From Thermococcus gammatolerans EJ3 (GTDB taxonomy: Archaea > Methanobacteriota_B > Thermococci > Thermococcales > Thermococcaceae): a stretch of DNA of 64,000 nucleotides. The notes beneath the pieces were generated by a model, which saw only the letters and a program-made list of their open reading frames with translations, had not been told where the DNA came from and did no database searches. The position numbers were made by a program, and so were the translations under genes. The stretch is taken from positions 496,001 through 560,000 of the forward strand of contig NC_012804.1 of NCBI RefSeq assembly GCF_000022365.1, in the 5' to 3' direction. Shown here piece by piece: positions 1-64,000 of this stretch (position 1 is its first letter; each line of letters starts with the position of its first letter).

Positions 1-19
1 AGCGGTAGAGCTCCTCCAT
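1..19 (-). CDS. 5' end of a gene running off the left edge
   Basis: On the minus strand an ATG at 19-17 opens a reading frame starting M-E-E-L-Y-R that leaves the window. It is preceded by a GGTGGGAGG-type ribosome binding site and, about 30 nt further up, a TATA-like element (ATTTAAAAC, about 48-58, minus strand). Six residues are too few to assign a function. The start call rests only on the signal arrangement, which is typical of this genome. Confidence 0.45.
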
Positions 20-81
20 CCTCCCACCGTTGGACGTTCTCGGGGGATGGTTTTAAATCCATCGAAAGGCTTAAGAGTTTT

Positions 82-101
82 GTCAACTTACGTAGATTGA
101 C
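82..101. promoter_or_regulatory. Imperfect palindrome at the predicted transcription start of the membrane protein/HTH operon
   Basis: GTCAACTTACGTAGATTGAC reads as an inverted repeat with GTCAA/TTGAC outer arms and a TACGTA core (16 of 20 positions symmetric). It follows a TATA-like GGCTTAAGAG (about 68-78) and spans the expected start of transcription, just before the GGTGA ribosome binding site at 104-108. A repressor bound here would block initiation. The HTH protein encoded second in this operon is the obvious candidate, which is an inference. Confidence 0.5.
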
Positions 102-113
102 AAGGTGACGATA

Positions 114-824
114 ATGGTTCGCTTTGGCGGCCACTGGAGTGAGTGGGTCCTTACGGGGGTTATAGGTGGGCTGTACCTCTGCTCACTGCTGACAGGGATT
201 GAAGCTCTGGCAACTATAGCAGGAGCCCTCTTCTGGCTTAGCTTACCGACCCTGCTCTTTGGCAGACGGGTGAAGGTTAAGAAAAACAGACTGGTTCTCG
301 AGGTTGGCTGGCCAGTTACCCTGTTCAGGGTTGAGATAGCTCCCGAGGAGATTATAGAGGTGGTTGACCTTGAGAGGGCAGAGGGTGTTCTTCCCCTGAG
401 GTACTACAGGCTTGTTCTGCCACTAACCGTCCTCGCTGTCAGTGTTGGTCTTCTCGGGCTTGTTAAAGACTCAAGGTGGGCTTTTGTATGGTTCGGGTGG
501 ATATACTGGGGAATCGTGGGGGTTATCCCACTCCTGTTCCCTAAAAAGGCCAAAAAATTGAGTGTCATGGCTACTCTTGCGTTTGGAGCTTTTATGTCCT
601 GTTTGGCCAGGTTGCTTGGAATCAAGGAATACCCGATGTACATCGTTACGAGCGTGATTTTAGTGCCGTTCATCACAGACGTCCGGGAGAGAACGGTCGT
701 TCTTGTAACCGAAAAGGGAACGTACCTCGTGTCGTCTCTCTCAGACAGGGAAATTGAGCAGTTTATTGATAACTTGAGGAGACTCATAAGCGGTAGCGGT
801 GGTTCGAATGTTCCGGCTTCCTGA
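114..824 (+). CDS. Multi-pass membrane protein of unknown function
   Basis: I do not recognise a family. The 236-residue product has two hydrophobic N-terminal segments (about residues 12-50), a soluble basic/acidic stretch of about 50 residues that could be a small PH-like beta domain, and several further hydrophobic segments (about 95-195). It ends in a soluble tail containing an amphipathic helix. I chose the ATG at 114 over the GTG at 105 because that GTG lies inside the GGTGA ribosome binding site (104-108), five bases before the ATG. Its 3' end overlaps the following HTH gene by 17 bp, so the two are probably co-transcribed and functionally linked. Confidence 0.75.
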   Translation: MVRFGGHWSEWVLTGVIGGLYLCSLLTGIEALATIAGALFWLSLPTLLFGRRVKVKKNRLVLEVGWPVTLFRVEIAPEEIIEVVDLERAEGVLPLRYYRLVLPLTVLAVSVGLLGLVKDSRWAFVWFGWIYWGIVGVIPLLFPKKAKKLSVMATLAFGAFMSCLARLLGIKEYPMYIVTSVILVPFITDVRERTVVLVTEKGTYLVSSLSDREIEQFIDNLRRLISGSGGSNVPAS

Positions 825-1200
825 GGCCATGGAGCGCGTCTGGCTCATGAGGGCCAAGGGCATGCGCGAGATCGAGATAGCGAGGGAGCTCGGAGTTTCA
901 AGGCAGGCCGTCAACAAGGCCCTGAGGGACGCGAGGGTCAAGCTCTTCGAGGCCTTCTTTGGATTGGCTGAGGTTTTCTCGTGGGAAGTTGCCAGAATTA
1001 ACGCGGAGAAGGGCTTCATGGTAGCGAGGGGGAGGTGCCTCGGCAGGAGCGTCAGGGTTTACGCCTTCTACATCCCAGGAAAGGGCCTGAGAGCGTTTTT
1101 CGAGGGAGATTTTCCAGACTGCGTCCTGAGGCACGCCGTCGAGCTGGGAATCATTGATGAGCCCGATCGGGAAAAGTTAATCAATGCCCTCGAGAGCTAA
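808..1200 (+). CDS. Helix-turn-helix DNA-binding protein
   Basis: A 130-residue protein with an N-terminal HTH of the sigma-70 region 4/Tfx-like kind: residues around 15-40 read KGMREIEIARELGVSRQAVN, with the recognition helix at SRQAVNKALRDA. The C-terminal half (about 60-130) is a small alpha/beta domain with two cysteines that may sense a ligand or form an oligomer. The ATG at 808 is chosen because GGTGG at 798-802 sits five bases upstream; the GTG at 799 is inside that site. It overlaps the upstream membrane-protein gene and may regulate that operon through the palindrome at 82-101 (inference). Confidence 0.8.
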   Translation: MFRLPEAMERVWLMRAKGMREIEIARELGVSRQAVNKALRDARVKLFEAFFGLAEVFSWEVARINAEKGFMVARGRCLGRSVRVYAFYIPGKGLRAFFEGDFPDCVLRHAVELGIIDEPDREKLINALES

Positions 1201-1937
1201 TAGTAACCCTCCTCATAAGCGCTCGTTAAAGCTACGAAAACCGCATAGAATATCGCGCCTAGGGAGACGAGGAGCATGAGGACTACGAGGAGCGGGCTCG
1301 CCTTGGGCTTTAATGCAGCAACTGCCAGCTGAAGCGCTACCATCGCAGATACCACCGTCATCGCCTTCGCGAAGCCGAGCGCCATCTTCCCCTTGAACTT
1401 TGGCGCCAGCTGGAAGACGAGGGGCTGAGAGAAGGGAACAGTAAGCGCGAGGAGGAAGAGCTGGACAAAGATGAGTATGGAAATTTCCCGGTCTGGAAGC
1501 TTCCCATTGATTAGGAGGACCAGGGAGAGCCCTACAAAGACCGTCTGGAGCGCCAAATACTTCCCAACCCGCGGCGGCCTTATTTTCCTTTCGGGCTTCT
1601 CGGGGGCCTCCTCGGATAGCTCCTCAAGCTCGTACTCGCGCTTTGCAACCAAATAAGTCACCGGAATAATCACTCCAAAGCAGGAGAGAAGAACCGCCAT
1701 CAGCCAAGGCATTGGCAGGAAGAAGGAGAGGAGGATCAGGAGGACCCCGGTCAGCATAATTCCGGCCCCCGAAACGCGGTTGGCCCTCCTCCTCGCCCTC
1801 TCCGAGAGATAGGTGTATCCTATCCTAAAGCCTATCCCGGGTTCGTCCTTCGCTGTGAATGTGAGAGCCCCCATGACTATGAGGAAAACCCCGAGGAACA
1901 GCCCGTAGAGAATCCTCAGGAGCTCATACCCGTTCAC
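1197..1937 (-). CDS. SdpI-like membrane protein (paralogue 1)
   Basis: A 246-residue integral membrane protein. The N-terminal half carries the SdpI/YhfL signature (IGFRIGYTYLSERARRRANR, about residues 32-51) between hydrophobic helices; the C-terminal half has four more membrane helices. In Bacillus, SdpI is both immunity protein and signal receptor for the SdpC toxin; no toxin gene is visible here, so the role is unknown. The start is taken as GTG at 1937, behind GGTGGGG, overlapping the end of the upstream paralogue. The linker REYELEELSEEAPEKP is shared exactly with that paralogue. Third gene of an operon with PadR and paralogue 2. Confidence 0.8.
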   Translation of the reverse strand: MNGYELLRILYGLFLGVFLIVMGALTFTAKDEPGIGFRIGYTYLSERARRRANRVSGAGIMLTGVLLILLSFFLPMPWLMAVLLSCFGVIIPVTYLVAKREYELEELSEEAPEKPERKIRPPRVGKYLALQTVFVGLSLVLLINGKLPDREISILIFVQLFLLALTVPFSQPLVFQLAPKFKGKMALGFAKAMTVVSAMVALQLAVAALKPKASPLLVVLMLLVSLGAIFYAVFVALTSAYEEGYY

Positions 1938-2733
1938 CTTTCCCCACCGTGAGGAGCCTGTAGACTGCAAAGATGAGCACGCCGAGGAAAAGGTAGGCCC
2001 CGTAGGTTATTGCGTTGCCCGAGACGAGGCCCGCGTTGTAGAGGAGGGCGAGAGTAACGACGAGAACAATTCCACCGCTCAGAACCGTTGTGAAGAGGCA
2101 CCACGCCCTCAGGCTCCTCGGGTAGAAGGCGACCCTCGCGAAGAATCCCGGTTCCCTGGCCGGAATCGTGAGAACTAACGGAAGAAGCCAGACCAGAACC
2201 GGAACGCCGATAACTCCCCAGAACTTGCTCGAATAGCTGTCCGGCTCACCGCTCGCGTTGAAGTGGGTCGCAACCCTCTCGGGGAGCCTCTCCCACAGGA
2301 GGGCAACCAGCAGGAGGTAGATGGCTAAAAAGCCGAGCTGAATGAGGATGTAGGGTTTTATGCTGATGCTCTGTTTCTCCGTTTCAATCGCTGGAGGCTT
2401 TTCAGGGGCCTCCTCGGATAGCTCCTCAAGCTCGTACTCGCGCCTTGCCATCCACAGGCCAACGAAAAGCTCGGCTCCAACGAAGGCCATCATTACGAGA
2501 ATAAACGCGTTCATCGAAACGCCGTAGAGCGCCAGGACGAGCAGAAGAAGGGAGCATGCTACGGAAAAGACGCCCGCGAACGTGTTCACCTTCTCCCAGG
2601 CCCGTTCGGAGTGATAGGTGTAACCCACGCGAAAGCCGATTAGAGGGTTTTGCTTCTTTCTGAAGGCGAGGGTCAGCAGTCCAGCCAAAAGCAGGGTGAG
2701 GGAAACAAACACCTCGAAGGCCTTCTCGTTCAT
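1924..2733 (-). CDS. SdpI/DUF1648-type membrane protein (paralogue 2)
   Basis: A 269-residue membrane protein with an SdpI-like N-terminal part (IGFRVGYTYHSERAWEKVN, about residues 32-50), a hydrophilic linker and a C-terminal DUF1648-like part (LWERLPERVATHFNASGEPD, about 166-185) with several helices. The order (SdpI first, DUF1648 second) is the reverse of Bacillus SdpI. The ATG at 2733 overlaps the stop of the PadR gene by 4 bp (ATGA), which indicates translational coupling. The function is probably a stress- or peptide-responsive membrane protein under PadR control (inference from context). Confidence 0.82.
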   Translation of the reverse strand: MNEKAFEVFVSLTLLLAGLLTLAFRKKQNPLIGFRVGYTYHSERAWEKVNTFAGVFSVACSLLLLVLALYGVSMNAFILVMMAFVGAELFVGLWMARREYELEELSEEAPEKPPAIETEKQSISIKPYILIQLGFLAIYLLLVALLWERLPERVATHFNASGEPDSYSSKFWGVIGVPVLVWLLPLVLTIPAREPGFFARVAFYPRSLRAWCLFTTVLSGGIVLVVTLALLYNAGLVSGNAITYGAYLFLGVLIFAVYRLLTVGKGERV

Positions 2734-3089
2734 TCCAATCCCTCCAGCCTTATGAGGGTTCTTTCAATCGTCCTGATTTCATCCCTCAGCGCCAACAAAA
2801 CGTCCCTACCGAGATCGGTGAGGCGGTAGTACTTCCTCGGCCTCCCGCCAACTTCAGCCCAGTCGTCTCGCAAAAGGCCGAGCTTCTTCAGGTTCTTCAG
2901 GATGTCGTAGAGGGCTCCTTCGCTCGGGACGAGTTTGCCGTCGCTAAGCTCTCCGAGCCTTTTCCTTATCGCGTAGCCGTGAAGCTCGCCCTCCTCGCTG
3001 AGGAGGGAGAGGACTAGGTAGGAGTAAAGTCCGGAGCGCAGGTCCTTCCTGAGCTTTCTGAGGGCCTTTTCTTTAGGGTTTCCAAGCAA
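2730..3089 (-). CDS. PadR-family transcriptional regulator
   Basis: A 119-residue winged-helix repressor. Typical PadR features are visible: LHGYAIRKRL (about residues 36-45), the recognition region PSEGALYDILKNLKKLGLL (about 55-73), the wing GGRPRKYYRLTDLG (about 81-94) and a C-terminal dimerisation helix. The start is a TTG at 3089 behind GGTGA with six-base spacing. It is the first gene of a three-gene operon with two SdpI-like membrane proteins and probably controls it. PadR proteins usually answer to phenolic or hydrophobic compounds; the ligand here is unknown. Confidence 0.9.
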   Translation of the reverse strand: MLGNPKEKALRKLRKDLRSGLYSYLVLSLLSEEGELHGYAIRKRLGELSDGKLVPSEGALYDILKNLKKLGLLRDDWAEVGGRPRKYYRLTDLGRDVLLALRDEIRTIERTLIRLEGLE

Positions 3090-3095
3090 GCTCTA

Positions 3096-3827
3096 TCACC
3101 ATATGGGCTTTTCTTCGTCTTCCGGCTCCTCAAGTGCCTTTAGCACTCCGTATGCAAACACCACAATTCCAATGACGGCTGCCACAACCTCAAGGAAATA
3201 GGCCAGGAAGTTTAACGTATGGTACGGTCTGGGCTTCATGAAGAAGGCCAGCTGGAAGTAGGCCGCGCCACTGTCTATTATTGTATGCAGACCAATCATG
3301 TATATGAGACCCCTCTTTCCAAAACCCTGCTTTGCCGAATAGGCAAGGAAAACAGCCGTTCCCACGTGGAAAAGCGTTGCGAAGTAACGCTCGGCCATTG
3401 ATAGGAGGGCACTCAACAGGGGCACCTCGACGGAGCCACCCTTCAGGACAACCGGGAGAACCTTGGCCACTGCTATCACAACTGCCTCTGTGACACCAAA
3501 GCCAAGACCAACGAAGACCGCCTCGCGAAGCTTCCTCTCTCTGACCAGGTAGTACTTGATCCCCTCTTGGATGATGCCCGCAGCCAGTCCAAGCCAGACT
3601 GCAACAATCACCATAAACCCAGTTCCCCTCGCGACGACGTCCTTATTTGATGTTATGCCCATTCCCATTAGGGGAAGCTGCTGAACGGGATTTTGGATTA
3701 TCATCGCGAGTAAAAACGCCACAAGGCCCAGAATGAACTCGGCCCACCTCAACTTCCTGAAGCCCACAGCGTAAACTGTCGCCCAGGCCAAGAACCCGCC
3801 GAGAATTATAAATAAAAACGGGGACAT
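3096..3827 (-). CDS. YhfC/PrsW-like intramembrane protease family protein
   Basis: A 243-residue membrane protein with about seven hydrophobic segments. Conserved polar residues inside membrane helices fit glutamic-type intramembrane proteases: IIQEGIKYYLV (about residues 89-99), FGVTEAVVIA (about 115-124), LFHVGTAVF (about 155-163) and GLHTIIDSGAAYF (about 177-189). I start it at ATG 3827, behind a GGAGGAGTGA ribosome binding site; the longer upstream frame overlaps the YbjQ gene and looks like read-through. Substrate unknown. The family assignment is by motif pattern and moderately sure. Confidence 0.75.
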   Translation of the reverse strand: MSPFLFIILGGFLAWATVYAVGFRKLRWAEFILGLVAFLLAMIIQNPVQQLPLMGMGITSNKDVVARGTGFMVIVAVWLGLAAGIIQEGIKYYLVRERKLREAVFVGLGFGVTEAVVIAVAKVLPVVLKGGSVEVPLLSALLSMAERYFATLFHVGTAVFLAYSAKQGFGKRGLIYMIGLHTIIDSGAAYFQLAFFMKPRPYHTLNFLAYFLEVVAAVIGIVVFAYGVLKALEEPEDEEKPIW

Positions 3828-3831
3828 AGCT

Positions 3832-4173
3832 TCACTCCTCCTTCTCGATGACCACCGCAGTCCCGTAGGCGTAAACTTCGGCCATGTTTGAGCTGACGTT
3901 TGAGGTGGCAAAGCGCATGTTAACAACGGCGTTTGCGCCGAGCTCTTTGGCGCTGAGCGCCATCCTCCTTAAGGCCTCTTCCCGTGCCTCGGCCATCATC
4001 TGAGTGTACTCCTTGACTTCACCGCCCTTGATGTTCCTGAGGGCGGCGAGTATGTCCCTACCGATGTGGGTGGCCTTGACGACACCGCCCCTCGCGAGGC
4101 CCTTGACCTCAACGATCCGGTACCCCGGAACCGTCTCGGTCGTTACGACAACAACCCCCTCAATTGTCTCCAT
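3832..4173 (-). CDS. YbjQ-family protein (heavy-metal-binding domain fold)
   Basis: A 113-residue protein of the YbjQ/UPF0145 family, normally a pentamer-forming fold of unknown biochemical role, sometimes annotated as heavy-metal binding. Family marks are VPGYRIVEVKGLARGGVV near the N-terminus, the MAEAREEALRRM helix, and AKELGANAVVNMRF toward the C-terminus. The ATG at 4173 is preceded by GGTGA at five-base spacing. A TATA-like CTTTTATACA lies on the minus strand near 4221-4231. It ends four bases before the next start, so it probably forms an operon with the YhfC-like gene. Confidence 0.88.
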   Translation of the reverse strand: METIEGVVVVTTETVPGYRIVEVKGLARGGVVKATHIGRDILAALRNIKGGEVKEYTQMMAEAREEALRRMALSAKELGANAVVNMRFATSNVSSNMAEVYAYGTAVVIEKEE

Positions 4174-4267
4174 ACATCTCACCCCGATGCATCGAACTTC
4201 GAGGTATTGTTGGATGAGGATGTATAAAAGGCTTTTGATTTGGGAAACAAAAAGGAAGGGCAGAGAA

Positions 4268-4882
4268 TCAAGCCTTGTGGTAGTAGATGGTGTATGTCAT
4301 GGGATCGTCGTAGACCTCCTGTGGAGCAACGGCGTAGAAGTACTTCCAGCTCCAGCCACCGTCGTTCTCGTCGAGGTTCACCTGGAAGTTGCTGGCGACG
4401 AGGTAGGCCGCCCAGACAAGCTGGGAGCAGTAGTACCTATCATCGTAGACCTTCGGCTTGCTGAAGTAGTCGTAGTTGTAGGGCTTTCCAAGCTGCTGGT
4501 AGGCGAACTGAACTGCCCTGAGCCTTATTTCATCACTTACCTTGACCCTCTGGAGGGCAACGACATCGTACCTGCTGAGGAACTCGCTGAGGGGAGTTAT
4601 TATGATGCCTTTCCCGATCTTGGCCTCGATGACCATCCAGTCGTCTATGCTCTCGTTGTACCAGGCCACGATGGCAACGTGGATCCAGTAACCGGGGATT
4701 ATGGCATTAAAAAGGTCCGGGCTGTGGCCATAAACGAGGTCTCCTGGCCTGACATCAGTCGGATACGGGTGCTGATACGTCCTGGTGTCCCAGAAGTAGT
4801 TCAGAAGATCGCCGGCGCTGACCTCTGGAACCGTCGCTCCGAGGAAGAGTAGGGCAACGAAGATTGCACCAAGTCTCTTCAT
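4268..4882 (-). CDS. Secreted permuted papain-fold hydrolase (YiiX/NlpC-P60-like)
   Basis: A 204-residue protein with a signal peptide (MKRLGAIFVALLFLGATVPE, cleavage probably after VSA). The mature part has the circularly permuted NlpC/P60 (YiiX/YaeF) order: RPGDLVYGH then IHVAIVAW with the candidate catalytic histidine, an internal VIEAKIG strand, and late in the sequence YYCSQLVWAAY with the candidate catalytic cysteine. Members are thiol hydrolases or amidases acting outside the cell; archaea lack murein, so the substrate is unknown. The ATG at 4882 follows GGGGGTGA. The gene is a single unit, divergent from dph2. Confidence 0.82.
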   Translation of the reverse strand: MKRLGAIFVALLFLGATVPEVSAGDLLNYFWDTRTYQHPYPTDVRPGDLVYGHSPDLFNAIIPGYWIHVAIVAWYNESIDDWMVIEAKIGKGIIITPLSEFLSRYDVVALQRVKVSDEIRLRAVQFAYQQLGKPYNYDYFSKPKVYDDRYYCSQLVWAAYLVASNFQVNLDENDGGWSWKYFYAVAPQEVYDDPMTYTIYYHKA

Positions 4883-4980
4883 TTGATCACCCCCAATGGA
4901 GCGGAGAATGATGGAAAGGTCATTAATAAACCTTTCCAGATCATTTATAAACTCAACCTGGAACTTCTCGTGGTGGTGAG

Positions 4981-6006
4981 ATGCACGAGGTTCCGCATGG
5001 CGAGATACTGAAGGAGTTGAAAAAACTGGGCGCGGAGTGCGTCCTAATCCAGTCACCAGAGGGGTTGAGGAGGGAAGCCGAAGAGCTCGCGGGCTTTCTC
5101 GAAGAGAATGGTTTAACCGTTATCCTTCACGGCGAGATAAACTACGGGGCCTGTGACCCCGCCGATTCCGATGCCAGAAGGCTCGGCTGCGACGCCTTAA
5201 TTCACCTCGGGCACAGTTACATGCGCCTGAACCTTGAAGTTCCGACGATCTTCGTTCCCGCCTTTGCGAAGGTCGAACTCGTTCCCGCCCTTGAAAAGAA
5301 CATTGAGGAGATTCGGAAGCTTGGAAGGAGGATAGCGCTCGTAACCACCGCCCAGCACGTTCACAGGCTTGACGAAGCGAGGGAGTTCTTGGAGAAGAAC
5401 GGCTTCGAGGTGCTCATCGGAAGGGGCGACTCGAGGGTGAGCTGGCCCGGGCAGGTGCTTGGGTGCAACTTCTCTAGCGCGAAGGTCGAGGCAGAGGGGG
5501 TTCTCTTCATAGGCTCGGGCCTCTTCCATCCGCTTGGGGTTGCCCTCGCTACCAAAAAGCCCACCCTTGCGATAAACCCCTACTCCGGCGATGCAATCTG
5601 GATGGACGCTGAAGCGGAAAGACTGATAAGGAAGCGCTGGGCCCAGATAGCCAAGGCTATGGACGCGAAGAGCTTTGGGGTGGTTGTCAGCACCAAGAAG
5701 GGACAGCTCCGCTTAGCGGAAGCCAAGCGGATTGTTGAGCTCCTTCGAGGGCACGGTAGGAAAGCGAGGCTCATAGCGATGGACCACATAAGCTATCCGA
5801 AGCTTGAGGGCTTCCCCTTCGACGCCTACGTCGTCGTTGCCTGTCCCAGAGTTCCAATAGATGACTACGAGAACTGGCGCAAGCCCGTTTTGACGCCGAG
5901 AGAAGTCGAGCCCCTCCTAGGCCTGAAGAAGGAGTACGAGTTCGATGAGATACCTGGAGTTGAGCGGAGGGAGGACGAGCCTTTAGGCGTTTCGCTCAAA
6001 TTATGA
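4981..6006 (+). CDS. dph2: 2-(3-amino-3-carboxypropyl)histidine synthase (diphthamide biosynthesis, Dph2)
   Basis: A 341-residue protein of the archaeal Dph2 family, which uses a non-canonical radical-SAM [4Fe-4S] cluster to move the aminocarboxypropyl group of SAM onto a histidine of elongation factor 2. The three cluster cysteines characteristic of the family are visible in YGACDPAD (about C58), VLGCNFS (about C162) and VVACPRVP (about C288). Length matches archaeal homologues. The ATG follows a GGTGGTGAG ribosome binding site. A second diphthamide-type gene (Dph6-like) lies at 18736-19377 but is not linked in an operon. Confidence 0.95.
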   Translation: MHEVPHGEILKELKKLGAECVLIQSPEGLRREAEELAGFLEENGLTVILHGEINYGACDPADSDARRLGCDALIHLGHSYMRLNLEVPTIFVPAFAKVELVPALEKNIEEIRKLGRRIALVTTAQHVHRLDEAREFLEKNGFEVLIGRGDSRVSWPGQVLGCNFSSAKVEAEGVLFIGSGLFHPLGVALATKKPTLAINPYSGDAIWMDAEAERLIRKRWAQIAKAMDAKSFGVVVSTKKGQLRLAEAKRIVELLRGHGRKARLIAMDHISYPKLEGFPFDAYVVVACPRVPIDDYENWRKPVLTPREVEPLLGLKKEYEFDEIPGVERREDEPLGVSLKL

Positions 6007-6138
6007 AACTGATACTTCTTCTTTAGGCATCCAGTGAATACTATTGATATTTGTCATTTGTTTTTGTGGGAAGATAGTGCGGTTTGAGGAAACTCTACCA
6101 TAAGAGTTATAAGTTTGAAATTCAAATGACGGGATGTC

Positions 6139-7911
6139 ATGTTGGTCGATGATAAAACTATCAAAGTGATAGAAGAATATCTACGTTCCTGGGAGATTAA
6201 AAAAGCCATCGAACTAGCTTTAAAAGACAATGTATACCTGTTGGCTCTCTTCAAGCTCCTACACGAGAGTGATGATACTCTCAAAATTCGGGCCCTAATA
6301 GCCTTGGAGGAGGTTTTAAAAGCGCTTCCCGACGTTAAACGGCTTATTCTTGTTGATAAGTTTCTCGACGATGTTATTAAGGTGCTGAAGAGTGATAACG
6401 ATGGCGTTTTAATTCATGCGATCAGGACAATTGGTAGGCTCATTGGGGGCATCCCCCTTCATCCAGAGACCTTCGTAAAACTGGCCCACGCTTTCAAAGA
6501 TCTCGTTAAGTCTAGGAAAAATGAGGCCCTTGTACTTGAAATACTCTCTGTCCTTGGGGGGATGAGTGTAACTTCCCCCAGCCCTCGGATTATGGACGTT
6601 ATCTCGAGGCTTCTTAAATCAAAGGATCTTCGCCTTAAGGCTATGGGACTCAGACTTCTTCTTAACGTGAGCACTTATTCCGGGGATCCCTCCCTCTTGA
6701 AAACTCTTTTCTCCGAAATTCCCGAAATGCTGTCGGAAAAGGACGTTCCCCTCGCGGACTTCGTCCTCGACATTCTCTTTGAAATCGCAGGGTATCCATT
6801 GAAGGAGGAGCTCATAGACGATGTTGCCCGCGTACTGACTGCAGTTAAGAACCTCGCTCTTCGAAAGAGCTCAAAACTTGCAGATAAAGCAAGGATAGTG
6901 GCAGAGAAACTCGAGCTTGCCATTCACAATTATTACCTCAAAAATCCAGAGAAAGCCAAGGAGAAAATTCATGAACTCTTGATAAATGAGTACTTTTACG
7001 AGGCCATTGATCTTGCACTGGCGGTTGGGGATACCTACATCTTGAAGTGGCTGGCTGAGATTCTCGAAAAATTCAATAAAGAGACTCTTAAGATCAATGA
7101 AAGAGTTCTACCGGGCCCGAAATACCTCTCTATACCCCCAGAGAAGAAGATCCAAAGGTACATAAGACCTCCAACCTTAGCCCAGTTTAGGGAGGTAAAG
7201 AAAAGTGCCTTGGAAATAGCCCTTAATGAACCTGCTTCTCAGCATGAATTGACTGAAGATGAAAAAATCGAATTGAAACGAGCGGTAGAGGTGGGCGATG
7301 AAGAAAAACTCCTCCAACTATCTAGGAAAAAGCCGGAGGTGGTATTTGAGCTCGTCCGCAAACTTGAAGAGGGAGATAAGTTCGAAAAGATGGACGCCCT
7401 ATGGGCACTATCAAAGCTCGCTGAAAAAATTGAAAGAGGAGTGGCTTTCATCTTAGAACCTGCTGTAGAAAAGCTTCTCGAAGTGGCTCATTCCACAAAA
7501 AACCGGTGGATGAGACTAAGGGCTGCGAAGACCCTAGCGCTGCTCGCTGTGAAGAGCAGAAGTGGTGACAGAGTTGTGGGAGAGTTCATTGAGGACTACC
7601 TCTCAGGGGATGCAAAACGGGTAATCCCAGCCCTAGAGTTCTTCAGCTATTACTTTAACAGGGAATGGGACGAAAAAACTGCAAGGGTCGTGCTCTCCAC
7701 TCTTACCAACCATCTTGAAAAAGAGGAAACCCGTTTTGACGCCCTCCTCGCACTTGAGGCACTCGTGAGATCTGCTCCACCAGAGAGAGCGAGGCTCTTC
7801 ATTCCGTTCATTGACGTACTCAAGGATATCAAAAATTCTGCTTCCCCTGAAGATCAGAAGCTCGCTCTGCGGATCTTGGAGGAGATATCCTCAAAAGTGA
7901 AGCTGGGTTGA
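6139..7911 (+). CDS. Large HEAT/armadillo-like helical repeat protein
   Basis: A 590-residue, almost entirely helical protein built of repeated pairs of amphipathic helices, for example KIRALIALEEVLKALPDVKR (about residues 49-68), VLIHAIRTIGRLIGG, RLKAMGLRLLLNVS and, after a charged linker near 370-385, RLRAAKTLALLAVKSRSGD. This solenoid pattern normally serves as a protein-protein scaffold; no catalytic motif is visible. The gene uses more A/T-rich codons than its neighbours. It ends two bases from the convergent end of a small gene linked to the double-KaiC ATPase, suggesting a shared function. A TATA-like GTTATAAG lies near 6107-6114; the ribosome binding site is weak. Confidence 0.8.
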   Translation: MLVDDKTIKVIEEYLRSWEIKKAIELALKDNVYLLALFKLLHESDDTLKIRALIALEEVLKALPDVKRLILVDKFLDDVIKVLKSDNDGVLIHAIRTIGRLIGGIPLHPETFVKLAHAFKDLVKSRKNEALVLEILSVLGGMSVTSPSPRIMDVISRLLKSKDLRLKAMGLRLLLNVSTYSGDPSLLKTLFSEIPEMLSEKDVPLADFVLDILFEIAGYPLKEELIDDVARVLTAVKNLALRKSSKLADKARIVAEKLELAIHNYYLKNPEKAKEKIHELLINEYFYEAIDLALAVGDTYILKWLAEILEKFNKETLKINERVLPGPKYLSIPPEKKIQRYIRPPTLAQFREVKKSALEIALNEPASQHELTEDEKIELKRAVEVGDEEKLLQLSRKKPEVVFELVRKLEEGDKFEKMDALWALSKLAEKIERGVAFILEPAVEKLLEVAHSTKNRWMRLRAAKTLALLAVKSRSGDRVVGEFIEDYLSGDAKRVIPALEFFSYYFNREWDEKTARVVLSTLTNHLEKEETRFDALLALEALVRSAPPERARLFIPFIDVLKDIKNSASPEDQKLALRILEEISSKVKLG

Positions 7912-7912
7912 A

Positions 7913-8164
7913 CTACTGGAGGAGCTTAATGACGTTTATTGCGTCTTCCCTTGTCTTCACCTTTATGCCTAGGTTTTTCTCTTCCGCAATGATCTGGAGC
8001 ATTCTTTTCGTTGGAAACTCTCCAAGAAATGTAATCATTGTATTATATACCTCTTCTGAATCTCCGCTTCTTTTGAGTTCTCTTATGGTCAGATCCACAC
8101 TTTCAAGCATTGTGCCCAAGAATTGGTACTTCCGTTTCAGGATTTCCATAAGCTCCTCAGTCAT
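7913..8164 (-). CDS. Small helical protein, third gene of the KaiC operon
   Basis: An 83-residue protein, MTEELMEILKRKYQFLG at the N-terminus, predicted mostly helical and charged, ending in KTREDAINVIKLLQ. I do not recognise a family. The ATG at 8164 lies five bases after GGTGG, and the gene starts immediately at the stop of the 100-residue protein upstream, so it is translationally coupled to it. The context (double KaiC ATPase, NitrOD5-like protein, convergent HEAT protein) suggests an accessory or output subunit. Confidence refers to existence, not role. Confidence 0.7.
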   Translation of the reverse strand: MTEELMEILKRKYQFLGTMLESVDLTIRELKRSGDSEEVYNTMITFLGEFPTKRMLQIIAEEKNLGIKVKTREDAINVIKLLQ

Positions 8165-8165
8165 G

Positions 8166-8468
8166 TCAACCACCTATATACTCCTCCAAAATCTGTAATA
8201 GGTCTTCAATCTCAGTGGATTTCACGGGGAGATGAAGCTCTGCTACAAGGTTGTAAATGAAGATCTTTGCGGCGAACTCCCCGAAGAGCTCTTTTAGGGC
8301 GCTGTAGAACTTTCTGGGATCTTCCTCAATTATCTCTATTCCTTTATCATATTTCGAGTTTAAGTAGGCAGTTATAGTAGCTTCAAAAGGCCTCCCAAGC
8401 CTTCTGAGTATTTCCTTTGCAGTGGCAGTGACCATAGCAGACCCAACTCGAGGATCACTCAATCTCAA
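8166..8468 (-). CDS. Small protein resembling a NitrOD5-type output domain
   Basis: A 100-residue helical protein. The stretch ILRRLGRPFEATITAYLNSK, then DPRKFYSALKELFGEFAAKI, resembles the archaeal NitrOD5 (formerly DUF3227) output-domain pattern of LG, dPxxF and lFGegAk motifs; this is my recollection of the family and only moderately sure. The start is uncertain: TTG at 8468 overlaps the end of the KaiC gene, close behind GGAGGG; a second TTG six bases on and an in-frame ATG at 8435 are alternatives. It lies between the KaiC ATPase and the 83-residue gene in one operon. Confidence 0.65.
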   Translation of the reverse strand: MRLSDPRVGSAMVTATAKEILRRLGRPFEATITAYLNSKYDKGIEIIEEDPRKFYSALKELFGEFAAKIFIYNLVAELHLPVKSTEIEDLLQILEEYIGG

Positions 8469-9804
8469 TCCCTCCTAGTGTTATTTTAAATTTCCTTAAA
8501 ACTGCCTTATGTTCAGAATGTCTGGCCTTTAGAACCATCAGATAACGTTTCAAAAACTCTCCAGGTCTGCTAGGTAACTCATAACTGAGAATCGTTATAG
8601 TGTCCATCAGTGTACTAAAGCCCGTTGATTGTAGAAGGTTGGAATTCTGCGAGAGGTATGTCATTATAAGGGTTATGTTTTTCTCCTTGGAGAGGAGCTG
8701 TAGATATCTGATGGCCTTTATAAAGTCCTCCTCTTCCATATGACTCTGCATTGCTGAGATGGAATCTATAAACAGAATCTCCGACGAGTTTTCTCTCAGA
8801 AGTCTCTTTATAAGGGCGTAATACTGTATAGGAGTCATCGCTTCTGGAATCAATGATATCACCTTAAAGTCTCCATCCAGACCGAGATTTTTAGTAGTCC
8901 CTAACAAAGCTCCTAGTGCTTCTTCAAAAGTCATGTAGAGCACCCTGAACCCCTGCTTTGCCATGTTAGAAGCGATAGTAAGGGCGAATATTGTTTTTCC
9001 ACTCCCAGTAGGTCCAGCTATCAGGTTTATACTTCCCTTGTAAAAACCTCCACCAAGGAGCTCATCGAACTTAGGGATTCCAGTTTTGATCCGCTCTTTC
9101 GTTTGGATGTTTCTTTCGGCAAATCTTAGATCAGGTATGGGAATAACGTCTATACCGTAGTCCGTTATCACGTACTCATAAGTGCTCCTAGCTATATACC
9201 TTCCGCGCATCTTTGGTATCGTCAGGTAGCGCTTGATTACTTCCCTCTGCCTCTCCATTTCAAGTACTATAACTCCATCTACCACAAATTCCTCAACACC
9301 AAAGCCAACCCTCCTCTCACCATATGGAATCTCGTCAATTAGTATGGCTAGAGAGTTGAGTGCATTCACGAGGCGGCCTATTATAGAGTGAAGAAAAGAC
9401 CTCATCATTGCTGCTCCAAAGATCTGACCAAGAACAGTTATGGAGTCAAAGACAATGATATCCGGCTTCCATTCCACGAGATCTTGAATAAGAAAGTCAA
9501 GAAAGTCCTTCATTTCTTCCTTGGGCATTGTAAGCATGTCATAAAACTTGAAAACACCTTTTTTCTCAGCCTCTTCGAAGTTTAACCCGCTTTCCATAGC
9601 GTTCTGATAAAACTGCCTTTTTGTTTCAGCAAAGGAAATATAAGCGCCTTTCAGTCCTTTTTTCATGTTATTAAAAAGAACATGAACAGCTAGGTGAGTT
9701 TTTCCAGTTCCAGGATTTCCAGCTATTAGAATGCTAGTACCCCTTGAGAACCCACCTGATAGGGCTTTATCAAGCCCAGGTATCCCCGTAGGTATGAGTT
9801 CCAT
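8455..9804 (-). CDS. Double-domain KaiC/RadA-like ATPase
   Basis: A 449-residue protein with two RecA-fold KaiC domains. Domain 1 has Walker A GNPGTGKT (residues 29-36), a glutamate in SFAETK near 60 and Walker B DIIVFDS (115-121). Domain 2 has Walker A GPTGSGKT (264-271), TFEEAL and Walker B ILFIDS. Both domains therefore look ATPase-competent. Archaeal KaiC-like proteins are signalling or assembly ATPases, not clock proteins in general. The ATG at 9804 follows GGTGA at six-base spacing, with a TATA-like TTTATAT near 9836-9846. It heads an operon with two small proteins, facing the HEAT-repeat gene. Confidence 0.92.
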   Translation of the reverse strand: MELIPTGIPGLDKALSGGFSRGTSILIAGNPGTGKTHLAVHVLFNNMKKGLKGAYISFAETKRQFYQNAMESGLNFEEAEKKGVFKFYDMLTMPKEEMKDFLDFLIQDLVEWKPDIIVFDSITVLGQIFGAAMMRSFLHSIIGRLVNALNSLAILIDEIPYGERRVGFGVEEFVVDGVIVLEMERQREVIKRYLTIPKMRGRYIARSTYEYVITDYGIDVIPIPDLRFAERNIQTKERIKTGIPKFDELLGGGFYKGSINLIAGPTGSGKTIFALTIASNMAKQGFRVLYMTFEEALGALLGTTKNLGLDGDFKVISLIPEAMTPIQYYALIKRLLRENSSEILFIDSISAMQSHMEEEDFIKAIRYLQLLSKEKNITLIMTYLSQNSNLLQSTGFSTLMDTITILSYELPSRPGEFLKRYLMVLKARHSEHKAVLRKFKITLGGIEIE

Positions 9805-9928
9805 ACCTTGTCACCTTGTTTTTTACACAACATCAAAGATATAAATACATTTCGTTAGAATTTTCAAGGTTCCACAAGACTTAATATTTCCTCAACATAA
9901 TATCAAACTGGTATCCACGGTGAGCAAC

Positions 9929-10549
9929 ATGAAAAAGAGGCACCTCGCGATGCTCCTGTCGAAGCTTGAGGGTTTCTCCGAGCCGAAACCGGAGCTGGAA
10001 CAGTACCGGACACCGGGAAATGTAGCGGCGGAACTGCTGTGGTTAGCTCACTCCGCCGGTGACATAGTGGAGAAAGTCGTTGCCGACCTTGGAACCGGAA
10101 CTGGGGTTCTGGCGATTGGAGCGAAGCTCCTCGGGGCGGAGAAGGTTTACGCAGTCGAAGTTGACCCGAAGGCCCTTGAAGTGGCCAAGAGAAACGCCGA
10201 GCGGTCTGGTGTTGAAGTCGAGTTCATTCAAGCGGACGTCTCTGAGTTCAGCGAGCGGGTTGACACCGTTGTGATGAACCCTCCCTTCGGGAGCCAGAAG
10301 AAGGGCGCGGACAGGCCCTTCCTGCTTAAGGCTTTTGAAGTTTCTAATACGGTTTACTCAATCCATCTCGCGAAGCTGGAGGTAAGGAGTTTTATCGAGA
10401 GGTTCTCGGCAGATAACGGGTTCACTGCATTTCGGCTGGCGACCGTCCCTTTTGAGATTCCGGCCCAGTTCTTCTTCCACAGAAAGAAGCTGGAGCGGAT
10501 TTTAGTGGATCTGTACCTTTTCAGGAGGGTTCCGGATGGGAAAGCTTAA
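9929..10549 (+). CDS. METTL5-family N6-adenine RNA methyltransferase
   Basis: A 206-residue SAM-dependent methyltransferase. Motif I ADLGTGTGVLAIGA (about residues 52-65), the acidic AVEVDPKALE after beta 2, and the catalytic MNPPFGS tetrapeptide region (NPPF, about 114-117) mark an amino-methyltransferase; the overall layout matches archaeal METTL5-like proteins. In eukaryotes METTL5 methylates an 18S rRNA adenine; an rRNA target here is inferred. The ATG at 9929 is preferred to the GTG at 9920, because the latter is part of the GGTGAGC binding site. The 3' end overlaps the next methyltransferase by 14 bp. Confidence 0.9.
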   Translation: MKKRHLAMLLSKLEGFSEPKPELEQYRTPGNVAAELLWLAHSAGDIVEKVVADLGTGTGVLAIGAKLLGAEKVYAVEVDPKALEVAKRNAERSGVEVEFIQADVSEFSERVDTVVMNPPFGSQKKGADRPFLLKAFEVSNTVYSIHLAKLEVRSFIERFSADNGFTAFRLATVPFEIPAQFFFHRKKLERILVDLYLFRRVPDGKA

Positions 10550-11867
10550 GCTGAGCGACAGGCAACTCTACGCTCTCATCGAGGCGGTTAAGCTCAGCGA
10601 AGCGATAAAACCGAGCCAGCAGGCTAAGAGAAAGGCCTTCTCGCGCTACAAAATCGAGGGCTGGGAGAACTCCAAGCTGACCGGGATCTTCTACTCGATT
10701 CAGAGGAGGCTTGGTCTAATAGACGAGGTGATCGAAGAGCTCGTTGGCGTTTCTCCCCTAATCCTCGACCCCTGGCTGAGAGCTACACTTAGGGTTGCGG
10801 TTGAAGTTGCGGTCTTTAGAGACCCGAACGAGAGGACGCTCCAGCACCTTAAGGGTCTCGCAAAGTTCCTTTCCGGTAGAACGCATCCCTACGTGGGCTA
10901 TTACTACTACGAACTCCTGCCCAGGGTTATAAACTACGTCCCAAAGCTTAACTCCGAGGAGAAGAGGCTGAAGTGGAAGTATCTCTTTCCCGAGTGGTTC
11001 ATAGAGAGGATGCACAAACTTTTGGGGGGAGAAGCAGAGGAACTGCTCAAGGCCCTCAACGAGACCCTTCCAGTTAGCTTACGTGTTAACTGCCTGAAGG
11101 CGAGCGTCGAGGATGTCGAGGACTATCTAAAGAGAAGAAACCTCCGCTTCGAGAGGAGTGAGCGCGTTGAAACGGTAATCCGTGTTTTAGACCCCTTCAA
11201 CCCCGGTAGGCTCATGGAGAAGGGCCTCGCTCTGCCACAGGAAGAGGCGTCTGCCGTCGCTTCCCTAATCCTCTCTCCAGAACCCGGTGAGACGGTTGTT
11301 GATCTGGCCGCGGCACCGGGCGGAAAGACCGCACATATGGCCGAGCTGATGAAAAATGAGGGAAAAATCTACGCCTTCGACGTTGATTCAGAGAGAATTA
11401 AGCGCATGAAGCAAATCCTCCGCTGGGCCGGCGTTGAGATTGCCGAAGTTAAGAAGCTCGACGGGAGGAAGGCCCCTGAATTCCTCGGCGAGAAAATTGC
11501 CGACAGAGTTTTGCTCGACGCACCGTGCACGAGCGACGGGACGATAGCAAAAAACCCCGAGCTGAGGTGGCGCCTCCGCGAGAAGAATATTCCCAAGGTT
11601 GTTCAGCTCCAGAAAGAACTCATCGAGAGTGCCTGGAAGCTCTTAAAACCTGGTGGAAGGCTCCTATACTCAACCTGCTCAATGCTCTCCGAGGAGAACG
11701 AAGAGGTCGTGCGCTGGTTTTTGGAGAGACACGATGACGCGAGGCTCGTCCCGCTTAACGGGCCATACGATGAGGGCTTCCTGCCCGGCACGATGAGGGC
11801 CTGGCCCCACAGGCACAGAACGATAGGCTTCTTCTACGCGCTGATTGAGAAGGCAAGGGTTAAATAA
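10536..11867 (+). CDS. NOL1/NOP2/Sun-family RNA cytosine-C5 methyltransferase with NusB-like N-terminus
   Basis: A 443-residue enzyme. The N-terminal ~150 residues form a helical NusB-like RNA-binding domain; the rest is an RsmB/NSUN-type Rossmann methyltransferase with DLAAAPGGKT (SAM site, about 251-260), DAPCTSDG (motif IV cysteine, about 330) and LLYSTCSM (motif VI catalytic cysteine, about 383). The two-cysteine arrangement is typical of m5C RNA methylases. It acts on tRNA or rRNA; the exact position cannot be read from sequence. The ATG sits behind GGAGGG inside the 3' end of the METTL5 gene, so they form an operon of RNA-modifying enzymes. Confidence 0.92.
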   Translation: MGKLKLSDRQLYALIEAVKLSEAIKPSQQAKRKAFSRYKIEGWENSKLTGIFYSIQRRLGLIDEVIEELVGVSPLILDPWLRATLRVAVEVAVFRDPNERTLQHLKGLAKFLSGRTHPYVGYYYYELLPRVINYVPKLNSEEKRLKWKYLFPEWFIERMHKLLGGEAEELLKALNETLPVSLRVNCLKASVEDVEDYLKRRNLRFERSERVETVIRVLDPFNPGRLMEKGLALPQEEASAVASLILSPEPGETVVDLAAAPGGKTAHMAELMKNEGKIYAFDVDSERIKRMKQILRWAGVEIAEVKKLDGRKAPEFLGEKIADRVLLDAPCTSDGTIAKNPELRWRLREKNIPKVVQLQKELIESAWKLLKPGGRLLYSTCSMLSEENEEVVRWFLERHDDARLVPLNGPYDEGFLPGTMRAWPHRHRTIGFFYALIEKARVK

Positions 11868-11886
11868 CCTCACTTCCTATTGAAGG

Positions 11887-12107
11887 TGGTGGAAGAAGGG
11901 AGGACGTTGAAGCTCAGGTCGAGAGGCTGTTCCTCGACGCACAGAACCTCCTGCTGAAAATACGGTTAAAGGAGATCCAGAAGGGCAAGGTTACCCTTGA
12001 GGAGGTAGAAAAAGTTGTTCAGGAGGAGCTGAAGGTCGAAGAGGACGTGGAGGATATAACGAAGATAATCCGCCAGATGAGGGAGAGAGACTATGAGTCC
12101 GAGTATT
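11887..12107 (+). pseudogene. Degenerate antitoxin-like gene upstream of a broken PIN toxin
   Basis: From about 11903 to the TGA at 12105 the frame encodes a charged helical peptide (DVEAQVERLFLDAQNLLLKI, then EEVEKVVQEELKVEEDVED, ending ESEY) that looks like a small antitoxin. No ATG, GTG or TTG lies in that frame upstream. A GTG at 11887 behind GGTGG starts V-E-E-G-R in another frame, which would join the antitoxin frame after a one-base shift near 11897-11902. It overlaps the ATG of the PIN fragment at 12093, the usual VapBC arrangement. I therefore read it as a frameshifted VapB-type relic. Confidence 0.55.
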
Positions 12108-12478
12108 GACGTAGTGCTGGACACAAGCGTCCTCGTTAAGGGATTTCTACCGCCGTTGCGCCGAAAACACAATGATATTACTACCGGCAACTTTCCGTTC
12201 ATCTGAAAGCCAAGGAACTGCTGAAGAAAGCTCAGAACGTCGACGTTGGCGTCGAGTTCCTCGAAACTTACTCAATCTTCTACTCCGACGTTTACCTCAT
12301 GGAAGACGCGATGAAACTGGGCAGAAAAACTGGGGCCAGCGGTTTTGATGTTCTTTTCCTCGCCTGCGCGAAGAAGGCAAACGCCAAACTGGTAACCGAC
12401 GACAAAAAGATGTATGAGACGGCCGTAAAAGCTGGAATAGAGGTGGAACTCCTCAGGGAGCTCATTTCATCTCCATGA
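12093..12478 (+). pseudogene. Broken PIN-domain toxin (VapC-like)
   Basis: The ATG at 12093 opens MSPSIDVVLDTSVLVKGFLP, a PIN-domain start with the first acidic residue in LDTSVL. The frame closes at a TGA near 12204. A second frame continues with YYRQLSVHLKAKELLKKAQ and, further on, GASGFDVLFLACAKKA and LVTDDKKM, the third and fourth acidic PIN motifs, ending at TGA 12476-12478. So there is one frameshift near 12160-12175. The segment between KKAQ and VGVEFLE also looks too short, with the middle acidic motif apparently lost, suggesting an internal deletion. Its last 17 bp overlap the convergent cobT-like gene. Confidence 0.75.
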
Positions 12479-13463
12479 GCCTTCTGTACAGCTCCTCCAC
12501 TTTTTCGCTAACGTCTTCCGGCGAGAAACCGGCCTTAACGGCCAGCCACGTCGCGCCTCCAGCTCCAACACCCTCCTTGACGTAACCGCGCTCGTAGTCC
12601 CTCAGCCCCTTGAACTCGCTCTTCGAGAAATCCAAATCGGCGGCGTAGCTTATAATCCCGATTTCCTTCGCTGTCTCGATGAAGGTCGCGCTCTTGTCGT
12701 TGGCGACCCACTTGGTTGTGGCTATCATGAACCTGCTTAAATCCTCGCCGAGGGCCTTTAGGAGCGCCGAAACTGCCAGCATCTGAGTTCCACCTGCCAA
12801 AACGATGTCCCTCCTAAAGCCGAGCGCAATGCCGATTACCGTCGCCATCATCGGGTCTCCGAACTGCCTGAGGGCTTCGAGGGGGTTGTCCCTCAACTGG
12901 CCCTTCTCAATTCCCGCCCTTTCGAAGGCCTCAGCGATGACCTTCTCCTTCAGGCTCTGGGGATTGTCAGGCGAGGCCGAGCTGGTTCTCGCTTCGTAGC
13001 CGAGCGCCCAGAGGACGGCCTGAGCAGTGGTCGTTCCTCCCGGCGTCGACTCGCCGATTACCAGCTCCTTTATCGGCGTCTTGTTTAGCTCCTCACCGAA
13101 GAGCTTGGCGCGCTTGATTATATCGCCGAACTCGGGTAAAGCAGGCTCCTTCCTGAAGTCCCTTCCGACGGCGTCGCTGATGTGGACGTGCGGAACGAGC
13201 GGAGCCAGATACGTCCCACCCCTGACGACGAGAACCGGGAAGTTCGCGAGCTCCCTCGCGGCCTTGGTGATTATGGCCGGCGTCGGATGGCCTTCGGGCG
13301 TTACAGGAATGACGTCAATCGTCAGGGGCTTCTCGTGGAAGAGGTATTCGGCATCGGCAACGGGCGTCAGCTTCGTCAGCTCTGGCGTCGCTCCGGCAAC
13401 GCTTATCCCCGGCACGGTGCTTATCTCCGTGTTGCCCAGGACGAGAAGGAAGAGGCTCTCCAT
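12462..13463 (-). CDS. cobT: CobT-like nicotinate mononucleotide-dependent phosphoribosyltransferase
   Basis: A 333-residue protein of the archaeal UPF0284/CobT-like family, thought to activate the lower base of cobamides to its alpha-ribazole phosphate form. Family marks are [19 protein letters not shown] (about residues 52-70), [20 protein letters not shown] (about 138-157), [13 protein letters not shown] and [12 protein letters not shown]. The ATG at 13463 is five bases after GGTGG. It diverges from cbiP across a short promoter region, and both belong to the cobamide cluster. Substrate base specificity cannot be read from sequence. Confidence 0.88.
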
Positions 13464-13517
13464 TCCAACCACCGTGGAGTTTTTATCCAGTCCCGCTTAT
13501 AGCCTTTGGGGTTGGAG

Positions 13518-14969
13518 ATGGGAAAAGCGTTAATGGTCCTTGGAACGTCCTCTGGAGCAGGCAAGTCGCTCCTCGTTACGGCCTTATGCAGGATTTTCTC
13601 GAACCTCGGCTACGATGTGGTGCCCTTCAAGAGCCAGAACATGAGCCTGAACTCGGCTCCGAGCATAGAGGGCGGTGAGATAAGCAGGGCGCAGTATCTG
13701 CAGGCGATAGCGTGCAGGAAGAAGCCGAGCGTCAGGTTCAACCCGATTCTACTCAAACCCGAGGGCAACATGAGGAGCCAGGTCATCTTCATGGGAAAGC
13801 CGATTGGGAGCGTTTCCGCCAAGGATTATATGCTCTCGCGGAAGGAGGAGCTCTTCAGGAAGGCGATGAAGGTTTTAGACGAGCTGAAGGAGAGGCACGA
13901 CCTTGTCATAATCGAAGGGGCCGGCAGTCCAGTCGAGATTAACCTGAAGGACTACGACATTGCCAACACGCGCGTCATGCTCCACGCAAAGGCGAAGGGA
14001 ATCCTCGTTACCGACATAGACCGAGGGGGAAGCTTCGCTTCAATAGTCGGCACGATGGAGCTTCTTAAACCTGAGGAGAGAGACACGATAATCGGCTTCG
14101 TCTTCAACAAGTTCCGCGGTGATAAATCCCTCCTTGAGCCGGGCTTTGAGTACCTTGAGAAGCGCTACGGAAAGCCTACTCTCGGCGTTATCCCCTACGT
14201 CGAGCACCGCCTCCCTGAGGAGGACTCCCTGGCGGAGTTCCCGAAGGTGAAGGGCGAGCTCCACATCCAGATAATCAAACTCCCCCACATAAGCAACTTC
14301 ACGGACTTCGAGCCCCTGCACTGGGCGAACGGCGTTGACTACGTGACGAGGCCCGAAGAGCTCAAGGGCGACGTGATTATAATCCCTGGAAGCAAGAACA
14401 CGGTCGAAGACCTACTCTGGTTGAGGGAGAATGGTTTCGAGGACGCGATAATTGAGGCCCACCGCGAGGGCTCTTTTGTGGTCGGAATCTGCGGCGGCTT
14501 CCAGATGCTCGGGGAGAAGATTATCGACACCGTCGAGTCCAAACGCGGAGAGGTTAAGGGAATCGGCCTTCTTCCAGCCAAGACGGTCTTCGAGAAAACC
14601 AAGAGGACGAACCACCTGAATGCCGAGGTTCTATGGGAACCTGCCAGGGGAATGGCCGTTGAGGGCTACGAGATACGCTTCGGCAGGAGCGTCTCGGAAA
14701 GACCGTTCTCGGTGATTAAGGCAATCAACGGTGCCAAAACCTTCGAGCCTGAGGGGGCGATAGGGGAGAGAGCCTTCGGGACTTACCTTCACGGAATCTT
14801 TCACAACTTCGCCTTCACGGAGCGCTTCCTCAACTTCCTGAGGGTGGAGAAGGGCCTTGAGCCTGTCTCGATTGAACGCTGGAGCATTGAGGAGGAAATA
14901 GAGAGGTTCGCAAAACTTGTTGAGGAGAACATCGACGTTGAGAGGATTTTAGGGGAGCTTGGACTTTAA
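13518..14969 (+). CDS. cbiP: Cobyric acid synthase (CbiP/CobQ)
   Basis: A 483-residue glutamine-dependent amidase that amidates carboxyl side chains of adenosylcobyrinic acid diamide to give cobyric acid. The N-terminal ATP-binding domain has GTSSGAGKS (about residues 8-16) and [11 protein letters not shown]. The C-terminal class I glutamine amidotransferase domain has [10 protein letters not shown] with the nucleophilic cysteine (about 325) and TYLHGIFHN with the catalytic histidine (about 424). The ATG at 13518 is chosen over the TTG at 13506. No other corrin-ring genes are present, so it may serve salvage or depend on genes elsewhere. Confidence 0.93.
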
Positions 14970-15178
14970 AAATAATCCTCGGGCCTCTCAAGCTCCTTCG
15001 GTGGATGCCTTTTAGCCCACCAGAGCTTCAAGCGGATGTAGATGTAAAAACCGAGAAAGATTAGCAAGCCTGCCGCTATTAAAACCACTGCAAGGAGCAG
15101 AAAGCCTAAGACGAACAGCACGGCGAGTATAAGCAAGAGGACGAACGCCAAGGCTCCCTTAACCTCGTTCTTCCTCAC
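14966..15178 (-). CDS. Small two-helix membrane protein
   Basis: A 70-residue protein: a basic start (MRKNEVKG), a long hydrophobic stretch of about 40 residues that can form two membrane helices, and a charged tail ([15 protein letters not shown]). No family recognised. The ATG overlaps the end of cobY by 4 bp and its 3' end touches the convergent cbiP, so it is co-transcribed with cobY. Its constant position in the cobamide cluster suggests, but does not prove, a related membrane role. Confidence 0.7.
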
Positions 15179-15714
15179 CTTCCCACCAGCCTCGCTATTT
15201 TATCCGCGAGCTTTAACTCCCCCGGCGTGTTGACGTTCAAAGCGAGCAACGGGTTGTTCAGCTCAAAGAACCGCTCGCCCTCGATTCCGACGGCGTTAAG
15301 GCCAACTATCGCGTAGCCCCTGTAAACGACTGGCTTCAAATCCTTCGGAACCAGCTTTAGTGGTAGAACACCGGTAAGGCTTGTTTTCCTGTCAAAGGCC
15401 TCTGAAATCCGCGCTATGTCACTCGCCTTGATGAAAGGTAAATCCGCGGAGACACTGATGAACGGCCCGAACTCGTGGAGGAGCCACTTAACGTCCTCAA
15501 CGTAACCGTTTCCGGGCGTCTCAACGAAAGGAATTCTCTCGCGGAGGCACAGCTCCCTCGTCTTCGGCGTGTTCTTGGAGAGGGCGACGAGGGTTTCACC
15601 GACCTTCTCGGCCTCGCGGTAAACGCGAAGGAGCATCGGCACTCCGCCGACCTTTAAAACGGGCTTTTCCCGTCCTATCCTGCTCGAACGTCCACCGGCC
15701 ATGATGATTATCAT
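15175..15714 (-). CDS. cobY: GTP:adenosylcobinamide-phosphate guanylyltransferase (CobY)
   Basis: A 179-residue MobA-like nucleotidyltransferase that attaches GMP to adenosylcobinamide phosphate, the archaeal replacement for CobU. Visible are the nucleotide-binding start MIIIMAGGRSSRIGREKP (residues 1-18), ISVSADLPFI with the metal-binding aspartate (about 86), and a C-terminal NVNTPGEL. The ATG at 15714 is preferred: a TATA-like TTTTAAAC near 15734-15741 is about 25 nt upstream, suggesting a leaderless mRNA. The product feeds CobS, encoded at 16925-17626. Confidence 0.9.
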   Translation of the reverse strand: MIIIMAGGRSSRIGREKPVLKVGGVPMLLRVYREAEKVGETLVALSKNTPKTRELCLRERIPFVETPGNGYVEDVKWLLHEFGPFISVSADLPFIKASDIARISEAFDRKTSLTGVLPLKLVPKDLKPVVYRGYAIVGLNAVGIEGERFFELNNPLLALNVNTPGELKLADKIARLVGR

Positions 15715-15764
15715 ACCCCTACATTCGAACAAGCGTTTAAAAGGCGTTGCGCCTAAGGTTGACC

Positions 15765-16940
15765 ATGCGCTACTGGACGATTATCACGATCCTGATGATC
15801 CTCCTCGCCTTTGCTTTGGCCTGCATCTCCCAGGGCGATAACGTCCAAACCCCCTCCTTGACTCCCAGCATGACCCAAAATGCTACGTCAAGTGTCCACA
15901 CCTCAACTTCAGCTATGGAAATGACTCTAACATCCTCTCGAGCGGGGTGGGTAGAAAATTCAACTCAAACTCCTTCAAGCCCACGGCTCAGTGATACCGC
16001 TTCCCCTCTAGGCGGTTCGAGTGTTAACCTTCAGAACGGAACCTCCACCCTAAGTCCCGCCGGCGGTCTGAACTCCACTGAGAACTCCGAAAGTTTGTCC
16101 CTCTCCTCCGTGAGGAGCTGGGCCTGCTGGCTTCAGAACGCGAGTCCAGAGGTTATAGCCGAGAGCGGATTTGATTTGGTCGTGATGGACTACTCCCGGG
16201 ACGGGAGCGACGAGACGGCCTATACAAGGGAGGGGATAGAGGGGATTAAAAGAGCAGGCATAATTCCGATTGCCTACATCAGCATTGGCGAGGCCGAGGA
16301 CTATCGCTTTTACTGGAACGAGAGCTGGAAGGAGAACCCGCCGGCGTGGCTCGGCCCTGAGAATCCCGACTGGGAGGGCAACTATGCCGTCAGGTACTGG
16401 GACGAGGAATGGAAGGAAATCGTCTTCCGCTACCTCGACAGAATCATCGCCCAGGGCTTTATGGGCGTATACCTCGACAAGGTCGACGAGTACTGGTTCT
16501 GGGCGGAAAGCTACAATGAGAGCTGGACGGCGGAGCGGATGATCGAACTCATTCTCGAAATCGCCAACTACACGCGCTCTAAAGCCGGACGGGATTTCAT
16601 AATAATTCCCCAGAACGGCGAATACCTGCTCGAATATGACAACGGGACGCTTCTTGCCACCGTTTCAGGCTGGGCGAGTGAGGACGTCTTTTACAACGGT
16701 CTCGAGCCGAGTCCTTGGACGGCCGAAAAGGTCCCCCCCCTCAAAAAGGTCGTCAACGCTGGAAAGCCCGTCTTCGTGGTTGATTACGTTGATGATGGCA
16801 CGGGAAGCGAGGAAAACCTCGCTAGAATTCTCGACTTCATAGACAAGGCCAGGAGAGCGGGGTTTATCCCATACGCGACTTTCGAAGATAGAGAACTGGA
16901 CAGACTCGACGTGATTCCAGGTATTCAGCCCCCGAAGTAA
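15765..16940 (+). CDS. Lipoprotein with GH114/TM1410-type glycosidase-like domain
   Basis: A 391-residue exported protein. The N-terminal hydrophobic segment ends in a lipobox, FALACISQ (cysteine at about residue 20). About 90 Ser/Thr-rich residues follow as a linker, then a TIM-barrel domain of the GH114/TM1410/MJ1477 family: [49 protein letters not shown] and PQNGEYLL. Conserved acidic residues in GEAEDY and YLDKVDE are candidate catalytic sites. Characterised relatives are endo-alpha-1,4-polygalactosaminidases; the substrate here is unknown. It sits alone between cobY and cobS on the other strand and converges with cobS by a 16-bp overlap. Confidence 0.87.
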
Positions 16941-17626
16941 ACCCAAACCACCGCCATTCCCAGGAGCGCTCCAGCCCTCGTTATCTCTGCCACAGCCCCG
17001 ATGCAGTCCCCGTTCAGCCCCCCAAAGTTCCTTAGCGAGAGTCTGATAACGTATGCTCCAGCCAAGAGGCCGAGGAGGGAAGAGATAGAGCGGGGTTCGA
17101 TATAAGCAACCGGCAGGAGCAGGAGGAGGTAGAGGGCCGTTCCTAGGGTTAACTGCCTTCCGTTCATGCCCTCCATAAAGTACGCCCCAAGGCCCTGGCC
17201 GAGGGGCTTTCTCGTTGCCAGAGCGAGGAGCATGGCGAACTTGGAGTTCAGCTCGGCTAAGTAGAGCGCGTAGAACGGAAGTAATGGAAGGGAGTAAACC
17301 TGCAGGAGGAAAACCATAACGACGGCGAAAACCCCCGCTATGCCCGTGTTGAGGTCTTTCATGGCCTTTATCTTTCTCTCCCGGTCGCCCTTGACCATTA
17401 CTCCATCGGCCCAGTCAGCCAAGCCGTCGAGGTGGAGGAGGCCTGTCGTGAAATAGAGCGCGAGGATGGCTAAGACGTTGCTCAGGGGGAGTTCCAGGTA
17501 AAGGACGAGCGTCGCCAGGGCCGAAGTTAGGGGGGCGAGCAGGGGGAGAGCCCAGAGCTCATTCCTAACCCGTTCGAAGTCGCCTTTGACAGGAATCCGC
17601 GTGAAGAAGGGTAAAAGATTACGCAC
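16925..17626 (-). CDS. cobS: Adenosylcobinamide-GDP ribazoletransferase (CobS)
   Basis: A 233-residue membrane enzyme joining alpha-ribazole (phosphate) to adenosylcobinamide-GDP, the final assembly step of the cobamide. Typical CobS features are [14 protein letters not shown] near the start, the conserved [13 protein letters not shown] (about residues 62-74) with metal-binding aspartates, [14 protein letters not shown], and six or so hydrophobic helices. It starts at a GTG (17626) behind GAGGAGGTG that overlaps the end of cobZ. cobZ and cobS form a unit downstream of a VapBC pair. Confidence 0.93.
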
Positions 17627-17628
17627 CG

Positions 17629-18039
17629 CTACACCTCCTCGAACAGCCTCGTCATACAGCCCGCTATAAAGCCACCTATCGCATCATCGAGGAAAGGCGG
17701 AAGCTCCGCAAGGATTCCGGGCTTTCTGGTGTCGTAGTAGAAGAAGTTGAAGAGCGCCATCTTCCCTCCTATGAGCTCGGCGATGTTTATCCCAATTAAC
17801 TCATCAGCTACAAGGTTCACGGGGTCGCCCTCAACTTTGAAGTTCTCTTCGAGCAGGAGAGCCGAAAGAAGTAGAGCTTGGACGTTTACGTCGCTGAGGT
17901 AGCGGAGCATCAGCCCCCTCAGCCTTTCCCCGACTTTCTCGCGCTCGTCGCCGATGTAGAGTTCTAACGCGGTGTCGAGCATCTTTTCGAGCGTTATGCC
18001 TTTGGATTCGAGGCGGGAGAGGAGTTCTTTGGGTGTCAT
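17629..18039 (-). CDS. cobZ: Alpha-ribazole phosphatase (CobZ, PgpA-like)
   Basis: A 136-residue protein of the PgpA-like CobZ family, which removes the 5' phosphate from alpha-ribazole phosphate or adenosylcobalamin phosphate in archaea. Supporting residues are [16 protein letters not shown] (about 50-65), [21 protein letters not shown] (about 74-94, with acidic residues) and [15 protein letters not shown] near the end. The ATG at 18039 follows GGTGG with six-base spacing, and the stop is next to the start of cobS. The 4-bp overlap with the VapC gene upstream suggests one transcript. Confidence 0.87.
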
Positions 18040-18467
18040 ACAGAACCACCCATGAGTTTTAACAGCTCCGACGGAGAATAGACGACGATTCTGTCTCTGA
18101 TGGCGTTTTTCAGTTTTAAGTCCCCCGTAACAAGTGGAAGATTAAGGGCGAGCGCAAGAGCAACGTAAGGGATGTCTTTTGGGTCGGGAGACAGGGAGAG
18201 GGCCTCTTCTATGCCTATCTTAACAACGTGCTCTGGCATCGTTATCGTCTGGGATTTGATAATCCTGAGAATGAATTCGAAGTCCTCGTATGTTAGGCGA
18301 GTCAATCTGGCGAGGCGGTCTTTTTTTCGCTCGACTTCCTCCCAGAAGTAGCCCGGAACTAAAAATTCAACGTCCTTCGTCACATGGTTCAACATGAAAA
18401 GTTTGTAGGCAACGCCTCTATTGTAAAGAGCGGAGAACACCACGTTGTAGTCCAGCACGACCTCCAT
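18036..18467 (-). CDS. PIN-domain ribonuclease toxin (VapC-type)
   Basis: A 143-residue PIN-domain protein. The acidic active-site set is visible: D6 in VVLDYNVV, the glutamates of YFWEEVERK (about 40-47), DPKDIPYVALALAL (about 94-107) and VTGDLKLKNA (about 113-122). These proteins are Mg2+-dependent RNases, usually cutting tRNA or rRNA. Note LDYN instead of the usual LDTN. It starts one base after the antitoxin stop (TGAATG) and overlaps cobZ by 4 bp, so the TA pair lies at the head of the cobZ-cobS transcript. Confidence 0.9.
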   Translation of the reverse strand: MEVVLDYNVVFSALYNRGVAYKLFMLNHVTKDVEFLVPGYFWEEVERKKDRLARLTRLTYEDFEFILRIIKSQTITMPEHVVKIGIEEALSLSPDPKDIPYVALALALNLPLVTGDLKLKNAIRDRIVVYSPSELLKLMGGSV

Positions 18468-18701
18468 TCAGACCACTCCGTAGCGCCTGGCTATCTCTTC
18501 GGCAATCTCGTCTTCAAGCGCCTTGGCCTCTTCTTCGTCCTCTATTTCAATACTCCTCACGATTTCCTCGAACCTCTTCGCCTCCTCAATCCTCTTCTGG
18601 AGCTCCCTCGCAACGTCCACGACGAGCCTCCGCTCCAGGGCCTTTCTCATCTCCTCACTCCAACCCTCCGGGACGGTTATCCTGAGCACTATCTCACCCA
18701 T
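18468..18701 (-). CDS. VapB-type antitoxin
   Basis: A 77-residue acidic protein: a short beta-like start (MGEIVLRITVPEGWSEEMRK) that could form a ribbon-helix-helix, then a long charged helix rich in E, R and K (ARELQKRIEEAKRFEEIVRS), as expected for the toxin-binding part. The ATG at 18701 lies four bases after GGTGATA; the longer GTG/ATG options upstream are within the ribosome binding region. It is immediately followed by the PIN toxin. Confidence 0.8.
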   Translation of the reverse strand: MGEIVLRITVPEGWSEEMRKALERRLVVDVARELQKRIEEAKRFEEIVRSIEIEDEEEAKALEDEIAEEIARRYGVV

Positions 18702-18735
18702 TCTATCACCGCCCATATCTTTGCTTTGGCTATAT

Positions 18736-19377
18736 TTACCTTTTTCTCAGCTCGGACCTGACCCAGTGATACCTCTCGCTCTCCTCTGTCGAGATGATTT
18801 CAAGGGCGAAGCGCCCCTTAAAGAGCGGAGACGCTAAAACGACCGTGTGGAACTCTCCGAACTCGCCGACCGGGTCAATGCCGGGATTCTTTTCGAGGAA
18901 GAGCTCAAGGTCATCAAGGGAGCGGAAGGTGTAGCCGAGCCACTCTTTGCCGAGCTTCTCCCTGTTCACCGCGATTATCGCGTGCTCAAAGCCAGCATTC
19001 AGGATTTCCTCGGCGAGCTCCCTCGTATCCCGTCCCCAGAGCGGTTCGAGTGGCTTGACTCCAGCCCCTTCCGCGAGGCGCTCAATCCACCTCAGATGGT
19101 CCTCAAGGAGAACGTCGCCAGCAATGAGGTAATCAACGTCCAGCGAGCCTATGAACTCCGCCAGTGCCTTGCTTCCTCGGCTCATGTCAAAGGTGAACAG
19201 CTCCTTTCCCATCGCCTCGGCGAGCGTTTTGAGGGCTGAAAAGTTCTCCCAGTGGGGCGAGAGGCCTATAGTCGTTTTGAGCGCGAGCAGGTAGGGAACC
19301 TCGATTCCGTTTTTCTCCGCGAGGTGAACCGCGTAGAGGCCGTCCTTACCGCCCGAGAAAAAGGCGACTCCCCTCAT
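18736..19377 (-). CDS. Dph6-like diphthine-ammonia ligase family ATP pyrophosphatase
   Basis: A 213-residue PP-loop ATPase. AFFSGGKDGLYAVHLA (residues 5-20) is the ATP pyrophosphatase loop. PLWGRDTRELAEEIL, then GEFGEFHTVVL (about 177-187), are the conserved marks of the Dph6/MJ0570 family, which amidates diphthine in the last step of diphthamide synthesis. Thermococcales carry more than one PP-loop protein of this group, so a different amidation cannot be excluded. The ATG at 19377 follows GGTGG. It diverges from the UDG-like gene. Confidence 0.83.
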   Translation of the reverse strand: MRGVAFFSGGKDGLYAVHLAEKNGIEVPYLLALKTTIGLSPHWENFSALKTLAEAMGKELFTFDMSRGSKALAEFIGSLDVDYLIAGDVLLEDHLRWIERLAEGAGVKPLEPLWGRDTRELAEEILNAGFEHAIIAVNREKLGKEWLGYTFRSLDDLELFLEKNPGIDPVGEFGEFHTVVLASPLFKGRFALEIISTEESERYHWVRSELRKR

Positions 19378-19419
19378 TGAACCACCAAGCCTATAAAGGG
19401 TTTGGAGCTTTTATCCATT

Positions 19420-20166
19420 ATGCTGATTCGGATTGATGAACTCGAGAGGGTCGGCGACGTCTACGTTAATCCGCGAAACCTACGGGCTAAGCCACTTTTA
19501 CTGAAAACCTGGCGCGATTTCCTGAGCCTTGACGAGAAGACCTATGGGATCTACGCACGGACGATTTACAACCCGAGGGAGAGGTTTTTGGTGACCGATG
19601 AGTTCTCCGAGGCCCGGGCAATAGATCTCTCGGCCCTTTACCGCTCCTTCCTGATGGACGCGGAGTACTTCTGTGGCGGCGAGAACCTGCGCTACCAGCT
19701 CCAGGTTGGTGAGTTCGAGGGACTGCCCTTTGCCAACGGCTGGACGGGCTCCAAGGTCGTCCTCGTGGGCGAAGCGCCGGGAAGGCGGGGCTGTGGGAAG
19801 ACGGGTGTGTGCTTCTATCGCGATGCCTCCGGTATGCTTCTCCGGAAGACCCTGTTTAGCCTCGGTATCAACCCGGACTTTGTTTACATAACCAACGCCG
19901 TAAAGTGCAACCCTCCTAACAACAGGCTGTCCCGCGTTCCGGAAGGAGCCTACGAGCTCCTCGCGAGGGAACTTGAAATCCTCAGGCCGGGAACAATCTT
20001 TGCCCTCGGCAGAACCGCTGAAAGGGCTTTGAAGGAGCTCGGCTTCGAGGTGGAGTACCTGAGACATCCAGCCTGGTACGTGCGTCGCGGAGTCCACGAG
20101 CCGAATGATGAGATGCTCGCTGAGTACGCTAAAATCAGGGAGGCCTTCGGGGAATGGACGCCCTAA
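19420..20166 (+). CDS. Uracil-DNA glycosylase superfamily protein with extra N-terminal region
   Basis: A 248-residue protein. The glycosylase motifs are [13 protein letters not shown] (motif 1, about residues 108-120), [14 protein letters not shown] (about 151-164) and LRHPAWYVR (C-terminal His motif, about 218-226), like family 4/5 UDGs. Cysteines in [17 protein letters not shown] and VKCNPP could hold an Fe-S cluster, but spacing differs from classical family 4. About 80 N-terminal residues precede the UDG core. The ATG at 19420 is 25 nt after a TATA-like CTATAAAG (19391-19398), so probably leaderless. Activity on uracil is inferred only. Confidence 0.78.
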
Positions 20167-21038
20167 TCGTCTTTCTCCTCGCGCTCCTCTGGGACCTTCT
20201 CCTTGGAGAACCACCGGTTGAGCTCCACCCGGTGGTCTGGTTCGGAAGGGTAGCGGGCTTTCTCGACGGGAAGTGGAAGCGAAGGGGTCCCCTCCCTGAT
20301 TTCCTTGCGGGAGCTTTAACGGCCCTGCTCGTCATTGCCTTCGCTTTAGCCCTCTCCCTCCTTCCCCTTTACCTCCCCTTCCCGCTGAACTACGCCCTCG
20401 CGGTTTACCTCCTGAAAAGCTCCTTCGCGATGAGGAGCCTCCACGAGCACATCGCAAGGACGATAACAGAGGATATCAATGAAAAGCGGAAGGCCGTCTC
20501 GATGATAGTGAGCAGGGACGTTAAAAATCTCGACGAAAGTCATCTCAACTCCGCCTCGATAGAGAGCTTGGCTGAAAACCTCAACGACTCCGTAATCGCT
20601 CCGCTGTTCTACTTCCTCCTCTTCGGCCTCCCAGGAGCTTTGTTCTACCGCGCGGTGAACACGATCGATGCCATGCTCGGCTACAGGAACGAGCGCTACG
20701 AGTTCTTCGGCAAGTTTTCCGCCAGATTAGACGACGTTCTGAACTTCATTCCGGCGAGGCTAACTGTCCTCCTCTACATCCCGCTTGGCGGTTTGAAGGT
20801 TCTCAGGCACTACCACCTTGCAAAGTTCAAGATAAACTCCGACAAGCCGATGTCGGCCATGAGTGCCGTTCTCGGCGTCTGGCTCGAGAAGCCCGGAGTT
20901 TACCGCTTTCCGGGGAGGGAACCGAAAAACAAGGACATAAAACGAGCCCTAAAGGTTTACTGGTTCGTAGTTGCCGAATGGGTTGGAATCGTCCTTTTAC
21001 TCCTCGCAAAGGGGGTGTGCCCATGCTGGAGCCCGTGA
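20154..21038 (+). CDS. cbiB: Adenosylcobinamide-phosphate synthase (CbiB/CobD)
   Basis: A 294-residue membrane enzyme that couples adenosylcobyric acid to aminopropanol or its phosphate. It has the CbiB start [21 protein letters not shown] (residues about 11-31), [27 protein letters not shown]-type core (about 123-149) with conserved acidic and Asn residues, [15 protein letters not shown] (about 163-177), and four to five membrane helices. It overlaps the UDG-like gene by 13 bp and the downstream aminotransferase-like gene by 16 bp, so all three are probably one transcript. Confidence 0.94.
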
Positions 21039-21985
21039 AGTTCTCGACTTATCACGGCGGTGCGAGGGAAGAGGGACTGCTCGACTTTTCCGCGTCGCTC
21101 AATCCTTACCCGCCGGGGTGGCTCGACGAGATGTTCAAACGCGCAAAGGAAATAAGCAACCGCTACCCCTACTACGAGAGGCTTGAGGAAGAACTGGAAG
21201 GGCTCGTCGGCGAGCCTCTAATCATAACTGCCGGCATCACCGAGGCGCTCTATTTACTCGGAATCCTCGCGCTCCGCGGGAAGAAGGCGATAATACCGGA
21301 GCACACCTACGGCGAGTACGAGCGAGTTTCGTGGATTTTTGGGGCGAGAGTCGTTAAAGGCCCGAACGAACCTGAGAAGCTGGCCGAACTCGTCGAGAGA
21401 AACTCGGTCGTCTTCTTCTGCAACCCCAACAACCCCGACGGAAGGTTCTACAGCGTTAGGGAGCTCAAGCCACTCCTCGATGCGGTGGAAGACAGGGGGG
21501 CGCTCCTCGTTTTGGATGAGGCTTTCATAGACTTCGTGAAAAAGCCAGATAGTCCGAAGGGGGAGAACATCGTGAAGCTCAGAACCTTTACCAAGAGCTA
21601 CGGTTTGCCGGGGGTAAGGGTCGGCTACGTTCTCGGCTTTGAAGAAGCCTTCAGGAGCGTTAGAATGCCCTGGAGCATAGGCTCGACTGGAGTTGCCTTT
21701 CTCGAATTCCTCATTGAAGACGGCTTCGAGCACCTCAGGAGAACGATGCCGTTAATCTGGCGCGAGAAGGAGAGGATTGAGAAGGCACTTGGCGTGAAAA
21801 GCGACGCAAACTTCTTCATCAAGCGCGTTGGCAACGCTGAGGGGTTCGTTGATGCCATGAAGAAGCGCGGAATCCTCGTGAGGAACTGCGAGAGCTTCGG
21901 CCTCCCTGAGTACATCCGCTTTTCGGTGAGGAAGCCTGAGGAGAATGAAATGCTCATTCGGGCCTTTAAATCCATGAGGGTTTGA
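21023..21985 (+). CDS. cobD: PLP-dependent threonine-phosphate decarboxylase/HisC-like enzyme
   Basis: A 320-residue fold-type I PLP enzyme. The start ([20 protein letters not shown]) is the typical CobD beginning, [11 protein letters not shown] and [10 protein letters not shown] bind the cofactor, and [18 protein letters not shown] carries the PLP lysine (about residue 194). CobD makes aminopropanol phosphate from threonine phosphate for the cobamide linker; HisC-like transamination is the alternative. Overlap with cbiB and the DFSASLNP start favour CobD. The ATG at 21023 follows GGGGGTG at six bases; longer frames upstream lie within cbiB. Confidence 0.88.
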
Positions 21986-22066
21986 AGTTACTCCCCTGCC
22001 TTTTACAGTAAGAAATGAGAACATCAAGCCTTCTGGCCCTCTGAGGGCTTGGGATTTGTTGCCTTA

Positions 22067-22783
22067 TCACTTGCCGGCCATTTTCTCACAGGGGAAGTAC
22101 ACCTTTCCAACGAAGCCTTCGCCAGCAGGACCGATGACGTAAACATCGCCAACTGAGTACTTGTAGATTGCCGTAACACTCCCGCTCTTTGTTTTGCAGA
22201 TCTCCGGCAAGAGGTAGGTGTCGTTTTTGAGTTCAACAGTGGGAGCGTTGGCGATCTGAATGGGTCTCTGAATCACTAGGGTGACGTTGAATGTCTCGTT
22301 CCAGACCGTTAGCTTCTTCACGGACCATCCGATGGGCCTGACGAGGTAGTGCGTTCCGTTCTTCTTGACCTCGTAGTTGATAGTCATCTCAATGCTTTTC
22401 TTCGGCGTGCCTTCAACTCTGATGTCAACGCTTGTCGTTGAACCGTTTTTCATGCGCACCAGTATGGACGCGAGGTTCTCGGGATTCTTGAAGCTGTAGT
22501 AGGGTAGCATGTACACGTCGTCCGAGAGCTTGAAGGCGGAGAGGTTGAGGACGTCTGGGCTTGTTTTGATCAGTATTGCTGGATAGGAGTAATTCACGGT
22601 AACGTGTTTGTATCCGATGAATTTAGCGTGAACGTGGAACATAACTGCTGTTACGTTGATGCCGGGATTGAACGGAACCGCATTGATCTTTATGGAGAAG
22701 TTCGTTTTGGTTTCCTCGTGGCCGAGACAGCCAGCCGACAGTACCACGAATAGAAGCAGTAATGGAACGATTTTCCTGATCAT
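22067..22783 (-). CDS. Predicted lipoprotein of unknown function
   Basis: A 238-residue exported protein. The signal segment MIRKIVPLLLLFVVLSAGCLG ends in a lipobox with the cysteine at about residue 19. The rest is beta-rich with many Thr/Val/Asn residues (NFSIKINAVPFNPGINVTAV), suggesting immunoglobulin-like extracellular strands, and several N-x-S/T sequons. No catalytic motif or family recognised. The ATG follows GGTGGTG; TATA-like TTTATATAC lies on the minus strand near 22830-22839. Confidence 0.78.
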   Translation of the reverse strand: MIRKIVPLLLLFVVLSAGCLGHEETKTNFSIKINAVPFNPGINVTAVMFHVHAKFIGYKHVTVNYSYPAILIKTSPDVLNLSAFKLSDDVYMLPYYSFKNPENLASILVRMKNGSTTSVDIRVEGTPKKSIEMTINYEVKKNGTHYLVRPIGWSVKKLTVWNETFNVTLVIQRPIQIANAPTVELKNDTYLLPEICKTKSGSVTAIYKYSVGDVYVIGPAGEGFVGKVYFPCEKMAGK

Positions 22784-22862
22784 AATAACACCACCCTTGT
22801 GGTGTGAAGATAGTTATGACTATGCCCTCAAGTATATAAACGTTTTGGTATAGCTTATAAAC

Positions 22863-22950
22863 TCCTGTGCAACTGACTTGGAGGAGATGGAACCCCATCC
22901 TTTGAGCTCAGCGGGGATGTTCGGGATGCGTACCGAGGTTTAACCTGGGG
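22863..22950. other. Unassigned GC-richer stretch between the lipoprotein and DUF364 genes
   Basis: Between the lipoprotein promoter and the DUF364 promoter (TATA-like CTTTATTAAC near 22956) about 90 bases hold no ORF. Short inverted repeats are visible (GATGGAACCCCATC; CATCC and GGATG around GAGCTCAGC), so an RNA structure is possible. I found no H/ACA or C/D box pattern and make no call. Confidence 0.25.
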
Positions 22951-22995
22951 GAGGATCTTTATTAACCCTCGGAGCCTAGTCTCTCAGGTGATCCG

Positions 22996-23736
22996 ATGCT
23001 ATTGAAGGTTATAAAACGCCGGGCCTTGACTCTCTCCTCGGGACTGGAACTGGTGGATTTCGGCTTTGCACTGCCGTACACGTGGGTTCTCGTGGAAGGA
23101 GGAGAGGGCAGGGCTTTAGGTGTCGCGATGACTCTTCCCGAGGAGATCCAGCGTTACACGAACTCGATAGGCGAGCCTTCGGTAGAGGAGTTCATCGAGA
23201 GGGTCGACAGCCTCAACGTCATCGAGCGCACCCTCGGGCTCGCGGCGATAAACGCGGTTTCCCAGTACCACATGGACCTCAGCGGTGCGGAGTGGGTTGA
23301 TGTTCTGGACTTAATCCCTGAAAACGCCGGAAAAGTCGCTTTAATAGGCAATATGCCCCCTCTGGTGAGGGAACTGAGGGAAAAAGGCTACGAACTCTAC
23401 GTTTTCGAGAGAAACCCCAAGCTGTGGGACAGGGAAACGCTCAGCGACGTTCTTGAGTACCACCTCCTTCCCGAGATGGACGCGGTCATAGCGAGCGCGA
23501 GCTGTCTCGTTAACGGGACTATAGACATGCTCCTTGAGAGGGCCAAGAGGGCAAAGATATTTGTTCTAACGGGGCCGACGGGACAGCTTCTGCCCGAGTT
23601 CTTGAGGGGAACGGGTGTTACTCACCTTGCCTCGATGAAAGTGGTCGATATCAAAAAGGCAATTCTCGGCCTCAAGCTCGGCTCATTCAAAGGCTTTGAG
23701 AAGGGGAACCGGAAATACGTGGTTGAGGTAGGGTGA
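22996..23736 (+). CDS. DUF364/DUF4213-family protein (putative metal-chelation fold)
   Basis: A 246-residue protein. The N-terminal part with RTLGLAAINAVSQY (about residues 77-90) and the C-terminal Rossmann-like part (KVALIGNMPPLVRELRE, then DAVIASASCLVNGTIDMLL and VLTGPTGQLLPEFL) match the DUF364 family, whose structure has been likened to heavy-metal or chelate binding proteins. No reaction is known. The ATG at 22996 follows GGTGA. It converges with the gene at 23739, two bases apart. Confidence 0.82.
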   Translation: MLLKVIKRRALTLSSGLELVDFGFALPYTWVLVEGGEGRALGVAMTLPEEIQRYTNSIGEPSVEEFIERVDSLNVIERTLGLAAINAVSQYHMDLSGAEWVDVLDLIPENAGKVALIGNMPPLVRELREKGYELYVFERNPKLWDRETLSDVLEYHLLPEMDAVIASASCLVNGTIDMLLERAKRAKIFVLTGPTGQLLPEFLRGTGVTHLASMKVVDIKKAILGLKLGSFKGFEKGNRKYVVEVG

Positions 23737-23738
23737 CT

Positions 23739-24266
23739 TCAAAGAAACTCCCACAGCCTCCTGAAGAACTCCGTTTTTCTACCCCTTTCCGTCACGAAGC
23801 GCAGGATTTTGAGCTCTTCGAGGGTATCATCTTTGATTTTGACTATTCTAGTAACCCCTTTCACATCCCTGCTTTCTGCGAGGGCATTAACGACCTTCCA
23901 GCCGTTGGGAAGGAGGGCGTTGAAGTACCTCTTAAGCCACCTCTCATCAATCGAGCGGACGAAGAGCTCGCCCTCGCGGGAAAGGCGGTAGTAGGTGTGG
24001 TGCTTGTGAACCTCGAAGGCCTTCTTGAAGCGCGCCCTGCTTCTCTTTATCGCGCTCCCAGAATCGCGTTCAATCAAGCCGAGCTCGAGGAGGTCGTTTA
24101 TTGAGTCCTCGATGAGCTCAAGGGGCAAACCGCTCATCTTAGACATCATCTTGGCGTAGTCAACGCCCGCCTTTTTCAGGTGGGCTAAAACGTAGAGGTG
24201 AACCGGCAGGAGTTCAAAGCCTCGGTAGGAACCGGGGCGTTCTCCCCGCGTATTCCCTCTACTCAT
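23739..24266 (-). CDS. DUF2250-type winged-helix protein
   Basis: A 175-residue protein with a winged-helix N-terminal domain: FELLPVHLYVLAHLKKAGVD, AKMMSKMSGLPLELIEDSIN (recognition helix, about residues 37-56), LGLIERDSGSA and HTYYRLSREGELFVRS. This resembles archaeal DUF2250 regulators. The C-terminal half is basic and helical. The ATG at 24266 overlaps the stop of the ICMT-like gene (ATGAGTAG). The regulated genes are unknown; the short distance to the methyltransferase suggests co-transcription. Confidence 0.72.
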   Translation of the reverse strand: MSRGNTRGERPGSYRGFELLPVHLYVLAHLKKAGVDYAKMMSKMSGLPLELIEDSINDLLELGLIERDSGSAIKRSRARFKKAFEVHKHHTYYRLSREGELFVRSIDERWLKRYFNALLPNGWKVVNALAESRDVKGVTRIVKIKDDTLEELKILRFVTERGRKTEFFRRLWEFL

Positions 24267-24645
24267 CGCCGAACCGCTCCTCAAGGGCCTTCTCCTCATC
24301 GCCTATAAACCTCACTACTGCGAACCAGTAAATCGCTGGCAGGCCGAGCATGAAGCCTCCGATAACGAGAGAGAAGCCGGGGATTATCAGGAGGCCCCAG
24401 ATTGAGTATATCGGGTGCCTGACGCGGGAATAACAGCCTTTTGTCAGTAGTTTGCCTTCTCTGTAGGCCCTCGAGACCTGAAGGTAGCAGATGAACCACA
24501 GTGCGACTCCAGCAATAACGAGAATCGCTCCCATCCTCGGCAATCTCAGGGCTTGGAGCCCGAGGGCGAAGTTCAGGTAAAAGGCGAGGAGCGCGTAGAG
24601 AAAAGCGAAAAGCGCCACCCTCGGCTCTATGCCCCAGAAGCGCAT
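24259..24645 (-). CDS. Isoprenylcysteine carboxyl methyltransferase (ICMT/PEMT)-family membrane protein
   Basis: A 128-residue membrane protein with four hydrophobic segments and the family signature GCYSRVRHPIYSIWGLL (about residues 71-87), followed by a C-terminal GDEEKALEERFGDE in which the glutamates bind SAM-proximal substrate in relatives. Members methylate lipids or isoprenyl groups; the substrate in archaea is not known. It starts with ATG at 24645, three bases after the stop of the NifX-like gene, so transcription from upstream is likely. Confidence 0.85.
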   Translation of the reverse strand: MRFWGIEPRVALFAFLYALLAFYLNFALGLQALRLPRMGAILVIAGVALWFICYLQVSRAYREGKLLTKGCYSRVRHPIYSIWGLLIIPGFSLVIGGFMLGLPAIYWFAVVRFIGDEEKALEERFGDE

Positions 24646-24648
24646 GAC

Positions 24649-25056
24649 TCACTCCTCGATTGGGGGTTTCTCAGCCTTTTTCGTCTGAACCTGCTCCCAG
24701 AGCTCGTCGAAGTTCTCAAGAACCCTTTGCAGGGCGAGCTTTAAATCTCTAGTCCTCGTGAAAAATGCAACCTTGTTGGTTTTGTCCCTTATGCGCAGGA
24801 AGTTCGGTCCCATTCTGAAGGCAGCTAGGACATCGACGTCGAGGAGCTGGCCCACCACAGCTTTGAACTTCCTCGGGTCGCCGTGTCCTTCGTCCTCTTC
24901 CTCGAAGTCCTTAGCCCTGTTTGGCCTCTTCTCGATGAGCCTTACGCTCCCGTCCTCACAGACATCGTAGATTGCGAAGAACTCGGAATCGCCGTAGTGT
25001 GCGTCTATCAAGTGTTCATCGTCTTCCATTCCGAAGGCAACCTTAAGGCACCTCAT
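24649..25056 (-). CDS. NifX/NafY-like dinitrogenase cofactor-biosynthesis domain protein
   Basis: A 135-residue protein with the NifX-like ribonuclease-H-fold start: VAFGMEDDEHLIDAHYGDSE (about residues 6-25), then FFAIYDVCEDGSVRLIEKRPN and a central VVGQLLDVDVLAAFRMGPN (about 68-86). The family binds Fe/Mo-type cofactors in nitrogenase biogenesis; in archaea without nitrogenase it is a metal-cofactor handling protein. A charged tail (KKAEKPPIEE) ends it. The ATG at 25056 follows GGTGGTG, and a TATA-like CTTTTTAAAG is near 25087-25096. Third NifX-like gene of the window, with no palindrome of the 25734 type visible at its own promoter. Confidence 0.82.
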   Translation of the reverse strand: MRCLKVAFGMEDDEHLIDAHYGDSEFFAIYDVCEDGSVRLIEKRPNRAKDFEEEDEGHGDPRKFKAVVGQLLDVDVLAAFRMGPNFLRIRDKTNKVAFFTRTRDLKLALQRVLENFDELWEQVQTKKAEKPPIEE

Positions 25057-25111
25057 GAGCACCACCGGTGAAAGCTCGATGGGCCCTTTAAAAAGATTTA
25101 GGGAAGCCTAA

Positions 25112-25588
25112 TCACAGGTCTATGTCCTCGAACCACTGCTCGATCAAATCCTCCGGAATCTCATCATCTTCAACGCTCTCCTGTATGAACTCCCACATCT
25201 CAAGGTGTCTCCTCAGGATTTCAGCGTGCTCCCTGCTTATCTCGGCCAGCCAGCGGAAGAGCCTTCTCGTCTTCTCGGATTTGGCCTTCATGCTCAGCTC
25301 CGAGTAAAGCTTTGCCGTCGCTTTCTCCGCGTCGATGGCGTAGCGGTAGTAGTCCTCGACTGTCGCTTCCGGGTCTGTGAGGGCTTTCTCAAGGAATCCC
25401 AGTGCAACTTCAACTTCCTTCATCCCCCTGGTGTTGGGCGACACGTCCACTTCCCTGAGCAGCTTTGCGTTCCTCTCCGCGTGGTTCGCTAGCAGTTTGA
25501 GGTCGTCCTTGAAGTCCTTCGGGACGAGCGGGAGCAACGCCCTGTAAACCTCGGCCTTCCGGATCTCTATCCTCTCCAGAGCCTTCAT
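25112..25588 (-). CDS. Ferritin-like/rubrerythrin-type diiron protein
   Basis: A 158-residue all-helical protein of the ferritin-like superfamily. Candidate metal ligands are the glutamates of RIEIRKAEVYRAL (helix 1), LLANHAERNAKLL (helix 2, near residue 34), YAIDAEKATAKLYSEL (helix 3) and the ExxH-like SREHAEILRRH (helix 4, about 116-126). It likely binds a dinuclear iron site and acts in iron or peroxide handling. The ATG at 25588 follows GGTGGTGG. Its TATA (AAGTTTATATAAC, minus strand, 25617-25629) lies directly below a 14-bp palindrome copy at 25635-25648. Confidence 0.83.
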   Translation of the reverse strand: MKALERIEIRKAEVYRALLPLVPKDFKDDLKLLANHAERNAKLLREVDVSPNTRGMKEVEVALGFLEKALTDPEATVEDYYRYAIDAEKATAKLYSELSMKAKSEKTRRLFRWLAEISREHAEILRRHLEMWEFIQESVEDDEIPEDLIEQWFEDIDL

Positions 25589-25634
25589 AACCACCACCAA
25601 CAATTTAATAACGAAAAGTTATATAAACTTTTTG

Positions 25635-25648
25635 CGTGCTTATGCAGG
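25635..25648. promoter_or_regulatory. Palindrome copy upstream of the ferritin-like gene
   Basis: CGTGCTTATGCAGG matches the palindrome TGTGC-TTAT-GCACA at 11 of 14 positions. It lies immediately upstream of the minus-strand TATA box of the ferritin-like gene, the same place as the copies at 29101 and 36619 relative to their promoters. A site upstream of BRE/TATA would suit activation in archaea. Confidence 0.5.
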
Positions 25649-25733
25649 TGACGAATCGAGTTGGCTTTCCAGGCTGTTCCTGGGATCTGGCATGGGGGCT
25701 TTCATAAGCCACATCGAAAAGCTTTTAAATGTG

Positions 25734-25747
25734 TGTGCATATGCACA
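25734..25747. promoter_or_regulatory. Perfect 14-bp palindrome TGTGCATATGCACA in the promoter of the NifX-like gene
   Basis: A perfect inverted repeat begins four bases after the TATA-like CTTTTAAAT (25722-25730) and before the expected transcription start, so a protein bound here should repress. Close variants sit at 29101-29114 (13/14), 36619-36632 (13/14) and 25635-25648 (11/14), all at promoters of metal/Fe-S genes. The DUF134 HTH protein at 38437-38775 is the best candidate to bind it (inference). Confidence 0.75.
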
Positions 25748-25773
25748 GAATAGAAAGGAAGGGGGTGGTTGTG

Positions 25774-26382
25774 ATGAGGATCGCGATACCGACCAATGGT
25801 GGGGGGCTCGAGGACACGGTTGCGCCAGTCTTTGCCAGGGCCCCGGCCTTCGCGATCATCGACGTTGAAGGAGATGAAGTCAAGAACGTCAGGGTCATTC
25901 AGAACCCAGCGGCAAACGCGGCCGGAGGAGCTGGACCGCTCGCGGTTCAGACCCTAATCAACGAGGGCGTTGAGGCAATAGTGGCCCCGCAGGTCGGACC
26001 GAATGCACTCGGCGCCATTCAGGCTGCTGGAATAAAGCTCTACCAGGTTGCTCCAGGCACTCCAGTTGAGGAGGCCGTTAAGGCCGTGACCAGCGGAAGC
26101 GCCCCGAGCACCACCGCTCCGGCGCCGGCCTATGGGCCGTATCCCGCTGCACCGGCAACTCCAGTAACCCCCGCCGCCCCTGCATATCCAGCAACGCCAG
26201 CATACCCGGCTTACCCCGCCTACGGCTTTGGCCCCGGTTGGGGAAGAGGCTGGGGAAGAGGACGCGGCTGGGGCCGTGGATGGGGCAGAGGTGGAAGAGG
26301 CTGGGGCGCAAGGCTTGGCTACTGCCCCTGGACTGGCCGGCCCAGCAGGAGAACCCTTCGCTGGCTCTACGGCTGGTGGTGA
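25774..26382 (+). CDS. NifX/NifB-like metal-cofactor protein with Pro/Ala linker and WGRG tail
   Basis: A 202-residue protein. Residues 1-110 are a NifX-like domain: MRIAIPTNGGGLEDTVAPVF, FAIIDVEGDEVKNV, GAGPLAVQTLINEGVEAIVA and GPNALGAIQAAGIKLYQV. Then comes a proline/alanine/tyrosine linker (about 115-152) and a tail of repeated GWGRG units (about 155-180), ending in YCPWTGRPSRR and LRWLYGWW. The ATG at 25774 follows GGTGGTTGTG. It is first in a probable operon with two small membrane proteins. The tail is unusual for NifX and may bind RNA, metal or another GRG-tailed protein (inference). Confidence 0.88.
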   Translation: MRIAIPTNGGGLEDTVAPVFARAPAFAIIDVEGDEVKNVRVIQNPAANAAGGAGPLAVQTLINEGVEAIVAPQVGPNALGAIQAAGIKLYQVAPGTPVEEAVKAVTSGSAPSTTAPAPAYGPYPAAPATPVTPAAPAYPATPAYPAYPAYGFGPGWGRGWGRGRGWGRGWGRGGRGWGARLGYCPWTGRPSRRTLRWLYGWW

Positions 26383-26414
26383 TTCCTTCATTTTACCTTT
26401 CTGGAGGGTGAAAG

Positions 26415-26651
26415 ATGCCGAGAGGAATGGGGAGGGGATACGGCAGGCACTTTGGTGGGCCTTACCCCGGCTACCGGTTTTTCCCGTTCCGGGGTCTCTA
26501 CGGGTTGTTAGACCTAATTATCCTCATACTGATGCTTTACATTCTCTTTAAGCTCTTCCTCGTGGCCTCTGGCTACGTCGTGGCCCTCGTAATACTGTGG
26601 CTTATCTGGAGTGCACTGAGACCGGGCAGGGGTTTCTTTGGCCCCTGGTGA
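26415..26651 (+). CDS. Small membrane protein with GMGRG start
   Basis: A 78-residue protein starting MPRGMGRGYGRHFGGPYPGY, then one long hydrophobic region of about 40 residues (two helices), ending SALRPGRGFFGPW. Not a recognised family, but its glycine/arginine-rich start resembles the tails of the NifX-like proteins and the start of the DUF134 protein. The ATG follows GAGGGTGA 32 bases after the NifX-like gene, so it is in the same transcript. Confidence 0.75.
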   Translation: MPRGMGRGYGRHFGGPYPGYRFFPFRGLYGLLDLIILILMLYILFKLFLVASGYVVALVILWLIWSALRPGRGFFGPW

Positions 26652-26715
26652 TCTTTTCTTTGTCCAGGCGAAACATTAAAGTACTATTGAGCAAGGAATA
26701 AGAATTGGTGATCCT

Positions 26716-26904
26716 ATGCGCGGACCGTTTCCCGACCAGATAACTGTTAAGAGGTCCGAAATGCTTGCCGAAGAAAAGCAGAGCAAGTTTTTGCACGAGG
26801 GAGAGGAACTCAGGCAGTATTCAACCCTGGAAACAGTGGTAATCGTTATACTCGGACTGCTCGTCCTCGGGTTCGTGATATTCACTTTGAGAAACTACCT
26901 GTGA
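26716..26904 (+). CDS. Small single-helix membrane protein
   Basis: A 62-residue protein with a soluble charged N-terminal half (QITVKRSEMLAEEKQSKFLH) and one C-terminal membrane helix (about residues 41-58), ending RNYL: a tail-anchored layout. No family recognised. The ATG is four bases after GGTGA. It lies 64 bases after the preceding small membrane protein and probably belongs to the same operon. Confidence 0.65.
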   Translation: MRGPFPDQITVKRSEMLAEEKQSKFLHEGEELRQYSTLETVVIVILGLLVLGFVIFTLRNYL

Positions 26905-26957
26905 GGTTTCTACGCCTTCGTTCGTTCTTGCATGATGAAAAAAGGGGGTGCCGTTCT

Positions 26958-28298
26958 TCACATGCCCCCGCTTACAGCAAGCTCTATTATCTTCCTTATC
27001 TCGACGAGGAACTCCATCGGGATGTCCTTGAGCATCGGTTCGAGGAAGCCCTTGACTATGAGCTGTGTCGCTTTTTCCTCGTCAAGGCCTCTGCTCATCA
27101 GGTAGAACAGCTCTTCCTCGCGTATCTTGCCGATAGCGGCCTCGTGGCTCAGCTCGGCGTCGTCAACCTTGCTGACCAGCCCGGGGTAGGTCTCCATCGT
27201 GGCCTTGTCGCTGAGGAGCAGGGCGTCACAGCTTATGTGACCCTTCGTCTTCGGCGCTTCTGCCCTTATGATTCCGCGGGTTATCACGGTGCTCTCGTCC
27301 ATTATGACGGCCTTGCTCGCGTTTATTCCCCCAGCGCCTTTGCCCTGGAGGTACATCTCACCGCCTAAATCAACAAACCAGTCCTTCTGGCCGAGGAGAA
27401 TGCCGTTCAGCTCAATGTAACCGTTCTCCTCGACCCAGTACTTCGGATTTGCGACGTTGCTCTTCCCTGTTCCGAGGCCGACGGTGGTGTTGATGAAGCG
27501 CGCCCCCTTCCCAACCTTTGCCCTCGTCATGGGCCTCGTGTGGACGTACTCCGGCCAGTTCTGCAGGACGGTCAGCTGGCCCTTCGCCCCCTCGTGGAAG
27601 TACGCCTCGGTCATGTCGAGGTGGAGAGAGTGCTTGACGAGAATTGGAGCGGTACAGCCCTCTATGAGGTGAAACTCCGTGTTCTTCTCGGCGATTATGA
27701 TGATGTGCGGTGCCTGAGCCAATGCACTCTCCTGTATCAGGAAGAACAGGTGGAGCGGGAACGGAACCTTGAGGCCCTCTTTGACGTACAGGAAGATTCC
27801 ACCGTTCCACACAGCCGTATGGTATGCTGTAAGCTTGCTCTCGTCAACGCGGAAGAGCTTGAGGAAGTGCTCCTTGACGAGGTCGGGATACTTTCTCACA
27901 GCCTCCTCAGTTGGGAGGACTATCAGGCCCTTCTTGGCCCACTCCTGGAGGAACTGGTTGTAGATGACTCCGGTGTCGGTCTGAACAGCTAAACCAGCGA
28001 TGTACTTCTGCTCGACCTCGGAAATACCAAGCCTGTCGAGCAAAGCTTTCATCTCCGGCGGCAGGTCGTCGAGGCTCTCGATGTTCTCGGGCAGGCCCTC
28101 AATCTCGGGCTTGGCTATGAACTGGAGGAGCCTCTCCTCGCTTATGACAGGGTCGTTCAGTGGAGCCCTCTCGAACGCTTCTAACGCTTTGTACCTTATC
28201 CTCGTCATCCACTCCGGTTCCCTGTTCCTCCTCGCGAGCTCCTCAATCTGGTTCTCGATTATAGCCTTTGCATCGCTCATGGTTATCGTTTCCGTCAT
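26958..28298 (-). CDS. SufB/SufD-family Fe-S cluster assembly scaffold protein
   Basis: A 446-residue protein of the SufB/SufD family, partner of the SufC ATPase in Fe-S cluster assembly. It has a helical N-terminal region and the C-terminal right-handed beta-helix with family marks such as IIIIAEKNTEFHLIEGCTAP (about residues 199-218), LGQKDWFVDLGGEMYLQGKG (about 301-320), GHISCDALLLSD (about 354-365) and AELSHEAAIGKIREEELFYL (about 382-401). Archaea often carry this minimal SufBC set. The ATG is inside the 3' end of sufC (4-bp overlap) behind GGAGGTGGG. Confidence 0.92.
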   Translation of the reverse strand: MTETITMSDAKAIIENQIEELARRNREPEWMTRIRYKALEAFERAPLNDPVISEERLLQFIAKPEIEGLPENIESLDDLPPEMKALLDRLGISEVEQKYIAGLAVQTDTGVIYNQFLQEWAKKGLIVLPTEEAVRKYPDLVKEHFLKLFRVDESKLTAYHTAVWNGGIFLYVKEGLKVPFPLHLFFLIQESALAQAPHIIIIAEKNTEFHLIEGCTAPILVKHSLHLDMTEAYFHEGAKGQLTVLQNWPEYVHTRPMTRAKVGKGARFINTTVGLGTGKSNVANPKYWVEENGYIELNGILLGQKDWFVDLGGEMYLQGKGAGGINASKAVIMDESTVITRGIIRAEAPKTKGHISCDALLLSDKATMETYPGLVSKVDDAELSHEAAIGKIREEELFYLMSRGLDEEKATQLIVKGFLEPMLKDIPMEFLVEIRKIIELAVSGGM

Positions 28299-29035
28299 GC
28301 TCCCACCTCCTCGAAGACCCCGGCGAAGCCTTCCCTGTCTATCCTGTCGACCAGCTCCCCTCCGCCGGTTCTCACAATCCTGCCGTCCTTCATGACGTGG
28401 ACGGTAATCCTGTCCCTGTCTATGTGCTCGAGAATTCTGCCGTAATGGGTGATGAGGAGTATTGCAGTCCCCTTCCTGTGGAGCTCTTCTATCTTCCTGC
28501 TGATTACGCTGAGCGAGTCCACATCAACACCGCTGTCGGGCTCGTCAAGAATCAGGAGCTTTGGCTCGATGAGAACCGCCTGAAGGAGCTCAAGCCTCTT
28601 CCTCTCGCCGCCGGAGAAGCCAACGTTGACGTAGCGGTGCAGGTCCTCTTCCTTGAACCACAGCTCCTTCGCCTTCTCGACTATCAGGTCGTAGGCCTCC
28701 ACCGGATCGAGGCCTTTCAGCTCGACCAAAACCTGCTGGAGGAACTCGATGATCTTAACGCCCTCCACCTCAGGCGGAACCTGAAAGGCCAGAAGGATTC
28801 CGCGCTTGGCCCTCTCGTCCGGACCGAGCTCGGTGATGTCCTCTCCCTCAAAGAGAATCCTCCCGTTTCTTACCTCGTACTTCGGATGGCCCGCTATGGT
28901 AAGGGCGAGGGTTGATTTCCCGCTCCCGTTGGGCCCCATTACGACGTGGAACTCGCCGGGGTTAATCTCCAGGTCAACGCCCCTGAGTATCTCCTTGTTC
29001 TCAACGTTCACGTGAAGGTTCTCAACTTTGAGCAT
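28295..29035 (-). CDS. sufC: SufC ABC-type ATPase for Fe-S cluster assembly
   Basis: A 246-residue ABC ATPase: MLKVENLHVNVENKEILRGV, Walker A GPNGSGKSTL (about residues 34-43), Q-loop AFQVP (about 85-89), signature FSGGERKRLELLQA (about 142-155), Walker B LLILDEPDSGVD (about 162-173) and the switch histidine in LLITHYGRIL. The PDSGVD and FSGGERKR forms are typical of SufC rather than transporters. The ATG at 29035 follows GGAGGTGA; the longer frame upstream is ignored. A TATA-like GCTTAAAAAAGG is near 29064-29075 on the minus strand. Confidence 0.95.
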   Translation of the reverse strand: MLKVENLHVNVENKEILRGVDLEINPGEFHVVMGPNGSGKSTLALTIAGHPKYEVRNGRILFEGEDITELGPDERAKRGILLAFQVPPEVEGVKIIEFLQQVLVELKGLDPVEAYDLIVEKAKELWFKEEDLHRYVNVGFSGGERKRLELLQAVLIEPKLLILDEPDSGVDVDSLSVISRKIEELHRKGTAILLITHYGRILEHIDRDRITVHVMKDGRIVRTGGGELVDRIDREGFAGVFEEVGA

Positions 29036-29100
29036 TAGCTCACCTCCATGGGTAGCGTTTATGGGACCTTTTTTAAGCATTTTGGAACAGGTTTGGGTAG

Positions 29101-29114
29101 TGAGCATATGCACA
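29101..29114. promoter_or_regulatory. Palindrome copy between sufC and the second NifX-like gene
   Basis: TGAGCATATGCACA matches the perfect palindrome at 25734 at 13 of 14 positions. It ends three bases before the TATA-like CTTTTAACTT (29118-29127) of the plus-strand NifX-like gene, an upstream (activator-type) position. The divergent suf promoter is only about 30 bases away on the other side, so it could also be affected. Confidence 0.65.
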
Positions 29115-29159
29115 AGCCTTTTAACTTAGGCTCTCCTAATTCAAGTGGAGGTGGTGTTG

Positions 29160-29630
29160 ATGAGGATAATAGTCTCAACAGTGAACGGAGGCCTGGACGA
29201 TAGGGTAAACCCGGCCTTTGGTAGGACTCCAACCTTCACGATAGTCGATGTGGAGAACGGGGAGATAGTGAACGTCCAGGTTGTCCCGAATCCAGGCTAC
29301 AGCCAGCCAAGGGGGGCAGGCGTCACGGCGGCCCAGTTCTGCATAGATCAGGGGGCCGACGTCGTTATATCCGGTCAGTTCGGGCCCAACTCGAGCCAAG
29401 TTCTCCAAGCGGCGGGGATACGGATGCACTCAGCACCGCCAACCATGACGGTGAGAGAGGCCGTTGAGGCGCTCCTCCGCGGGGAGCTGGGGCCAGCTGT
29501 CTTCGGCCCGGAAGGTGGCATGGGCGGAGGAAGAGGACGTGGAATGGGAAGAGGAATGGGTAGAGGCATGGGTCGTGGTATGGGTCGCGGAAGAGGGATG
29601 GGAATGGGCGGTGGAAGGGGAGAATGGTGA
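29160..29630 (+). CDS. NifX-like metal-cofactor protein with GMGRG repeat tail
   Basis: A 156-residue protein. Residues 1-115 form a NifX-like domain (MRIIVSTVNGGLDDRVNPAF, FTIVDVENGEIVNVQVVPNP, GADVVISGQFGPNSSQVLQA), paralogous to the gene at 25774. The tail is a run of GMGRG repeats (about 122-153) ending GEW. The ATG at 29160 follows GGAGGTGGTG. A palindrome copy lies above its TATA box. It is followed within 32 bases by a metallo-beta-lactamase-fold gene, so the two probably form an operon. Confidence 0.88.
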   Translation: MRIIVSTVNGGLDDRVNPAFGRTPTFTIVDVENGEIVNVQVVPNPGYSQPRGAGVTAAQFCIDQGADVVISGQFGPNSSQVLQAAGIRMHSAPPTMTVREAVEALLRGELGPAVFGPEGGMGGGRGRGMGRGMGRGMGRGMGRGRGMGMGGGRGEW

Positions 29631-29662
29631 GCTCCCCAGTATTTTCTTTATCGGTGATTGAG

Positions 29663-30475
29663 ATGAAACTCACGATCCTCTTCGAGAACCACGCAGGGTA
29701 TAGAAAGGGTTTGATAGGTTATCACGGCTTTTCTGCCATAGTCGAGCACAATGGGAGCAAAGTTCTTGTTGATACGGGCACGGACGGAAAGGTCCTGCTG
29801 GGGAATATGGCAGAGCTAGGCTTTTCTCCGGAGGAAATCGACGCGGTCTTCCTAACTCACGGCCACTACGACCACACGGGTGGTCTACGGGCATTCCTCG
29901 AAGGCAGGGAGAAGGGCATTGACATCCACGCCCACCCGGGAATCTTCGCGAGGAGGATAGCGCTGAAGCCGTACAGGCGGGAGATAGGGATACCCTTCAA
30001 AAAGGAGGAGCTTGAGGAACTTGGGGCAAAGTTCCACCTCTCCCCGAAACCTGTTGAGTTTTTACCGGGATTTATCAGTTCCGGCGAGATCGAAAGAAAA
30101 ACCTGGGATAGGGCCGTTGGTTACCTCGTTCTGGACGGTAAAGCCGTTCCCGACCCGGTTCTTGATGACACTGCACTCATCGTCGATCTAGGCGATGGCA
30201 TAGCGGTCATCACCGGCTGCGGCCACAGCGGAATAATCAACATAGCAGAGCACGCCGTGAGGCTCACGGGAAAGCCGATAAGGGCCCTCATCGGCGGGTT
30301 CCACCTCAGGGGAGCAGGAAAAGCTCTCCTAAATGATGCGGCCAGGGGGCTGAGTGAACTGGGCGTTGAAAGACTTTACGCCGGCCACTGTACTGGAATA
30401 GAGGAGTTTGCATTCCTCTCGTCAACCCTCGGCAACGTCGAAGGGCTTCACGTTGGCAAGGTCATCGAGCTTTAG
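29663..30475 (+). CDS. Metallo-beta-lactamase-fold hydrolase (MJ0296/DHPS-like)
   Basis: A 270-residue MBL-fold protein. Visible metal ligands are the HGHYDHTGG motif (about residues 67-75), the histidine of ITGCGHSGIINI (about 192) and the GGFHLRG and AGHCTG regions near the end. The layout resembles the archaeal branch annotated as 7,8-dihydropterin-6-methyl-aminobenzene-phosphate synthase-like. Related MBL proteins often sit beside NifX-like genes. The ATG at 29663 is five bases after GGTGA. Its last 14 bp overlap the convergent small gene. Confidence 0.87.
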   Translation: MKLTILFENHAGYRKGLIGYHGFSAIVEHNGSKVLVDTGTDGKVLLGNMAELGFSPEEIDAVFLTHGHYDHTGGLRAFLEGREKGIDIHAHPGIFARRIALKPYRREIGIPFKKEELEELGAKFHLSPKPVEFLPGFISSGEIERKTWDRAVGYLVLDGKAVPDPVLDDTALIVDLGDGIAVITGCGHSGIINIAEHAVRLTGKPIRALIGGFHLRGAGKALLNDAARGLSELGVERLYAGHCTGIEEFAFLSSTLGNVEGLHVGKVIEL

Positions 30476-30743
30476 CGAACCCTTTTTCCTCAAGCTCTTT
30501 GGCTAATAGTGCAACTGTCAAAATACCCTCTAAAATGCTTCCAAAGTTCGGAACCTCCCCGAACTGGGCGAAGAGCGTTCCGTAGCGAGGGTGCCACGCA
30601 TCGACCTGCTTTCTGTCCTTGGCCGTTATGATGTAGACGACCCACTCCTTTTCCTCAAGCCACTCAACGAGCCTCCAGGCGTCGGCCATATCTTTAACCT
30701 CAAGGTCGAACTTCTCGCGAACTTTTTCCACGAGTTCCTCCAT
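30462..30743 (-). CDS. Small hypothetical protein
   Basis: A 93-residue protein, MEELVEKVREKFDLEVKDMA at the start, with a central WVVYIITAKDRKQVDAWHPR and a C-terminal helix. Probably a small alpha/beta soluble protein. No family recognised. The ATG at 30743 is five bases after GGTGG. It stands alone, converging with the MBL-fold gene and followed by the TauE/SafE gene's stop region. Confidence 0.7.
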   Translation of the reverse strand: MEELVEKVREKFDLEVKDMADAWRLVEWLEEKEWVVYIITAKDRKQVDAWHPRYGTLFAQFGEVPNFGSILEGILTVALLAKELEEKGFAKAR

Positions 30744-30784
30744 AGTCTCCACCGATTGAGCTTTGGATGAGAGTTAATAAACCT

Positions 30785-31516
30785 TCACAGGAGCATCCTG
30801 AGCGCGACCAGGATTAGAACTCCCGCAAAGGCCCTCCTGAGGGTTTTGGGGTGAACTCTGTGGGCCGTTAAGGCACCGAGCCTGCCCCCGATTATGAGCC
30901 CCGGGGCGAGGAGGAAGGCCATGTGTAAATCAACCTGTCCGAGGCGGTAGTGCTCAATTGCTCCCGCTAGGGCCGTGAAAAAGAGCGCAAAGCTCGAGGT
31001 TCCAACGGCGTACCTCATAGGTATGCCCACGAAGGTGTGGAAGAGCGGAACGTTGAGAACGCCGCCACTTATGCCCAAAAGCCCGCTCACGAGGCCCGAG
31101 AGGATGCCAACAAGGGGAACGCGGGAGTAGTGAACCGCGCCCTCTTCGTCGTGAGGTCTGCATTTCTTCCTGGCCATTGTGTAGGCGAGGTAAAGGAGAA
31201 GGAACGCGAAGACCAGCCTGAGCCCCCTCTCAGGGAGTCTGGATGAGAGGTAAGCACCAAGAACAGCGAATGGGGCGGAAAAGACCTCCTTCAGGAGAAC
31301 GACGCGGTAAAGGACCGCACCCCTTCGAATGTGGGTCAGCGAGGCGGAGAGCGAGCTGAGGACTATGCATGTTAAACTCGTGCCGATGGCGAGATGTATC
31401 GGCTCGCCGAGGAGAACGAGGGTCGGCACTATCAGGAAGCCACCGCCGACACCGAGGAGACCCGCTATAAATCCAATGCTGAGGCCGACGATGAAGTCGA
31501 GCAGGTACTGGAGCAT
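30785..31516 (-). CDS. TauE/SafE-family permease (paralogue 1)
   Basis: A 243-residue integral membrane protein with eight or so helices and two family repeats: GFIAGLLGVGGGFLIVPTLV (about residues 15-34) and GILSGLVSGLLGISGGVLNVP. Family members export or import sulfite, sulfoacetate or similar anions; the substrate here is not predictable. The ATG at 31516 has no ribosome binding site, but a TATA-like TTTTTAAGAG lies about 25 nt upstream, so the mRNA is probably leaderless. It is a close paralogue of the gene just upstream. Confidence 0.9.
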   Translation of the reverse strand: MLQYLLDFIVGLSIGFIAGLLGVGGGFLIVPTLVLLGEPIHLAIGTSLTCIVLSSLSASLTHIRRGAVLYRVVLLKEVFSAPFAVLGAYLSSRLPERGLRLVFAFLLLYLAYTMARKKCRPHDEEGAVHYSRVPLVGILSGLVSGLLGISGGVLNVPLFHTFVGIPMRYAVGTSSFALFFTALAGAIEHYRLGQVDLHMAFLLAPGLIIGGRLGALTAHRVHPKTLRRAFAGVLILVALRMLL

Positions 31517-31547
31517 GGGAAAAGGTTGAGGGGGTCTCTTAAAAACC

Positions 31548-32312
31548 TCACGGGATTCCAAAGCCGAGGCCCTTCAGAATCATTCTTAGGGCCAGGAGAA
31601 ACATCACAATGGCGAAGGCCTTTTTCAGGGATGAAGCCTTCGTCCTCCTTGCTATCCCCGCCCCGAGCTGGGCCCCGATTATAAGGCCAGGAACGAGGAG
31701 GACGAGCCACTGCGTTTCCACGTTGCCCATCGCGTAGTGCTTGAGCGCTCCTGCTAAAGCAGTGAAAACAATCGCAAAGCTTGATGTGGCAACGGCGTAG
31801 TGTATTGGTAAGCCTAGGTAAGTCAGGAACGGCACGTTGATGATTCCTCCTCCCACGCCGAGCAGACCGCTCGCGATTCCCGCGAAGAAGCCTCCTATGG
31901 GGACGAGCCAGTAGTTCACCCTAACATCCTCAAGCCTGACCTCTTGGGGCTCCGCCGTCTTCTTCCTGTATATTCTTATCGCGACCACGACCAGCGCGAG
32001 GCCGAAGATGACCTTTAGTTGTGAGGCGCTGATGAAGGATGTAAGCCATGCCCCTATGTAAGCGCCTATAACAGCCGTCGAGGCCAGCAGAAGTCCGACC
32101 CTGTAGTGTATCCTCTTCTGTCGTGAATAGGCTATTGTCGAGCTGAGCGAAGTGAAAACCACAGCTGCGCTCGAAGTTCCGACCGCGTGGTGCATCTCGA
32201 CGCCGAGCAGGTTGAGCGTCGGCACTACCAGGAAGCCCCCTCCGAGGCCGAACAGTGCCGCGAGGATTCCGATGAAGACCCCGACCGCGAAGTAGGAGAG
32301 GTACTTCAGCAT
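31548..32312 (-). CDS. TauE/SafE-family permease (paralogue 2)
   Basis: A 254-residue membrane protein with the same two repeats as its neighbour: GILAALFGLGGGFLVVPTLN (about residues 15-34) and GFFAGIASGLLGVGGGIINV (about 145-164). The two adjacent permeases clearly arose by tandem duplication. The ATG at 32312 follows GAGGGATGG and overlaps the stop of the VapC gene (TAATG), so this copy may be read from the VapBC transcript. Confidence 0.9.
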   Translation of the reverse strand: MLKYLSYFAVGVFIGILAALFGLGGGFLVVPTLNLLGVEMHHAVGTSSAAVVFTSLSSTIAYSRQKRIHYRVGLLLASTAVIGAYIGAWLTSFISASQLKVIFGLALVVVAIRIYRKKTAEPQEVRLEDVRVNYWLVPIGGFFAGIASGLLGVGGGIINVPFLTYLGLPIHYAVATSSFAIVFTALAGALKHYAMGNVETQWLVLLVPGLIIGAQLGAGIARRTKASSLKKAFAIVMFLLALRMILKGLGFGIP

Positions 32313-32743
32313 TAACCATCCCTCAAAATGCGTCGTATGGCGTCGCTTATGCTCCATACTTCAATAATACCCGCACGGGAAACCTTCTCAAAGTGCCTGT
32401 CATTGGTAACGAGAATTGCCCCGCTTTTCAGACACATTGCCGCGTGGACGGCATCCGCGAGTTGGGTTTCGGGAAAATACGGGAGAACGCGAAGCACATC
32501 TTCTCTGCTGGGATTCACAATCGTGACCTGTCTGCTGATGACGTCATAGAAGTCCAGCGCGTTGAGCTTTTCGGCGTATTTTCGGTATTCAGCCATCAAG
32601 ACGTCGTTTGCCACCAAAACGTAGCGTTTTCTGGTTAAAAAATGGAGTAAAAGCTCGGTCGTGTCAGTCCAACCCCGTTTAACTGCCGCTATGAAGACAT
32701 TTGTGTCGAGCAGGAATTTATAGTCTGTAGAGTTCCTTCGCAA
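32312..32743 (-). CDS. PIN-domain ribonuclease toxin (VapC-type)
   Basis: A PIN-domain protein of about 143 residues with FLLDTNVFIAAVKRG (first acidic residue), LMAEYRKYAEKL (second), ETQLADAVHAAMCLKSGA (third) and ILVTNDRHFEKV (fourth). The start is uncertain: the TTG at 32743, behind an AGAGGGG sequence, overlaps the end of the antitoxin gene; a TTG at 32774-32776 is an alternative. Toxin RNase paired with the AbrB-type antitoxin just upstream. Confidence 0.88.
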   Translation of the reverse strand: MRRNSTDYKFLLDTNVFIAAVKRGWTDTTELLLHFLTRKRYVLVANDVLMAEYRKYAEKLNALDFYDVISRQVTIVNPSREDVLRVLPYFPETQLADAVHAAMCLKSGAILVTNDRHFEKVSRAGIIEVWSISDAIRRILRDG

Positions 32744-32984
32744 CTCTGTTCCCCTCTTCCTCGGTTTCAGCCTCAAGCTCCTCCAAATTTACTTCTCTTG
32801 AGTTCCTGACGAGCTTTTCGAGCATCTTCTTGACGTTGAAGCGCCTCAGGACTATCGTATCGCCGTCTATCTCGGTGACGAGGAACTCTTCACCGGGCTT
32901 GATGTTGAGCCTCCTCCGAACGTCCTTTGGGATTACGACCCTGCCCTTGGAGTCCACCTTTGTTATTCCCACTTTTCCCACCAT
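32718..32984 (-). CDS. SpoVT/AbrB-type antitoxin (VapB)
   Basis: An 88-residue protein with the swapped-hairpin AbrB start: ITKVDSKGRVVIPKDVRRRL (residues 7-26), NIKPGEEFLVTEIDGDTIVL, then a long acidic helix (VNLEELEAETEEEGNRVAKE) to neutralise the toxin. The ATG at 32984 has a TATA-like CTTTAAAAC about 25 nt upstream and no clear binding site, so it is probably leaderless. It overlaps the PIN toxin gene and autoregulation is usual for the family. Confidence 0.9.
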   Translation of the reverse strand: MVGKVGITKVDSKGRVVIPKDVRRRLNIKPGEEFLVTEIDGDTIVLRRFNVKKMLEKLVRNSREVNLEELEAETEEEGNRVAKELYRL

Positions 32985-33015
32985 TCCTACTCTTGGTCAT
33001 CGGTGTTTTAAAGCC

Positions 33016-33474
33016 TTACCATTCAAAGGCAACGGCCTCCACGAGCTTTACCAGGGCCTCAAGGTCCTCCTCCGTGAAGTCCTTCGGAAGGCCGATTCCC
33101 TCCCCGTCCACGCGCTGGTATTTGATGCCGTTGCGCTCCGCTATCTTAACGACTTTCTCGGGAACATCCCCGATTACCGGTCCCTCTCCAGGCTTTCCTT
33201 CGAAGAGTCGAAGCCTGAGGAGCGTTCCCCCAAAGTCGGGCTCGAAGCCGAAGGCAAAGACGTTCCTCCCAGGGACGTCGTGGTCGGTTAAATCCGCTAT
33301 CGCCTTTACCGCAACTTCCACCAGCGGCCACTCCTCAGGTTTCTCAATGATGAAGGCGAGCCTGTCGGAGAAGTCTCCCTCATCGTCGCCGAACTCAAAG
33401 ATTAACCCCTTATCGGTTTCAGTAATTTCGCCGTACGGTTCGAGAAGGCCCTTCAGCCTTTTCCTCCAATCCAT
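33016..33474 (-). CDS. Conserved-looking acidic protein of unknown function
   Basis: A 152-residue acidic alpha/beta protein starting MDWRKRLKGLLEPYGEITET, with FEFGDDEGDFSDRLAFIIEK, FAFGFEPDFGGTLLRLRLFE and a C-terminal helix TEEDLEALVKLVEAVAFEW. I recognise it only as a Thermococcales-type hypothetical protein. It lies ten bases after the stop of the hydroxyacid dehydrogenase gene on the same strand, so co-transcription is likely. Confidence 0.78.
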   Translation of the reverse strand: MDWRKRLKGLLEPYGEITETDKGLIFEFGDDEGDFSDRLAFIIEKPEEWPLVEVAVKAIADLTDHDVPGRNVFAFGFEPDFGGTLLRLRLFEGKPGEGPVIGDVPEKVVKIAERNGIKYQRVDGEGIGLPKDFTEEDLEALVKLVEAVAFEW

Positions 33475-33484
33475 TTAAACCACC

Positions 33485-34486
33485 TCAGAGCATCTTTACT
33501 TCCTCGGGCGGACGAACCTTCAGGACTTCACGGTTAACGAGCGTCTCCGGAACTTCACCGCGCAGAACTGCTAAGAGGTTTCTAACCGCCTGAAAGCCCA
33601 TGTCCTTCATCGCTTCCTTCGAGAGGCCCGCGTAGTGGGGTGTTAGGACAGTCTCCCACTCGTAGTCGAAAAGCTCGTGCTCCCGAACGGGTTCGTTCTC
33701 GAAGACGTCGGTCGCGTAGCCCTTCAGCCTTCTCTCTTTGAGGGCTTTAACAAGGGCCTTCTCGTCCACCAGCGTTCCGCGCCCGATGTTCACCAGGTAC
33801 TTACCCTCAAGGAGCTTCAGCCTCTCCTCGTTGATGATGTGGTAGGTTTCCTTCGTCGCTGGGAGGGCGAGGACTACAATGTCGCTCTCCTTCAGCACGT
33901 CGTCAAGGGGAAGGTACCTCGCGCCAACTTCCTCCTCGATATCGGGCTTCCGCGAGCGCGACCAGTAGAGGATTTCAGTTCCCATGGCCTTCATTCTCCT
34001 CGCTATGGCCTTTCCTATTGCCCCCATGCCGAGGATTCCAACGGTTTTGCCGTAAACCGTCTCGATGCCCTTGAAACCGCTCCAGACCGTCCTGTGGGAG
34101 TCCCACTTTCCAGAGCGAATGAACCTGTCGGCGTAAGCTATCTTACGGAGAAGTGCTATGGTTAGGCCAACGGCGAACTCTGCCACTGCCTCGCTGAGAA
34201 CACCGGCCACTTTGGTGACGTAGATTCCCTTTCTCGTTGCGGTCTCGACGTCAACGTGGTCGTAGCCCGCTGAATGACAGCTTATGACCTTCAGCCTCCC
34301 GGCCCTCTCGAGGACTTCACCTGGAACGGGGTTGAGCGGGGAAACTATCAGCCCGTCGTACTTTCCGATGACCTTTTTAAGCTCCTCAACGCTCGGATAG
34401 AGGATTACGTCAACGTCCGCCCATTTCTTGAGTTCCTCAAGGGGTTTGCTCTTCATCTTGAAGAGGACGGCCACCTTGGGTCTCAT
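33485..34486 (-). CDS. D-isomer-specific 2-hydroxyacid dehydrogenase
   Basis: A 333-residue NAD(P)-dependent dehydrogenase. The nucleotide site is TVGILGMGAIGKAIARRMKA (about residues 149-168). The catalytic residues are the arginine of LVNIGRGTLVDE (about 236), the glutamate of DVFENEPV (about 265) and the histidine of VLTPHYAGLS (about 285). Members reduce glyoxylate, hydroxypyruvate or branched 2-oxoacids; the substrate cannot be read. The ATG at 34486 follows GGTGATAGC. Confidence 0.92.
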   Translation of the reverse strand: MRPKVAVLFKMKSKPLEELKKWADVDVILYPSVEELKKVIGKYDGLIVSPLNPVPGEVLERAGRLKVISCHSAGYDHVDVETATRKGIYVTKVAGVLSEAVAEFAVGLTIALLRKIAYADRFIRSGKWDSHRTVWSGFKGIETVYGKTVGILGMGAIGKAIARRMKAMGTEILYWSRSRKPDIEEEVGARYLPLDDVLKESDIVVLALPATKETYHIINEERLKLLEGKYLVNIGRGTLVDEKALVKALKERRLKGYATDVFENEPVREHELFDYEWETVLTPHYAGLSKEAMKDMGFQAVRNLLAVLRGEVPETLVNREVLKVRPPEEVKML

Positions 34487-34532
34487 GCTATCACCTTTAA
34501 GATCTTTATCGAAAAGCTAAAAATAGTTTTGG

Positions 34533-35237
34533 TCAGCCTTTGAGTCCTTTAACGATCTCTATGACGTCCTTTAAACTGGAAATAACGAAGTCACAGTTTT
34601 CCCATAACTCCCTCCTCTCGCCGCTTGGATCTAGGAGAGCACTGAGCATCCCCACGTTTTTGGCTCCAACACAGTCTTTTGCTGGGTTATCCCCAATATA
34701 GAGCGCTTCCTCCGGTTTAACCCCAGCTTTTTCGAGGGCGAGCTGAAACGGCCTTGGATGGGGCTTGTAAAAGCCTGCCTCCTCGCTCGTCGTTATGCTG
34801 TCGAAGAGCTCGTAGATGCCGAGGGCTCCCAGGTGGTGCTCTATGTAGTCGTTGTCCGAGTCAGTTACGATTCCAACGTGCAGTCCGAGTCCCTTGAGGG
34901 CTTTTATCGTCTCAACAGCGTCCGGAAAGAGCTCGCCGTACCTAGCGTGCATCTTGAGGCTGATCTCCCAGAAGTCCTCCGGTACTGTGAAGCCGTGCCT
35001 CTCCGCAACGCGCCTGAGGGCCTCGGTGTCAACGTCCCTTATTTTCACGTAGGGTTTACCGGCTAGCCCTTTGAAGAGGGCCGAGCTTTCTTTCTCGTAC
35101 TCCTCCCAGATCGCCACCGGATCCAGGTCTTCCCGTCCACTCCTTCTCAGAACCTCCCTGATGATGTTCAGGTGGGTTCTGTTTTCTCCCCTCTTTGTTA
35201 TTAGGGTGCCCACGAAGTCAAAGAAGACGGCCTTCAT
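34533..35237 (-). CDS. HAD-superfamily hydrolase (PH1421-like)
   Basis: A 234-residue HAD phosphatase-like enzyme, very similar in layout to the Pyrococcus PH1421 protein: motif 1 AVFFDFVGTLI (nucleophile D7), motif 2 VGIVTDSDNDY, motif 3 lysine in EAGFYKPHPRPF and motif 4 YIGDNPAKDCVGA. The second aspartate of the usual DxD is valine (DFV), as in its Pyrococcus relative, so this is a family trait. The ATG at 35237 is five bases after GGTGA. Single gene with its own TATA near 35268. Confidence 0.9.
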   Translation of the reverse strand: MKAVFFDFVGTLITKRGENRTHLNIIREVLRRSGREDLDPVAIWEEYEKESSALFKGLAGKPYVKIRDVDTEALRRVAERHGFTVPEDFWEISLKMHARYGELFPDAVETIKALKGLGLHVGIVTDSDNDYIEHHLGALGIYELFDSITTSEEAGFYKPHPRPFQLALEKAGVKPEEALYIGDNPAKDCVGAKNVGMLSALLDPSGERRELWENCDFVISSLKDVIEIVKGLKG

Positions 35238-35390
35238 GTCCTTCACCGATCGGCCTACGTTCCGTCCCTTAAAGCCCTTCCGTCATCGCGCCGGTTTTGG
35301 GTCGAAATTTTATCGGGGATTTGGCACAAAGACGGAAAATCTTTAGAAAACGTTTTATTGACCATCGCCTTCCAGTGCACCGGTGGTAAC

Positions 35391-35606
35391 ATGGAGGCAA
35401 TACTCCTCGTCTGGGGAGTCCGGGACGAGGTGTTGAAGAAGATCCCCGTCGAGGGGAGCTGGCTCTACGGTGAGTACGACTTCATAGCAAAGGTTGAATT
35501 TGAGGACGAGGCGGAGATGGAGAGCTTTGAGAGGTTCCTGAGATCCCTCATCAACGGCAACACCTACAAGCTCCTCCCGGTTATAGCTTCCGCCACCTCT
35601 CTCTAA
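35391..35606 (+). CDS. Small AsnC/RAM-like ligand-binding-type protein
   Basis: A 71-residue protein starting MEAILLVWGVRDEVLKKIPV, with YGEYDFIAKVEFEDEAEMES and LLPVIASAT. The beta-alpha-beta order resembles a stand-alone RAM/Lrp effector domain without an HTH; the assignment is tentative. The ATG at 35391 follows GGTGGTAAC, with a TATA-like GTTTTATTG near 35352-35360. It lies 55 bases before the radical SAM gene. Confidence 0.7.
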   Translation: MEAILLVWGVRDEVLKKIPVEGSWLYGEYDFIAKVEFEDEAEMESFERFLRSLINGNTYKLLPVIASATSL

Positions 35607-35661
35607 TTTTGTGATTTCGCAAGGTTTATACGTTTTTAGGGCAACCTAATGCGGTGGTGGC

Positions 35662-36615
35662 ATGATAGCATTCGGTCCGGTTCCCTCGAGAAGGCTGGGT
35701 AAAAGCCTCGGCGTGAACAACATCCCCGATAAAGTTTGTAGCTACGCGTGTGTGTACTGCCAGATCGGTAGAACCCTCAGGATGGAGATAGAGAGGCGGC
35801 CATTCTATGATCCCGCTCTGATCCTTGAAGAGGTCGGGGAAAAGGTTGAGGAGGCCCGGGAGAGGGGGGAGAGGATAGACTATATAACCTTCGTTCCGGA
35901 TGGAGAACCAACCCTTGATTCAAACCTCGGCCTAGAAGTCGAACTCCTCCGCGATCTGGGTGTGCCCCTGGCAATACTGACTAACTCGTCCCTTATCTGG
36001 CGCGAGGATGTCAGGAACGATCTCCTTGCCTTTGATTTTGTCTCACTCAAACTCGATGCGGTCAGCGAGCCTCTTTGGAGGAAGGTAGACAGGCCCCACA
36101 AGGCACTCAAACTCGATGCGATCCTGGAAGGAATGCTGGAGTTCCGGGAGTCGTTTGATGGCAGGCTCGTAACGGAGACGATGCTCATCGATGGTGTAAA
36201 CTACGAGGGAGAGCTCGAGAGGATCGCCGAGTTCCTATCCCGGCTTGATCCCGATGTTGCTTACATAGCGGTTCCAACGAGGCCACCCGCTGAGCCCTGG
36301 GTCCGGCCGGCAAGGGAGGAGACCATAAACATGGCTTTCCAGCTCTTCGCAGAGGCCCTGGGTGAGGACAGGGTTGAGTACCTCATCGGCTACGAGGGGA
36401 ACGCCTTCGCTTTCACGGGAAACGTGGAGGATGACATACTGAGCATAACCTCAGTTCATCCCATGAGGGAGGACGCGCTCAGGGAGCTCCTCAGGAAGGC
36501 GAACGCCGATTGGGACGTCGTTGAGAAACTCCTCGACGAGGGAAAGCTCATAGAGCTTGAGTACAACGGCAGAAGGTTCTACATGCGGAGGCTGAGGAGC
36601 CGGGAGTTTCGCTGA
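35662..36615 (+). CDS. Radical SAM protein with C-terminal winged-helix-like domain
   Basis: A 317-residue radical SAM enzyme. The cluster motif is CSYACVYC (CxxxCxxC, residues about 27-34), preceded by the FGPVPSRRLGKSLGVN start known from COG0731-like proteins. FVPDGEPTLDSN is the SAM-binding GEP-type motif. The C-terminal ~70 residues (SVHPMREDALRELLRKANAD and onward) look like a small winged helix. The reaction is unknown. The position next to the MinD/Mrp pair suggests a role in metal-cofactor assembly. The ATG follows GGTGGTGGC. Confidence 0.88.
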   Translation: MIAFGPVPSRRLGKSLGVNNIPDKVCSYACVYCQIGRTLRMEIERRPFYDPALILEEVGEKVEEARERGERIDYITFVPDGEPTLDSNLGLEVELLRDLGVPLAILTNSSLIWREDVRNDLLAFDFVSLKLDAVSEPLWRKVDRPHKALKLDAILEGMLEFRESFDGRLVTETMLIDGVNYEGELERIAEFLSRLDPDVAYIAVPTRPPAEPWVRPAREETINMAFQLFAEALGEDRVEYLIGYEGNAFAFTGNVEDDILSITSVHPMREDALRELLRKANADWDVVEKLLDEGKLIELEYNGRRFYMRRLRSREFR

Positions 36616-36618
36616 GGC

Positions 36619-36632
36619 TGTGCTTATGCACA
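36619..36632. promoter_or_regulatory. Palindrome copy upstream of the MinD/Mrp pair
   Basis: TGTGCTTATGCACA has perfect 5-bp arms and differs from the palindrome at 25734 by one base. It ends two bases before the TATA-like CCTTAAAAATAA (36635-36646) of the MinD-like gene that starts at 36677. It lies only four bases after the radical SAM stop codon. Confidence 0.7.
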
Positions 36633-36676
36633 AACCTTAAAAATAATTCGGTTACCCTAATTCTGGAGGTGAGAGC

Positions 36677-37546
36677 TTGCAGATAGCGGTTAGTGGGGGT
36701 AAGGGAGGCACCGGAAAGTCGACCGTTGCGATCAACCTCGCGGTTGAGCTCGCAAAGCGGTTCAAGCTGGTTTTAGCGGACCTGGACGTGGAGGCACCAA
36801 ACGACCACCTGCTTTTGGGTGTTGACCTGGCCAACGAGGAACCGGTCAACCAGTTCATGCCCCGCTTCGACTACTCGAAGTGCACCAAGTGCAGGAAGTG
36901 CGCCGAAGTCTGCGAGGAGCACGCGATCATAACACTGAAGGACGGAACACCGTTCCTGATGCCAACGCTCTGTTCCGGCTGCCGGGCCTGCGAGATAGTC
37001 TGCCCAGTTCCAGGGGCCATCCTCGAGGGTTCAAGGTTGATCGGCCATACCTACGTAACAGAAACACACTACGGCTTTACCCTCGTCACTGGAAAGCTCA
37101 GGGAAGGAGAGGAGCGCTCGATGCCCCTCGTCGTCGAGGCCAAAAGGCGCGCGAGAAACCTTGACTACGAGCTCATGATGGTTGATACCGCCGCTGGGAC
37201 GGGCAACACAGTCTCAAAGGCAATTGAAGGTTCAGAGCTCCTAATCGCGGTTACCGAACCGACTCCGCTCGGAATTCACGACACCGAGCTCATCCTCCAG
37301 CTCGGAAGGCTGATGAACCTCAAGACGTGGGTCGTGGTCAACAGGGCAGACCTCGGAGATGTTGGACGGGTCAGGGAAATAGCGGGGAGGTACGGCGCGG
37401 AGATAGTCGCTGAAATCCCCTACAGTGAGAGCATCGTGAAAAGCTACGTCTCGGGAAGACCCATTGTCCTGGAGGAAGTCCCGGAGGCGGAAATCTTCCG
37501 CGAGCTGGCTGAAAAGGTTGCCAACTTCCTCGGGGGTGATGAGTGA
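36677..37546 (+). CDS. MinD/Mrp-type P-loop ATPase with inserted ferredoxin domain (1)
   Basis: A 289-residue deviant-Walker ATPase: VSGGKGGTGKST (residues 5-16), then an inserted bacterial-type ferredoxin with CTKCRKCAEVCEE (about 73-85) and CSGCRACEIVCPVPG (about 101-115), i.e. two 4Fe-4S cysteine sets, then VDTAAGTGNTVSKAI and VVVNRADLGDV (nucleotide binding). Such paired ATPases occur in the bacterial ORP complex and in Fe-S/Mo cofactor systems. It starts at a TTG behind GGAGGTGA and is coupled to the paralogue that follows. Confidence 0.92.
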   Translation: MQIAVSGGKGGTGKSTVAINLAVELAKRFKLVLADLDVEAPNDHLLLGVDLANEEPVNQFMPRFDYSKCTKCRKCAEVCEEHAIITLKDGTPFLMPTLCSGCRACEIVCPVPGAILEGSRLIGHTYVTETHYGFTLVTGKLREGEERSMPLVVEAKRRARNLDYELMMVDTAAGTGNTVSKAIEGSELLIAVTEPTPLGIHDTELILQLGRLMNLKTWVVVNRADLGDVGRVREIAGRYGAEIVAEIPYSESIVKSYVSGRPIVLEEVPEAEIFRELAEKVANFLGGDE

Positions 37547-38436
37547 TGCAGGTCGCGATTGCGAGCGGTAAGGGCGGTGTTGGAAAGAGCACGATAACGG
37601 CCTCACTCCTCTATCTCCTGAAGGACAGGTATAAGCTCATAGCGGTTGATGCGGATGCCGAAGCGCCGAACCTTGGTTTACTCCTTGGAGTTGAGGAGTG
37701 GGAGGAGGAGAGGGAGCACTTTGGGGCTAAAGTGGCCCGCATAAACCCCGAGAGCTGCGTCCGCTGCGGGATCTGCTATGAGAGGTGCCCCTACGAGTGC
37801 ATCTACATGGACGATGAAGGTAACTACGTCGTCAACGAGCTAACCTGCGAGGGTTGCAACGTTTGCGGTCTCGTCTGCCCGGTTCCGGGCACGATAACCC
37901 TTGAACAGGTTCGCTCCGGCGTCATCCGGAGGGCTACAACCAAGTACGGCTTTCCTATAATCTCGGCCCAGCTCGACGTTGGCAAGCCTGAGAGCGGTAA
38001 ACTCGTCACCGAGGAAAAGGAGTGGGCGAAAAAGCTGATGGACGAGCTTAACTTGGAGCACATGATCGTGGATTCTGCTGCCGGAATTGGCTGTCAGGTC
38101 ATAGCAAGCCTCGGTGGAGCGGATGTTGCGATACTCATAGCAGAGCCAACACCGGCATCGCTGAGCGACGTTCAGCGCGCCTACAAGGTCGTCCAGCACT
38201 TCAGGGAGCCGGCCTATCTGATAATCAACAAGGCCGACCTGAACCCTGGCTTTACAAAGCTTGGGGAATGGGCCGAGGCCGAGGGGATTCCGGTCATAGG
38301 TGAGGTTCCGTACGACAGGGCCATCCCCAAGAGTATGGCAATGCTCAAGCCCGTCGTCGAGGTCTTTCCGGAGAGTCCTGCGAGCAAAGCGCTCAAGGAG
38401 ATCGCAGATGTTATCGCTGAGGAGATCCTCGGCTGA
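37546..38436 (+). CDS. MinD/Mrp-type P-loop ATPase with inserted ferredoxin domain (2)
   Basis: A 296-residue paralogue of the previous gene: IASGKGGVGKSTI (residues 5-17), ferredoxin insert with CVRCGICYERCPYEC (about 68-82) and CEGCNVCGLVCPVPG (about 101-115), then VDSAAGIGCQVIASLGG and LIINKADLNPG. Probably forms a heterodimer with its neighbour. The ATG at 37546 sits in the overlap with the upstream stop (TGATG), showing translational coupling. Its stop abuts that of the convergent DUF134 regulator with no gap. Confidence 0.92.
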   Translation: MQVAIASGKGGVGKSTITASLLYLLKDRYKLIAVDADAEAPNLGLLLGVEEWEEEREHFGAKVARINPESCVRCGICYERCPYECIYMDDEGNYVVNELTCEGCNVCGLVCPVPGTITLEQVRSGVIRRATTKYGFPIISAQLDVGKPESGKLVTEEKEWAKKLMDELNLEHMIVDSAAGIGCQVIASLGGADVAILIAEPTPASLSDVQRAYKVVQHFREPAYLIINKADLNPGFTKLGEWAEAEGIPVIGEVPYDRAIPKSMAMLKPVVEVFPESPASKALKEIADVIAEEILG

Positions 38437-38775
38437 TCACTCCTCCATTTTTGGCGCCTCGTTTCCCTGGGGGAGTATTACAAGCTCCCTTCCCTCAACG
38501 ATCATCTGGGCAACCTTTTTCCTTGCCGAGTTCAGGGCCCTCCAGACCGTGCCCCTTGAGACCCCCATCCTTTTCCCGGCCTCCTCCTGGGTCAATCCCT
38601 CGTAATCCACGAGCCTCAAAGCTTCGAACTCCTCGTAACTCATGAATATGGGTGGCTTTGGTGGGACCATCGGCGGAAGTGCAGGATAGAAGTGCTTGAC
38701 CTGGGGAATGAAGCCGATCATCCTCATCTTTCTTCTCCTTCCTCGTCCCCTGCCCCATCCCATTCCTCCAGGCAT
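38437..38775 (-). CDS. DUF134-family HTH DNA-binding protein
   Basis: A 112-residue protein of the DUF134 family. It starts with a glycine/arginine-rich MPGGMGWGRGRGRRRKMRMI, then IGFIPQVKHFYPAL, MSYEEFEALRLVDYEGLTQE and the HTH EEAGKRMGVSRGTVWRALNS (about residues 66-85). DUF134 genes are typically next to NifX-like and MinD-like genes. I propose it as the regulator acting on the TGTGC..GCACA palindromes; this is inference from linkage. The ATG at 38775 is five bases after GGTGA. Confidence 0.9.
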   Translation of the reverse strand: MPGGMGWGRGRGRRRKMRMIGFIPQVKHFYPALPPMVPPKPPIFMSYEEFEALRLVDYEGLTQEEAGKRMGVSRGTVWRALNSARKKVAQMIVEGRELVILPQGNEAPKMEE

Positions 38776-38780
38776 CTCGG

Positions 38781-38906
38781 TCACCGCCTTTTACCTTCAT
38801 TCTCTTCCGCCTTTATGAACTTTATCCATAGCCTTGAAACGCTTTCTCTCAGGATGTGGTCAGGATGTGGAAATTCTTCAGTTGGGGCAATTGGGGTATA
38901 GCACAT
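38781..38906 (-). CDS. Possible 41-residue ORF coupled to the DUF134 gene
   Basis: From the ATG at 38906 a 41-residue frame (MCYTPIAPTEEFPHPDHILR at the start, ending in ENEGKRR) runs to a TGA at 38783-38781 that lies inside the GGTGA ribosome binding site of the DUF134 gene. The junction looks like translational coupling. A TATA-like CCTTAAGG is near 38910-38917 and a TGTGC half-site overlaps the start. No homologue recognised; it may be a leader peptide, the remnant of a longer gene, or chance. Confidence 0.35.
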   Translation of the reverse strand: MCYTPIAPTEEFPHPDHILRESVSRLWIKFIKAEENEGKRR

Positions 38907-39037
38907 GCCCTTAAGGCAGCTGAAACGACATTTTGTGCTTTTCCACCGAATGGAACGGTTTGAAACGTTTTCTTTCTCCACTTCCCACCGCATCCCTCAT
39001 ATACAAGCTTCCACTCAGTACAAACAGGTGATGGAGT

Positions 39038-40051
39038 ATGATGGGAAGGAAGCTGAAAGTTGGGTTCGTTATCATCCTGATGGTACTCTCGCTAGTTCCA
39101 GCCTACACAGTAACCGCGGGGAGTTCGGGGAACGGTAGCGACAGTACGGGCTACGTGGCCACCAACCAGACAAACCGGAGTACGAACGCTACCAAGGTGG
39201 CCGCGGAGGTAATGCTCAGGAACCTCGAACGACTTCAGAACTACACTTCATCGCTGATCAACGAGACAGGTAACATCAGCGCGGAGATCCTGGGGCTGTA
39301 CGAAAGGGCCCTTAACCTAACGGACGAAGCCAAGGCCCTTTACAGTGAGGGAAGGTACTGGGAGTCCCTCCACACTGCAATACTGGCGATGAAGGCCTAC
39401 AAGGATGTCATCAGGAGCATAAGGCTCGGCACCGAGCCGGAGTTCATTATGGAGATAAGAAGAGCGGGTATGGAGGCAAAGAGGATACAGGAGTACCTCA
39501 AGCACGTGGGCATTCTCATAAGGGTCGCGGAGATGAAGGGACTGAACGTTTCCAGCGTCAGCGAGCTTTACAACAAGACCCGCTTGGCGTACATAAAGGT
39601 TCTCCAGGACATAAGAATCAACAACACCACCGCCCTAAGCGTTGACCTTGAAAAGGCTAGAGAGCTCAGGATGAAGCTGGATATGGAGCTCAGAAACCTC
39701 CAGATGCAGTTCGCGATCAGAAAAGCAGACAAGATCGCAAAGGCCTTCGAAATAAAACTCGAAATCATGACAAGGGCCCTGGAGAGAATGAAGATGATCC
39801 CGGGGGTCAACGAGACCGCCATTGAGAACATCACCCAGGAGCTCAACCAGCTGAGAATCCAGCTCGATCAGCTCATAAGCGAGGGCAGGTACTTTGAGGC
39901 GCTCCAGCTCATAAAGAAGGCCACGCCAAGGCTTGTCATCGGCGCAATCCACCTCAGGTGGATACACAAGGATAAAAGGGTGTACTGGGCAATAGGGGGA
40001 CCACACGGTCATCCCGGTAAGGGGAAGGGTCACTGGGGCCACAGACCTTGA
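39038..40051 (+). CDS. Secreted helical (coiled-coil) protein with His/Gly-rich tail
   Basis: A 337-residue exported protein. A signal segment (KVGFVIILMVLSLVPAYTV, cleavage near AYTVTA) is followed by a Ser/Thr/Asn-rich stretch with N-glycosylation sequons, then mostly long amphipathic helices (LRNLERLQNYTSSLINETG; DKIAKAFEIKLEIMTRALE), and a basic, glycine/histidine-rich end (GGPHGHPGKGKGHWGHRP) that could bind metal. No enzyme motif. The start behind GGTGA uses ATG 39038 or 39041. It is followed after 68 bases by a membrane-tethered HTH gene. Confidence 0.78.
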   Translation: MMGRKLKVGFVIILMVLSLVPAYTVTAGSSGNGSDSTGYVATNQTNRSTNATKVAAEVMLRNLERLQNYTSSLINETGNISAEILGLYERALNLTDEAKALYSEGRYWESLHTAILAMKAYKDVIRSIRLGTEPEFIMEIRRAGMEAKRIQEYLKHVGILIRVAEMKGLNVSSVSELYNKTRLAYIKVLQDIRINNTTALSVDLEKARELRMKLDMELRNLQMQFAIRKADKIAKAFEIKLEIMTRALERMKMIPGVNETAIENITQELNQLRIQLDQLISEGRYFEALQLIKKATPRLVIGAIHLRWIHKDKRVYWAIGGPHGHPGKGKGHWGHRP

Positions 40052-40119
40052 TGATCTCTTGGTTCCTTTTTCGATACTTTTTTAGAGGTCTAAAACTTTG
40101 AACCCTTAGGGGATGTGAA

Positions 40120-41130
40120 ATGAGGCTAAAAACGGTGTTAATCGTCCTGACTTTCATGCTGGCAGTTTCCCTCACCGCCCCGGTCGGGGCTCAATCGCTG
40201 GTCTCCCTGTCCCTCAAAGTCTATGAGGACGGCTACGTTCTCGTGAATGAGACGGTATCGACAGTGAACTACAGTGTCGTCCTCGATATCCCCCTGCTCG
40301 GAAGCCACGTGGAGGGCCTGCTGGCGGTTGATCAGGACGGGAACATCCTTCCGGCTGAGGTGAACGGAAGCAACGTCACGGTTTACTTCGGGAACGCGAG
40401 CCTCGTGAGGCTCTCGTACTACACCCCGGACCTGACATCCAAGGATGGCCCGATATGGACCGTTTCCCTTCAGAGCCCCGTCCCCGTCGAGATAGTCCTC
40501 CCTCAGAATTCAGTCATCGTGGATCTGAGCGACATCCCCCTTGAGATCAGGGGTAACACAGTAGTGATGCCCGCCGGAAACGTGAGCGTCTCATACATAA
40601 TACCCATGGAGACCACCACTTCAACTACCACTACATCAACCGCAACAACTACAACTACCACCTCACCCGGTGGCGGTGCAGGTTCTACGTCCTCAACAAC
40701 CAGCACAACCACTGCCCCAACGACCACGACCTCAACAACTTCCTCCACCCCCGGTGGGGGAGGTTCGTCGGGGAGCTCAGGTATTGGGGGATTCTGGTGG
40801 TTGGTGCTGATCCTTGTGCTCGTTGGGGTGGGTGTTGGGTACGTTTACCTCAAAAACAAAAACACTCGAACTCAGAGCGCTCCTACTCGGGAATCCCTCG
40901 AACAGTTCAGGAAGAAGATAGAGGCCATGAACGATCTCAACGACGATGAGAGGGGTGCGCTGATCTTCCTGCTTGAGAACGGCGGCAAGGCCCCTCAGTC
41001 CAAGGTTAGAGAAGCCCTTGGGCTACCCAAGACGACGGCCTGGAGGATGTTCAGGAGGCTCGAGGAGAAGGGACTGGTCAGGGTTTACAAGCTGGGCAGG
41101 GAGAACTGGGTCGAGCTCGTACTCGAGTGA
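40120..41130 (+). CDS. Membrane-tethered winged-helix protein with exported N-terminal domain
   Basis: A 336-residue protein with four parts: a signal segment (LKTVLIVLTFMLAVSLTAPV), a beta-rich extracellular domain of about 145 residues, a Thr/Ser/Gly-rich linker (about 170-222), one membrane helix (WWLVLILVLVGVGVGYVYL, about 227-245), and a cytoplasmic tail ending in a winged helix (ERGALIFLLENGGKAPQSKV, then ALGLPKTTAWRMFRRLEEKG). This is the topology of a one-component membrane regulator: sensing outside, DNA binding inside. The signal and the target genes are unknown; the secreted neighbour at 39038 could be a partner. Confidence 0.83.
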   Translation: MRLKTVLIVLTFMLAVSLTAPVGAQSLVSLSLKVYEDGYVLVNETVSTVNYSVVLDIPLLGSHVEGLLAVDQDGNILPAEVNGSNVTVYFGNASLVRLSYYTPDLTSKDGPIWTVSLQSPVPVEIVLPQNSVIVDLSDIPLEIRGNTVVMPAGNVSVSYIIPMETTTSTTTTSTATTTTTTSPGGGAGSTSSTTSTTTAPTTTTSTTSSTPGGGGSSGSSGIGGFWWLVLILVLVGVGVGYVYLKNKNTRTQSAPTRESLEQFRKKIEAMNDLNDDERGALIFLLENGGKAPQSKVREALGLPKTTAWRMFRRLEEKGLVRVYKLGRENWVELVLE

Positions 41131-41161
41131 ATGCTTTTAAGCCCTCCTTCCACCTTTTTTC

Positions 41162-41845
41162 ATGCGCGTTGAACTCCTCCCCGAGAAGGCATTGAGAATC
41201 GGTAGAACCCTTGTAGTGGCGGATCTCCACATTGGCTTTGAGGTTGCCATGGCTGAGGAGGGAAACTACGTTCCCAGCCTTCTCGGGAAAATGGTGGGAG
41301 ATTTAAGGTCCATACTGCTGGCTGGAAAGTTCAAGAGACTCGTGATAAACGGTGATTTAAAGCACTCGTTCGTTCCGGTCAGGCGAGAAAGGAGGGAACT
41401 CAAGGCGTTTTTTGAGGGAATCAGTGGACTCGTCAATGAGATGGTGCTAGTCAGGGGCAACCACGACGTGGGTGTGGCTTGGCTCAGAGAGCTGGGAGTC
41501 GAGATCGTTGACTCCCTTGAGCTCGCCGGATGGACGGTTGTTCACGGGCACAGGCTGGAGGAAGGAGAGCGCTTTATCATCGGACACGAGCACCCGGCGA
41601 TAAGGCTTAGGGACGAGGTCGGGGCGAGCGTTAAGGTTCCCATCTTCCTGCAGGGGGAGGAGCTGATAGTCCTCCCTGCCTTCAGTCCCTGGGCCTACGG
41701 AAACGACGTAACCCGGGAGATCGTTTCTCCCTTCCTGAGAAAGTTCAAGACGGAGTCGATGAGGGTCATCGTCCCCGTGGAGAACGAGCTCCTTGATTTT
41801 GGTGAGCTCGGAAGGCTGAAGGAAACGCTCAGGGCCCTTTTGTAG
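41162..41845 (+). CDS. Calcineurin-like metallophosphoesterase (archaeal SbcD-related)
   Basis: A 227-residue metallophosphoesterase of the small archaeal SbcD-related group. Metal-site motifs are VVADLHIGFE (residues about 19-28), VINGDLKHSF (about 62-71), VRGNHDVGVAW (about 98-108), VVHGHRL and IIGHEHPAI. The substrate is unknown; the neighbour Lhr helicase hints at nucleic acid metabolism. The ATG at 41162 follows a TATA-like CTTTTAAG with about 25 nt spacing, so probably leaderless. Confidence 0.9.
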   Translation: MRVELLPEKALRIGRTLVVADLHIGFEVAMAEEGNYVPSLLGKMVGDLRSILLAGKFKRLVINGDLKHSFVPVRRERRELKAFFEGISGLVNEMVLVRGNHDVGVAWLRELGVEIVDSLELAGWTVVHGHRLEEGERFIIGHEHPAIRLRDEVGASVKVPIFLQGEELIVLPAFSPWAYGNDVTREIVSPFLRKFKTESMRVIVPVENELLDFGELGRLKETLRALL

Positions 41846-41856
41846 TACTTCGTCCG

Positions 41857-42162
41857 CTACTGCCCGATCTCGAGCTTTGGTTTCTTTCTCCCGATCCTGT
41901 ACCTGACAACGTAGCGCCCGTGCTCAAAATCGTCCTCTTCAGCTTCCAGAACCTCAACAGGCTCAAGCTCAAGGCCCAAATCCATCGCCTCCCACTTGAT
42001 ATCGTCGAAGTAATCATAGAGCCCGCAGGTGGCGCAGAAGGAGCCTTCGAACTCCATGATAACTTCATCTCCCTCAAGCTTTAGAACCCTCGCCCTGGCC
42101 TCGCTCCCGTGAAGGCGGTTGAACTCCTCAATAACCTTCCTGAGCTTTTCCTCAGCTTCCAT
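41857..42162 (-). CDS. Small CxxC protein of unknown function
   Basis: A 101-residue acidic protein starting MEAEEKLRKVIEEFNRLHGS, with a single CATC pair (FCATCGLYDYFDDI, about residues 43-56) that could be redox-active or bind metal with a partner. It ends KKPKLEIGQ. No family recognised. The ATG at 42162 follows GGTGGGAGA. It is convergent with the phosphoesterase and divergent from the helicase gene. Confidence 0.75.
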   Translation of the reverse strand: MEAEEKLRKVIEEFNRLHGSEARARVLKLEGDEVIMEFEGSFCATCGLYDYFDDIKWEAMDLGLELEPVEVLEAEEDDFEHGRYVVRYRIGRKKPKLEIGQ

Positions 42163-42252
42163 TCTCCCACCGGATTCAGTTCGCTAAACCCACTTAAAAA
42201 GTTTGTTAGGCTAACCGAATGGTTTAAAAACCGAAAGTCCAACGGGAGGGTG

Positions 42253-44877
42253 ATGGGGGAGGATAGGATCCAGTGGGCGAGAAGGGAATATTCCGATGAG
42301 GAGATATTCTCGATCCTCAGTGAGCCGGTTAGGGAGTGGTTTAGGCGGAAGTTTGGAAGTTTCACGCCCCCCCAGCGCTACGCGGTTATGGAGATTCATA
42401 AGGGGGAGAACGTGTTAATTTCATCACCGACGGGTTCCGGAAAAACGCTTTCCGCTTTCCTCTCGGCCATAAACGAGCTCATCCTCCTCGGAAAGGAGGG
42501 AAAGCTTGAGGATAAGATCTACGTCCTCTACGTTTCCCCGTTGCGAGCGCTAAACAACGACATAAAGCGCAACTTGGAGGGACCTTTGGCTGAAATCAAG
42601 GAAGTGGCAAAGGAGCTCGGCTACGACCTGCCAGAAATCCGCGTCGGCATAAGGACGAGCGACACCTCGAGCTACGAGAAGAGCAAGATGGTGAAGAAAC
42701 CGCCCCACATCCTCATAACTACTCCCGAGAGCCTCGCGATAGCTCTAAACGCTCCCAAGTTCCGGGAGAGGCTGAAGACGGTTAAATATCTCATCATAGA
42801 CGAGGTTCACGCTCTGGCTGAGAACAAGCGCGGTTCCCACTTGGCTTTGAGCGTTGAGAGACTTCAAGAGATGGCCGAAGAGAAGTTCGTGAGAATCGGC
42901 CTGAGTGCGACGATACACCCGCTTGAGGAGATAGCGAAGTTCGTCTTCGGCTTCGATGACGATGGAAAGCCGAGACCTGGTCTTATTGTTGACGTCAGCT
43001 TCGCCAAGCAGACCGAGATTAGGGTCGAGAGCGTCGTCGAGGACTTAATCTACACTCCAGCCGGGGAGCTGAGCGAGGCCCTATACAGGAGGCTGGCCGA
43101 GCTGATCAGGGAGCACAGGACGACCCTAATTTTCACCAACACGAGGAGCGGTGCCGAGAGGGTCGCTTTCAACCTCAAGAAGCGCTACCCCGAGTTCGAG
43201 GGGCTCATTGAGGCGCACCATTCGAGTTTGTCGCGCGAGGTTAGGCTGGACGTTGAGGAGAAGCTGAAGAGAGGCGAGCTAAAAGCTGTTGTGACGAGTA
43301 CATCTCTGGAGCTCGGAATAGACATCGGAACGATTGATTTGGTGGTTCTAATCGGCTCGCCGAAGAGCGTGAACCGTGCCCTGCAGAGAATTGGGCGAGC
43401 AGGCCACAGGCTTCACGAGGTCAGCAAGGGGGTTATTTTGGCCCTCGACAGGGACGACTTGGTCGAGGTTACCGTTTTGGCGCACAACGCGAGGAACAGA
43501 AGACTCGACCGCGTTAGGATTCCGAAGAACCCACTCGACGTATTAGCCCAGCACCTCCTCGGGATGGCCCTAAACAGGGTCTGGGAGGTTGATGAGGCTT
43601 ATCGCGTCGTCAAACGAGCTTATCCCTTCAAGGATTTGTCTTTCGAGGACTTCATGAGCGTTTTGAGGTATTTGGCTGGAGAATACGCCGGTTTGGAGGA
43701 GCGGAAAGTCTACGCCAAGATATGGCTGGAGGACGGGCGCTTTGGACGGCGAGGAAAGATGACGCGGGCGATTTACTACATGAACGTCGGCACGATTCCA
43801 GATGAGGCCAAAATCCGCGTTTACACGATGGACAAAAAGCTAATCGGGACAGTTGAGGAGGAGTTCGCCGAGAGGCTGATGCCCGGCGATGTCTTCGTCT
43901 TAGCTGGAAGAACCTACGAGTTCGTCAAGAGCAGGGGCAACAAGCTCTACGTCATCCCGCGTGAGGGTGCCAAGCCGACTATTCCGGCGTGGTTCTCGGA
44001 GATGCTCCCTCTCAGCTTCGATTTAGCACTCGACATCCAGCGCTTCAGGAGGGAGGTTAAGGGCCTTCTTAAGAGGAAGGACGCGGTTAGAAGGCTGATG
44101 AGGAAGTACGGAATAGACGAAAAGGCCTCGCGCGCCATAATCGCCTACTTCCGCGAGCAGGCGAGATATTCAATAATTCCGGACGACGAGACGGTTCTTG
44201 TTGAGTTCGTTCCAGGGGAAAAGAGAAACCGCTACTTCTTCCACACGCTCATAGGGAGGCGCGCGAACGACGCTTTAAGCAGGGCCTTCGCCTACCTCGT
44301 GAGCAAGAGAAAGAACTGCAACGTTGGAATAGCGATAAACGACAACGGCTTTGCTTTACTCCTTCCGCCAGAGGTTGAGCTGAGCGAGGAGGAAGTGATG
44401 GAGCTTTTCAAGGTTGAGGACCTGAGGGAGACGCTGAAGAGGGCCCTCGACAACACCGAGCTACTGAAGAGGCGCTTCAGGCACGTGGCAAACAGGGGAT
44501 TGCTAATCCTCAGGCGCTACGTCGGAAGGAGTAAGAGGCTCGGCAGGCAACAGGTCATGGCGGTCTCGCTCCTCAAGGTGCTCAAGGAGAACTACCCGGA
44601 CTTCCCGCTCCTGAAGGAGGTCTACCGGGAGATTATGGAGGACAAGATGGACGTGGAAAGCGCTGAACTGTTCCTGAGCTGGGTTCGCGAGGGGAAAATA
44701 AGGGTGGTCTTCCAGATCCACAGCGTCCCAAGTCCCTTCGCCTTTAATCTCGAAGCGATAGGCTCGAGCGACGTGGTTCTTATGGAGGACAGGAGGGAGC
44801 TGATCAAACAGCTTCACAGAAAAATAATGGCAATGATAAAGGAAACGACATCAGAAGACGTTGAGCTTGTCGTCTAG
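42253..44877 (+). CDS. Lhr-type DEAD/DEAH-box DNA helicase
   Basis: An 874-residue superfamily 2 helicase of the Lhr group. Visible motifs are the Q motif region [12 protein letters not shown], Walker [14 protein letters not shown] (about residues 62-74), [33 protein letters not shown] (DEVH, about 184-198), [34 protein letters not shown] and QRIGRAGHR. About 370 C-terminal residues form the Lhr winged-helix/core extension. It unwinds DNA forks or hybrids in repair. The ATG at 42253 follows GGAGGGTG, with TATA near 42221-42232; longer frames upstream have no support. Confidence 0.92.
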
Positions 44878-46068
44878 GATCATCTTCTGAATCTTTGTTA
44901 CGTCTGCGAGCCAGGCGTCTGCTATCTCGTATGCAGGCTTCTGGAGGACGTCTATGGAGTAGCCCTTCTTCGGGATTATCTGTATGCTCGCCACGAGGGG
45001 TTCATCGATGGGCTTGCCTATCTGGCTGAGTATCCTGACGTAGACCTCCTGCACGCCTTCGACCTGCTCGGCGATGTCGTTGGCTATGAGCATCGAAAGG
45101 AGGTTGTAGATCTTTCCGACGTGGGAAACGGGGTTCTTTCCGGCTGCTGCCTCCATGCTCATGTGCCTGTTTGGGGTTATGAGCCCGTTGACGCGGTTTC
45201 CTCTGCCTACGGAACCGTCATCGCCCGCCTCGGCGCTGGTTCCGGTAACGGTGATGTAGTAAATTCCGTTCTTCGGATCGTCGGCGGTGTTCACGAATAT
45301 CTTGGTCGGCCTCTGGGTGTGCTCCTCAACTACTCCCTTTGCCGCCTCGTAGATCTCCTCTTTCACGGCCATATAGTCGTCCGGGTTTGAGACCTCGCTG
45401 TCAACTATTGCAGCGGCAATGGTCAGATCGATCTCGTCGCCCTTCCTGAGGCCCATGACCTTGATGTCCTCTCCAACCGCTGGGCACTTCTTTTTGAACT
45501 CCTCGCTGTTAAGGAGCTTTTCAGTCTCGAGGACTATCCTCTCGGTCTCGCTGAGCGGGGCGTAGCCGACACCGAAGGAAGTGTCGTTCGCGAGCGGAAT
45601 CGGGTTCTCCTTGGCCTTGTTGAAAACTCCAACCAGATCAACGCTTCCCTGTCCGATGCGGGAATCAATTACCACGTGGTTCTCGATGTCGAGGTGTCTA
45701 ACTGCTTTCTTGAGGTAGTCCTTCGCGGCCTTTATCGCGACTTGGTGAACCGGAAACTCCTCTCTATCGACGAGCTCCACAGCTCTTCCAGAGAGAAGGA
45801 TGTAAATTGGCTTTATGACCTCACCGCCCCCGAACTGCGGGTAGGCTCTTCCTCCAACAACCTCTACCTGATCCGTGTTGTGGTGGAGAATTATACCATA
45901 GCGCTTGAGATACTCCCTGCTCAAAGCCCTGCTTACCGCCTCGGCGATGCCGTCGGCTATGCTGTCAGGGTGGCCTATTCCCTTTCTCTCGACGAGTTCA
46001 ACCTCCTGCATTTCAACCGGAGTTCTAACGAGTTCCTCAACGACTATGTTCCTGACTTTCTCGACCAT
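44851..46068 (-). CDS. mat: Archaeal S-adenosylmethionine synthetase
   Basis: A 405-residue archaeal-type methionine adenosyltransferase, unrelated in detail to the bacterial enzyme. Typical stretches are [20 protein letters not shown] (about residues 23-42), [59 protein letters not shown] (about 277-296) and [18 protein letters not shown]. It supplies SAM for the many methyltransferases and, via decarboxylated SAM, for polyamine synthesis. The ATG at 46068 follows GGTGGTGA. BRE/TATA (CCGAAAATTATATAAAAG) is near 46114-46131. The 3' end overlaps the helicase end by 27 bp. Confidence 0.95.
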
Positions 46069-46093
46069 GAGCGTCACCACCTTTTTCTTTTAG

Positions 46094-46107
46094 CAGACCC
46101 CGGTCTG
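46094..46107. promoter_or_regulatory. Inverted repeat at the SAM synthetase transcription start
   Basis: CAGACC-CC-GGTCTG, with perfect 6-bp arms, lies where transcription of the SAM synthetase gene should begin, between its TATA (about 46114-46124, minus strand) and its ribosome binding site. It could be an operator or a short 5' hairpin in the mRNA. No binding protein is known to me. Confidence 0.4.
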
Positions 46108-46207
46108 AGGGAACTTTTATATAATTTTCGGCATGAAGAACCTGGAATGGTATTCCCGGCAGTTATAACCGCGAAAACCTTAAAATTTTCTCCGAAGAAT
46201 TTTCTTT

Positions 46208-46358
46208 GACGGTCCCGCCCGGTTGGCCCGCCGGACGGAGTGGGCTGGGCCTTCGATGATGTCCCGTGGACGATGCCGGGCGGACAGGGCTTGGCCTCCG
46301 GACCGCCGGAGGGTGGCGTTGCCTTCAATGATGGCGGGGGATCAGCCAAGCCCACATC
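46208..46358 (+). ncRNA. Two-hairpin H/ACA guide RNA
   Basis: A GC-rich stretch without an ORF folds into two consecutive H/ACA units. Unit 1: basal stem CCGCCCGG (46215-46222) with CCGGGCGG (46276-46283), then ACA (46284-46286). Unit 2: basal stem GGGCTTGGC (46287-46295) with GCCAAGCCC (46345-46353), then ACA (46354-46356). Each upper stem can form a K-turn with tandem G-A pairs and a 3-nt bulge; unit 2: stem 46303-46308/46332-46337, GA 46309-46310 with GA 46330-46331, bulge AAT. Promoter: CGAAAACCTTAAAATTT (46172-46188), about 25 nt upstream. It guides rRNA pseudouridylation; targets not fixed. Confidence 0.85.
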
Positions 46359-47823
46359 AACCCTGCTCCTTTATCTTGAGCGCCTCCAGGAACTTCTCGG
46401 TTATCGCCTCCTCCGCCAGCCTCAGAAGGGAATTCTTGTCCTTTGCAAGCTTGAAGAGGCCCAGGGGAATCCTCGCGCCCCCCATCGTCGCGTGGCCGCC
46501 CCCGCTACCTATCTCCCCAAAGGCTTCCTTCATGACGGCCCCTATGTTCACCCTCACGTCCCTTGTCCGGGCTGACATCTCTATGTAGTCGTCCACTATT
46601 CCGAAGACAAGAACCGTGCTTATGCCCTCGAGCCTGAGGAGGAAGTCCGCCGATTCGGCCAGCGCATCCCTGTTCCTTATAAAGCCGACGTTCGAGATGA
46701 CGACGTTCTTGTAGGACTTCCTGTTGAGTATTGCCCTCGCCAGTATCTCCGCAGTTTCGGTTGAGATGTCCGGGTGCTCTATCCTCTCCAGGAGCTCGTG
46801 GTTAACCTTTCCGGCCAGGAACTCGATGGCCTTTAGGTCGACCTGGCTGAGCTGGGAGAACTTCTTTGTGTCCGTGTAGATGCCATAGAAGAGTGCAGTA
46901 GCGAGGGTCTCGGAGAGGGGTATGTTGAGTGCCTTTATGTACTCGGTGAGTATGGATGCCGAGGCCTTAACGTCCTCCCTGATGTCCACAAAGGCGTCGC
47001 TTGGCAGAAGTTCGTGGAGGTGCTGGAAGATCTGATGATGGTCTATGAGGATCTGCACCTTTTCCCGGTCCTCTGGCTCGAGAATCGTCAGGTTTCCGTT
47101 CGGCTGGGTGTCAACTATTGCTATCGCACTGTGCTTTCGTATCTCGTAAGACCCTCTAGAAACACGCCTCAGGTTTATTCCGAGTAAGTTCACGAAGGCC
47201 TGATTTTCATGGTGGGTGATCTCCCCTCCGTAGGCTATCGTTGTTTTCAGACCGACGTTCTGGGCTATCAGGGACAGCGCAACAGCTGAAGAGATTGCAT
47301 CTGGATCCGGGTTGTTGTGGGTGAGTATCAGCAGGGAGTCCGTTTTTTCCTTTATTTCCTTGAGCTTCTTTAGGAGCATGAGGGCGTTCTTCTTCTCGCC
47401 GAGCTGGAAGAGCGTTCTGAGGAAGGCCTCTGTTATGGCCTTCTGGGGGTAGATGCCGTAGTCTATCTTGACCTCCTTCTCGAATTCCTCCAGGATTATG
47501 TCCTCCATCGTTTCCTTGGGCATGTCATCTGGCAGAAGGGCGACTATGGGAACCTCCTTGTTGTTGGTTCTTATAACGTAGATGGCCTTCTTTACCGCCT
47601 CGAGGTTTCTGGTGGTTATCACGACGACGTTGGCCCTGTCAACGCCGGCCTTCAGAAGGGTCGCTGTGTACGAAAAATCCCCCTGAACAACGTTGAAACC
47701 GCTCTCCTCGAGGGATTTCGCGCGGAGCTCGTCCTTTTCCACTATTGTTATTTCAAACTCTCCCTTGAGTGCTTCCGCGATCTGCCTGCCTATGCTCCCC
47801 CCACCGAGGATCAGGATGCGCAT
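46357..47823 (-). CDS. TrkA-N/DHH-DHHA1 phosphoesterase (possible c-di-AMP or oligonucleotide phosphodiesterase)
   Basis: A 488-residue two-domain protein. Residues 1-140 are a TrkA-N (RCK-like) Rossmann domain: MRILILGGGSIGRQIAEALK. Residues about 165-490 are a DHH-DHHA1 phosphoesterase with THNNPDPDAISSAVALSLIA, AIVDTQP, LIDHHQIFQH (DHH), YGIYTDTKKFS and the DHHA1 GSGGGHATMGGAR. The combination is known from archaea and suggests control of K+ or c-di-AMP signalling, though nucleotide specificity is inferred. The ATG at 47823 is five bases after GGTGA. Its stop adjoins the end of the H/ACA RNA. Confidence 0.9.
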   Translation of the reverse strand: MRILILGGGSIGRQIAEALKGEFEITIVEKDELRAKSLEESGFNVVQGDFSYTATLLKAGVDRANVVVITTRNLEAVKKAIYVIRTNNKEVPIVALLPDDMPKETMEDIILEEFEKEVKIDYGIYPQKAITEAFLRTLFQLGEKKNALMLLKKLKEIKEKTDSLLILTHNNPDPDAISSAVALSLIAQNVGLKTTIAYGGEITHHENQAFVNLLGINLRRVSRGSYEIRKHSAIAIVDTQPNGNLTILEPEDREKVQILIDHHQIFQHLHELLPSDAFVDIREDVKASASILTEYIKALNIPLSETLATALFYGIYTDTKKFSQLSQVDLKAIEFLAGKVNHELLERIEHPDISTETAEILARAILNRKSYKNVVISNVGFIRNRDALAESADFLLRLEGISTVLVFGIVDDYIEMSARTRDVRVNIGAVMKEAFGEIGSGGGHATMGGARIPLGLFKLAKDKNSLLRLAEEAITEKFLEALKIKEQG

Positions 47824-47951
47824 GATCATCACCTATGAGCAACAACGTTTAAATAGATACGTTCCCATAGATTGGGAGGGATGCACCGCCCGTATTATCT
47901 TGGTTGGGGATATATATAGCTGTCGCCCATAAACAATCAGATGGTGAGATT

Positions 47952-49601
47952 ATGAAGCTGCCGGACACAAGGCCCCTGAAAGAAAACGTCGTTGTAATAT
48001 CTCCCTCGGATTTAGCTCAAGAGGTCAAGAGCGTAGCTTCCCAGTCTGGGGGAGCGTTCCTGAAGATCTTTGGCAAGAAGGACAACTCCAAGTACTACCT
48101 TACAATACTCTTCGACAGAACCAAGGTTCTGGCCGCCGAGGGGCAGGACTTGGAATCAGGGGCTCAGGTAATCGGTGAAGAGGCTATAAACCTCTTCCGG
48201 AAGCTGATGGGCAACCCGATGGTCGTCGACGTCTATTCCCTCGATGAGATCGGTGTCAAGATCTCGATAGCCGAGAACCTTGACGTATACTCCAAAACTC
48301 CCAAGATAACGATAGAGGAACTCTTTGGGGGAAGGGCCCCAGCAAGGGTCGAAAAGCCCAAGCCCGTGCCAAAACCTGCTGAAAAACCAGTTGAAAAGCC
48401 CGCTGAAAAGCCTGTGAAGGCTCGGGAAAAGCCCAAGCCAAAGCCCGGCGAGATCGAGATCGTTATCGAGATCCCCGGCGGGGACGTCCTCGAGGAGGCC
48501 CTGAAGGAGTACACGAAGCACTTGATCTCAGAGGCCAAGCGGATAAGAACGCTCCAGATAAACAAGGTCGTCTACTCCGGTGAGCTCACCGAGGGCGTCG
48601 TCTACCTCAATGTCCACATATACGGCCACAGTGAAGGACAGATGAGGGAGGTAGCCGAAAAGAGAATGCTCCACGCCATAAGCAAATACGCCCCCGTTAT
48701 ACTCAGAATGGCGGATATAAAGCCCATTCTCAAGGAGATAAAGGTCATCCTCGACGGCAAGGAGGTGGCCCCACAGGAGATCGTTGAAAGGGACAAGAAG
48801 AAGATCGGGAAAGTTGACCGGGAGGGCAGGCTTACCCTTGCCGTTCTTGAGGACGTCTGGCCTTACTTCAGCGCAATGATGAGAACTGTCGTTAACGAGA
48901 TAGAACGCCAAGGAATAGCTGTTAAGGCGGCCACTTTTGACGTTCCTGGCAGGAAGGAATTCGAAGTGAACGCGAAGCTCGCAGTTGAGACTTCCCTCTC
49001 AGAGGATCAGGCAAGGAAGATAATAAGGGACATCATCACAAAGCACACGAAGGAACTCGGTAGGACGCTGAAGAGGTACATGACGGTTCACAACGTTGAG
49101 GTGGAATTCATAAAGAAGGCCGAGACTGTGAAACCATCTGCAAAGGTGCCAACAACGGGTAAAGCTGCGGAGATCCTCCAGAAGAAGGCGGAGCTGGAGA
49201 AGGAGGTCGAGAAGCTACTCCAGCAGGCGGGTGTTGAGGAACTAGCCTTTTTGACGGAAGAAAAGAAGCGTGAAAGCGAAAAGGCTCTGCTGAGGAGCAG
49301 GATAGAGCCGGCAATGGAGGAGCTCAAGAACCGGCTCCACACCGAGCTCAAGCTCATTCCGAGGGTTACTTTTAAGTGGCTCAAGCTCAACTGGGACGCC
49401 AAGGGGACGACGGTTTACGTGGACATTGAAGCATCGTTCATGAAGGAGGAGATAGGCGGTCTTTTCGGATCCTTTTCGGGCGTTGATGAGGGCAGGATCA
49501 AGCAGGACGTCAGGGAAACCATACTCCGCGTGATCAGGGATATACAGAAAGAGTACGGCATCAAGATCAGTCTCAACAAGTTCAACGTTATCGTTAGGTG
49601 A
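47952..49601 (+). CDS. DUF2226-like archaeal protein
   Basis: A 549-residue protein. The N-terminal ~130 residues (KLPDTRPLKENVVVISPSDL; AFLKIFGKKDNSKYYLTILF) look like a small alpha/beta domain and resemble archaeal DUF2226. Then comes a Lys/Pro/Glu linker with KPAEKPVEKPAEKPV repeats (about 137-170), and two or three related alpha/beta modules. No catalytic motif seen. Role unknown. The ATG at 47952 follows GGTGA; a TATA-like GATATATATAG lies near 47919-47929. Confidence 0.75.
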   Translation: MKLPDTRPLKENVVVISPSDLAQEVKSVASQSGGAFLKIFGKKDNSKYYLTILFDRTKVLAAEGQDLESGAQVIGEEAINLFRKLMGNPMVVDVYSLDEIGVKISIAENLDVYSKTPKITIEELFGGRAPARVEKPKPVPKPAEKPVEKPAEKPVKAREKPKPKPGEIEIVIEIPGGDVLEEALKEYTKHLISEAKRIRTLQINKVVYSGELTEGVVYLNVHIYGHSEGQMREVAEKRMLHAISKYAPVILRMADIKPILKEIKVILDGKEVAPQEIVERDKKKIGKVDREGRLTLAVLEDVWPYFSAMMRTVVNEIERQGIAVKAATFDVPGRKEFEVNAKLAVETSLSEDQARKIIRDIITKHTKELGRTLKRYMTVHNVEVEFIKKAETVKPSAKVPTTGKAAEILQKKAELEKEVEKLLQQAGVEELAFLTEEKKRESEKALLRSRIEPAMEELKNRLHTELKLIPRVTFKWLKLNWDAKGTTVYVDIEASFMKEEIGGLFGSFSGVDEGRIKQDVRETILRVIRDIQKEYGIKISLNKFNVIVR

Positions 49602-49649
49602 TCTTAAAATTTTTTAAGTTTTCCTAATTTCTCAATCCGGGTGCTGGTA

Positions 49650-50792
49650 ATGCAGGTCATCGGCTACGTGCTCATCATCATAGCCCTCGGCAGGTTTCTG
49701 GCGGAGCTCTTCGAGAGGATAGGTTATCCCGGAATAGTCGGTGAGATAACGGCAGGTTTGCTCCTGGGTTACTTTCTCAGAGACGTTCCGGCGGGAGAGA
49801 TGAACCTTCTGGCCGAGTTTGGGATATTCTTCCTTATGATCCTCGCGGGCCTTGAAATAACACCTGATGAGCTCCGCATGGGTGGCAGGGAGGCTCTCCC
49901 GGTTTATCTCGTGACCCTCGCCGTGATGTTCTTCGTCACCCTGCCGTTTACTAATTACTCCATCTCAACTGGAAACATCCTTGCGGCTTCGATACTGGCC
50001 GTTGCCAGCGCTCCGATCGTCGTTCGGATAAAGCGTTTCTTCGGGGAGGAATACCTCCATGTGGCCCTTTCGTACGCAATAATAAGCGAGGTCGTCATAC
50101 TCGTTCTCGTCTATGTACTCGCCAGCTTCGAGGAAGCGCACGATCCATCCGATCTTGCGATAACTATCGTGAAGCAGGTTCTCTTTATAGGGGGGGTTCT
50201 TTACGTCAACTATAAGATTGGAATCCAGCACAAGATCTGGCTGATAACACAGCTCAGGCGCCTCAGGAGCGACGAGGCCGTCTTCGGGGCCTTCATGATC
50301 CTCGCTGCGACGCTGGGCTTCATAAGCGAGGAGGTTGGAATGCACTTCACAATCGGCGCCTTCCTCGCCGGTCTGCTCCTTCACAGCGATCTCGTTGGGA
50401 CTAGACAGTACGAGAGGCTTGAGACCATATTGAGCGGCGTTACCTACGGTATCTTCGCCCCCATCTTCTTTGCCTGGCGCGGGATGAACTTCAGGGCGGA
50501 GGTCACCCTTGCGACGGCTTATTTCTTCCTTGCGATTTATCTCGTCCGCTTCCTGCTGACGGTTGTCCTAACGTGGGACGGAAGGCTCCTCAGCTCGATC
50601 GCAAAGGCTACCGGGCTCGTGAGCTTCGGCATCCTCGGGCTGCTTGTTTCGGACCTCGGGAACTCCTACGGCGTATTAACAGGTGAGCTCTACTCCATAT
50701 CGGCTTTGACGTCCATTGGAGGCATCTTCCTCGCGGCGACGATCGGCAGGGGTCTTTCCTTCCTCCGCCGTTCGAGTGGGAAAGGTTTATAA
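49650..50792 (+). CDS. CPA2-family cation:proton antiporter (KefB/NapA-like)
   Basis: A 380-residue membrane protein with about 12 helices: RIGYPGIVGEITAGLLLGYF near the start, GIFFLMILAGLEITPDELRM (about residues 60-79), VASAPIVVRIKRFFGEEYLH (about 113-132) and GMHFTIGAFLAGLLLHS. This is the Na+/H+ or K+/H+ antiporter (KefB-type) family; no C-terminal regulatory domain is present. The ATG at 49650 follows GGGTG. Confidence 0.9.
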   Translation: MQVIGYVLIIIALGRFLAELFERIGYPGIVGEITAGLLLGYFLRDVPAGEMNLLAEFGIFFLMILAGLEITPDELRMGGREALPVYLVTLAVMFFVTLPFTNYSISTGNILAASILAVASAPIVVRIKRFFGEEYLHVALSYAIISEVVILVLVYVLASFEEAHDPSDLAITIVKQVLFIGGVLYVNYKIGIQHKIWLITQLRRLRSDEAVFGAFMILAATLGFISEEVGMHFTIGAFLAGLLLHSDLVGTRQYERLETILSGVTYGIFAPIFFAWRGMNFRAEVTLATAYFFLAIYLVRFLLTVVLTWDGRLLSSIAKATGLVSFGILGLLVSDLGNSYGVLTGELYSISALTSIGGIFLAATIGRGLSFLRRSSGKGL

Positions 50793-50841
50793 GTCCCGCG
50801 ATGAGGGAACGGGTAGCTGTAAAGTGAGATGGGTGGTGAAG

Positions 50842-51315
50842 ATGAGCTGGATGACTCCCAAGAGAGCTTTCATGGGTGCAGCTGCCGCAGAGGGGGGAAC
50901 GAAGCTCAACGCTTTTGATAACGCCCTCCTGAAGCTGGGAATAGGAAACGTTAATCTCGTCAAGCTCAGCAGCGTTATACCCGCCCACATCGAGTGGATC
51001 GAAAAGGTTCACGACGTCCCAATAGGAATGCTCCTTCCAACGGTATACGCCCACATCGAGAGCGACGAACCGGGGATGACGATAAGCGCCGCCCTTGGTG
51101 TCGGTATAAGCGAGGGGAATGAGGGCGGTCTTATCTACGAGTATTCCGGCTACTGCACAAAGGAAGAGGCAGAGGAAATGGTCAGGAAGATGGTCGAGGA
51201 AGGCTTCGCTGTTCGCGGCTGGAAGCTCAAGGAGTTCAAGGCGGTCTCGGCCGAGATAACGGTCAAAGAAAAGCCCGCCGCAGTCGTTGCCGCTGTTGTC
51301 ATGTTCCCCTACTAG
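50842..51315 (+). CDS. pdaD: Pyruvoyl-dependent arginine decarboxylase
   Basis: A 157-residue proenzyme that self-cleaves to give a pyruvoyl cofactor and decarboxylates arginine to agmatine, the first polyamine step in this lineage. The cleavage site is the Ser-Ser of NLVKLSSVIPAHIE (about S43-S44). AHIESDEPGMTISAALGVGI and EAEEMVRKMVEEGFAVRGWK are family stretches. The ATG at 50842 follows GGTGGTGAAG; a TATA GGTTTATAAG is near 50784-50793. A spermidine-synthase-type gene follows at 51898. Confidence 0.94.
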   Translation: MSWMTPKRAFMGAAAAEGGTKLNAFDNALLKLGIGNVNLVKLSSVIPAHIEWIEKVHDVPIGMLLPTVYAHIESDEPGMTISAALGVGISEGNEGGLIYEYSGYCTKEEAEEMVRKMVEEGFAVRGWKLKEFKAVSAEITVKEKPAAVVAAVVMFPY

Positions 51316-51809
51316 ATCCTCTCCATATCTATGAGGGTGAACTCGTCTGCCTTTCTTTTTTCAAAGGTCATCCTGTACCTTGTTTCCCCCTTTGAGGCCA
51401 GAACCTCAACGTAGCCGCTGTTCTCCCCACCCATTACGTTCATCCATACAACGTTGTAGCCCCTCCTCTGCAGGACGTTTTTGAGGACCCCCTTAATTGT
51501 CACGCCCGGCTCCAGCCTCTTGCCCTCACTCCTGCCCTTGAGGAACGTCCACAACTCCAGAAACGTCGTTCGGGGATTTGAGTTCTCAACCGGCATCATG
51601 AAGAGTATGGATTTTCCATCCCTCAGGAGAATCCAGTGGGACGATTCAGAAAAGACCGTTACGGTAAGTTCAAGGTTTGGGTCATCCTCGCTTTCTAGAA
51701 CGAGCTCACCGACGAGATGAGGAATCCCGTACCTCATCCCCTCTTCTATCTCCCCGACGAGGGATTTGATCCTCTGAAAGAGCTCTTTCCTGACTTTGAT
51801 TTCATTCAT
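51312..51809 (-). CDS. Hypothetical protein
   Basis: A 165-residue soluble protein, MNEIKVRKELFQRIKSLVGE at the N-terminus, with ELVLESEDDPNLELTVTVFS, HWILLRDGKSILFMMPVENS and VVWMNVMGGENSGYVEVLAS. A mixed alpha/beta domain is likely; no family recognised. The ATG at 51809 (GTG at 51812 possible) has a TATA-like TTTATAAAAC about 25 nt upstream and no binding site, so it is probably leaderless. It converges with pdaD by 4 bp. Confidence 0.72.
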   Translation of the reverse strand: MNEIKVRKELFQRIKSLVGEIEEGMRYGIPHLVGELVLESEDDPNLELTVTVFSESSHWILLRDGKSILFMMPVENSNPRTTFLELWTFLKGRSEGKRLEPGVTIKGVLKNVLQRRGYNVVWMNVMGGENSGYVEVLASKGETRYRMTFEKRKADEFTLIDMERI

Positions 51810-51897
51810 CACTCAGATTTGAGGGTTGTGTTTTATAAATTTTGTTCCGCCCAGATAGGTTTAAAACCTCGAGGCCAAGCTAAACGTGGTGGTGAGC

Positions 51898-52767
51898 ATG
51901 GGATTCAACGAGATGGAGGGTGCTTTCATCGAATGGTACCCAAGGGGCTATGGAGTGGCTTTTAAGGTCAAGAGGAGGCTCTTTGCAATTCAAACGGACT
52001 ATCAGAGGCTTGAAATCTACGAGACGGAAGGATTCGGAAAGCTGCTGGTTCTTGATGACACCGTTCAGCTCGTTGAGGTGGGAGAGGAGAGCTACCATGA
52101 GGCACTCGTTCATCCGGTCATGCTGGCACATCCGAACCCCAGAAGGATCCTCGTAATCGGCGGTGGGGACGGCGGGACTCTGAGGGAAGTCCTCAGGCAT
52201 GAGACGGTTGAGAAGGCCACTATGGTGGAGATCGACGAGGGAGTCGTTGAGGCATCTTACCTCTACCTCGACGTCGCAAAGGACCTCCTTGAGCGTCTCA
52301 TAAAGGGGGAGGAGAAAAGGGCTGAGCTGATAATTGGGGACGGCGTGAAGTACCTCAGAGAGACCGATGAGCGCTTCGACGTCATAATAGTGGACTCCAC
52401 CGATCCCGTTGGTCCTGCGAAACTCCTCTTTTCCGAGGAATTCTACCGCTCGGCATATGAAAAGCTCAACGAGAGGGGTCTCTACATCACCCAAGCAGGC
52501 AGCGTTTACCTGTTTACCAACGAGCTCATCGACGCCTACCGGGCTATGAAGAAGGTCTTTGACAGAGTCTACTACTTCAGCTTCCCGGTTATCGGCTACG
52601 CCTCACCCTGGAGCTTCCTCGTCGGAGTTAAGGGGGACATCGATTTCACGAAGGTTGACCTTGAGAGGGCCAAGAAGCTCGATCTCTACTACTACGACCC
52701 TGAGAGGCACGAAACACTCTTCCAGATGCCCCGCTACGTAAGGCAACTCCTGGAGGAAAGGAAGTGA
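51898..52767 (+). CDS. speE: Polyamine aminopropyltransferase (spermidine-synthase-like)
   Basis: A 289-residue aminopropyltransferase. It has [20 protein letters not shown] at the start, [20 protein letters not shown] (about residues 44-63), the nucleotide site [19 protein letters not shown] (about 84-102), [20 protein letters not shown] (catalytic aspartate, about 161-180) and [14 protein letters not shown]. In Thermococcales this enzyme prefers N1-aminopropylagmatine formation from agmatine; that specificity is from related enzymes. The ATG at 51898 follows GGTGGTGAGC. Confidence 0.94.
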
Positions 52768-53639
52768 AGCTGGAAAGAAAGCACTTTTCTCTTTTCCTCA
52801 CGATTCTTCTCGGCCTATTTCTTGCCTACAGGATAAGGGAAGAGCTAAGCTCCATTGAGTGGTCGAAGGTGGATCCCTCCTACTTTCCCGCCGTTTTTCT
52901 GTTCGGAGTCCTGGCCTTCCTGGCTTATACCGCGATATGGTACTTCCTGCTGTCTTCAATCAGGAGGGTCCCCTTCTGGAGATTAGTTGAGCTCAACCTC
53001 GTCGGGAGCTATCTATCAATGACCCTCAACTCTGCAATCGGGGGAATCGTGAAGGCCAAATACGCCCTTCCGAACTGGTGGCAGTCCATTGGGATCGTTG
53101 CCCTGGTTACTGCCCTTGAGATACTTCCAGGAGGCATAGTGGCCATAATCTCAGGTGATCTCATCGTTCTTCCGCTCCTCCTCTTGGTGTTATGGGGCAT
53201 AGTTCACGAGGACTCGCTTTATCCCCTCGTGGCGCTTCCGTTCAGACTGCTGGGAAAGGGAGAGTGGATAAGAAACTTTTACCTCGGCTGGAAGACCGCC
53301 AAAACAAACGGGGGGGCCTTTGCCAGAGCCATCGCTGTAGCATTTCTTCAGGCAAGTTTTCTGGCCCTTGCCCTAGTTGTCACCGGCGGTGCCTTTGGGA
53401 TCAGAGTTCCGATTGAGAAGGGCCTCGTGGCCGTTGCCTACTCAACGGTGATCGGGGGCATCGTTGGAACGCCCGGCGGGATCGGGGGAAACGAGCTCGG
53501 CGTTATACTCGCCATCGGCGACGTTTCCGCGGCCGCCACAATGGCGTTCGTGTACAAGTTTTTCACCCAGTACATCTTTGCCATCCTCGGGGCGATTCCC
53601 TTTTACAGGGTTTTAAGGGAGAACGGAAAACCCTTATAG
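52764..53639 (+). CDS. Flippase-like/lysylphosphatidylglycerol synthase-type membrane protein (UPF0104)
   Basis: A 291-residue membrane protein with about eight helices and the family stretches [20 protein letters not shown] (about residues 74-93), and [20 protein letters not shown] near 223-242. Family members move or modify lipids or sugar-lipids; the role here is unknown. It starts at a GTG (52764) overlapping the stop of the aminopropyltransferase by 4 bp and is probably co-transcribed with it. Confidence 0.82.
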
Positions 53640-53670
53640 GCACTTTCGCCAAATTCCTCCGGTGATAATC

Positions 53671-54390
53671 GTGAGGATCGAGGAGCTGAGCTGGCCCGAA
53701 TTTGATAGAATCAAGGATAAGGTCGTTGCTGTTATACTGCCCGTGGGCAGCGTTGAGGCTCATGGTCGGCACCTGCCCCTCGGAACGGATGTCTTCGCCC
53801 CGCTAAAAATAGCCGAGCTGGTCGAGCAAAAGGTGAGGGAGAGGGGAAAGGAAGTCCTGGTAATGCCCCCAATCTGGTACGGGCACAGCTTTGCCCTCAA
53901 CGCCTATCCCGGCACGATCAACGTCCGTCCCGAATCCCTGAGGATGTACGTTGGTGATGTTCTCGCTGAACTTGCGGCGGAGGGCTTTAAGAAAATAGTC
54001 CTGCTCAATGGGCACGGTGGGAACGTCTATCCCCTCACCGAGGCCGCCGAAGACGTGGCCGAGCTTTACCCCGACGTTGAGGTTTACTTAATCAACTGGT
54101 GGCTCGACTTCAGGGAGGATATTCTCTCAGTCTGCTCCGGCCAGGGGCACGCTGGAGAGGACGAGACATCGGTTATGCTGGCGATACGGCCTGAACTCGT
54201 TAACATGCGTGAAGCTAGGGGGAGGAGAGTCAAGAGAAAAATCAGGGTGATAAAGAAGGACATAGGGAAGGAGGTATTCCCCGACGGCCTCAACGACGAT
54301 CCCTCCTCCGCGACCGCCGAGAAGGGTGAGAGAATACTCCAGATCGTGTCGGAGAGTATAGCCCGCATAATCCTTGGTGAGGAGGGATGA
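53671..54390 (+). CDS. Creatininase-family amidohydrolase
   Basis: A 239-residue metal-dependent amidohydrolase. The metal-site stretch is LPVGSVEAHGRHLPLGTDVF (about residues 23-42), followed by IWYGHSFALNAYPGTIN, VLLNGHGGNVYPLTEAA and GQGHAGEDETSVMLA (about 154-168, glutamate ligand). Archaeal members include a formamide hydrolase of flavin/F420 biosynthesis (ArfB); which activity applies here is not settled. The start is the GTG at 53671, five bases after GGTGA. Confidence 0.88.
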   Translation: MRIEELSWPEFDRIKDKVVAVILPVGSVEAHGRHLPLGTDVFAPLKIAELVEQKVRERGKEVLVMPPIWYGHSFALNAYPGTINVRPESLRMYVGDVLAELAAEGFKKIVLLNGHGGNVYPLTEAAEDVAELYPDVEVYLINWWLDFREDILSVCSGQGHAGEDETSVMLAIRPELVNMREARGRRVKRKIRVIKKDIGKEVFPDGLNDDPSSATAEKGERILQIVSESIARIILGEEG

Positions 54391-55019
54391 GCGTTCCGAG
54401 GGAAGTTCTGGACGAGCTCGATAAGAGGATAAAGCGACTCCAAGCAGTCATCGAGATAGCCGAGAGCGTTCCTCCTTCAGACAACAGACCCATCCCAAAA
54501 CTTCAATCCTCGTTCTCCGTGTACCTGTGGATGAGCGTCGCGTGGTTCATCGGAGGTTTCCTCATAATCTACTTCCTTCGCTCCCGGTACGGAGGAGCCC
54601 TTAACAGTGCTCCCACCGGGGTTTCCCTGGCGGTTTACGCTGTACTAGCTCTGGGCGTCGTGATTCTGCTCGTTGCCTACTATCTCTCCCGGAGGAAGGA
54701 GGAAGGGGAAGTTTTTGATATCGATGAGAGGGCTAGGGCGGCGAGGCGTCTCCTCAAGGAGTTCTACCTCCCCCTCAAGAAGGCCCTAGAAGGGGACGAT
54801 GAGGAAGCGGTTCGTGCCCTAGCCGATAAACTCCTCGAAGATCCGCTCTTGGCCAGGGCAATGGACGTTCTCCATGAGGGAAATCCAAAGCTCTGTGCCT
54901 ACGCTCTCTACCTCTACGTTTCCAGGGAGAAGGTTGGGGGAGATGAAATCCGGGAGACCCTTGAAAGGCTGGACAACAAGCCCCTCCGCAGGCTTTTAAG
55001 CGTGCTGGTCGAGGGTTAA
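54387..55019 (+). CDS. Two-helix membrane protein with helical cytoplasmic domain
   Basis: A 210-residue protein: an N-terminal soluble helix (MSVPREVLDELDKRIKRLQA), two hydrophobic segments (about 46-66 and 80-103), then a helical domain (RAARRLLKEFYLPLKKALEG; DPLLARAMDVLHEGNPKLCA) that looks like short helical repeats. No family recognised. It overlaps the creatininase-family gene by 4 bp (ATGA). Its stop is about 30 bases before the H/ACA RNA. Confidence 0.75.
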   Translation: MSVPREVLDELDKRIKRLQAVIEIAESVPPSDNRPIPKLQSSFSVYLWMSVAWFIGGFLIIYFLRSRYGGALNSAPTGVSLAVYAVLALGVVILLVAYYLSRRKEEGEVFDIDERARAARRLLKEFYLPLKKALEGDDEEAVRALADKLLEDPLLARAMDVLHEGNPKLCAYALYLYVSREKVGGDEIRETLERLDNKPLRRLLSVLVEG

Positions 55020-55047
55020 AGGATTTAAGTTTCGGTTTCCTATCCTC

Positions 55048-55110
55048 AACCGCCCTCCCCTCTCACACCCCCGTGAAGGGTGAGCGGGGGGCGGTCGGGG
55101 AGGGCACAGC
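55048..55110 (+). ncRNA. Single-hairpin H/ACA guide RNA
   Basis: The basal stem is GCCCTCCCC (55052-55060) with its exact complement GGGGAGGGC (55097-55105), followed at once by ACA (55106-55108). The upper stem is CCCCCG (55068-55073) with CGGGGG (55085-55090); its end TGAAGGGTGAG (55074-55084) forms a K-loop with tandem G-A pairs (75-76 with 82-83). The pocket arms are TCTCAC (55061-55066) and CGGTC (55092-55096); the upper stem is 14-15 nt from ACA, the canonical spacing. The arms pair fully with GACCG-U-C-GUGAGA, a conserved 23S rRNA segment (helix 93) as I remember it. TATA-like ATTTAAGTT at 55023-55031. Confidence 0.9.
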
Positions 55111-55118
55111 CCCACTTG

Positions 55119-55661
55119 TTATTTTCTCTCAAAGAACAGTTCCCGGTTCAGCCTCGGTATCATCGCCATTAAGACTGCGATCTCGTTGAGTTCCGTCCTC
55201 GTGAGTAATCCTTTGCTCAGAACGCCTATCGCGCCGACCTTTCTCTTGAGTTCGGGGTCGTTAACGAGCTCGCCCATCGCTATGCCAGCTTCAACGCCCT
55301 CCTTAAGGATTCTCTCGATTACAACCGGCGGATACTCAAAGCCCGGCCCGTGACCTATGGTTATCACCCCATCGGGACTAACAATTGCGCAGACCTGAAC
55401 GTCGAGATAGCCGGTCAACGTTCCCGGGAAGGGGTAGATTCCCGCCTCTATTCCGACGCCGAGATCTGCTCCTGTCTTCTCCAATGCTTGCTTAGCCCTG
55501 TTTATAGCACCCCTTGCTATCTCCTCGATTCCAATCGGCTGGTCTGAAACGCCGCTGTCCACTTCAACGCCGACCACCTCAACGTCGCCATAAATCCTCC
55601 GCATCACGTTCTCAACGGCTTTAACCTTCGTGGGATTAGTTGAGCCAACTGCAATCCTCAT
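55119..55661 (-). CDS. Inosine/xanthosine triphosphatase-like protein (YjjX/DUF84)
   Basis: A 180-residue protein of the YjjX/DUF84 family of house-cleaning NTPases. [20 protein letters not shown] at the start and [20 protein letters not shown] (about residues 34-53) are characteristic; [20 protein letters not shown] follows. Members hydrolyse non-canonical purine triphosphates such as ITP and XTP. The ATG at 55661 follows GGGGGG; the longer frame upstream is ignored. TATA TTTATAAGG lies near 55690-55699 (minus strand). Confidence 0.9.
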
Positions 55662-55825
55662 GATACCCCCCATTTCAGAGCCTCCAAAAACCTTATAAAT
55701 AAAATCCCCAACTTTGGCCCGATACCCATGAGGGGGGAGTGTTTTATCCTTCGCTTCGCCCGTTTCGAGGCTTAAAGCCCCCTGTTCTGGGTTAGTCTTA
55801 GCTATCACTTCTGGAGGGTTCTGGG

Positions 55826-58800
55826 ATGATTAAGGAGCCAGAGTTTAGGGAATACAACCCGGGCAAGCTGGAGGAGAAGATAGAGGCCTTTTGGAAGGAG
55901 AACAACACCTACAAGAAGGTCAAGGCCAGCAGGGCGAACGGCCCGAAGTACTACTTCCTCGACGGACCGCCGTACGTGAGCGGTGCGATACACCTCGGAA
56001 CGGCCTGGAACAAGATAATCAAGGACATGATAATCCGCTTCAGGACCATGCAGGGCTACAACGTTCGCAGACAGCCGGGCTTCGACATGCACGGCCTGCC
56101 GATAGAGGTCAAGGTCGAGCAGGCCCTCGGGCTCAAAACCAAGAAGGACATAGAGACCGAGATAGGCGTCGACAACTTCATCAAGAAGTGCAAGGAGTTC
56201 GCCCTCAACAACCTGAAGATAATGACCGAGCAGTTCAAGATGCTCGGCATCTGGATGGACTGGGACAACCCCTACATGACCATAAAGAACGAGTACATCG
56301 AATCGGGCTGGTTCACGCTCAAGAAGGCCTGGGAGAAGGGCCTCCTCGAGAAGGACAAGCGCGTCCTCCACTGGTGCCCGCGCTGTGAAACAGCTCTGGC
56401 CGAGCACGAGGTCCGCGGCGAGTACAAGGTCAGGAAGGACCCGAGCATCTACGTCAAGTTCCCGGTTGAGGGCAGGGAGAACGAGTACCTCCTCATCTGG
56501 ACTACCACGCCCTGGACGCTCCCTGCCAACCTGGCCGTTACTGTTCACCCCGAGTACGACTACGCCAAAGTAAAGGTCGAGACCGAGGACGGCGAGGAGT
56601 ACTGGATAATCGCGAAGGCCCTCGTCGAGCGCGTTCTTGCTGAGGTCGGGGCCAAGGGAGAGGTAGTCGAGGAGTTCAAAGGAGAGGAGCTTGAAGGGCT
56701 CCGCTACGTCCACGTTCTCATGGACGAGTATCCGAGGCAGATGGAGTTCCGCGAGAAGTACGAGTGGGCTCACCGCGTAATCCTCGGCGAGCACGTGACG
56801 CTTGAGGACGGTACCGGACTTGTTCACACCGCTCCTGGACACGGTGAGGAGGACTTCGAGGTCGGGCAGAAGTACGGTCTGCCTGTTTACAGCCCGGTCG
56901 ACGACCAGGGTAGGTACACAGAGGGCAGGTGGAAGGGCGTCTACGTCAAGGACGCAGACCCGGAGATAATCGAGCACCTCAAGGAGAAGGGCTACCTCGT
57001 GAAGGCGGGAACGATAGAGCACAAGTACCCGCACTGCTGGCGCTGTAAGACCCCGCTTATCTTCCGCGCCACTGACCAGTGGTTCCTCAAGGTCAGCAAG
57101 GTGAAGGACAAGATAATCAAGGAGAACGACGAGAAGGTTACGTGGTATCCCGAGTGGGTCAAAGTAAGATACGACAACGGCGTCATGAACTCGGGCGACT
57201 GGGTCATAAGCAGGCAGAGGTACTGGGGAATACCGCTCCCGATATGGCAGGCCGAGGACGGCGAGATATACGTCGTTGGCTCTTTCAAGGAGCTGGTCGA
57301 GCTTGCCGTCGCGATAGAGGTGGACGGCGAGCGCATTGAACTCCCAGAGGATTACAACGAGAAGCTCAGGGTCATAGAGGAGAAGCTTGGCCCAGAAGAT
57401 TTGCACAGGCCCTACGTCGATGCCTTCATCATAAAGGTCAACGGCAAGGAAATGAAACGCGTCAAGGACGTCGTTGACGTCTGGTTCGACAGCGGAATAG
57501 CGAGCTGGGCGTCGCTCGACTACCCACGCAACAAGGAGCTCTTTGAGAAGCTCTGGCCGGCCGACTTCATAGTCGAGGGCGAAGACCAGGTCACCAAGTG
57601 GTTCTACTCCCAGCAGGCCGCGAGCGTCATAGCCTTCGACACCGTGCCTTACAGAGCCGTTGCCATGCACGGCTACGTCCTCGACGAGAAGGGAGACAAG
57701 ATGAGCAAGAGCCTCGGCAACATCATAAGGCCCGAGGAGGTCGTCCAGAAGGAGGGAAGGGACCCGTTCCGCTTCTACATGCTCTGGGCCACCAACCCCT
57801 GGGAGAACCTCCGCTTCAGCTGGAAGGGCCTGGCTCAGGTTAAGAGAATGCTCAACATACTCTGGAACGTCTACGTGCTCAGCGCAACCTACATGAGCCT
57901 CGACAACTTCGACCCGACCAAGCTCAAGCCCGAGGAGTTTCCGTTCCGCGAGGAGGACAGGTGGATACTCAGCAGGGTCAACGGGCTCATAAAGGACGTC
58001 GAAGAGGGTATAGAGACCTTCAGGCTGACGAAAGCAACGAGAGCCATCTACACCTTCGTCGTCGAGGACCTGAGCAGGTGGTACATCAGACTAATCAGGA
58101 AGCGCATGTGGGTCGAGGGAGATGACCCAGACAAGTTAGCGGCCTACTACACCGTCTGGAAGGTCTTCGACGTCCTCCTCAGATTGATGGCCCCGTTCAC
58201 GCCCTACATAGCCGAGGAGATATACCAGAACATGCTCAGGCCTTTCCTCGGAGTCGAGAGCGTCCACATGCTCGACTGGCCAAAGCCTGACGAGAAAGCC
58301 ATAGACGAGGAGCTTGAGCGCGAGATGGAGGCAGTAAGGAAGATAGTCGAGGCCGGCTCTTCAGCGAGGCAGAGGGCCAAGATAAAGCTCCGCTACCCGG
58401 TCAGGAGGATAATAGTGGAGACCGAAGATGAGACCGTCAAGAAGGCCGTTGAGAGGCTCAACAGAATCCTGCGCGACCAGCTCAACGCCAAGGAGGTCGT
58501 CGTCGGAAAGGTCGAGCGCGAGCTCGTCATCAAGCCCAACTTCGCCAAGGTCGGGCCGGAGTTCAAGGGCGACGCCAAGCTCGTGATAGCCTGGATAAAC
58601 GAGCACGGAAGGGAACTCTACGAGGCCGGCGAGATGGACGTTAAACTCGAAGGAAAGACCTTCCACCTCACGAGGGAGCATCTGACAATCGAGGAGAAAC
58701 TGCCGGACTTCTTTGTCGCCGAGGACTTTGAGGGTGGAAGGGTCTTCGTGGACAAGACCCTCACGAGGGAGCTCCTCGCCGAGGGACTCGCCAGGGAGTT

Positions 58801-59026
58801 CGTCAGGAGGATACAGGAGATGCGCAAGCGCCTTGATTTGGACGTGAACGACAGAATCGTTGTCACCATAGAGACCACCGACGAGAACCGCGAACTGCTC
58901 AGCGAGAACCTCGACTACATAAAGAAGGAGACCAGGGCGACCGAGATAATCTTCGGCAAGGCCAAGGGCTACGTCGTCGAGTGGCCCGAGGTTCAGGCGA
59001 AGATAGGGATTGAGAAGGTGGAGTGA
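55826..59026 (+). CDS. ileS: Isoleucyl-tRNA synthetase
   Basis: A 1066-residue class I synthetase charging tRNA-Ile. The first signature is [15 protein letters not shown] (HIGH-type HLGT, about residues 48-62) and the second is [10 protein letters not shown] (about 625-634). The editing (CP1) domain has [20 protein letters not shown] and [20 protein letters not shown]. Zinc-binding CxxC pairs occur in HWCPRCET and PHCWRCKTP. The long C-terminal anticodon-binding part is intact. The ATG is preceded by GGAGGG at about eight bases. Confidence 0.97.
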
Positions 59027-59123
59027 GATCAACTGCTTTCTCCTTTTATTTACCACAAATATTTATAGTCGAATCGGACTTCAACGACACCATACAGAGT
59101 AGTATGATATAATTAATTCATCA

Positions 59124-59210
59124 ATGGAACGTCTCCAAGGGATAATGGCTTTGGAGGATATTCCAACAGAGAAAGTACAAGATAAAGCTTTTAATGTATT
59201 AGCAAACTAA
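59124..59210 (+). CDS. Possible 28-residue ORF in an AT-rich gap
   Basis: An ATG at 59124 opens a 28-residue frame (MERLQGIMALEDIPTEKVQD, ending NVLAN) closed by TAA. The composition looks protein-like, but there is no clear ribosome binding site. It may be a small gene, the remnant of an older one, or chance. The rest of the 59027-59221 gap is AT-rich with a TATA-like ATATTTATAG near 59054-59063; nothing else was recognised. Confidence 0.25.
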   Translation: MERLQGIMALEDIPTEKVQDKAFNVLAN

Positions 59211-59221
59211 TAAGTAACTGT

Positions 59222-60685
59222 ATGTATGACAAAATTGTAGCGTATTTCGGGAAGTTCTTAAATAGTTTAGATTGTATATTACAATCTCACGAGAAAGAAT
59301 TTTGGAGAGATTATACACTAGAAAAGCATAATCAACTAAATTATTCTAAACTCGAATATTCATTGTTTTTAACAATAGGTATTCTCGGATCTTTAATTCT
59401 GAACTCGCTCTCAGGAAATCACACAGATTCATTAAGCACTTTGGATAAAATACTTGTAAATGCCAAGTATATTTGGTTAGCATATTCTCCAATTGCAGCT
59501 CTATCAAGCTATGGCCTCCTTAGATATAATGCAAAGGATGATTTTCAATTAGAGAGGAAGGTTCAGTCTGAGGATTATAAGGTTACTTTTCAGATTACGA
59601 CGAGGGGGTTTAATAAGGATGCTGTGAGGAGGGGGGTGAAGTCTGTAGCCTATTGGGCGCCTAAATATCTTAGAGATTACGAAATTTGGGTTGTTACTGA
59701 AGATGATGTAGACAAGTCCTTCTTTGATAAGCTAAAGGAGATAGATGATAATGTCAGGATTATTTATGTTCCGAGAGATTATAAAACGAAGAATAATACG
59801 AAATATAAGGCGAGGGCTTTAAACTATGCATTAGACGTTAGAAGAGAAGAAGGTTATATTTCAGATAAAACTTGGATTTATTTAATGGACGAAGAGAGCA
59901 TCGTCGGAGAGGATACTATACTCGGGATAATAGATTTCATCGAAAACGAAGCCAAAAAAGGCAAACTAATAGGGCAAGGCTTAATAGTCTACTCAAACTT
60001 CTGGGGCAAAAACCTCCTAACAAGCTTAGAAGACAGCCTAAGAGCAGGAGACGATATAACAAGATATAAAATACAAGCAAGGTACGGAAAAGTTATCGTT
60101 GGAATACATGGTTCTCATCTCCTATATAGATCTGATTTAGAAGATATAATCGGATGGGACTTTGGCGAAGTAAGGGCAGAAGATGCATACTTTGGATTAC
60201 TCATAAACAAATACTTTAATAAAGCATGGGGTTGGCTAAAAGGAAAACTATATGAGCAAAGTCCTTATTCGATAAAAGACTTTTTAAAACAAAGACGGAG
60301 ATGGTTATGGGGAAAACTCGATATTTTACTTAAAAATAAAACGGTAGGAGTAAAATACAAGCTAATTCAGGCTATACACCTAATTTCATGGTTATCATCG
60401 CTACCTTCAATCATTATAACATATATAAATATTGCATATCCTACTCCGGTCCATCATAAGATAACCTCTGTTGCCTTTGGATATTCTATAGCAACATTAT
60501 CTTACTTATACTGGGAAGGCTCAAAATTAAATCTAGAACCAAGCAATGCGAGTTCACGTTTAAAAAGAGTGCTAAATATATTAGCTATTCCGATAATAGC
60601 CCCACTAGAAGGCTTATCTGCGTGGTATGGCTTGTTAACTTACAGAGAAAGTAAGAAAAAAGGATTTGAGGTTATTAGGAAATAG
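59222..60685 (+). CDS. Family 2 membrane glycosyltransferase
   Basis: A 487-residue membrane protein. After two N-terminal membrane helices, a GT2-type domain has VTFQITTRGFNKDAVRRGVK, YKARALNYALD, the DxD-like YLMDEESIVGED (about residues 222-233), GHGSHLL-type IVGIHGSHLLYR, EDAYFGLLIN and QRRRWLWGKLD (Q-x-x-RW, about 358-368), then four membrane helices. This arrangement is that of processive or Egghead/BRE3-like transferases. Its base composition is much more A/T-rich than the flanking genes, suggesting horizontal acquisition. Start ATG at 59222, no strong ribosome binding site. Confidence 0.88.
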   Translation: MYDKIVAYFGKFLNSLDCILQSHEKEFWRDYTLEKHNQLNYSKLEYSLFLTIGILGSLILNSLSGNHTDSLSTLDKILVNAKYIWLAYSPIAALSSYGLLRYNAKDDFQLERKVQSEDYKVTFQITTRGFNKDAVRRGVKSVAYWAPKYLRDYEIWVVTEDDVDKSFFDKLKEIDDNVRIIYVPRDYKTKNNTKYKARALNYALDVRREEGYISDKTWIYLMDEESIVGEDTILGIIDFIENEAKKGKLIGQGLIVYSNFWGKNLLTSLEDSLRAGDDITRYKIQARYGKVIVGIHGSHLLYRSDLEDIIGWDFGEVRAEDAYFGLLINKYFNKAWGWLKGKLYEQSPYSIKDFLKQRRRWLWGKLDILLKNKTVGVKYKLIQAIHLISWLSSLPSIIITYINIAYPTPVHHKITSVAFGYSIATLSYLYWEGSKLNLEPSNASSRLKRVLNILAIPIIAPLEGLSAWYGLLTYRESKKKGFEVIRK

Positions 60686-61199
60686 GGAACCTCTCTGAGA
60701 TTTCGCCACAAGTAGAATATGATATTTGCACATACGAATTAACTTGTAAAACAGAAGATGTAATGGTGCTTCCATCAAACTTTAGAGAGTATTCAACATA
60801 TTTTCCAGGATCTAAATAAGATATAGGACTTCCGCTATCATCCACTGGATTCGTCAAGGCACATGGTAATTTAGAAGGTATATTAGTTACAGTCGTTGTT
60901 ACGTTATCATCGTCATCGTAGTATATGCACTTATATGTAGCTCCTGTAGATGTATATAAAATAGCTGTTACCTTAGTTAAATCGATTCTATCGTTACCAC
61001 TATTCATAAAATCCGAGGGTTATCTGATTATTGCCACTATCTAAGTTCGCTTTAATTTAATAATATTTACAGAAGCAGCACCGAGACAGCTTGTTTTCTG
61101 TTGAACGTATTGTCTTCCCCACCCAATGATCATGGCTCCGATTGAAACTGTTAAGGTGATTAGCAATATCGATGCGATCAATGGTGATACGGGCTTCAT
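60675..61199 (-). pseudogene. Broken archaeal type IV pilin/archaellin-like gene
   Basis: The ATG at 61199 opens MKPVSPLIASILLITLTVSI, the class III signal/N-terminal helix of archaeal pilins, then WGRQYVQQKTSCLGAASVN, and stops at TAG near 61042. A second frame continues IKANLDSGNNQITLGFY, and a third continues NSGNDRIDLTKVTAILYTST to the stop at 60675. Joining the three restores a pilin of about 170 residues. The first shift coincides with a tandem TTAAA duplication, the second with one extra G. The leaderless promoter (CTTTAAATAAG, about 61221-61231) looks intact. Confidence 0.78.
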
Positions 61200-61288
61200 T
61201 ATATTTTTAACTACACGCCCTTATTTAAAGGTTTTAAATCACTACAAATCTTAGAGAACTTTTAAAAGATTAAGGACATGAAACTTCA

Positions 61289-61435
61289 ATGGAAAAATTG
61301 GGACTCTCCGTTTATCAAGGAAGAGATTGGAGAAAACTAGTCAAACTTTTGCTATTTCTCCAAAACCTTCACTTTCAGTCTGTATTCTTGGAAGCGCTCA
61401 AAATCGCTATGGTGGATAAAAAAGGTTCTATATGA
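61289..61435 (+). CDS. Possible 48-residue ORF or gene fragment
   Basis: An ATG at 61289 opens 48 residues (MEKLGLSVYQGRDWRKLVKL at the start, ending VDKKGSI) closed by TGA. The stretch is basic and helical and looks like a piece of a larger protein, for example a transposase or nuclease fragment, but I cannot place it. A TATA-like CTTTTAAAAG is near 61259-61268. Confidence 0.3.
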   Translation: MEKLGLSVYQGRDWRKLVKLLLFLQNLHFQSVFLEALKIAMVDKKGSI

Positions 61436-61440
61436 ATACC

Positions 61441-61611
61441 TCAACCGGAGCACGGGACCCCCTCGTTCATCCACTCCTCAACTTCTTTCAGCGTTTTTCT
61501 GAGTTTCTCAACTTCTTCCTCGGTCATACTTCCGAACGCAATCATCAGAACGTCAATGTTACCTTTCTTCTCCTTCTTCCGCTTGGAAGTGCGTTTCTCA
61601 TCCTCTGTCAT
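61441..61611 (-). CDS. Small charged protein
   Basis: A 56-residue protein: [20 protein letters not shown], then [20 protein letters not shown] and a tail ending GVPCSG. A basic start followed by an amphipathic helix; no family recognised. The ATG at 61611 lies about 25 nt after a TATA-like CGTTAAGTAAG (minus strand, about 61631-61641), fitting a leaderless mRNA. The regular codon use suggests a real gene. Confidence 0.55.
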
Positions 61612-61636
61612 GTCAAAAATTGATCTCTCGCTTACT

Positions 61637-61735
61637 TAACGTTTCCCCTCATTCAAAAACCCCAGCCTCCACACCACCCAGGGCTGGGCAACGATTATGG
61701 TTAGAAGTAGGGGAACCGTCAGTTTTCAACTTTTC
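61637..61735 (-). pseudogene. Possible C-terminal remnant of a membrane protein
   Basis: On the minus strand an open stretch encodes KLTVPLLLTIIVAQPWVVW and RLGFLNEGKR before a TAA near 61637, directly behind an in-frame stop, with no start codon of its own. It looks like the last membrane helix of a lost protein, but it is short and could be chance. The GGCTGGG/CCCAGCC inverted repeat (61661-61688) lies inside it. Confidence 0.25.
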
Positions 61736-61786
61736 TTGGCGCGTGGAAGTTAACTAACCCTTTCGAAACCCTTATAACTTATGCCT

Positions 61787-61803
61787 CCGTAAGTTACTTA
61801 CGG
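61787..61803. promoter_or_regulatory. Perfect palindrome in the promoter of the archaeal ATPase gene
   Basis: CCGTAAG-TTA-CTTACGG, with perfect 7-bp arms, lies between the TATA-like CTTATAACTT (61771-61780) and the GTG start at 61812, with a further GTAAG at 61808-61812. It overlaps the expected transcription start, a repressor position. The CTTACG core recurs in the palindrome at 82-101. Confidence 0.55.
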
Positions 61804-61811
61804 TGGCGTAA

Positions 61812-62867
61812 GTGCTGTTCGACCTCAGACCGAAGGAGAGGAGAGAGGATATTTTCGACAGGGAAAAGGAGTTCAAGGACCTTGAGAAAAGCGTTGAGAA
61901 ATATCCGCTGACTCTTCTTCTCGGAATAAGGCGAGTGGGCAAGAGCTCGATACTCAGGGCTTACCTCAACGAGAACCCCGGGATTCTGATAGACTGCAGG
62001 GAGCTCTACGCCGAGAGCGGGCACATAACGAAAGATGACCTCATAAGGGAAATTCAATCGAAGCGGGGGCTACTCCAGAGAACCCTAACCAAGTTCAAAA
62101 TAAAGCTGAACCTCTGGTTTCTTGAGATAGAACCGGAGGAGGCCTCGCTGAGGGAGGTCTTCAGGGAGCTGAACGAGCTCGGTGAAAAAACCGGGAGGTT
62201 CATAATAGCCTTTGATGAAGCCCAATACCTGCGCTTCTACGGCTCACGGGGCGGGAAGGAGCTTTTAGCTTTGTTTGCCCACGCCTACGACAGTCTGCCG
62301 AACCTCAGGATTATCCTGACCGGCTCGGAAGTCGGCCTGCTCCACGACTTTTTAGGAGTAGACAACTACGAGAGCCCTCTTTACGGCAGGGTCGGGGGCG
62401 AAATCTACGTCAGGCCCTTCGACGAAAAAACCTCAAAGGAGTTCCTGAGAACAGGCTTTAGAGAAGCCGGCCTTGATGTGTCCGAGGACACCATAGACCG
62501 CGCCGTAGCACTCCTTGATGGAATCCCTGGCTGGCTCGTCCTCTTCGGCGTGAAATACCTTGAAGCGAGAGACTTCGAAAAGGCGATGGAAGCAACGCTC
62601 AACGTTGCAAAGGGCCTGCTGTTCGGCGAGCTGGGGGAGCTTGAAAGGAGGAGCAGGAGGTACACGGGGATTTTACGGGCGATAGCGCTCGGCTACAACA
62701 GGTGGAGCCTGATAAGGGACTACCTCGCCGTGAAGGGTATGAAAACTCCAGAACCGAGGCTGTACGAACTTCTCAAGAACCTGAAGAAGATGGGGTGGAT
62801 TGAGGAGGTGAACGAGGAGTACAGACTGGTTGACCCGATCATTAGACTCGTTCTGAGAGGCCTATGA
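61812..62867 (+). CDS. Archaeal AAA-type ATPase (ATPase domain/DUF234-like class)
   Basis: A 351-residue STAND/AAA-like ATPase of the archaeal ATPase family: Walker A LLLGIRRVGKSSILRAYL (about residues 34-51), Walker B RFIIAFDEAQYLRFYGS (about 132-148), sensor IILTGSEVGLLHDFLG (about 171-186) and a C-terminal winged helix (ILRAIALGYNRWSLIRDYLA; LYELLKNLKKMGWIEEVN). Such genes are abundant in Thermococcales and often mobile or linked to nuclease partners; no partner is visible here. It starts at GTG 61812, five bases after GGTGG. The palindrome just upstream suggests tight control. Confidence 0.9.
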   Translation: MLFDLRPKERREDIFDREKEFKDLEKSVEKYPLTLLLGIRRVGKSSILRAYLNENPGILIDCRELYAESGHITKDDLIREIQSKRGLLQRTLTKFKIKLNLWFLEIEPEEASLREVFRELNELGEKTGRFIIAFDEAQYLRFYGSRGGKELLALFAHAYDSLPNLRIILTGSEVGLLHDFLGVDNYESPLYGRVGGEIYVRPFDEKTSKEFLRTGFREAGLDVSEDTIDRAVALLDGIPGWLVLFGVKYLEARDFEKAMEATLNVAKGLLFGELGELERRSRRYTGILRAIALGYNRWSLIRDYLAVKGMKTPEPRLYELLKNLKKMGWIEEVNEEYRLVDPIIRLVLRGL

Positions 62868-63449
62868 CTTTTCCAGCACCCCAACGGAGACCTCTGGGTG
62901 GTCGAACCTTTTCAGTTTTCTTCTGACCTCCTCCGTCAGGAAATCTCCGACCCACTCGAAGTTCAGAGACTCCAGAACGTCGTGGTACGTGTAGAATATT
63001 ATTCTGCCGCCGGTTCTGCACGCTCGAATCAGATGATTCACAGTCTCAGGCAAATCCTTGGGATGGACGTTGTAAGGGTCAAAGAAGATGAAGTCGAAGT
63101 ACTCATCCGGCATCTCGCGCACGTAATCCCTGACGTTGGCGACCACAAAGTTATCGGCGAACTCTGGAAGTATATCGCGCCTCGCCTGCTCTATGGACTC
63201 CTCTATGAAGTCCACGCCGTATGGTACCAGCTCGTGTTCGGAGTTCTCCACGAGATGCCGCAAAAGCAGGCCGTTTCCGCAGCCGAGGTCTATGACCCTG
63301 CCCGGATGATTGATGAAGCCGAGGAAGAAGTCGTAAATCTCGTGGGGATATACGAGGAACCCGTTGGGCAAATAGGGATTGCCCTTGTTTTGCTCCCAGT
63401 ACAGCTCTTTGAGCTTTCTCTTCTTTACCTCGTACCATTCTTTCTCCAT
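62862..63449 (-). CDS. Class I SAM-dependent methyltransferase
   Basis: A 195-residue Rossmann methyltransferase: GRVIDLGCGNGLLLRHLVEN (motif I, about residues 55-74), YGVDFIEESIEQARRDILPE (about 83-102), FVVANVRDYV and FDFIFFDPYNVHPKD (about 124-138). The HPKDLPETVNHL and GGRIIFYTYHD stretches complete the fold. The substrate is unknown. The ATG at 63449 is six bases after GGTGA; the last 6 bp overlap the convergent ATPase gene. Confidence 0.88.
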   Translation of the reverse strand: MEKEWYEVKKRKLKELYWEQNKGNPYLPNGFLVYPHEIYDFFLGFINHPGRVIDLGCGNGLLLRHLVENSEHELVPYGVDFIEESIEQARRDILPEFADNFVVANVRDYVREMPDEYFDFIFFDPYNVHPKDLPETVNHLIRACRTGGRIIFYTYHDVLESLNFEWVGDFLTEEVRRKLKRFDHPEVSVGVLEKS

Positions 63450-63522
63450 CACATGTCACCAATTTCAAATATAAAATCCTCCAAATAAAACGTTTTATCC
63501 GAGCTGTCTATACTCCTGATTT

Positions 63523-64000
63523 TCAGCGGGTGAAGGAGTCCCAGAGCCCAACGTTTTCTTCGGACTCAATTGCAAACTTAAATGGCTTGTTCGGATCAAT
63601 TTTGTACTCTCTGCCCGCCACGTCAACCACTGTACCGTCCTCCTTTTGGATTCCGAAGATTGCAGCTCCGAGAACCACGTACCGGTAGTTAGTAATTCCC
63701 CTTTCCTTTGCGAGTTTATCCAGTTGCTGGCGATTAATTCGTTACCTTTGAACACCTGCATCCATGTTGGAGGCATCGTTTTCAATGCGGGCACGAACAT
63801 AATCCCGACCACTTTGCCTCCTTTGAGCAGTGGAGCTTCATAGTAGGCAGGTCTTCCATCGGGGAAATAGAACAGTTTCATCTCCCCAATTTTTGCGTCC
63901 TTGAACTCCGGAAACGGGACTTTGTCGAGTTCAATTTTTGCGAGATATCTGGCAGTATCCGGGGACACTTTCGGAGTTTGATTGAGCGCTATTAGCTTCC
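63523..64000 (-). pseudogene. Frameshifted gene of unknown function, running off the right edge
   Basis: The frame enters from the right edge with KLIALNQTPKVSPDTARYLA, then KVPFPEFKDAKIGEMKLFYF and VVGIMFVPALKTMPPTWMQV, up to FKGNELIA near 63735. In that frame the continuation is out of character. One base away, a well-formed frame continues QQLDKLAKERGITNYRYVVL, then GAAIFGIQKEDGTVVDVAGR and SEENVGLWDSFTR, ending at TGA 63525-63523. One missing base near 63731-63735 explains this. The domain is alpha/beta; no family recognised. A sequencing error is the alternative. Confidence 0.7.

Follow-up and report, generated by a model that had tools for sequence, protein, structure and literature searches.

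A predicted DUF134 operator at iron-sulfur storage and carriage genes of Thermococcus gammatolerans EJ3

The ORP operons of Desulfovibrio vulgaris (Orp3/4/5/8 and MrpORP) combine a pair of MinD-type ATPases bearing ferredoxin motifs, NifX/ORP proteins and an Mrp/NBP35 carrier, and are transcribed from sigma-54 promoters (PMC6345978). IssA of Pyrococcus furiosus (PF2025, also called SipA) consists of a PF02579 domain, a Pro-rich stretch and a cationic Gly/aromatic tail with a single Cys (PMC5524996). Sulfide- and iron-dependent control of IssA has been published, and no regulator is named for it in the literature searched. SurR of P. furiosus is described, in a title cited in PMC4463584, as both an activator and a repressor in sulfur metabolism.

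The window analysed here, a 64,000-nucleotide stretch of the T. gammatolerans EJ3 chromosome, contains genes resembling both the ORP set and IssA, together with a gene for a DUF134 protein (38437..38775, minus strand), which matches PF02001 with 88.7 bits (curated Pfam cut-off, 27). Pfam lists this family as being of unknown function, the Thermococcus member carries the name 'hypothetical protein' in NCBIfam, and the open literature searched contains only passing mentions of DUF134/UPF0251/COG1342. We propose, with a probability of roughly 85%, that a 14-bp palindrome in this region is the DUF134 operator and that it controls a regulon for iron-sulfur storage and carriage, in part through promoters that would also receive input from an iron regulator. 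The earlier note had stated that no such archaeal system was described, and we likewise found no description in the open literature searched. The proposal offers a regulator for issA, and provides context for the DUF5320, NifX-like and MinD-type genes of anaerobes.

Two genes for PF02579 proteins, both on the plus strand, carry the common operator. The first, NifX-A (25774..26382), encodes a PF02579 (IPR003731) domain, a Pro-rich stretch and a cationic Gly/aromatic tail ending in GWGRGW, with a single Cys in the tail; this domain plan, set against the published description of IssA, fits an IssA-like iron-sulfur storage protein. Its best solved relative is MTH1175. The second, NifX-B (29160..29630), ends in a GRGMGRG tail and is followed by a gene for a metallo-beta-lactamase-fold protein (29663-30475). 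Two P-loop ATPases with ferredoxin inserts, MinD1 (36677..37546, TTG start) and MinD2 (37546..38436), are also encoded on the plus strand; Fer4 dicluster matches lie inside both, giving two [4Fe-4S] ferredoxin motifs each. The ORP-like gene set recognised in the earlier note is therefore borne out by the MinD pair and the PF02579 genes, and NifX-A and NifX-B show weak matches to ORP/MrpORP models and to the solved ORP structure. Unlike the ORP genes, which form two divergent operons with a sigma-54 promoter, those of Thermococcus are scattered over several transcription units, and their promoters are of the BRE/TATA kind, carrying a DUF134-type operator plus an iron box. In the stretch read, we found no MrpORP fusion. 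The set works like an ORP set and is not classed as an ORP operon. The shared operators at several transcription units support a single scattered regulon, which in Thermococcaceae would comprise the IssA-like gene, two further NifX-like genes and the MinD/NBP35-type pair, with a CDF cation exporter in many species. Two features, the fit of the first NifX-like gene to IssA and the iron boxes in the promoters, make iron-sulfur storage and carriage a better reading than the metal-cofactor (Mo/W/Cu) theme suggested earlier.

Three predicted operators are located in the window. The exact palindrome TGTGCATATGCACA (25734..25747) lies downstream of TATA (about 25722-25731) and ahead of the IssA-like gene's start, which is a repressor position, and this class of operator is conserved in about 30 Thermococcaceae promoters. 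The other two, each with one mismatch, abut the BRE/TATA from above: TGAGCATATGCACA (29101..29114) at NifX-B, whose BRE/TATA, AGCCTTTTAAC (29115..29125, plus strand), was read from the sequence and aligned with relatives, and TGTGCTTATGCACA (36619..36632) at the MinD pair. The earlier note had listed four sites matching at 11-13 of 14 positions or better; these three stand, and the fourth, CGTGCTTATGCAGG (25635..25648) at a ferritin-like gene, matches at only 10 of 14 positions and is not counted. It lies a few bases farther from its own TATA than the other sites and is kept in one close relative, so that regulon membership of the ferritin-like gene is weakly supported at best. The palindrome is present at orthologous promoters in 92 of 94 Thermococcaceae genomes (74 of the 74 of good quality), so that the proposal withstands the conservation test set out in the earlier note, and it is the best conserved element of the aligned promoters; 82 of the 86 distinct matches read in this family lie at promoters of NifX-like (including IssA-like), MinD/Mrp ATPase or CDF genes. 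The fixed spacing to TATA noted earlier was also found across relatives, with the position depending on gene class: the palindrome lies directly below TATA at issA and the CDF exporter gene, and directly above BRE/TATA at nifX-B, minD1 and nifX-C.

From this geometry we infer the sign of control. At issA and CDF, DUF134 binding should repress, because the site sits between TATA and the start point. At nifX-B, minD1 and nifX-C, a factor bound next to the BRE might recruit TBP/TFB or hinder them, and activation from these upstream sites is possible. Repression at every site, with the upstream sites blocking access of TFB/TBP, is a serious alternative to which we give somewhat less than even odds. 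The upstream sites of archaea adjoin the BRE, and at four bacterial loci (L201, L202, L241 and L253) the sites bracket the -35/-10 boxes of NifX and DUF5320 genes, which is a repressor layout. On the other hand, the two fixed site positions correlate with gene class, and in each class the iron box described below is on the opposite side. In addition, a common binding place of archaeal activators is just above the BRE. SurR, the dual regulator mentioned above, belongs to a different protein family from DUF134 and recognizes a different site.

The helix-turn-helix of DUF134 is of the sigma-region-4 type, as indicated by Pfam Sigma70_r4 matches and by the predicted structure, which resembles sigma region 4 most closely and superposes on sigma-70 region 4/ECF sigma-4 domains at 0.7-0.9 A across some 47 residues. 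In contrast to sigma-70 proteins, DUF134 is short and stand-alone, and has a palindromic operator at archaeal TATA promoters; because region 2 is missing and only a region-4-like fold is present within its 112 residues, it was rejected as a sigma factor. The protein has no Cys, and its helix reads S73-R74-G75-T76-V77-W78-R79; in the predicted model, the varying residues begin the recognition helix. A DUF134 dimer would read the half-site TG-x3-x4-x5-AT through this fold, with Arg74 (residue 1 of the recognition helix) reading C5, Gln at the same place reading T5, Gly75 pairing with T3 and Trp78 with G4.

Variants of the form TGNN[C/T]ATAT[G/A]NNCA were found in other archaea and in bacteria at DUF134 genes and at neighbouring NifX, DUF5320 and Mrp genes. 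In 80 loci, TG..CA palindromes occur at 0.573/kb above DUF134 genes vs 0.080/kb elsewhere (P about 2e-8), and no such increase is seen in the same loci for any of seven control palindrome types. Operator base 5 tracks residue x1 of the helix (35/35 loci), as base 4 does residue x4 (24/24), although on the tree only about five and four changes, respectively, underlie this code, few of them on supported branches. TGAATATATATTCA, the variant that S-Q-P-T helices should recognize, was found at DUF134 and Mrp genes in other families of the phylum, and a Syntrophaceticus DUF134 with the helix SRGTFQR, which has the S-R-G-T start of the Thermococcus type, carries exactly TGTGCATATGCACA at its own promoter. 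When 12 bacterial genomes were scanned for TGNNCATATGNNCA, most of the nine matches read were in or at unrelated coding sequences, and the two promoter sites among them belong to this SRGT-helix DUF134 gene and to a Fur-family gene. Selenomonadales DUF134 genes have a palindrome with a different core, and many bacterial DUF134 loci have no clear site near the gene.

Position, co-variation and the helix code thus uphold the earlier proposal of DUF134 as the regulator, and from them we infer its binding to the palindrome. Another transcription factor co-evolving with DUF134 and the neighbouring genes could bind instead, and of six draft Thermococcus genomes with no match to DUF134, five still carry palindromes; the missing match is likely due to incomplete assembly. 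We consider such a factor improbable, given that operator bases track DUF134 residues across phyla, that an S-R-G-T bacterium has the identical operator and that palindromes are concentrated above DUF134 genes. Autoregulation in Thermococcaceae was rejected, as no operator was found at the DUF134 gene itself in about 40 loci. DUF134 is widespread and has had no function assigned to it; these results predict its operator, together with a residue-to-base code and a regulon across Archaea and Bacteria. The predicted docking site lies at the beginning of iron-sulfur storage and handling genes in heat-loving archaea and many anaerobic bacteria, and the switch seems to be undescribed.

The promoters of issA, nifX-B and minD contain a second motif overlooked by the earlier note, a DtxR-type iron box, which lies across TATA from the palindrome in 28/31, 13/13 and 10/10 promoters of the issA, nifX-B and minD1 classes, respectively, with the order swapped between issA and nifX-B/minD1. 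In the window, the boxes TTAGGCTCTCCTAA (29126..29139) and TTCGGTTACCCTAA (36647..36660) lie below the TATA of NifX-B and of minD1, at the same offset in 13/13 and 10/10 relatives. A further box (25098..25111), which is part of this iron layer, lies directly above BRE/TATA at a fourth gene for a PF02579 protein, encoded on the minus strand (24649-25056), and another (35636..35649) lies below the TATA of the radical-SAM gene (35662-36615) found ahead of the MinD pair. As in archaeal DtxR-family (FetR-type) regulons, feoA and a DtxR-family gene also carry TTAGGN4CCTAA boxes, and we presume a link to FetR; here, unlike in those regulons, boxes are paired with a second operator across TATA. The loose iron-box pattern shows no genome-wide enrichment (52 vs 50 in the control), so the argument for the box is drawn from promoter placement and conservation.

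These two-box promoters are new here and fit the published sulfide-plus-iron control of IssA: a DtxR-type regulator binding across TATA would make them a two-input switch that responds to iron and to whatever DUF134 senses, which may be sulfide or iron-sulfide. The boxes at issA, nifX-B and minD1 might alternatively mean that the iron regulator alone is in control, with a minor or structural palindrome. This is very unlikely, as the palindrome is the most conserved promoter element, the NifX-C class has it without an iron box, and the issA promoter of the window has the exact palindrome and no clear iron box. The N-terminal tail of the DUF134 protein, GMGWGRGRGRRR, was seen here only in Thermococcaceae members and resembles the thioferrate-binding tail of IssA in its make-up. 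A speculative and rather doubtful extension is that Thermococcaceae DUF134 senses thioferrate, the tail binding the anionic polymer and the protein leaving DNA, so that issA would be an iron/sulfide AND gate. The swapped two-operator promoters allow a simple genetic test of iron/sulfide integration in tractable archaea.

The palindrome is real and regulatory. Sites with at most one mismatch number 3 in the window and 5 in the genome, where an order-1 Markov model expects 0.0012 and 0.038, respectively, so that the random genome-wide occurrence named in the earlier note as a refutation does not apply. No site in the genome has 2 mismatches, and the 31 that have 3 are background; forward matches with at most three mismatches number 36, against 12 for the reversed control. 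Chance palindromes or functionless conserved flanks have practically no likelihood, since nothing in the main set speaks for them and the window counts, the promoter placement and the conservation in 94 genomes speak against them. Two of the genomic sites were overlooked by the earlier note. One, TGTGCATGTGCACA at genome position 1110618, could be due to chance; the genes on either side of it belong to none of the recurring classes, and it was set aside, unexplained. The other, a strong site at genome position 790167, lies ahead of another NifX-like gene.

An exact copy of TGTGCATATGCACA is located at 25734, ahead of the IssA-like gene NifX-A (25774-26382), and one-mismatch copies are located at 29101 and 36619, ahead of NifX-B (29160-29630) and the MinD1/MinD2 pair (36677-38436), respectively. 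In total, the 2.05-Mb genome, of which the window covers 496001-560000, contains five sites with ≤1 mismatch, none with 2, and 31 with 3; the reversed control gave 12 matches at ≤3 mismatches. A first-order Markov model predicts 0.038 sites with ≤1 mismatch in the genome (0.0012 in the window), which argues against random occurrence. The earlier note had listed a fourth site at 25635, but this sequence (CGTGCTTATGCAGG) matches the palindrome at 10 of 14 positions, is retained in one close relative, and is doubtful. The fourth strong site is instead at genome position 790167, ahead of another NifX-like gene. The fifth (1110618; L017:4619 in a fetched stretch) belongs to none of the recurring gene classes; its neighbours are an unknown ORF and a gene for a small membrane protein.

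A site with ≤1 mismatch was found in 58 of 61 Thermococcus genomes. When one centre base is left free, 92 of the 94 Thermococcaceae genomes contain a site, and no genome among the 74 of good quality lacks one. The exact palindrome is present in 85 of the 94 versus none of the 21 other genomes of the phylum, and control hits were absent. Among 86 distinct matches examined in sequence context, 82 lie in promoters of five classes named from Pfam (NifX-A, NifX-B, NifX-C, MinD/Mrp, and the CDF cation exporter), and one lies within a coding sequence. The remaining three, which fall in none of these classes, are 1110618 and two strong matches in fetched stretches, one at a transporter-like gene (L039:1501) and one with a moaC-like neighbour (L175:1501). 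The site is thus conserved at orthologous promoters, and the palindrome genes form a real, conserved regulon, as had been proposed; DUF134, a family of unknown function to which that proposal assigned control, is a well-supported candidate regulator. A search of openly accessible literature yielded no description of the regulon, in keeping with the earlier note, whose author knew of no described archaeal system of this kind.

The DUF134 gene (38437-38775, minus strand) belongs to PF02001, of which 55 of 61 Thermococcus genomes have a single copy; the other six, all draft assemblies, gave no match. In the AlphaFold model a helix-turn-helix is predicted with confidence (pLDDT of the core above 94); its recognition helix starts with Arg74, and Trp78 lies one turn further. 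Among solved structures, the region 4 domains of sigma factors come closest (rmsd 0.7-0.9 A over about 47 residues). In a sample of 80 archaeal and bacterial DUF134 loci, the 300 bp above the DUF134 gene contain TG..CA palindromes at 7 times the density of the remaining locus sequence (14 versus 2.0 expected, P about 2e-8), and seven control palindrome types showed no rise there. ATAT is the commonest core, with 35 cases versus 2-15 for any other, and the targets in these loci are DUF134 itself and NifX-like, DUF5320, Mrp/MinD, CDF, and metallo-beta-lactamase genes; NifX-like genes occur in 40 loci, MinD/Mrp in 38, and DUF5320 in 31. In L201, L202, L241, and L253, a first site coincides in part with the -35 box and a second comes after the -10, a layout as would be expected for a repressor. 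In Selenomonadales the core differs from the general operator: as an exception, DUF134 genes in L329, L330, and L233 are preceded by TGAAATATATTTCA, with TATA instead of ATAT.

Helix residues and operator bases also covary. In the notation S-x1-x2-T-x3-x4-R, Gln at x1 accompanies T at half-site base 5 and Arg accompanies C (35/35 loci), and His/Tyr at x4 accompanies A at base 4 and Gln/Trp accompanies G (24/24); site selection left both bases free, near-palindromy aside. Because the DUF134 tree implies only about five (x1/base 5) and four (x4/base 4) changes, few on well-supported branches, Fisher values overstate independence. For the S-Q-P-T helices present in other families of the phylum, the code predicts TGAATATATATTCA, found in 7 copies in 6 of the 21 non-Thermococcaceae genomes versus 2 in the 94 Thermococcaceae genomes, a partly dependent test since the motif was first noticed in contig loci, one being the same Theionarchaeon. 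The copies in these other genomes are placed at four DUF134 genes and two Mrp genes, one of the latter divergent from a DtxR-type gene. The second DUF134 of Syntrophaceticus schinkii (helix SRGTFQR) shares S-R-G-T with Thermococcaceae, and its gene carries the exact Thermococcus palindrome just below the -10 box. Further paralogs agree with the code, and that of L326 (AQSTFQR) is ambiguous. We put the probability that DUF134 binds the palindrome at about 0.9. In the bacterium that has the SRGT-helix DUF134, TGGGCATATGCCCA also occurs at a gene for a Fur-family regulator, immediately below the -10 region (L289:1479).

The placement of the palindrome is fixed relative to the TATA box, as claimed earlier, in a class-specific manner: it starts a few bases below TATA at NifX-A and CDF promoters and abuts the BRE from above at NifX-B, MinD1, and NifX-C promoters. 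These promoters contain a second motif, the DtxR-type box TTNGGN4CCNAA, which we take to be linked to the archaeal DtxR regulon. Allowing ≤1 mismatch, this iron box is directly above TATA in 28 of 31 NifX-A promoters and below it at NifX-B (13/13, at +24/+25) and MinD1 (10/10, at +27/+28), and therefore always across TATA from the palindrome. In this genome, feoA and a DtxR-family gene likewise carry it below their TATA boxes, and it further occurs at a ZIP-type transporter and a peroxiredoxin (names read from translations), at a fourth PF02579 gene (25098), and at the radical-SAM gene (35636). The loose pattern shows no genome-wide enrichment (52 versus 50 control matches), so the case for the box rests on placement and conservation. 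Present above the issA TATA in most relatives, it is unrecognisable in the window (about 25700-25733) and in one close relative (L086). Another box, TTAGGCTAACCGAA (42206-42219), is near the TATA of the gene at 41857-42162 (minus strand), which encodes a CATCGLYDYFDD protein with no Pfam match. At NifX-C promoters (L016:4806-5612 and those of relatives), a third inverted repeat, TGAA-N5-6-TTCA, replaces the iron box below TATA, and an ArsR/PadR-like gene lies just upstream in this genome. In another family of the phylum, an Mrp/NBP35 gene and a divergently transcribed gene for a DtxR-type regulator flank the T-type operator (L258:1501), an arrangement that again links the iron and DUF134 circuits.

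A Mo/W/Cu cofactor role fits less well than iron-sulfur storage and carriage, because NifX-A (a PF02579 domain, a Pro-rich stretch, and a cationic Gly/aromatic tail with a single Cys) agrees with the published domain plan of IssA (PMC5524996), sipA/issA is upregulated only when sulfide is present together with sufficient iron (PMC5524996), and the MinD pair resembles Orp3/Orp4 (PMC6345978). SipA also increases on sulfur in T. onnurineus (PMC4463584) and Palaeococcus (PMC6981617). At issA, DUF134 bound below TATA probably represses until its signal comes, and the iron regulator above TATA would assist when iron is sufficient, forming an AND gate that agrees with the control described in the literature. 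The operator order is swapped at nifX-B and minD1, and activation by DUF134 from these upstream sites is uncertain, with the odds about even. The Thermococcaceae DUF134 domain has no Cys, many other DUF134 proteins having a C-terminal Cys ribbon; an IssA-like N-terminal GWGRGRG tail occurs in 36 of 39 Thermococcaceae loci, the other three not being cleanly readable. This tail may act as a sensor, and sensing of iron-sulfide is a speculative extension. The small membrane protein gene directly after the IssA-like gene (26415-26651) encodes a product beginning MPRGMGRGYGR, which resembles the N-terminal tail of Thermococcus DUF134 proteins.

Follow-up and report, generated by a model that had tools for sequence, protein, structure and literature searches.

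A stretch of 64,000 nt from Thermococcus gammatolerans EJ3 (hereafter the window) almost certainly encodes on its plus strand, at 46208-46356, a two-motif archaeal box H/ACA guide sRNA orthologous to HgcE (Pab105); that is, not a new RNA, but the Thermococcus copy of a catalogued family and an ordinary housekeeping guide. A scan of the whole window against Rfam matched RF00060 (HgcE, Pab105) above its gathering threshold (86.9 bits versus 50; E = 4e-17), which places the RNA in the family by covariance-model score, and both motifs are present with the specificities of Pa105.1 and Pa105.2. The genome holds a single HgcE copy, and RF00060 exceeds its cut-off in 72 of 94 Thermococcales genomes; our own two-unit model (R1) has full-length matches above 88 bits in those same genomes and scores 138 bits in the window, which is part of its training set. 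The Rfam match, the covariation and the match to rRNA targets each lie well beyond chance.

The 5′ end of the gene was inferred from the distance between TATA box and start, and the 3′ end was set at the second ACA box (Table 1). As the first 38 positions of the RF00060 model are unpaired, leaving no pairs for unit 1, the Rfam match begins in the middle of that unit and overshoots the ACA box. The model is shifted about 35 nt too far in the 3′ direction, omits unit 1's 5′ half and hides this unit, so automatic annotation of HgcE in Thermococcus will be wrong; the boundaries drawn in an initial annotation, made from the letters alone, are better than those of Rfam.

Table 1. Features of the HgcE locus, in window positions.
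Feature	Position	Strand	Basis or remark
S-adenosylmethionine (SAM) synthetase (MAT) gene	44851-46068	-	PF01941, 603 bits; divergent neighbour
BRE/TATA CGAAAACCTTAAAATT of the guide RNA gene	about 46172-46187	+	sequence; block conserved across loci
HgcE/Pab105 H/ACA sRNA gene (predicted)	46208-46356	+	RF00060, 86.9 bits; R1 span 46213-46356
RF00060 match	46248-46373	+	starts inside unit 1; its last 17 nt lie beyond the ACA box, in the DHH gene
Unit 1 (Pa105.1-like)	46215-46286	+	stem, guides, K-turn and ACA from sequence and comparison
Unit 1 basal stem	46215-46223 with 46275-46283	+	CCGCCCGGU with GCCGGGCGG; 8 Watson-Crick pairs and U-G; then ACA 46284-46286
Unit 1 guides	46226-46229; 46269-46274	+	5′ GCCC; 3′ GACGAU
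Unit 1 K-turn	46255-46259; 46238-46239	+	bulge GAU 46255-46257, then GA 46258-46259; opposite GA
Unit 2 (Pa105.2-like)	46287-46356	+	stem, guides, K-turn and ACA from sequence and comparison
Unit 2 basal stem	46287-46295 with 46345-46353	+	GGGCUUGGC with GCCAAGCCC; 9 pairs; then ACA 46354-46356
Unit 2 guides	46296-46301; 46339-46344	+	5′ CUCCGG; 3′ GGAUCA
Unit 2 K-turn	46327-46331; 46309-46310	+	bulge AAU 46327-46329, then GA 46330-46331; opposite GA
TrkA_N + DHH + DHHA1 protein gene	46357-47832	-	convergent neighbour
DHH stop codon	46357-46359	-	begins directly after the last ACA

The initial annotation had described two consecutive units with basal stems of 8-9 bp ending at ACA (46284 and 46354) and K-turns with tandem GA and a 3-nt bulge (GAT in unit 1 and AAT in unit 2); the stems can be read directly from the sequence, and both K-turns are found as described. 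The geometry is that of H/ACA RNAs: the basal stem directly before the ACA (ANA) box is 9 bp long in both units (7-9 bp expected), in the register that pairs with rRNA the pocket-closing pair of each unit lies 15 nt from ACA (14-16 nt expected; in unit 1 the spacing can also be read as 16 nt), and the K-turn stands 9-11 layers above the pocket depending on register (about 10 expected for a K-turn or K-loop). In unit 1, the upper stem has a C-C mismatch and, compared with most relatives, is longer by one nucleotide per side, so that its exact register is uncertain between 10 and 11 layers. Folding energy gives z = -3.3 for unit 2, -1.7 for unit 1 and -1.65 for the whole stretch; as the stretch is GC-rich, free energy alone is modest evidence. 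Folded separately, the units show the two-unit form, which the minimum-energy fold of the whole stretch does not, and both pockets are partly closed in the minimum-energy fold of the free RNA, as is common without protein.

The structure is supported by comparison across Thermococcales. We fetched and aligned 71 loci, 40 of which were aligned over both units, and the pairs of the basal and GA stems were named from the window's own sequence before being scored in these 40 relatives. Standard pairs fill 92.3% of pair cells, and shifting the partners by 1-3 columns lowers this to 30-50%; two-sided changes occur at 19 of 27 pairs, and the covariation test counts 118 cells versus 37 in shuffles. 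The observed paired percentage, two-sided changes and covariation score were reached by none of 500 shuffles. In unit 2, for example, UUGG/CCAA becomes CCGG/CCGG, and in unit 1 CGCCC/GGGCG is replaced by CACCC/GGGTG, CGTCC/GGACG or CGCTC/GAGCG. The 3′-strand TGA of the K-turn is invariant in both units (40 of 40 sequences). A lack of compensatory conservation in the basal stems, which the initial annotation had named as the outcome that would speak against a guide RNA, is excluded by these two-sided changes.

Both pockets are complementary to an rRNA uridine, as in H/ACA guides. Searched against the organism's own rRNAs with 15-nt spacing, the unit 1 pocket finds a single site in 16S and 23S rRNA, 23S U2558 (AGUCGUC-U-C-GGGC, 6+4 bp); of the shuffled pockets, 0.7% have a site of this kind anywhere in the two rRNAs. 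The best fit of the unit 2 pocket is 23S U1385 (GGAUCC-U-G-CCGGGAG, 5+5 bp), equalled by 2% of shuffled pockets; the target form proposed earlier, UGAUC(CC)-U-N-(U)CCGGAG, is close to this site, although not exact. In 14 genomes, and then in 7 more, the two 23S targets and the flanks that pair with the guides do not differ. To convert positions we used the 23S rRNA of genome G004, which we take to be P. abyssi. PMC6138745 equates the T. kodakarensis positions 2589, 2592 and 2607 with P. abyssi U2585, U2588 and U2603, and the organism's own 23S rRNA has uridines at 2589, 2592 and 2607. An offset of 26 in the G004 23S rRNA, taken from these anchors, places U2558 at P. abyssi 2554 and U1385 at P. 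abyssi 1377. The latter is presumably the true target of Pa105.2, and U1385 is the predicted target of unit 2. By this conversion, U2558 is the counterpart of the published and tested Pa105.1 target U2554: Pa105.1-L2554 is among the experimentally productive pairs in P. abyssi, where U2554 is modified and Pab105.1 was assayed for RNP formation and modification (PMC4652768). Unit 2 has a further match at 16S U974 that includes two wobble pairs and so resembles Pa105.2-S995, a non-productive (false) pair whose weak 5′ duplex has two wobbles (PMC4652768).

It could be argued that unit 2 alone is a working guide and that unit 1 either serves as a processing hairpin or is no more than a relic, given that RF00060 models the unit 1 region without pairs and that its upper stem has a mismatch. 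This is very unlikely: 95% of the cells of the unit 1 basal stem are paired, 5 of its 8 pairs have changed on both sides, the GA stem shows many such changes, the 3′ guide GACGAU is nearly invariant among the 40 sequences, and the predicted target of unit 1 is the published one.

The BRE/TATA claimed 25 nt upstream of the RNA is present in the sequence, and the block (CGAAA..CTTAAA) is kept on the plus strand in the alignment of 71 loci. In T. kodakarensis, seven H/ACA RNAs are transcribed (PMC4247193). Many other loci have a T-rich ACA-TTTTTAA tail after the RNA; the window is without such a tail. Outside the Pyrococcus-like genus, SAM synthetase is divergent from the RNA gene in nearly all loci, whereas the DHH gene adjoins it in only 7 of 71, a small clade, so that the contact between stop codon and ACA box, correctly noted before, is a local accident. 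That the gap would otherwise be called empty is true for protein-gene annotation only. A second alternative is that the region is no guide at all: it could be a 5′ leader or cis-regulatory element whose K-turn binds L7Ae, or it could regulate the DHH mRNA from the 3′ side as an antisense RNA. The region does abut the DHH stop codon, and some K-turn leaders may be cis-acting (PMC4247193); however, the RNA persists in the many loci that lack the DHH neighbour, and conservation extends to its ACA boxes, pockets and targets, which leaves this reading barely credible. That the locus consists of functionless GC-rich palindromes arisen by chance between two genes, as the modest z-score of the whole-stretch fold might suggest, is refuted by the Rfam match (with its E-value) and covariation, and the promoter and position are conserved as well. 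The plus-strand H/ACA guide proposed initially thus stands on the RF00060 match, the compensatory changes, the promoter on the same strand and the pockets that fit rRNA uridines.

Family membership, structure (by covariation), promoter and pairing are established here, and the HgcE RNA would function as follows. Its own BRE/TATA would drive plus-strand transcription, and the RNA would form two hairpins of stem, pocket and stem, with ACA at the end of each. By analogy with the family, each K-turn would be bound by L7Ae, and each pocket and ACA by Cbf5-Nop10-Gar1. Unit 1 would then pair around U2558 and unit 2, as predicted, around U1385, and the unpaired uridine would probably be isomerised to pseudouridine at both positions in this organism.

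HgcE seems to have been lost in some Thermococcales. Neither RF00060 nor R1, even with laxer filters, has a full-length match in four genomes listed as at least 99% complete (G015, G034, G069 and G078), and the nameable weak matches in HgcE-less genomes are other H/ACA RNAs (HgcF and HgcG). The site next to SAM synthetase is a short gap in G034, unrelated sequence in G069 and holds remnants in G078 and G015, and in a fifth genome (G059) it carries a decayed copy of 53 bits (L088-L092 for the five genomes). These differing states suggest several separate losses. The 23S target sites are unchanged where HgcE is absent or decayed, and the losses suggest that the two modifications are dispensable. 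A search of HgcE-less genomes for a replacement guide with unit 1 specificity gave about as many matches as the reversed control pattern, and among the screened matches one only (G069) had TGA at the right distance. If confirmed, the HgcE-less genomes would be natural knock-outs in which to test the need for two rRNA pseudouridines.

An operator-like palindrome lies at window positions 46148-46166, around GTATTCCCGGCAGTTATAA; L136-L153, L155-L157, L162-L165 and L173-L177 are related loci. All genomes inspected, whether or not they carry HgcE, have the palindrome ATAACYNNNRGTTAT upstream of SAM synthetase, in degenerate form in some (for example, G006 and G009) and as a half-degenerate form, ATTCCNGNCAGTTAT, in the window's genus. 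Exact copies of ATAACYNNNRGTTAT occur 1 to 5 times per genome in 11 other genomes, and the window's own genome has no exact site. The second recurrent place is at a gene for a protein with HTH_3 and two CBS domains, where the palindrome overlaps the start codon or lies a few bases away from it (8 genomes, 6 more and 5 records, some possibly from the same genomes). In six loci (L155, L156, L157, L163, L164 and L165) this HTH-CBS gene directly follows HgcF (Pab35), and the palindrome separates the two; the window's own genome also has HgcF (L154), but no HTH-CBS gene turned up at distances of up to about 2-3 kb. In other proteins, CBS domains are binding sites for adenosyl ligands, which makes it plausible that the HTH-CBS protein is a candidate autoregulated, SAM-responsive regulator of SAM synthetase; literature searches found nothing on such a regulator. 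The shared divergent region with its operator, and HgcF directly upstream of the HTH-CBS gene, raise the possibility that a SAM- or adenylate-sensing regulator co-regulates SAM synthesis and rRNA pseudouridylation guides, which we consider improbable. Since genomes without HgcE retain the palindrome, its role is most likely confined to SAM synthetase.

A second H/ACA RNA in the window, Pab91 (RF02795; 55052-55108, plus strand), scores 89.3 bits against a gathering threshold of 71. It is likewise an archaeal H/ACA guide, but has a single motif, a K-loop and another target. HgcG (Pab40, RF00064) and HgcF (Pab35, RF00058) are, like the RNA described here, H/ACA RNAs of Thermococcales with several motifs and share its architecture; however, the window RNA cross-matches them below threshold (27.6 bits for HgcG, gathering 77; 14.2 bits for HgcF, gathering 70), and HgcF has a separate locus of its own in the genome. 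With HgcE/Pab105 (RF00060) the window RNA has in common two H/ACA motifs, their pockets and predicted targets, and a score over the gathering cut-off; it differs in one additional nucleotide on each side of the junction between upper stem and pocket in unit 1, in the SAM synthetase neighbour, which is absent from Pyrococcus-like loci, and in true ends that are offset from the Rfam match.
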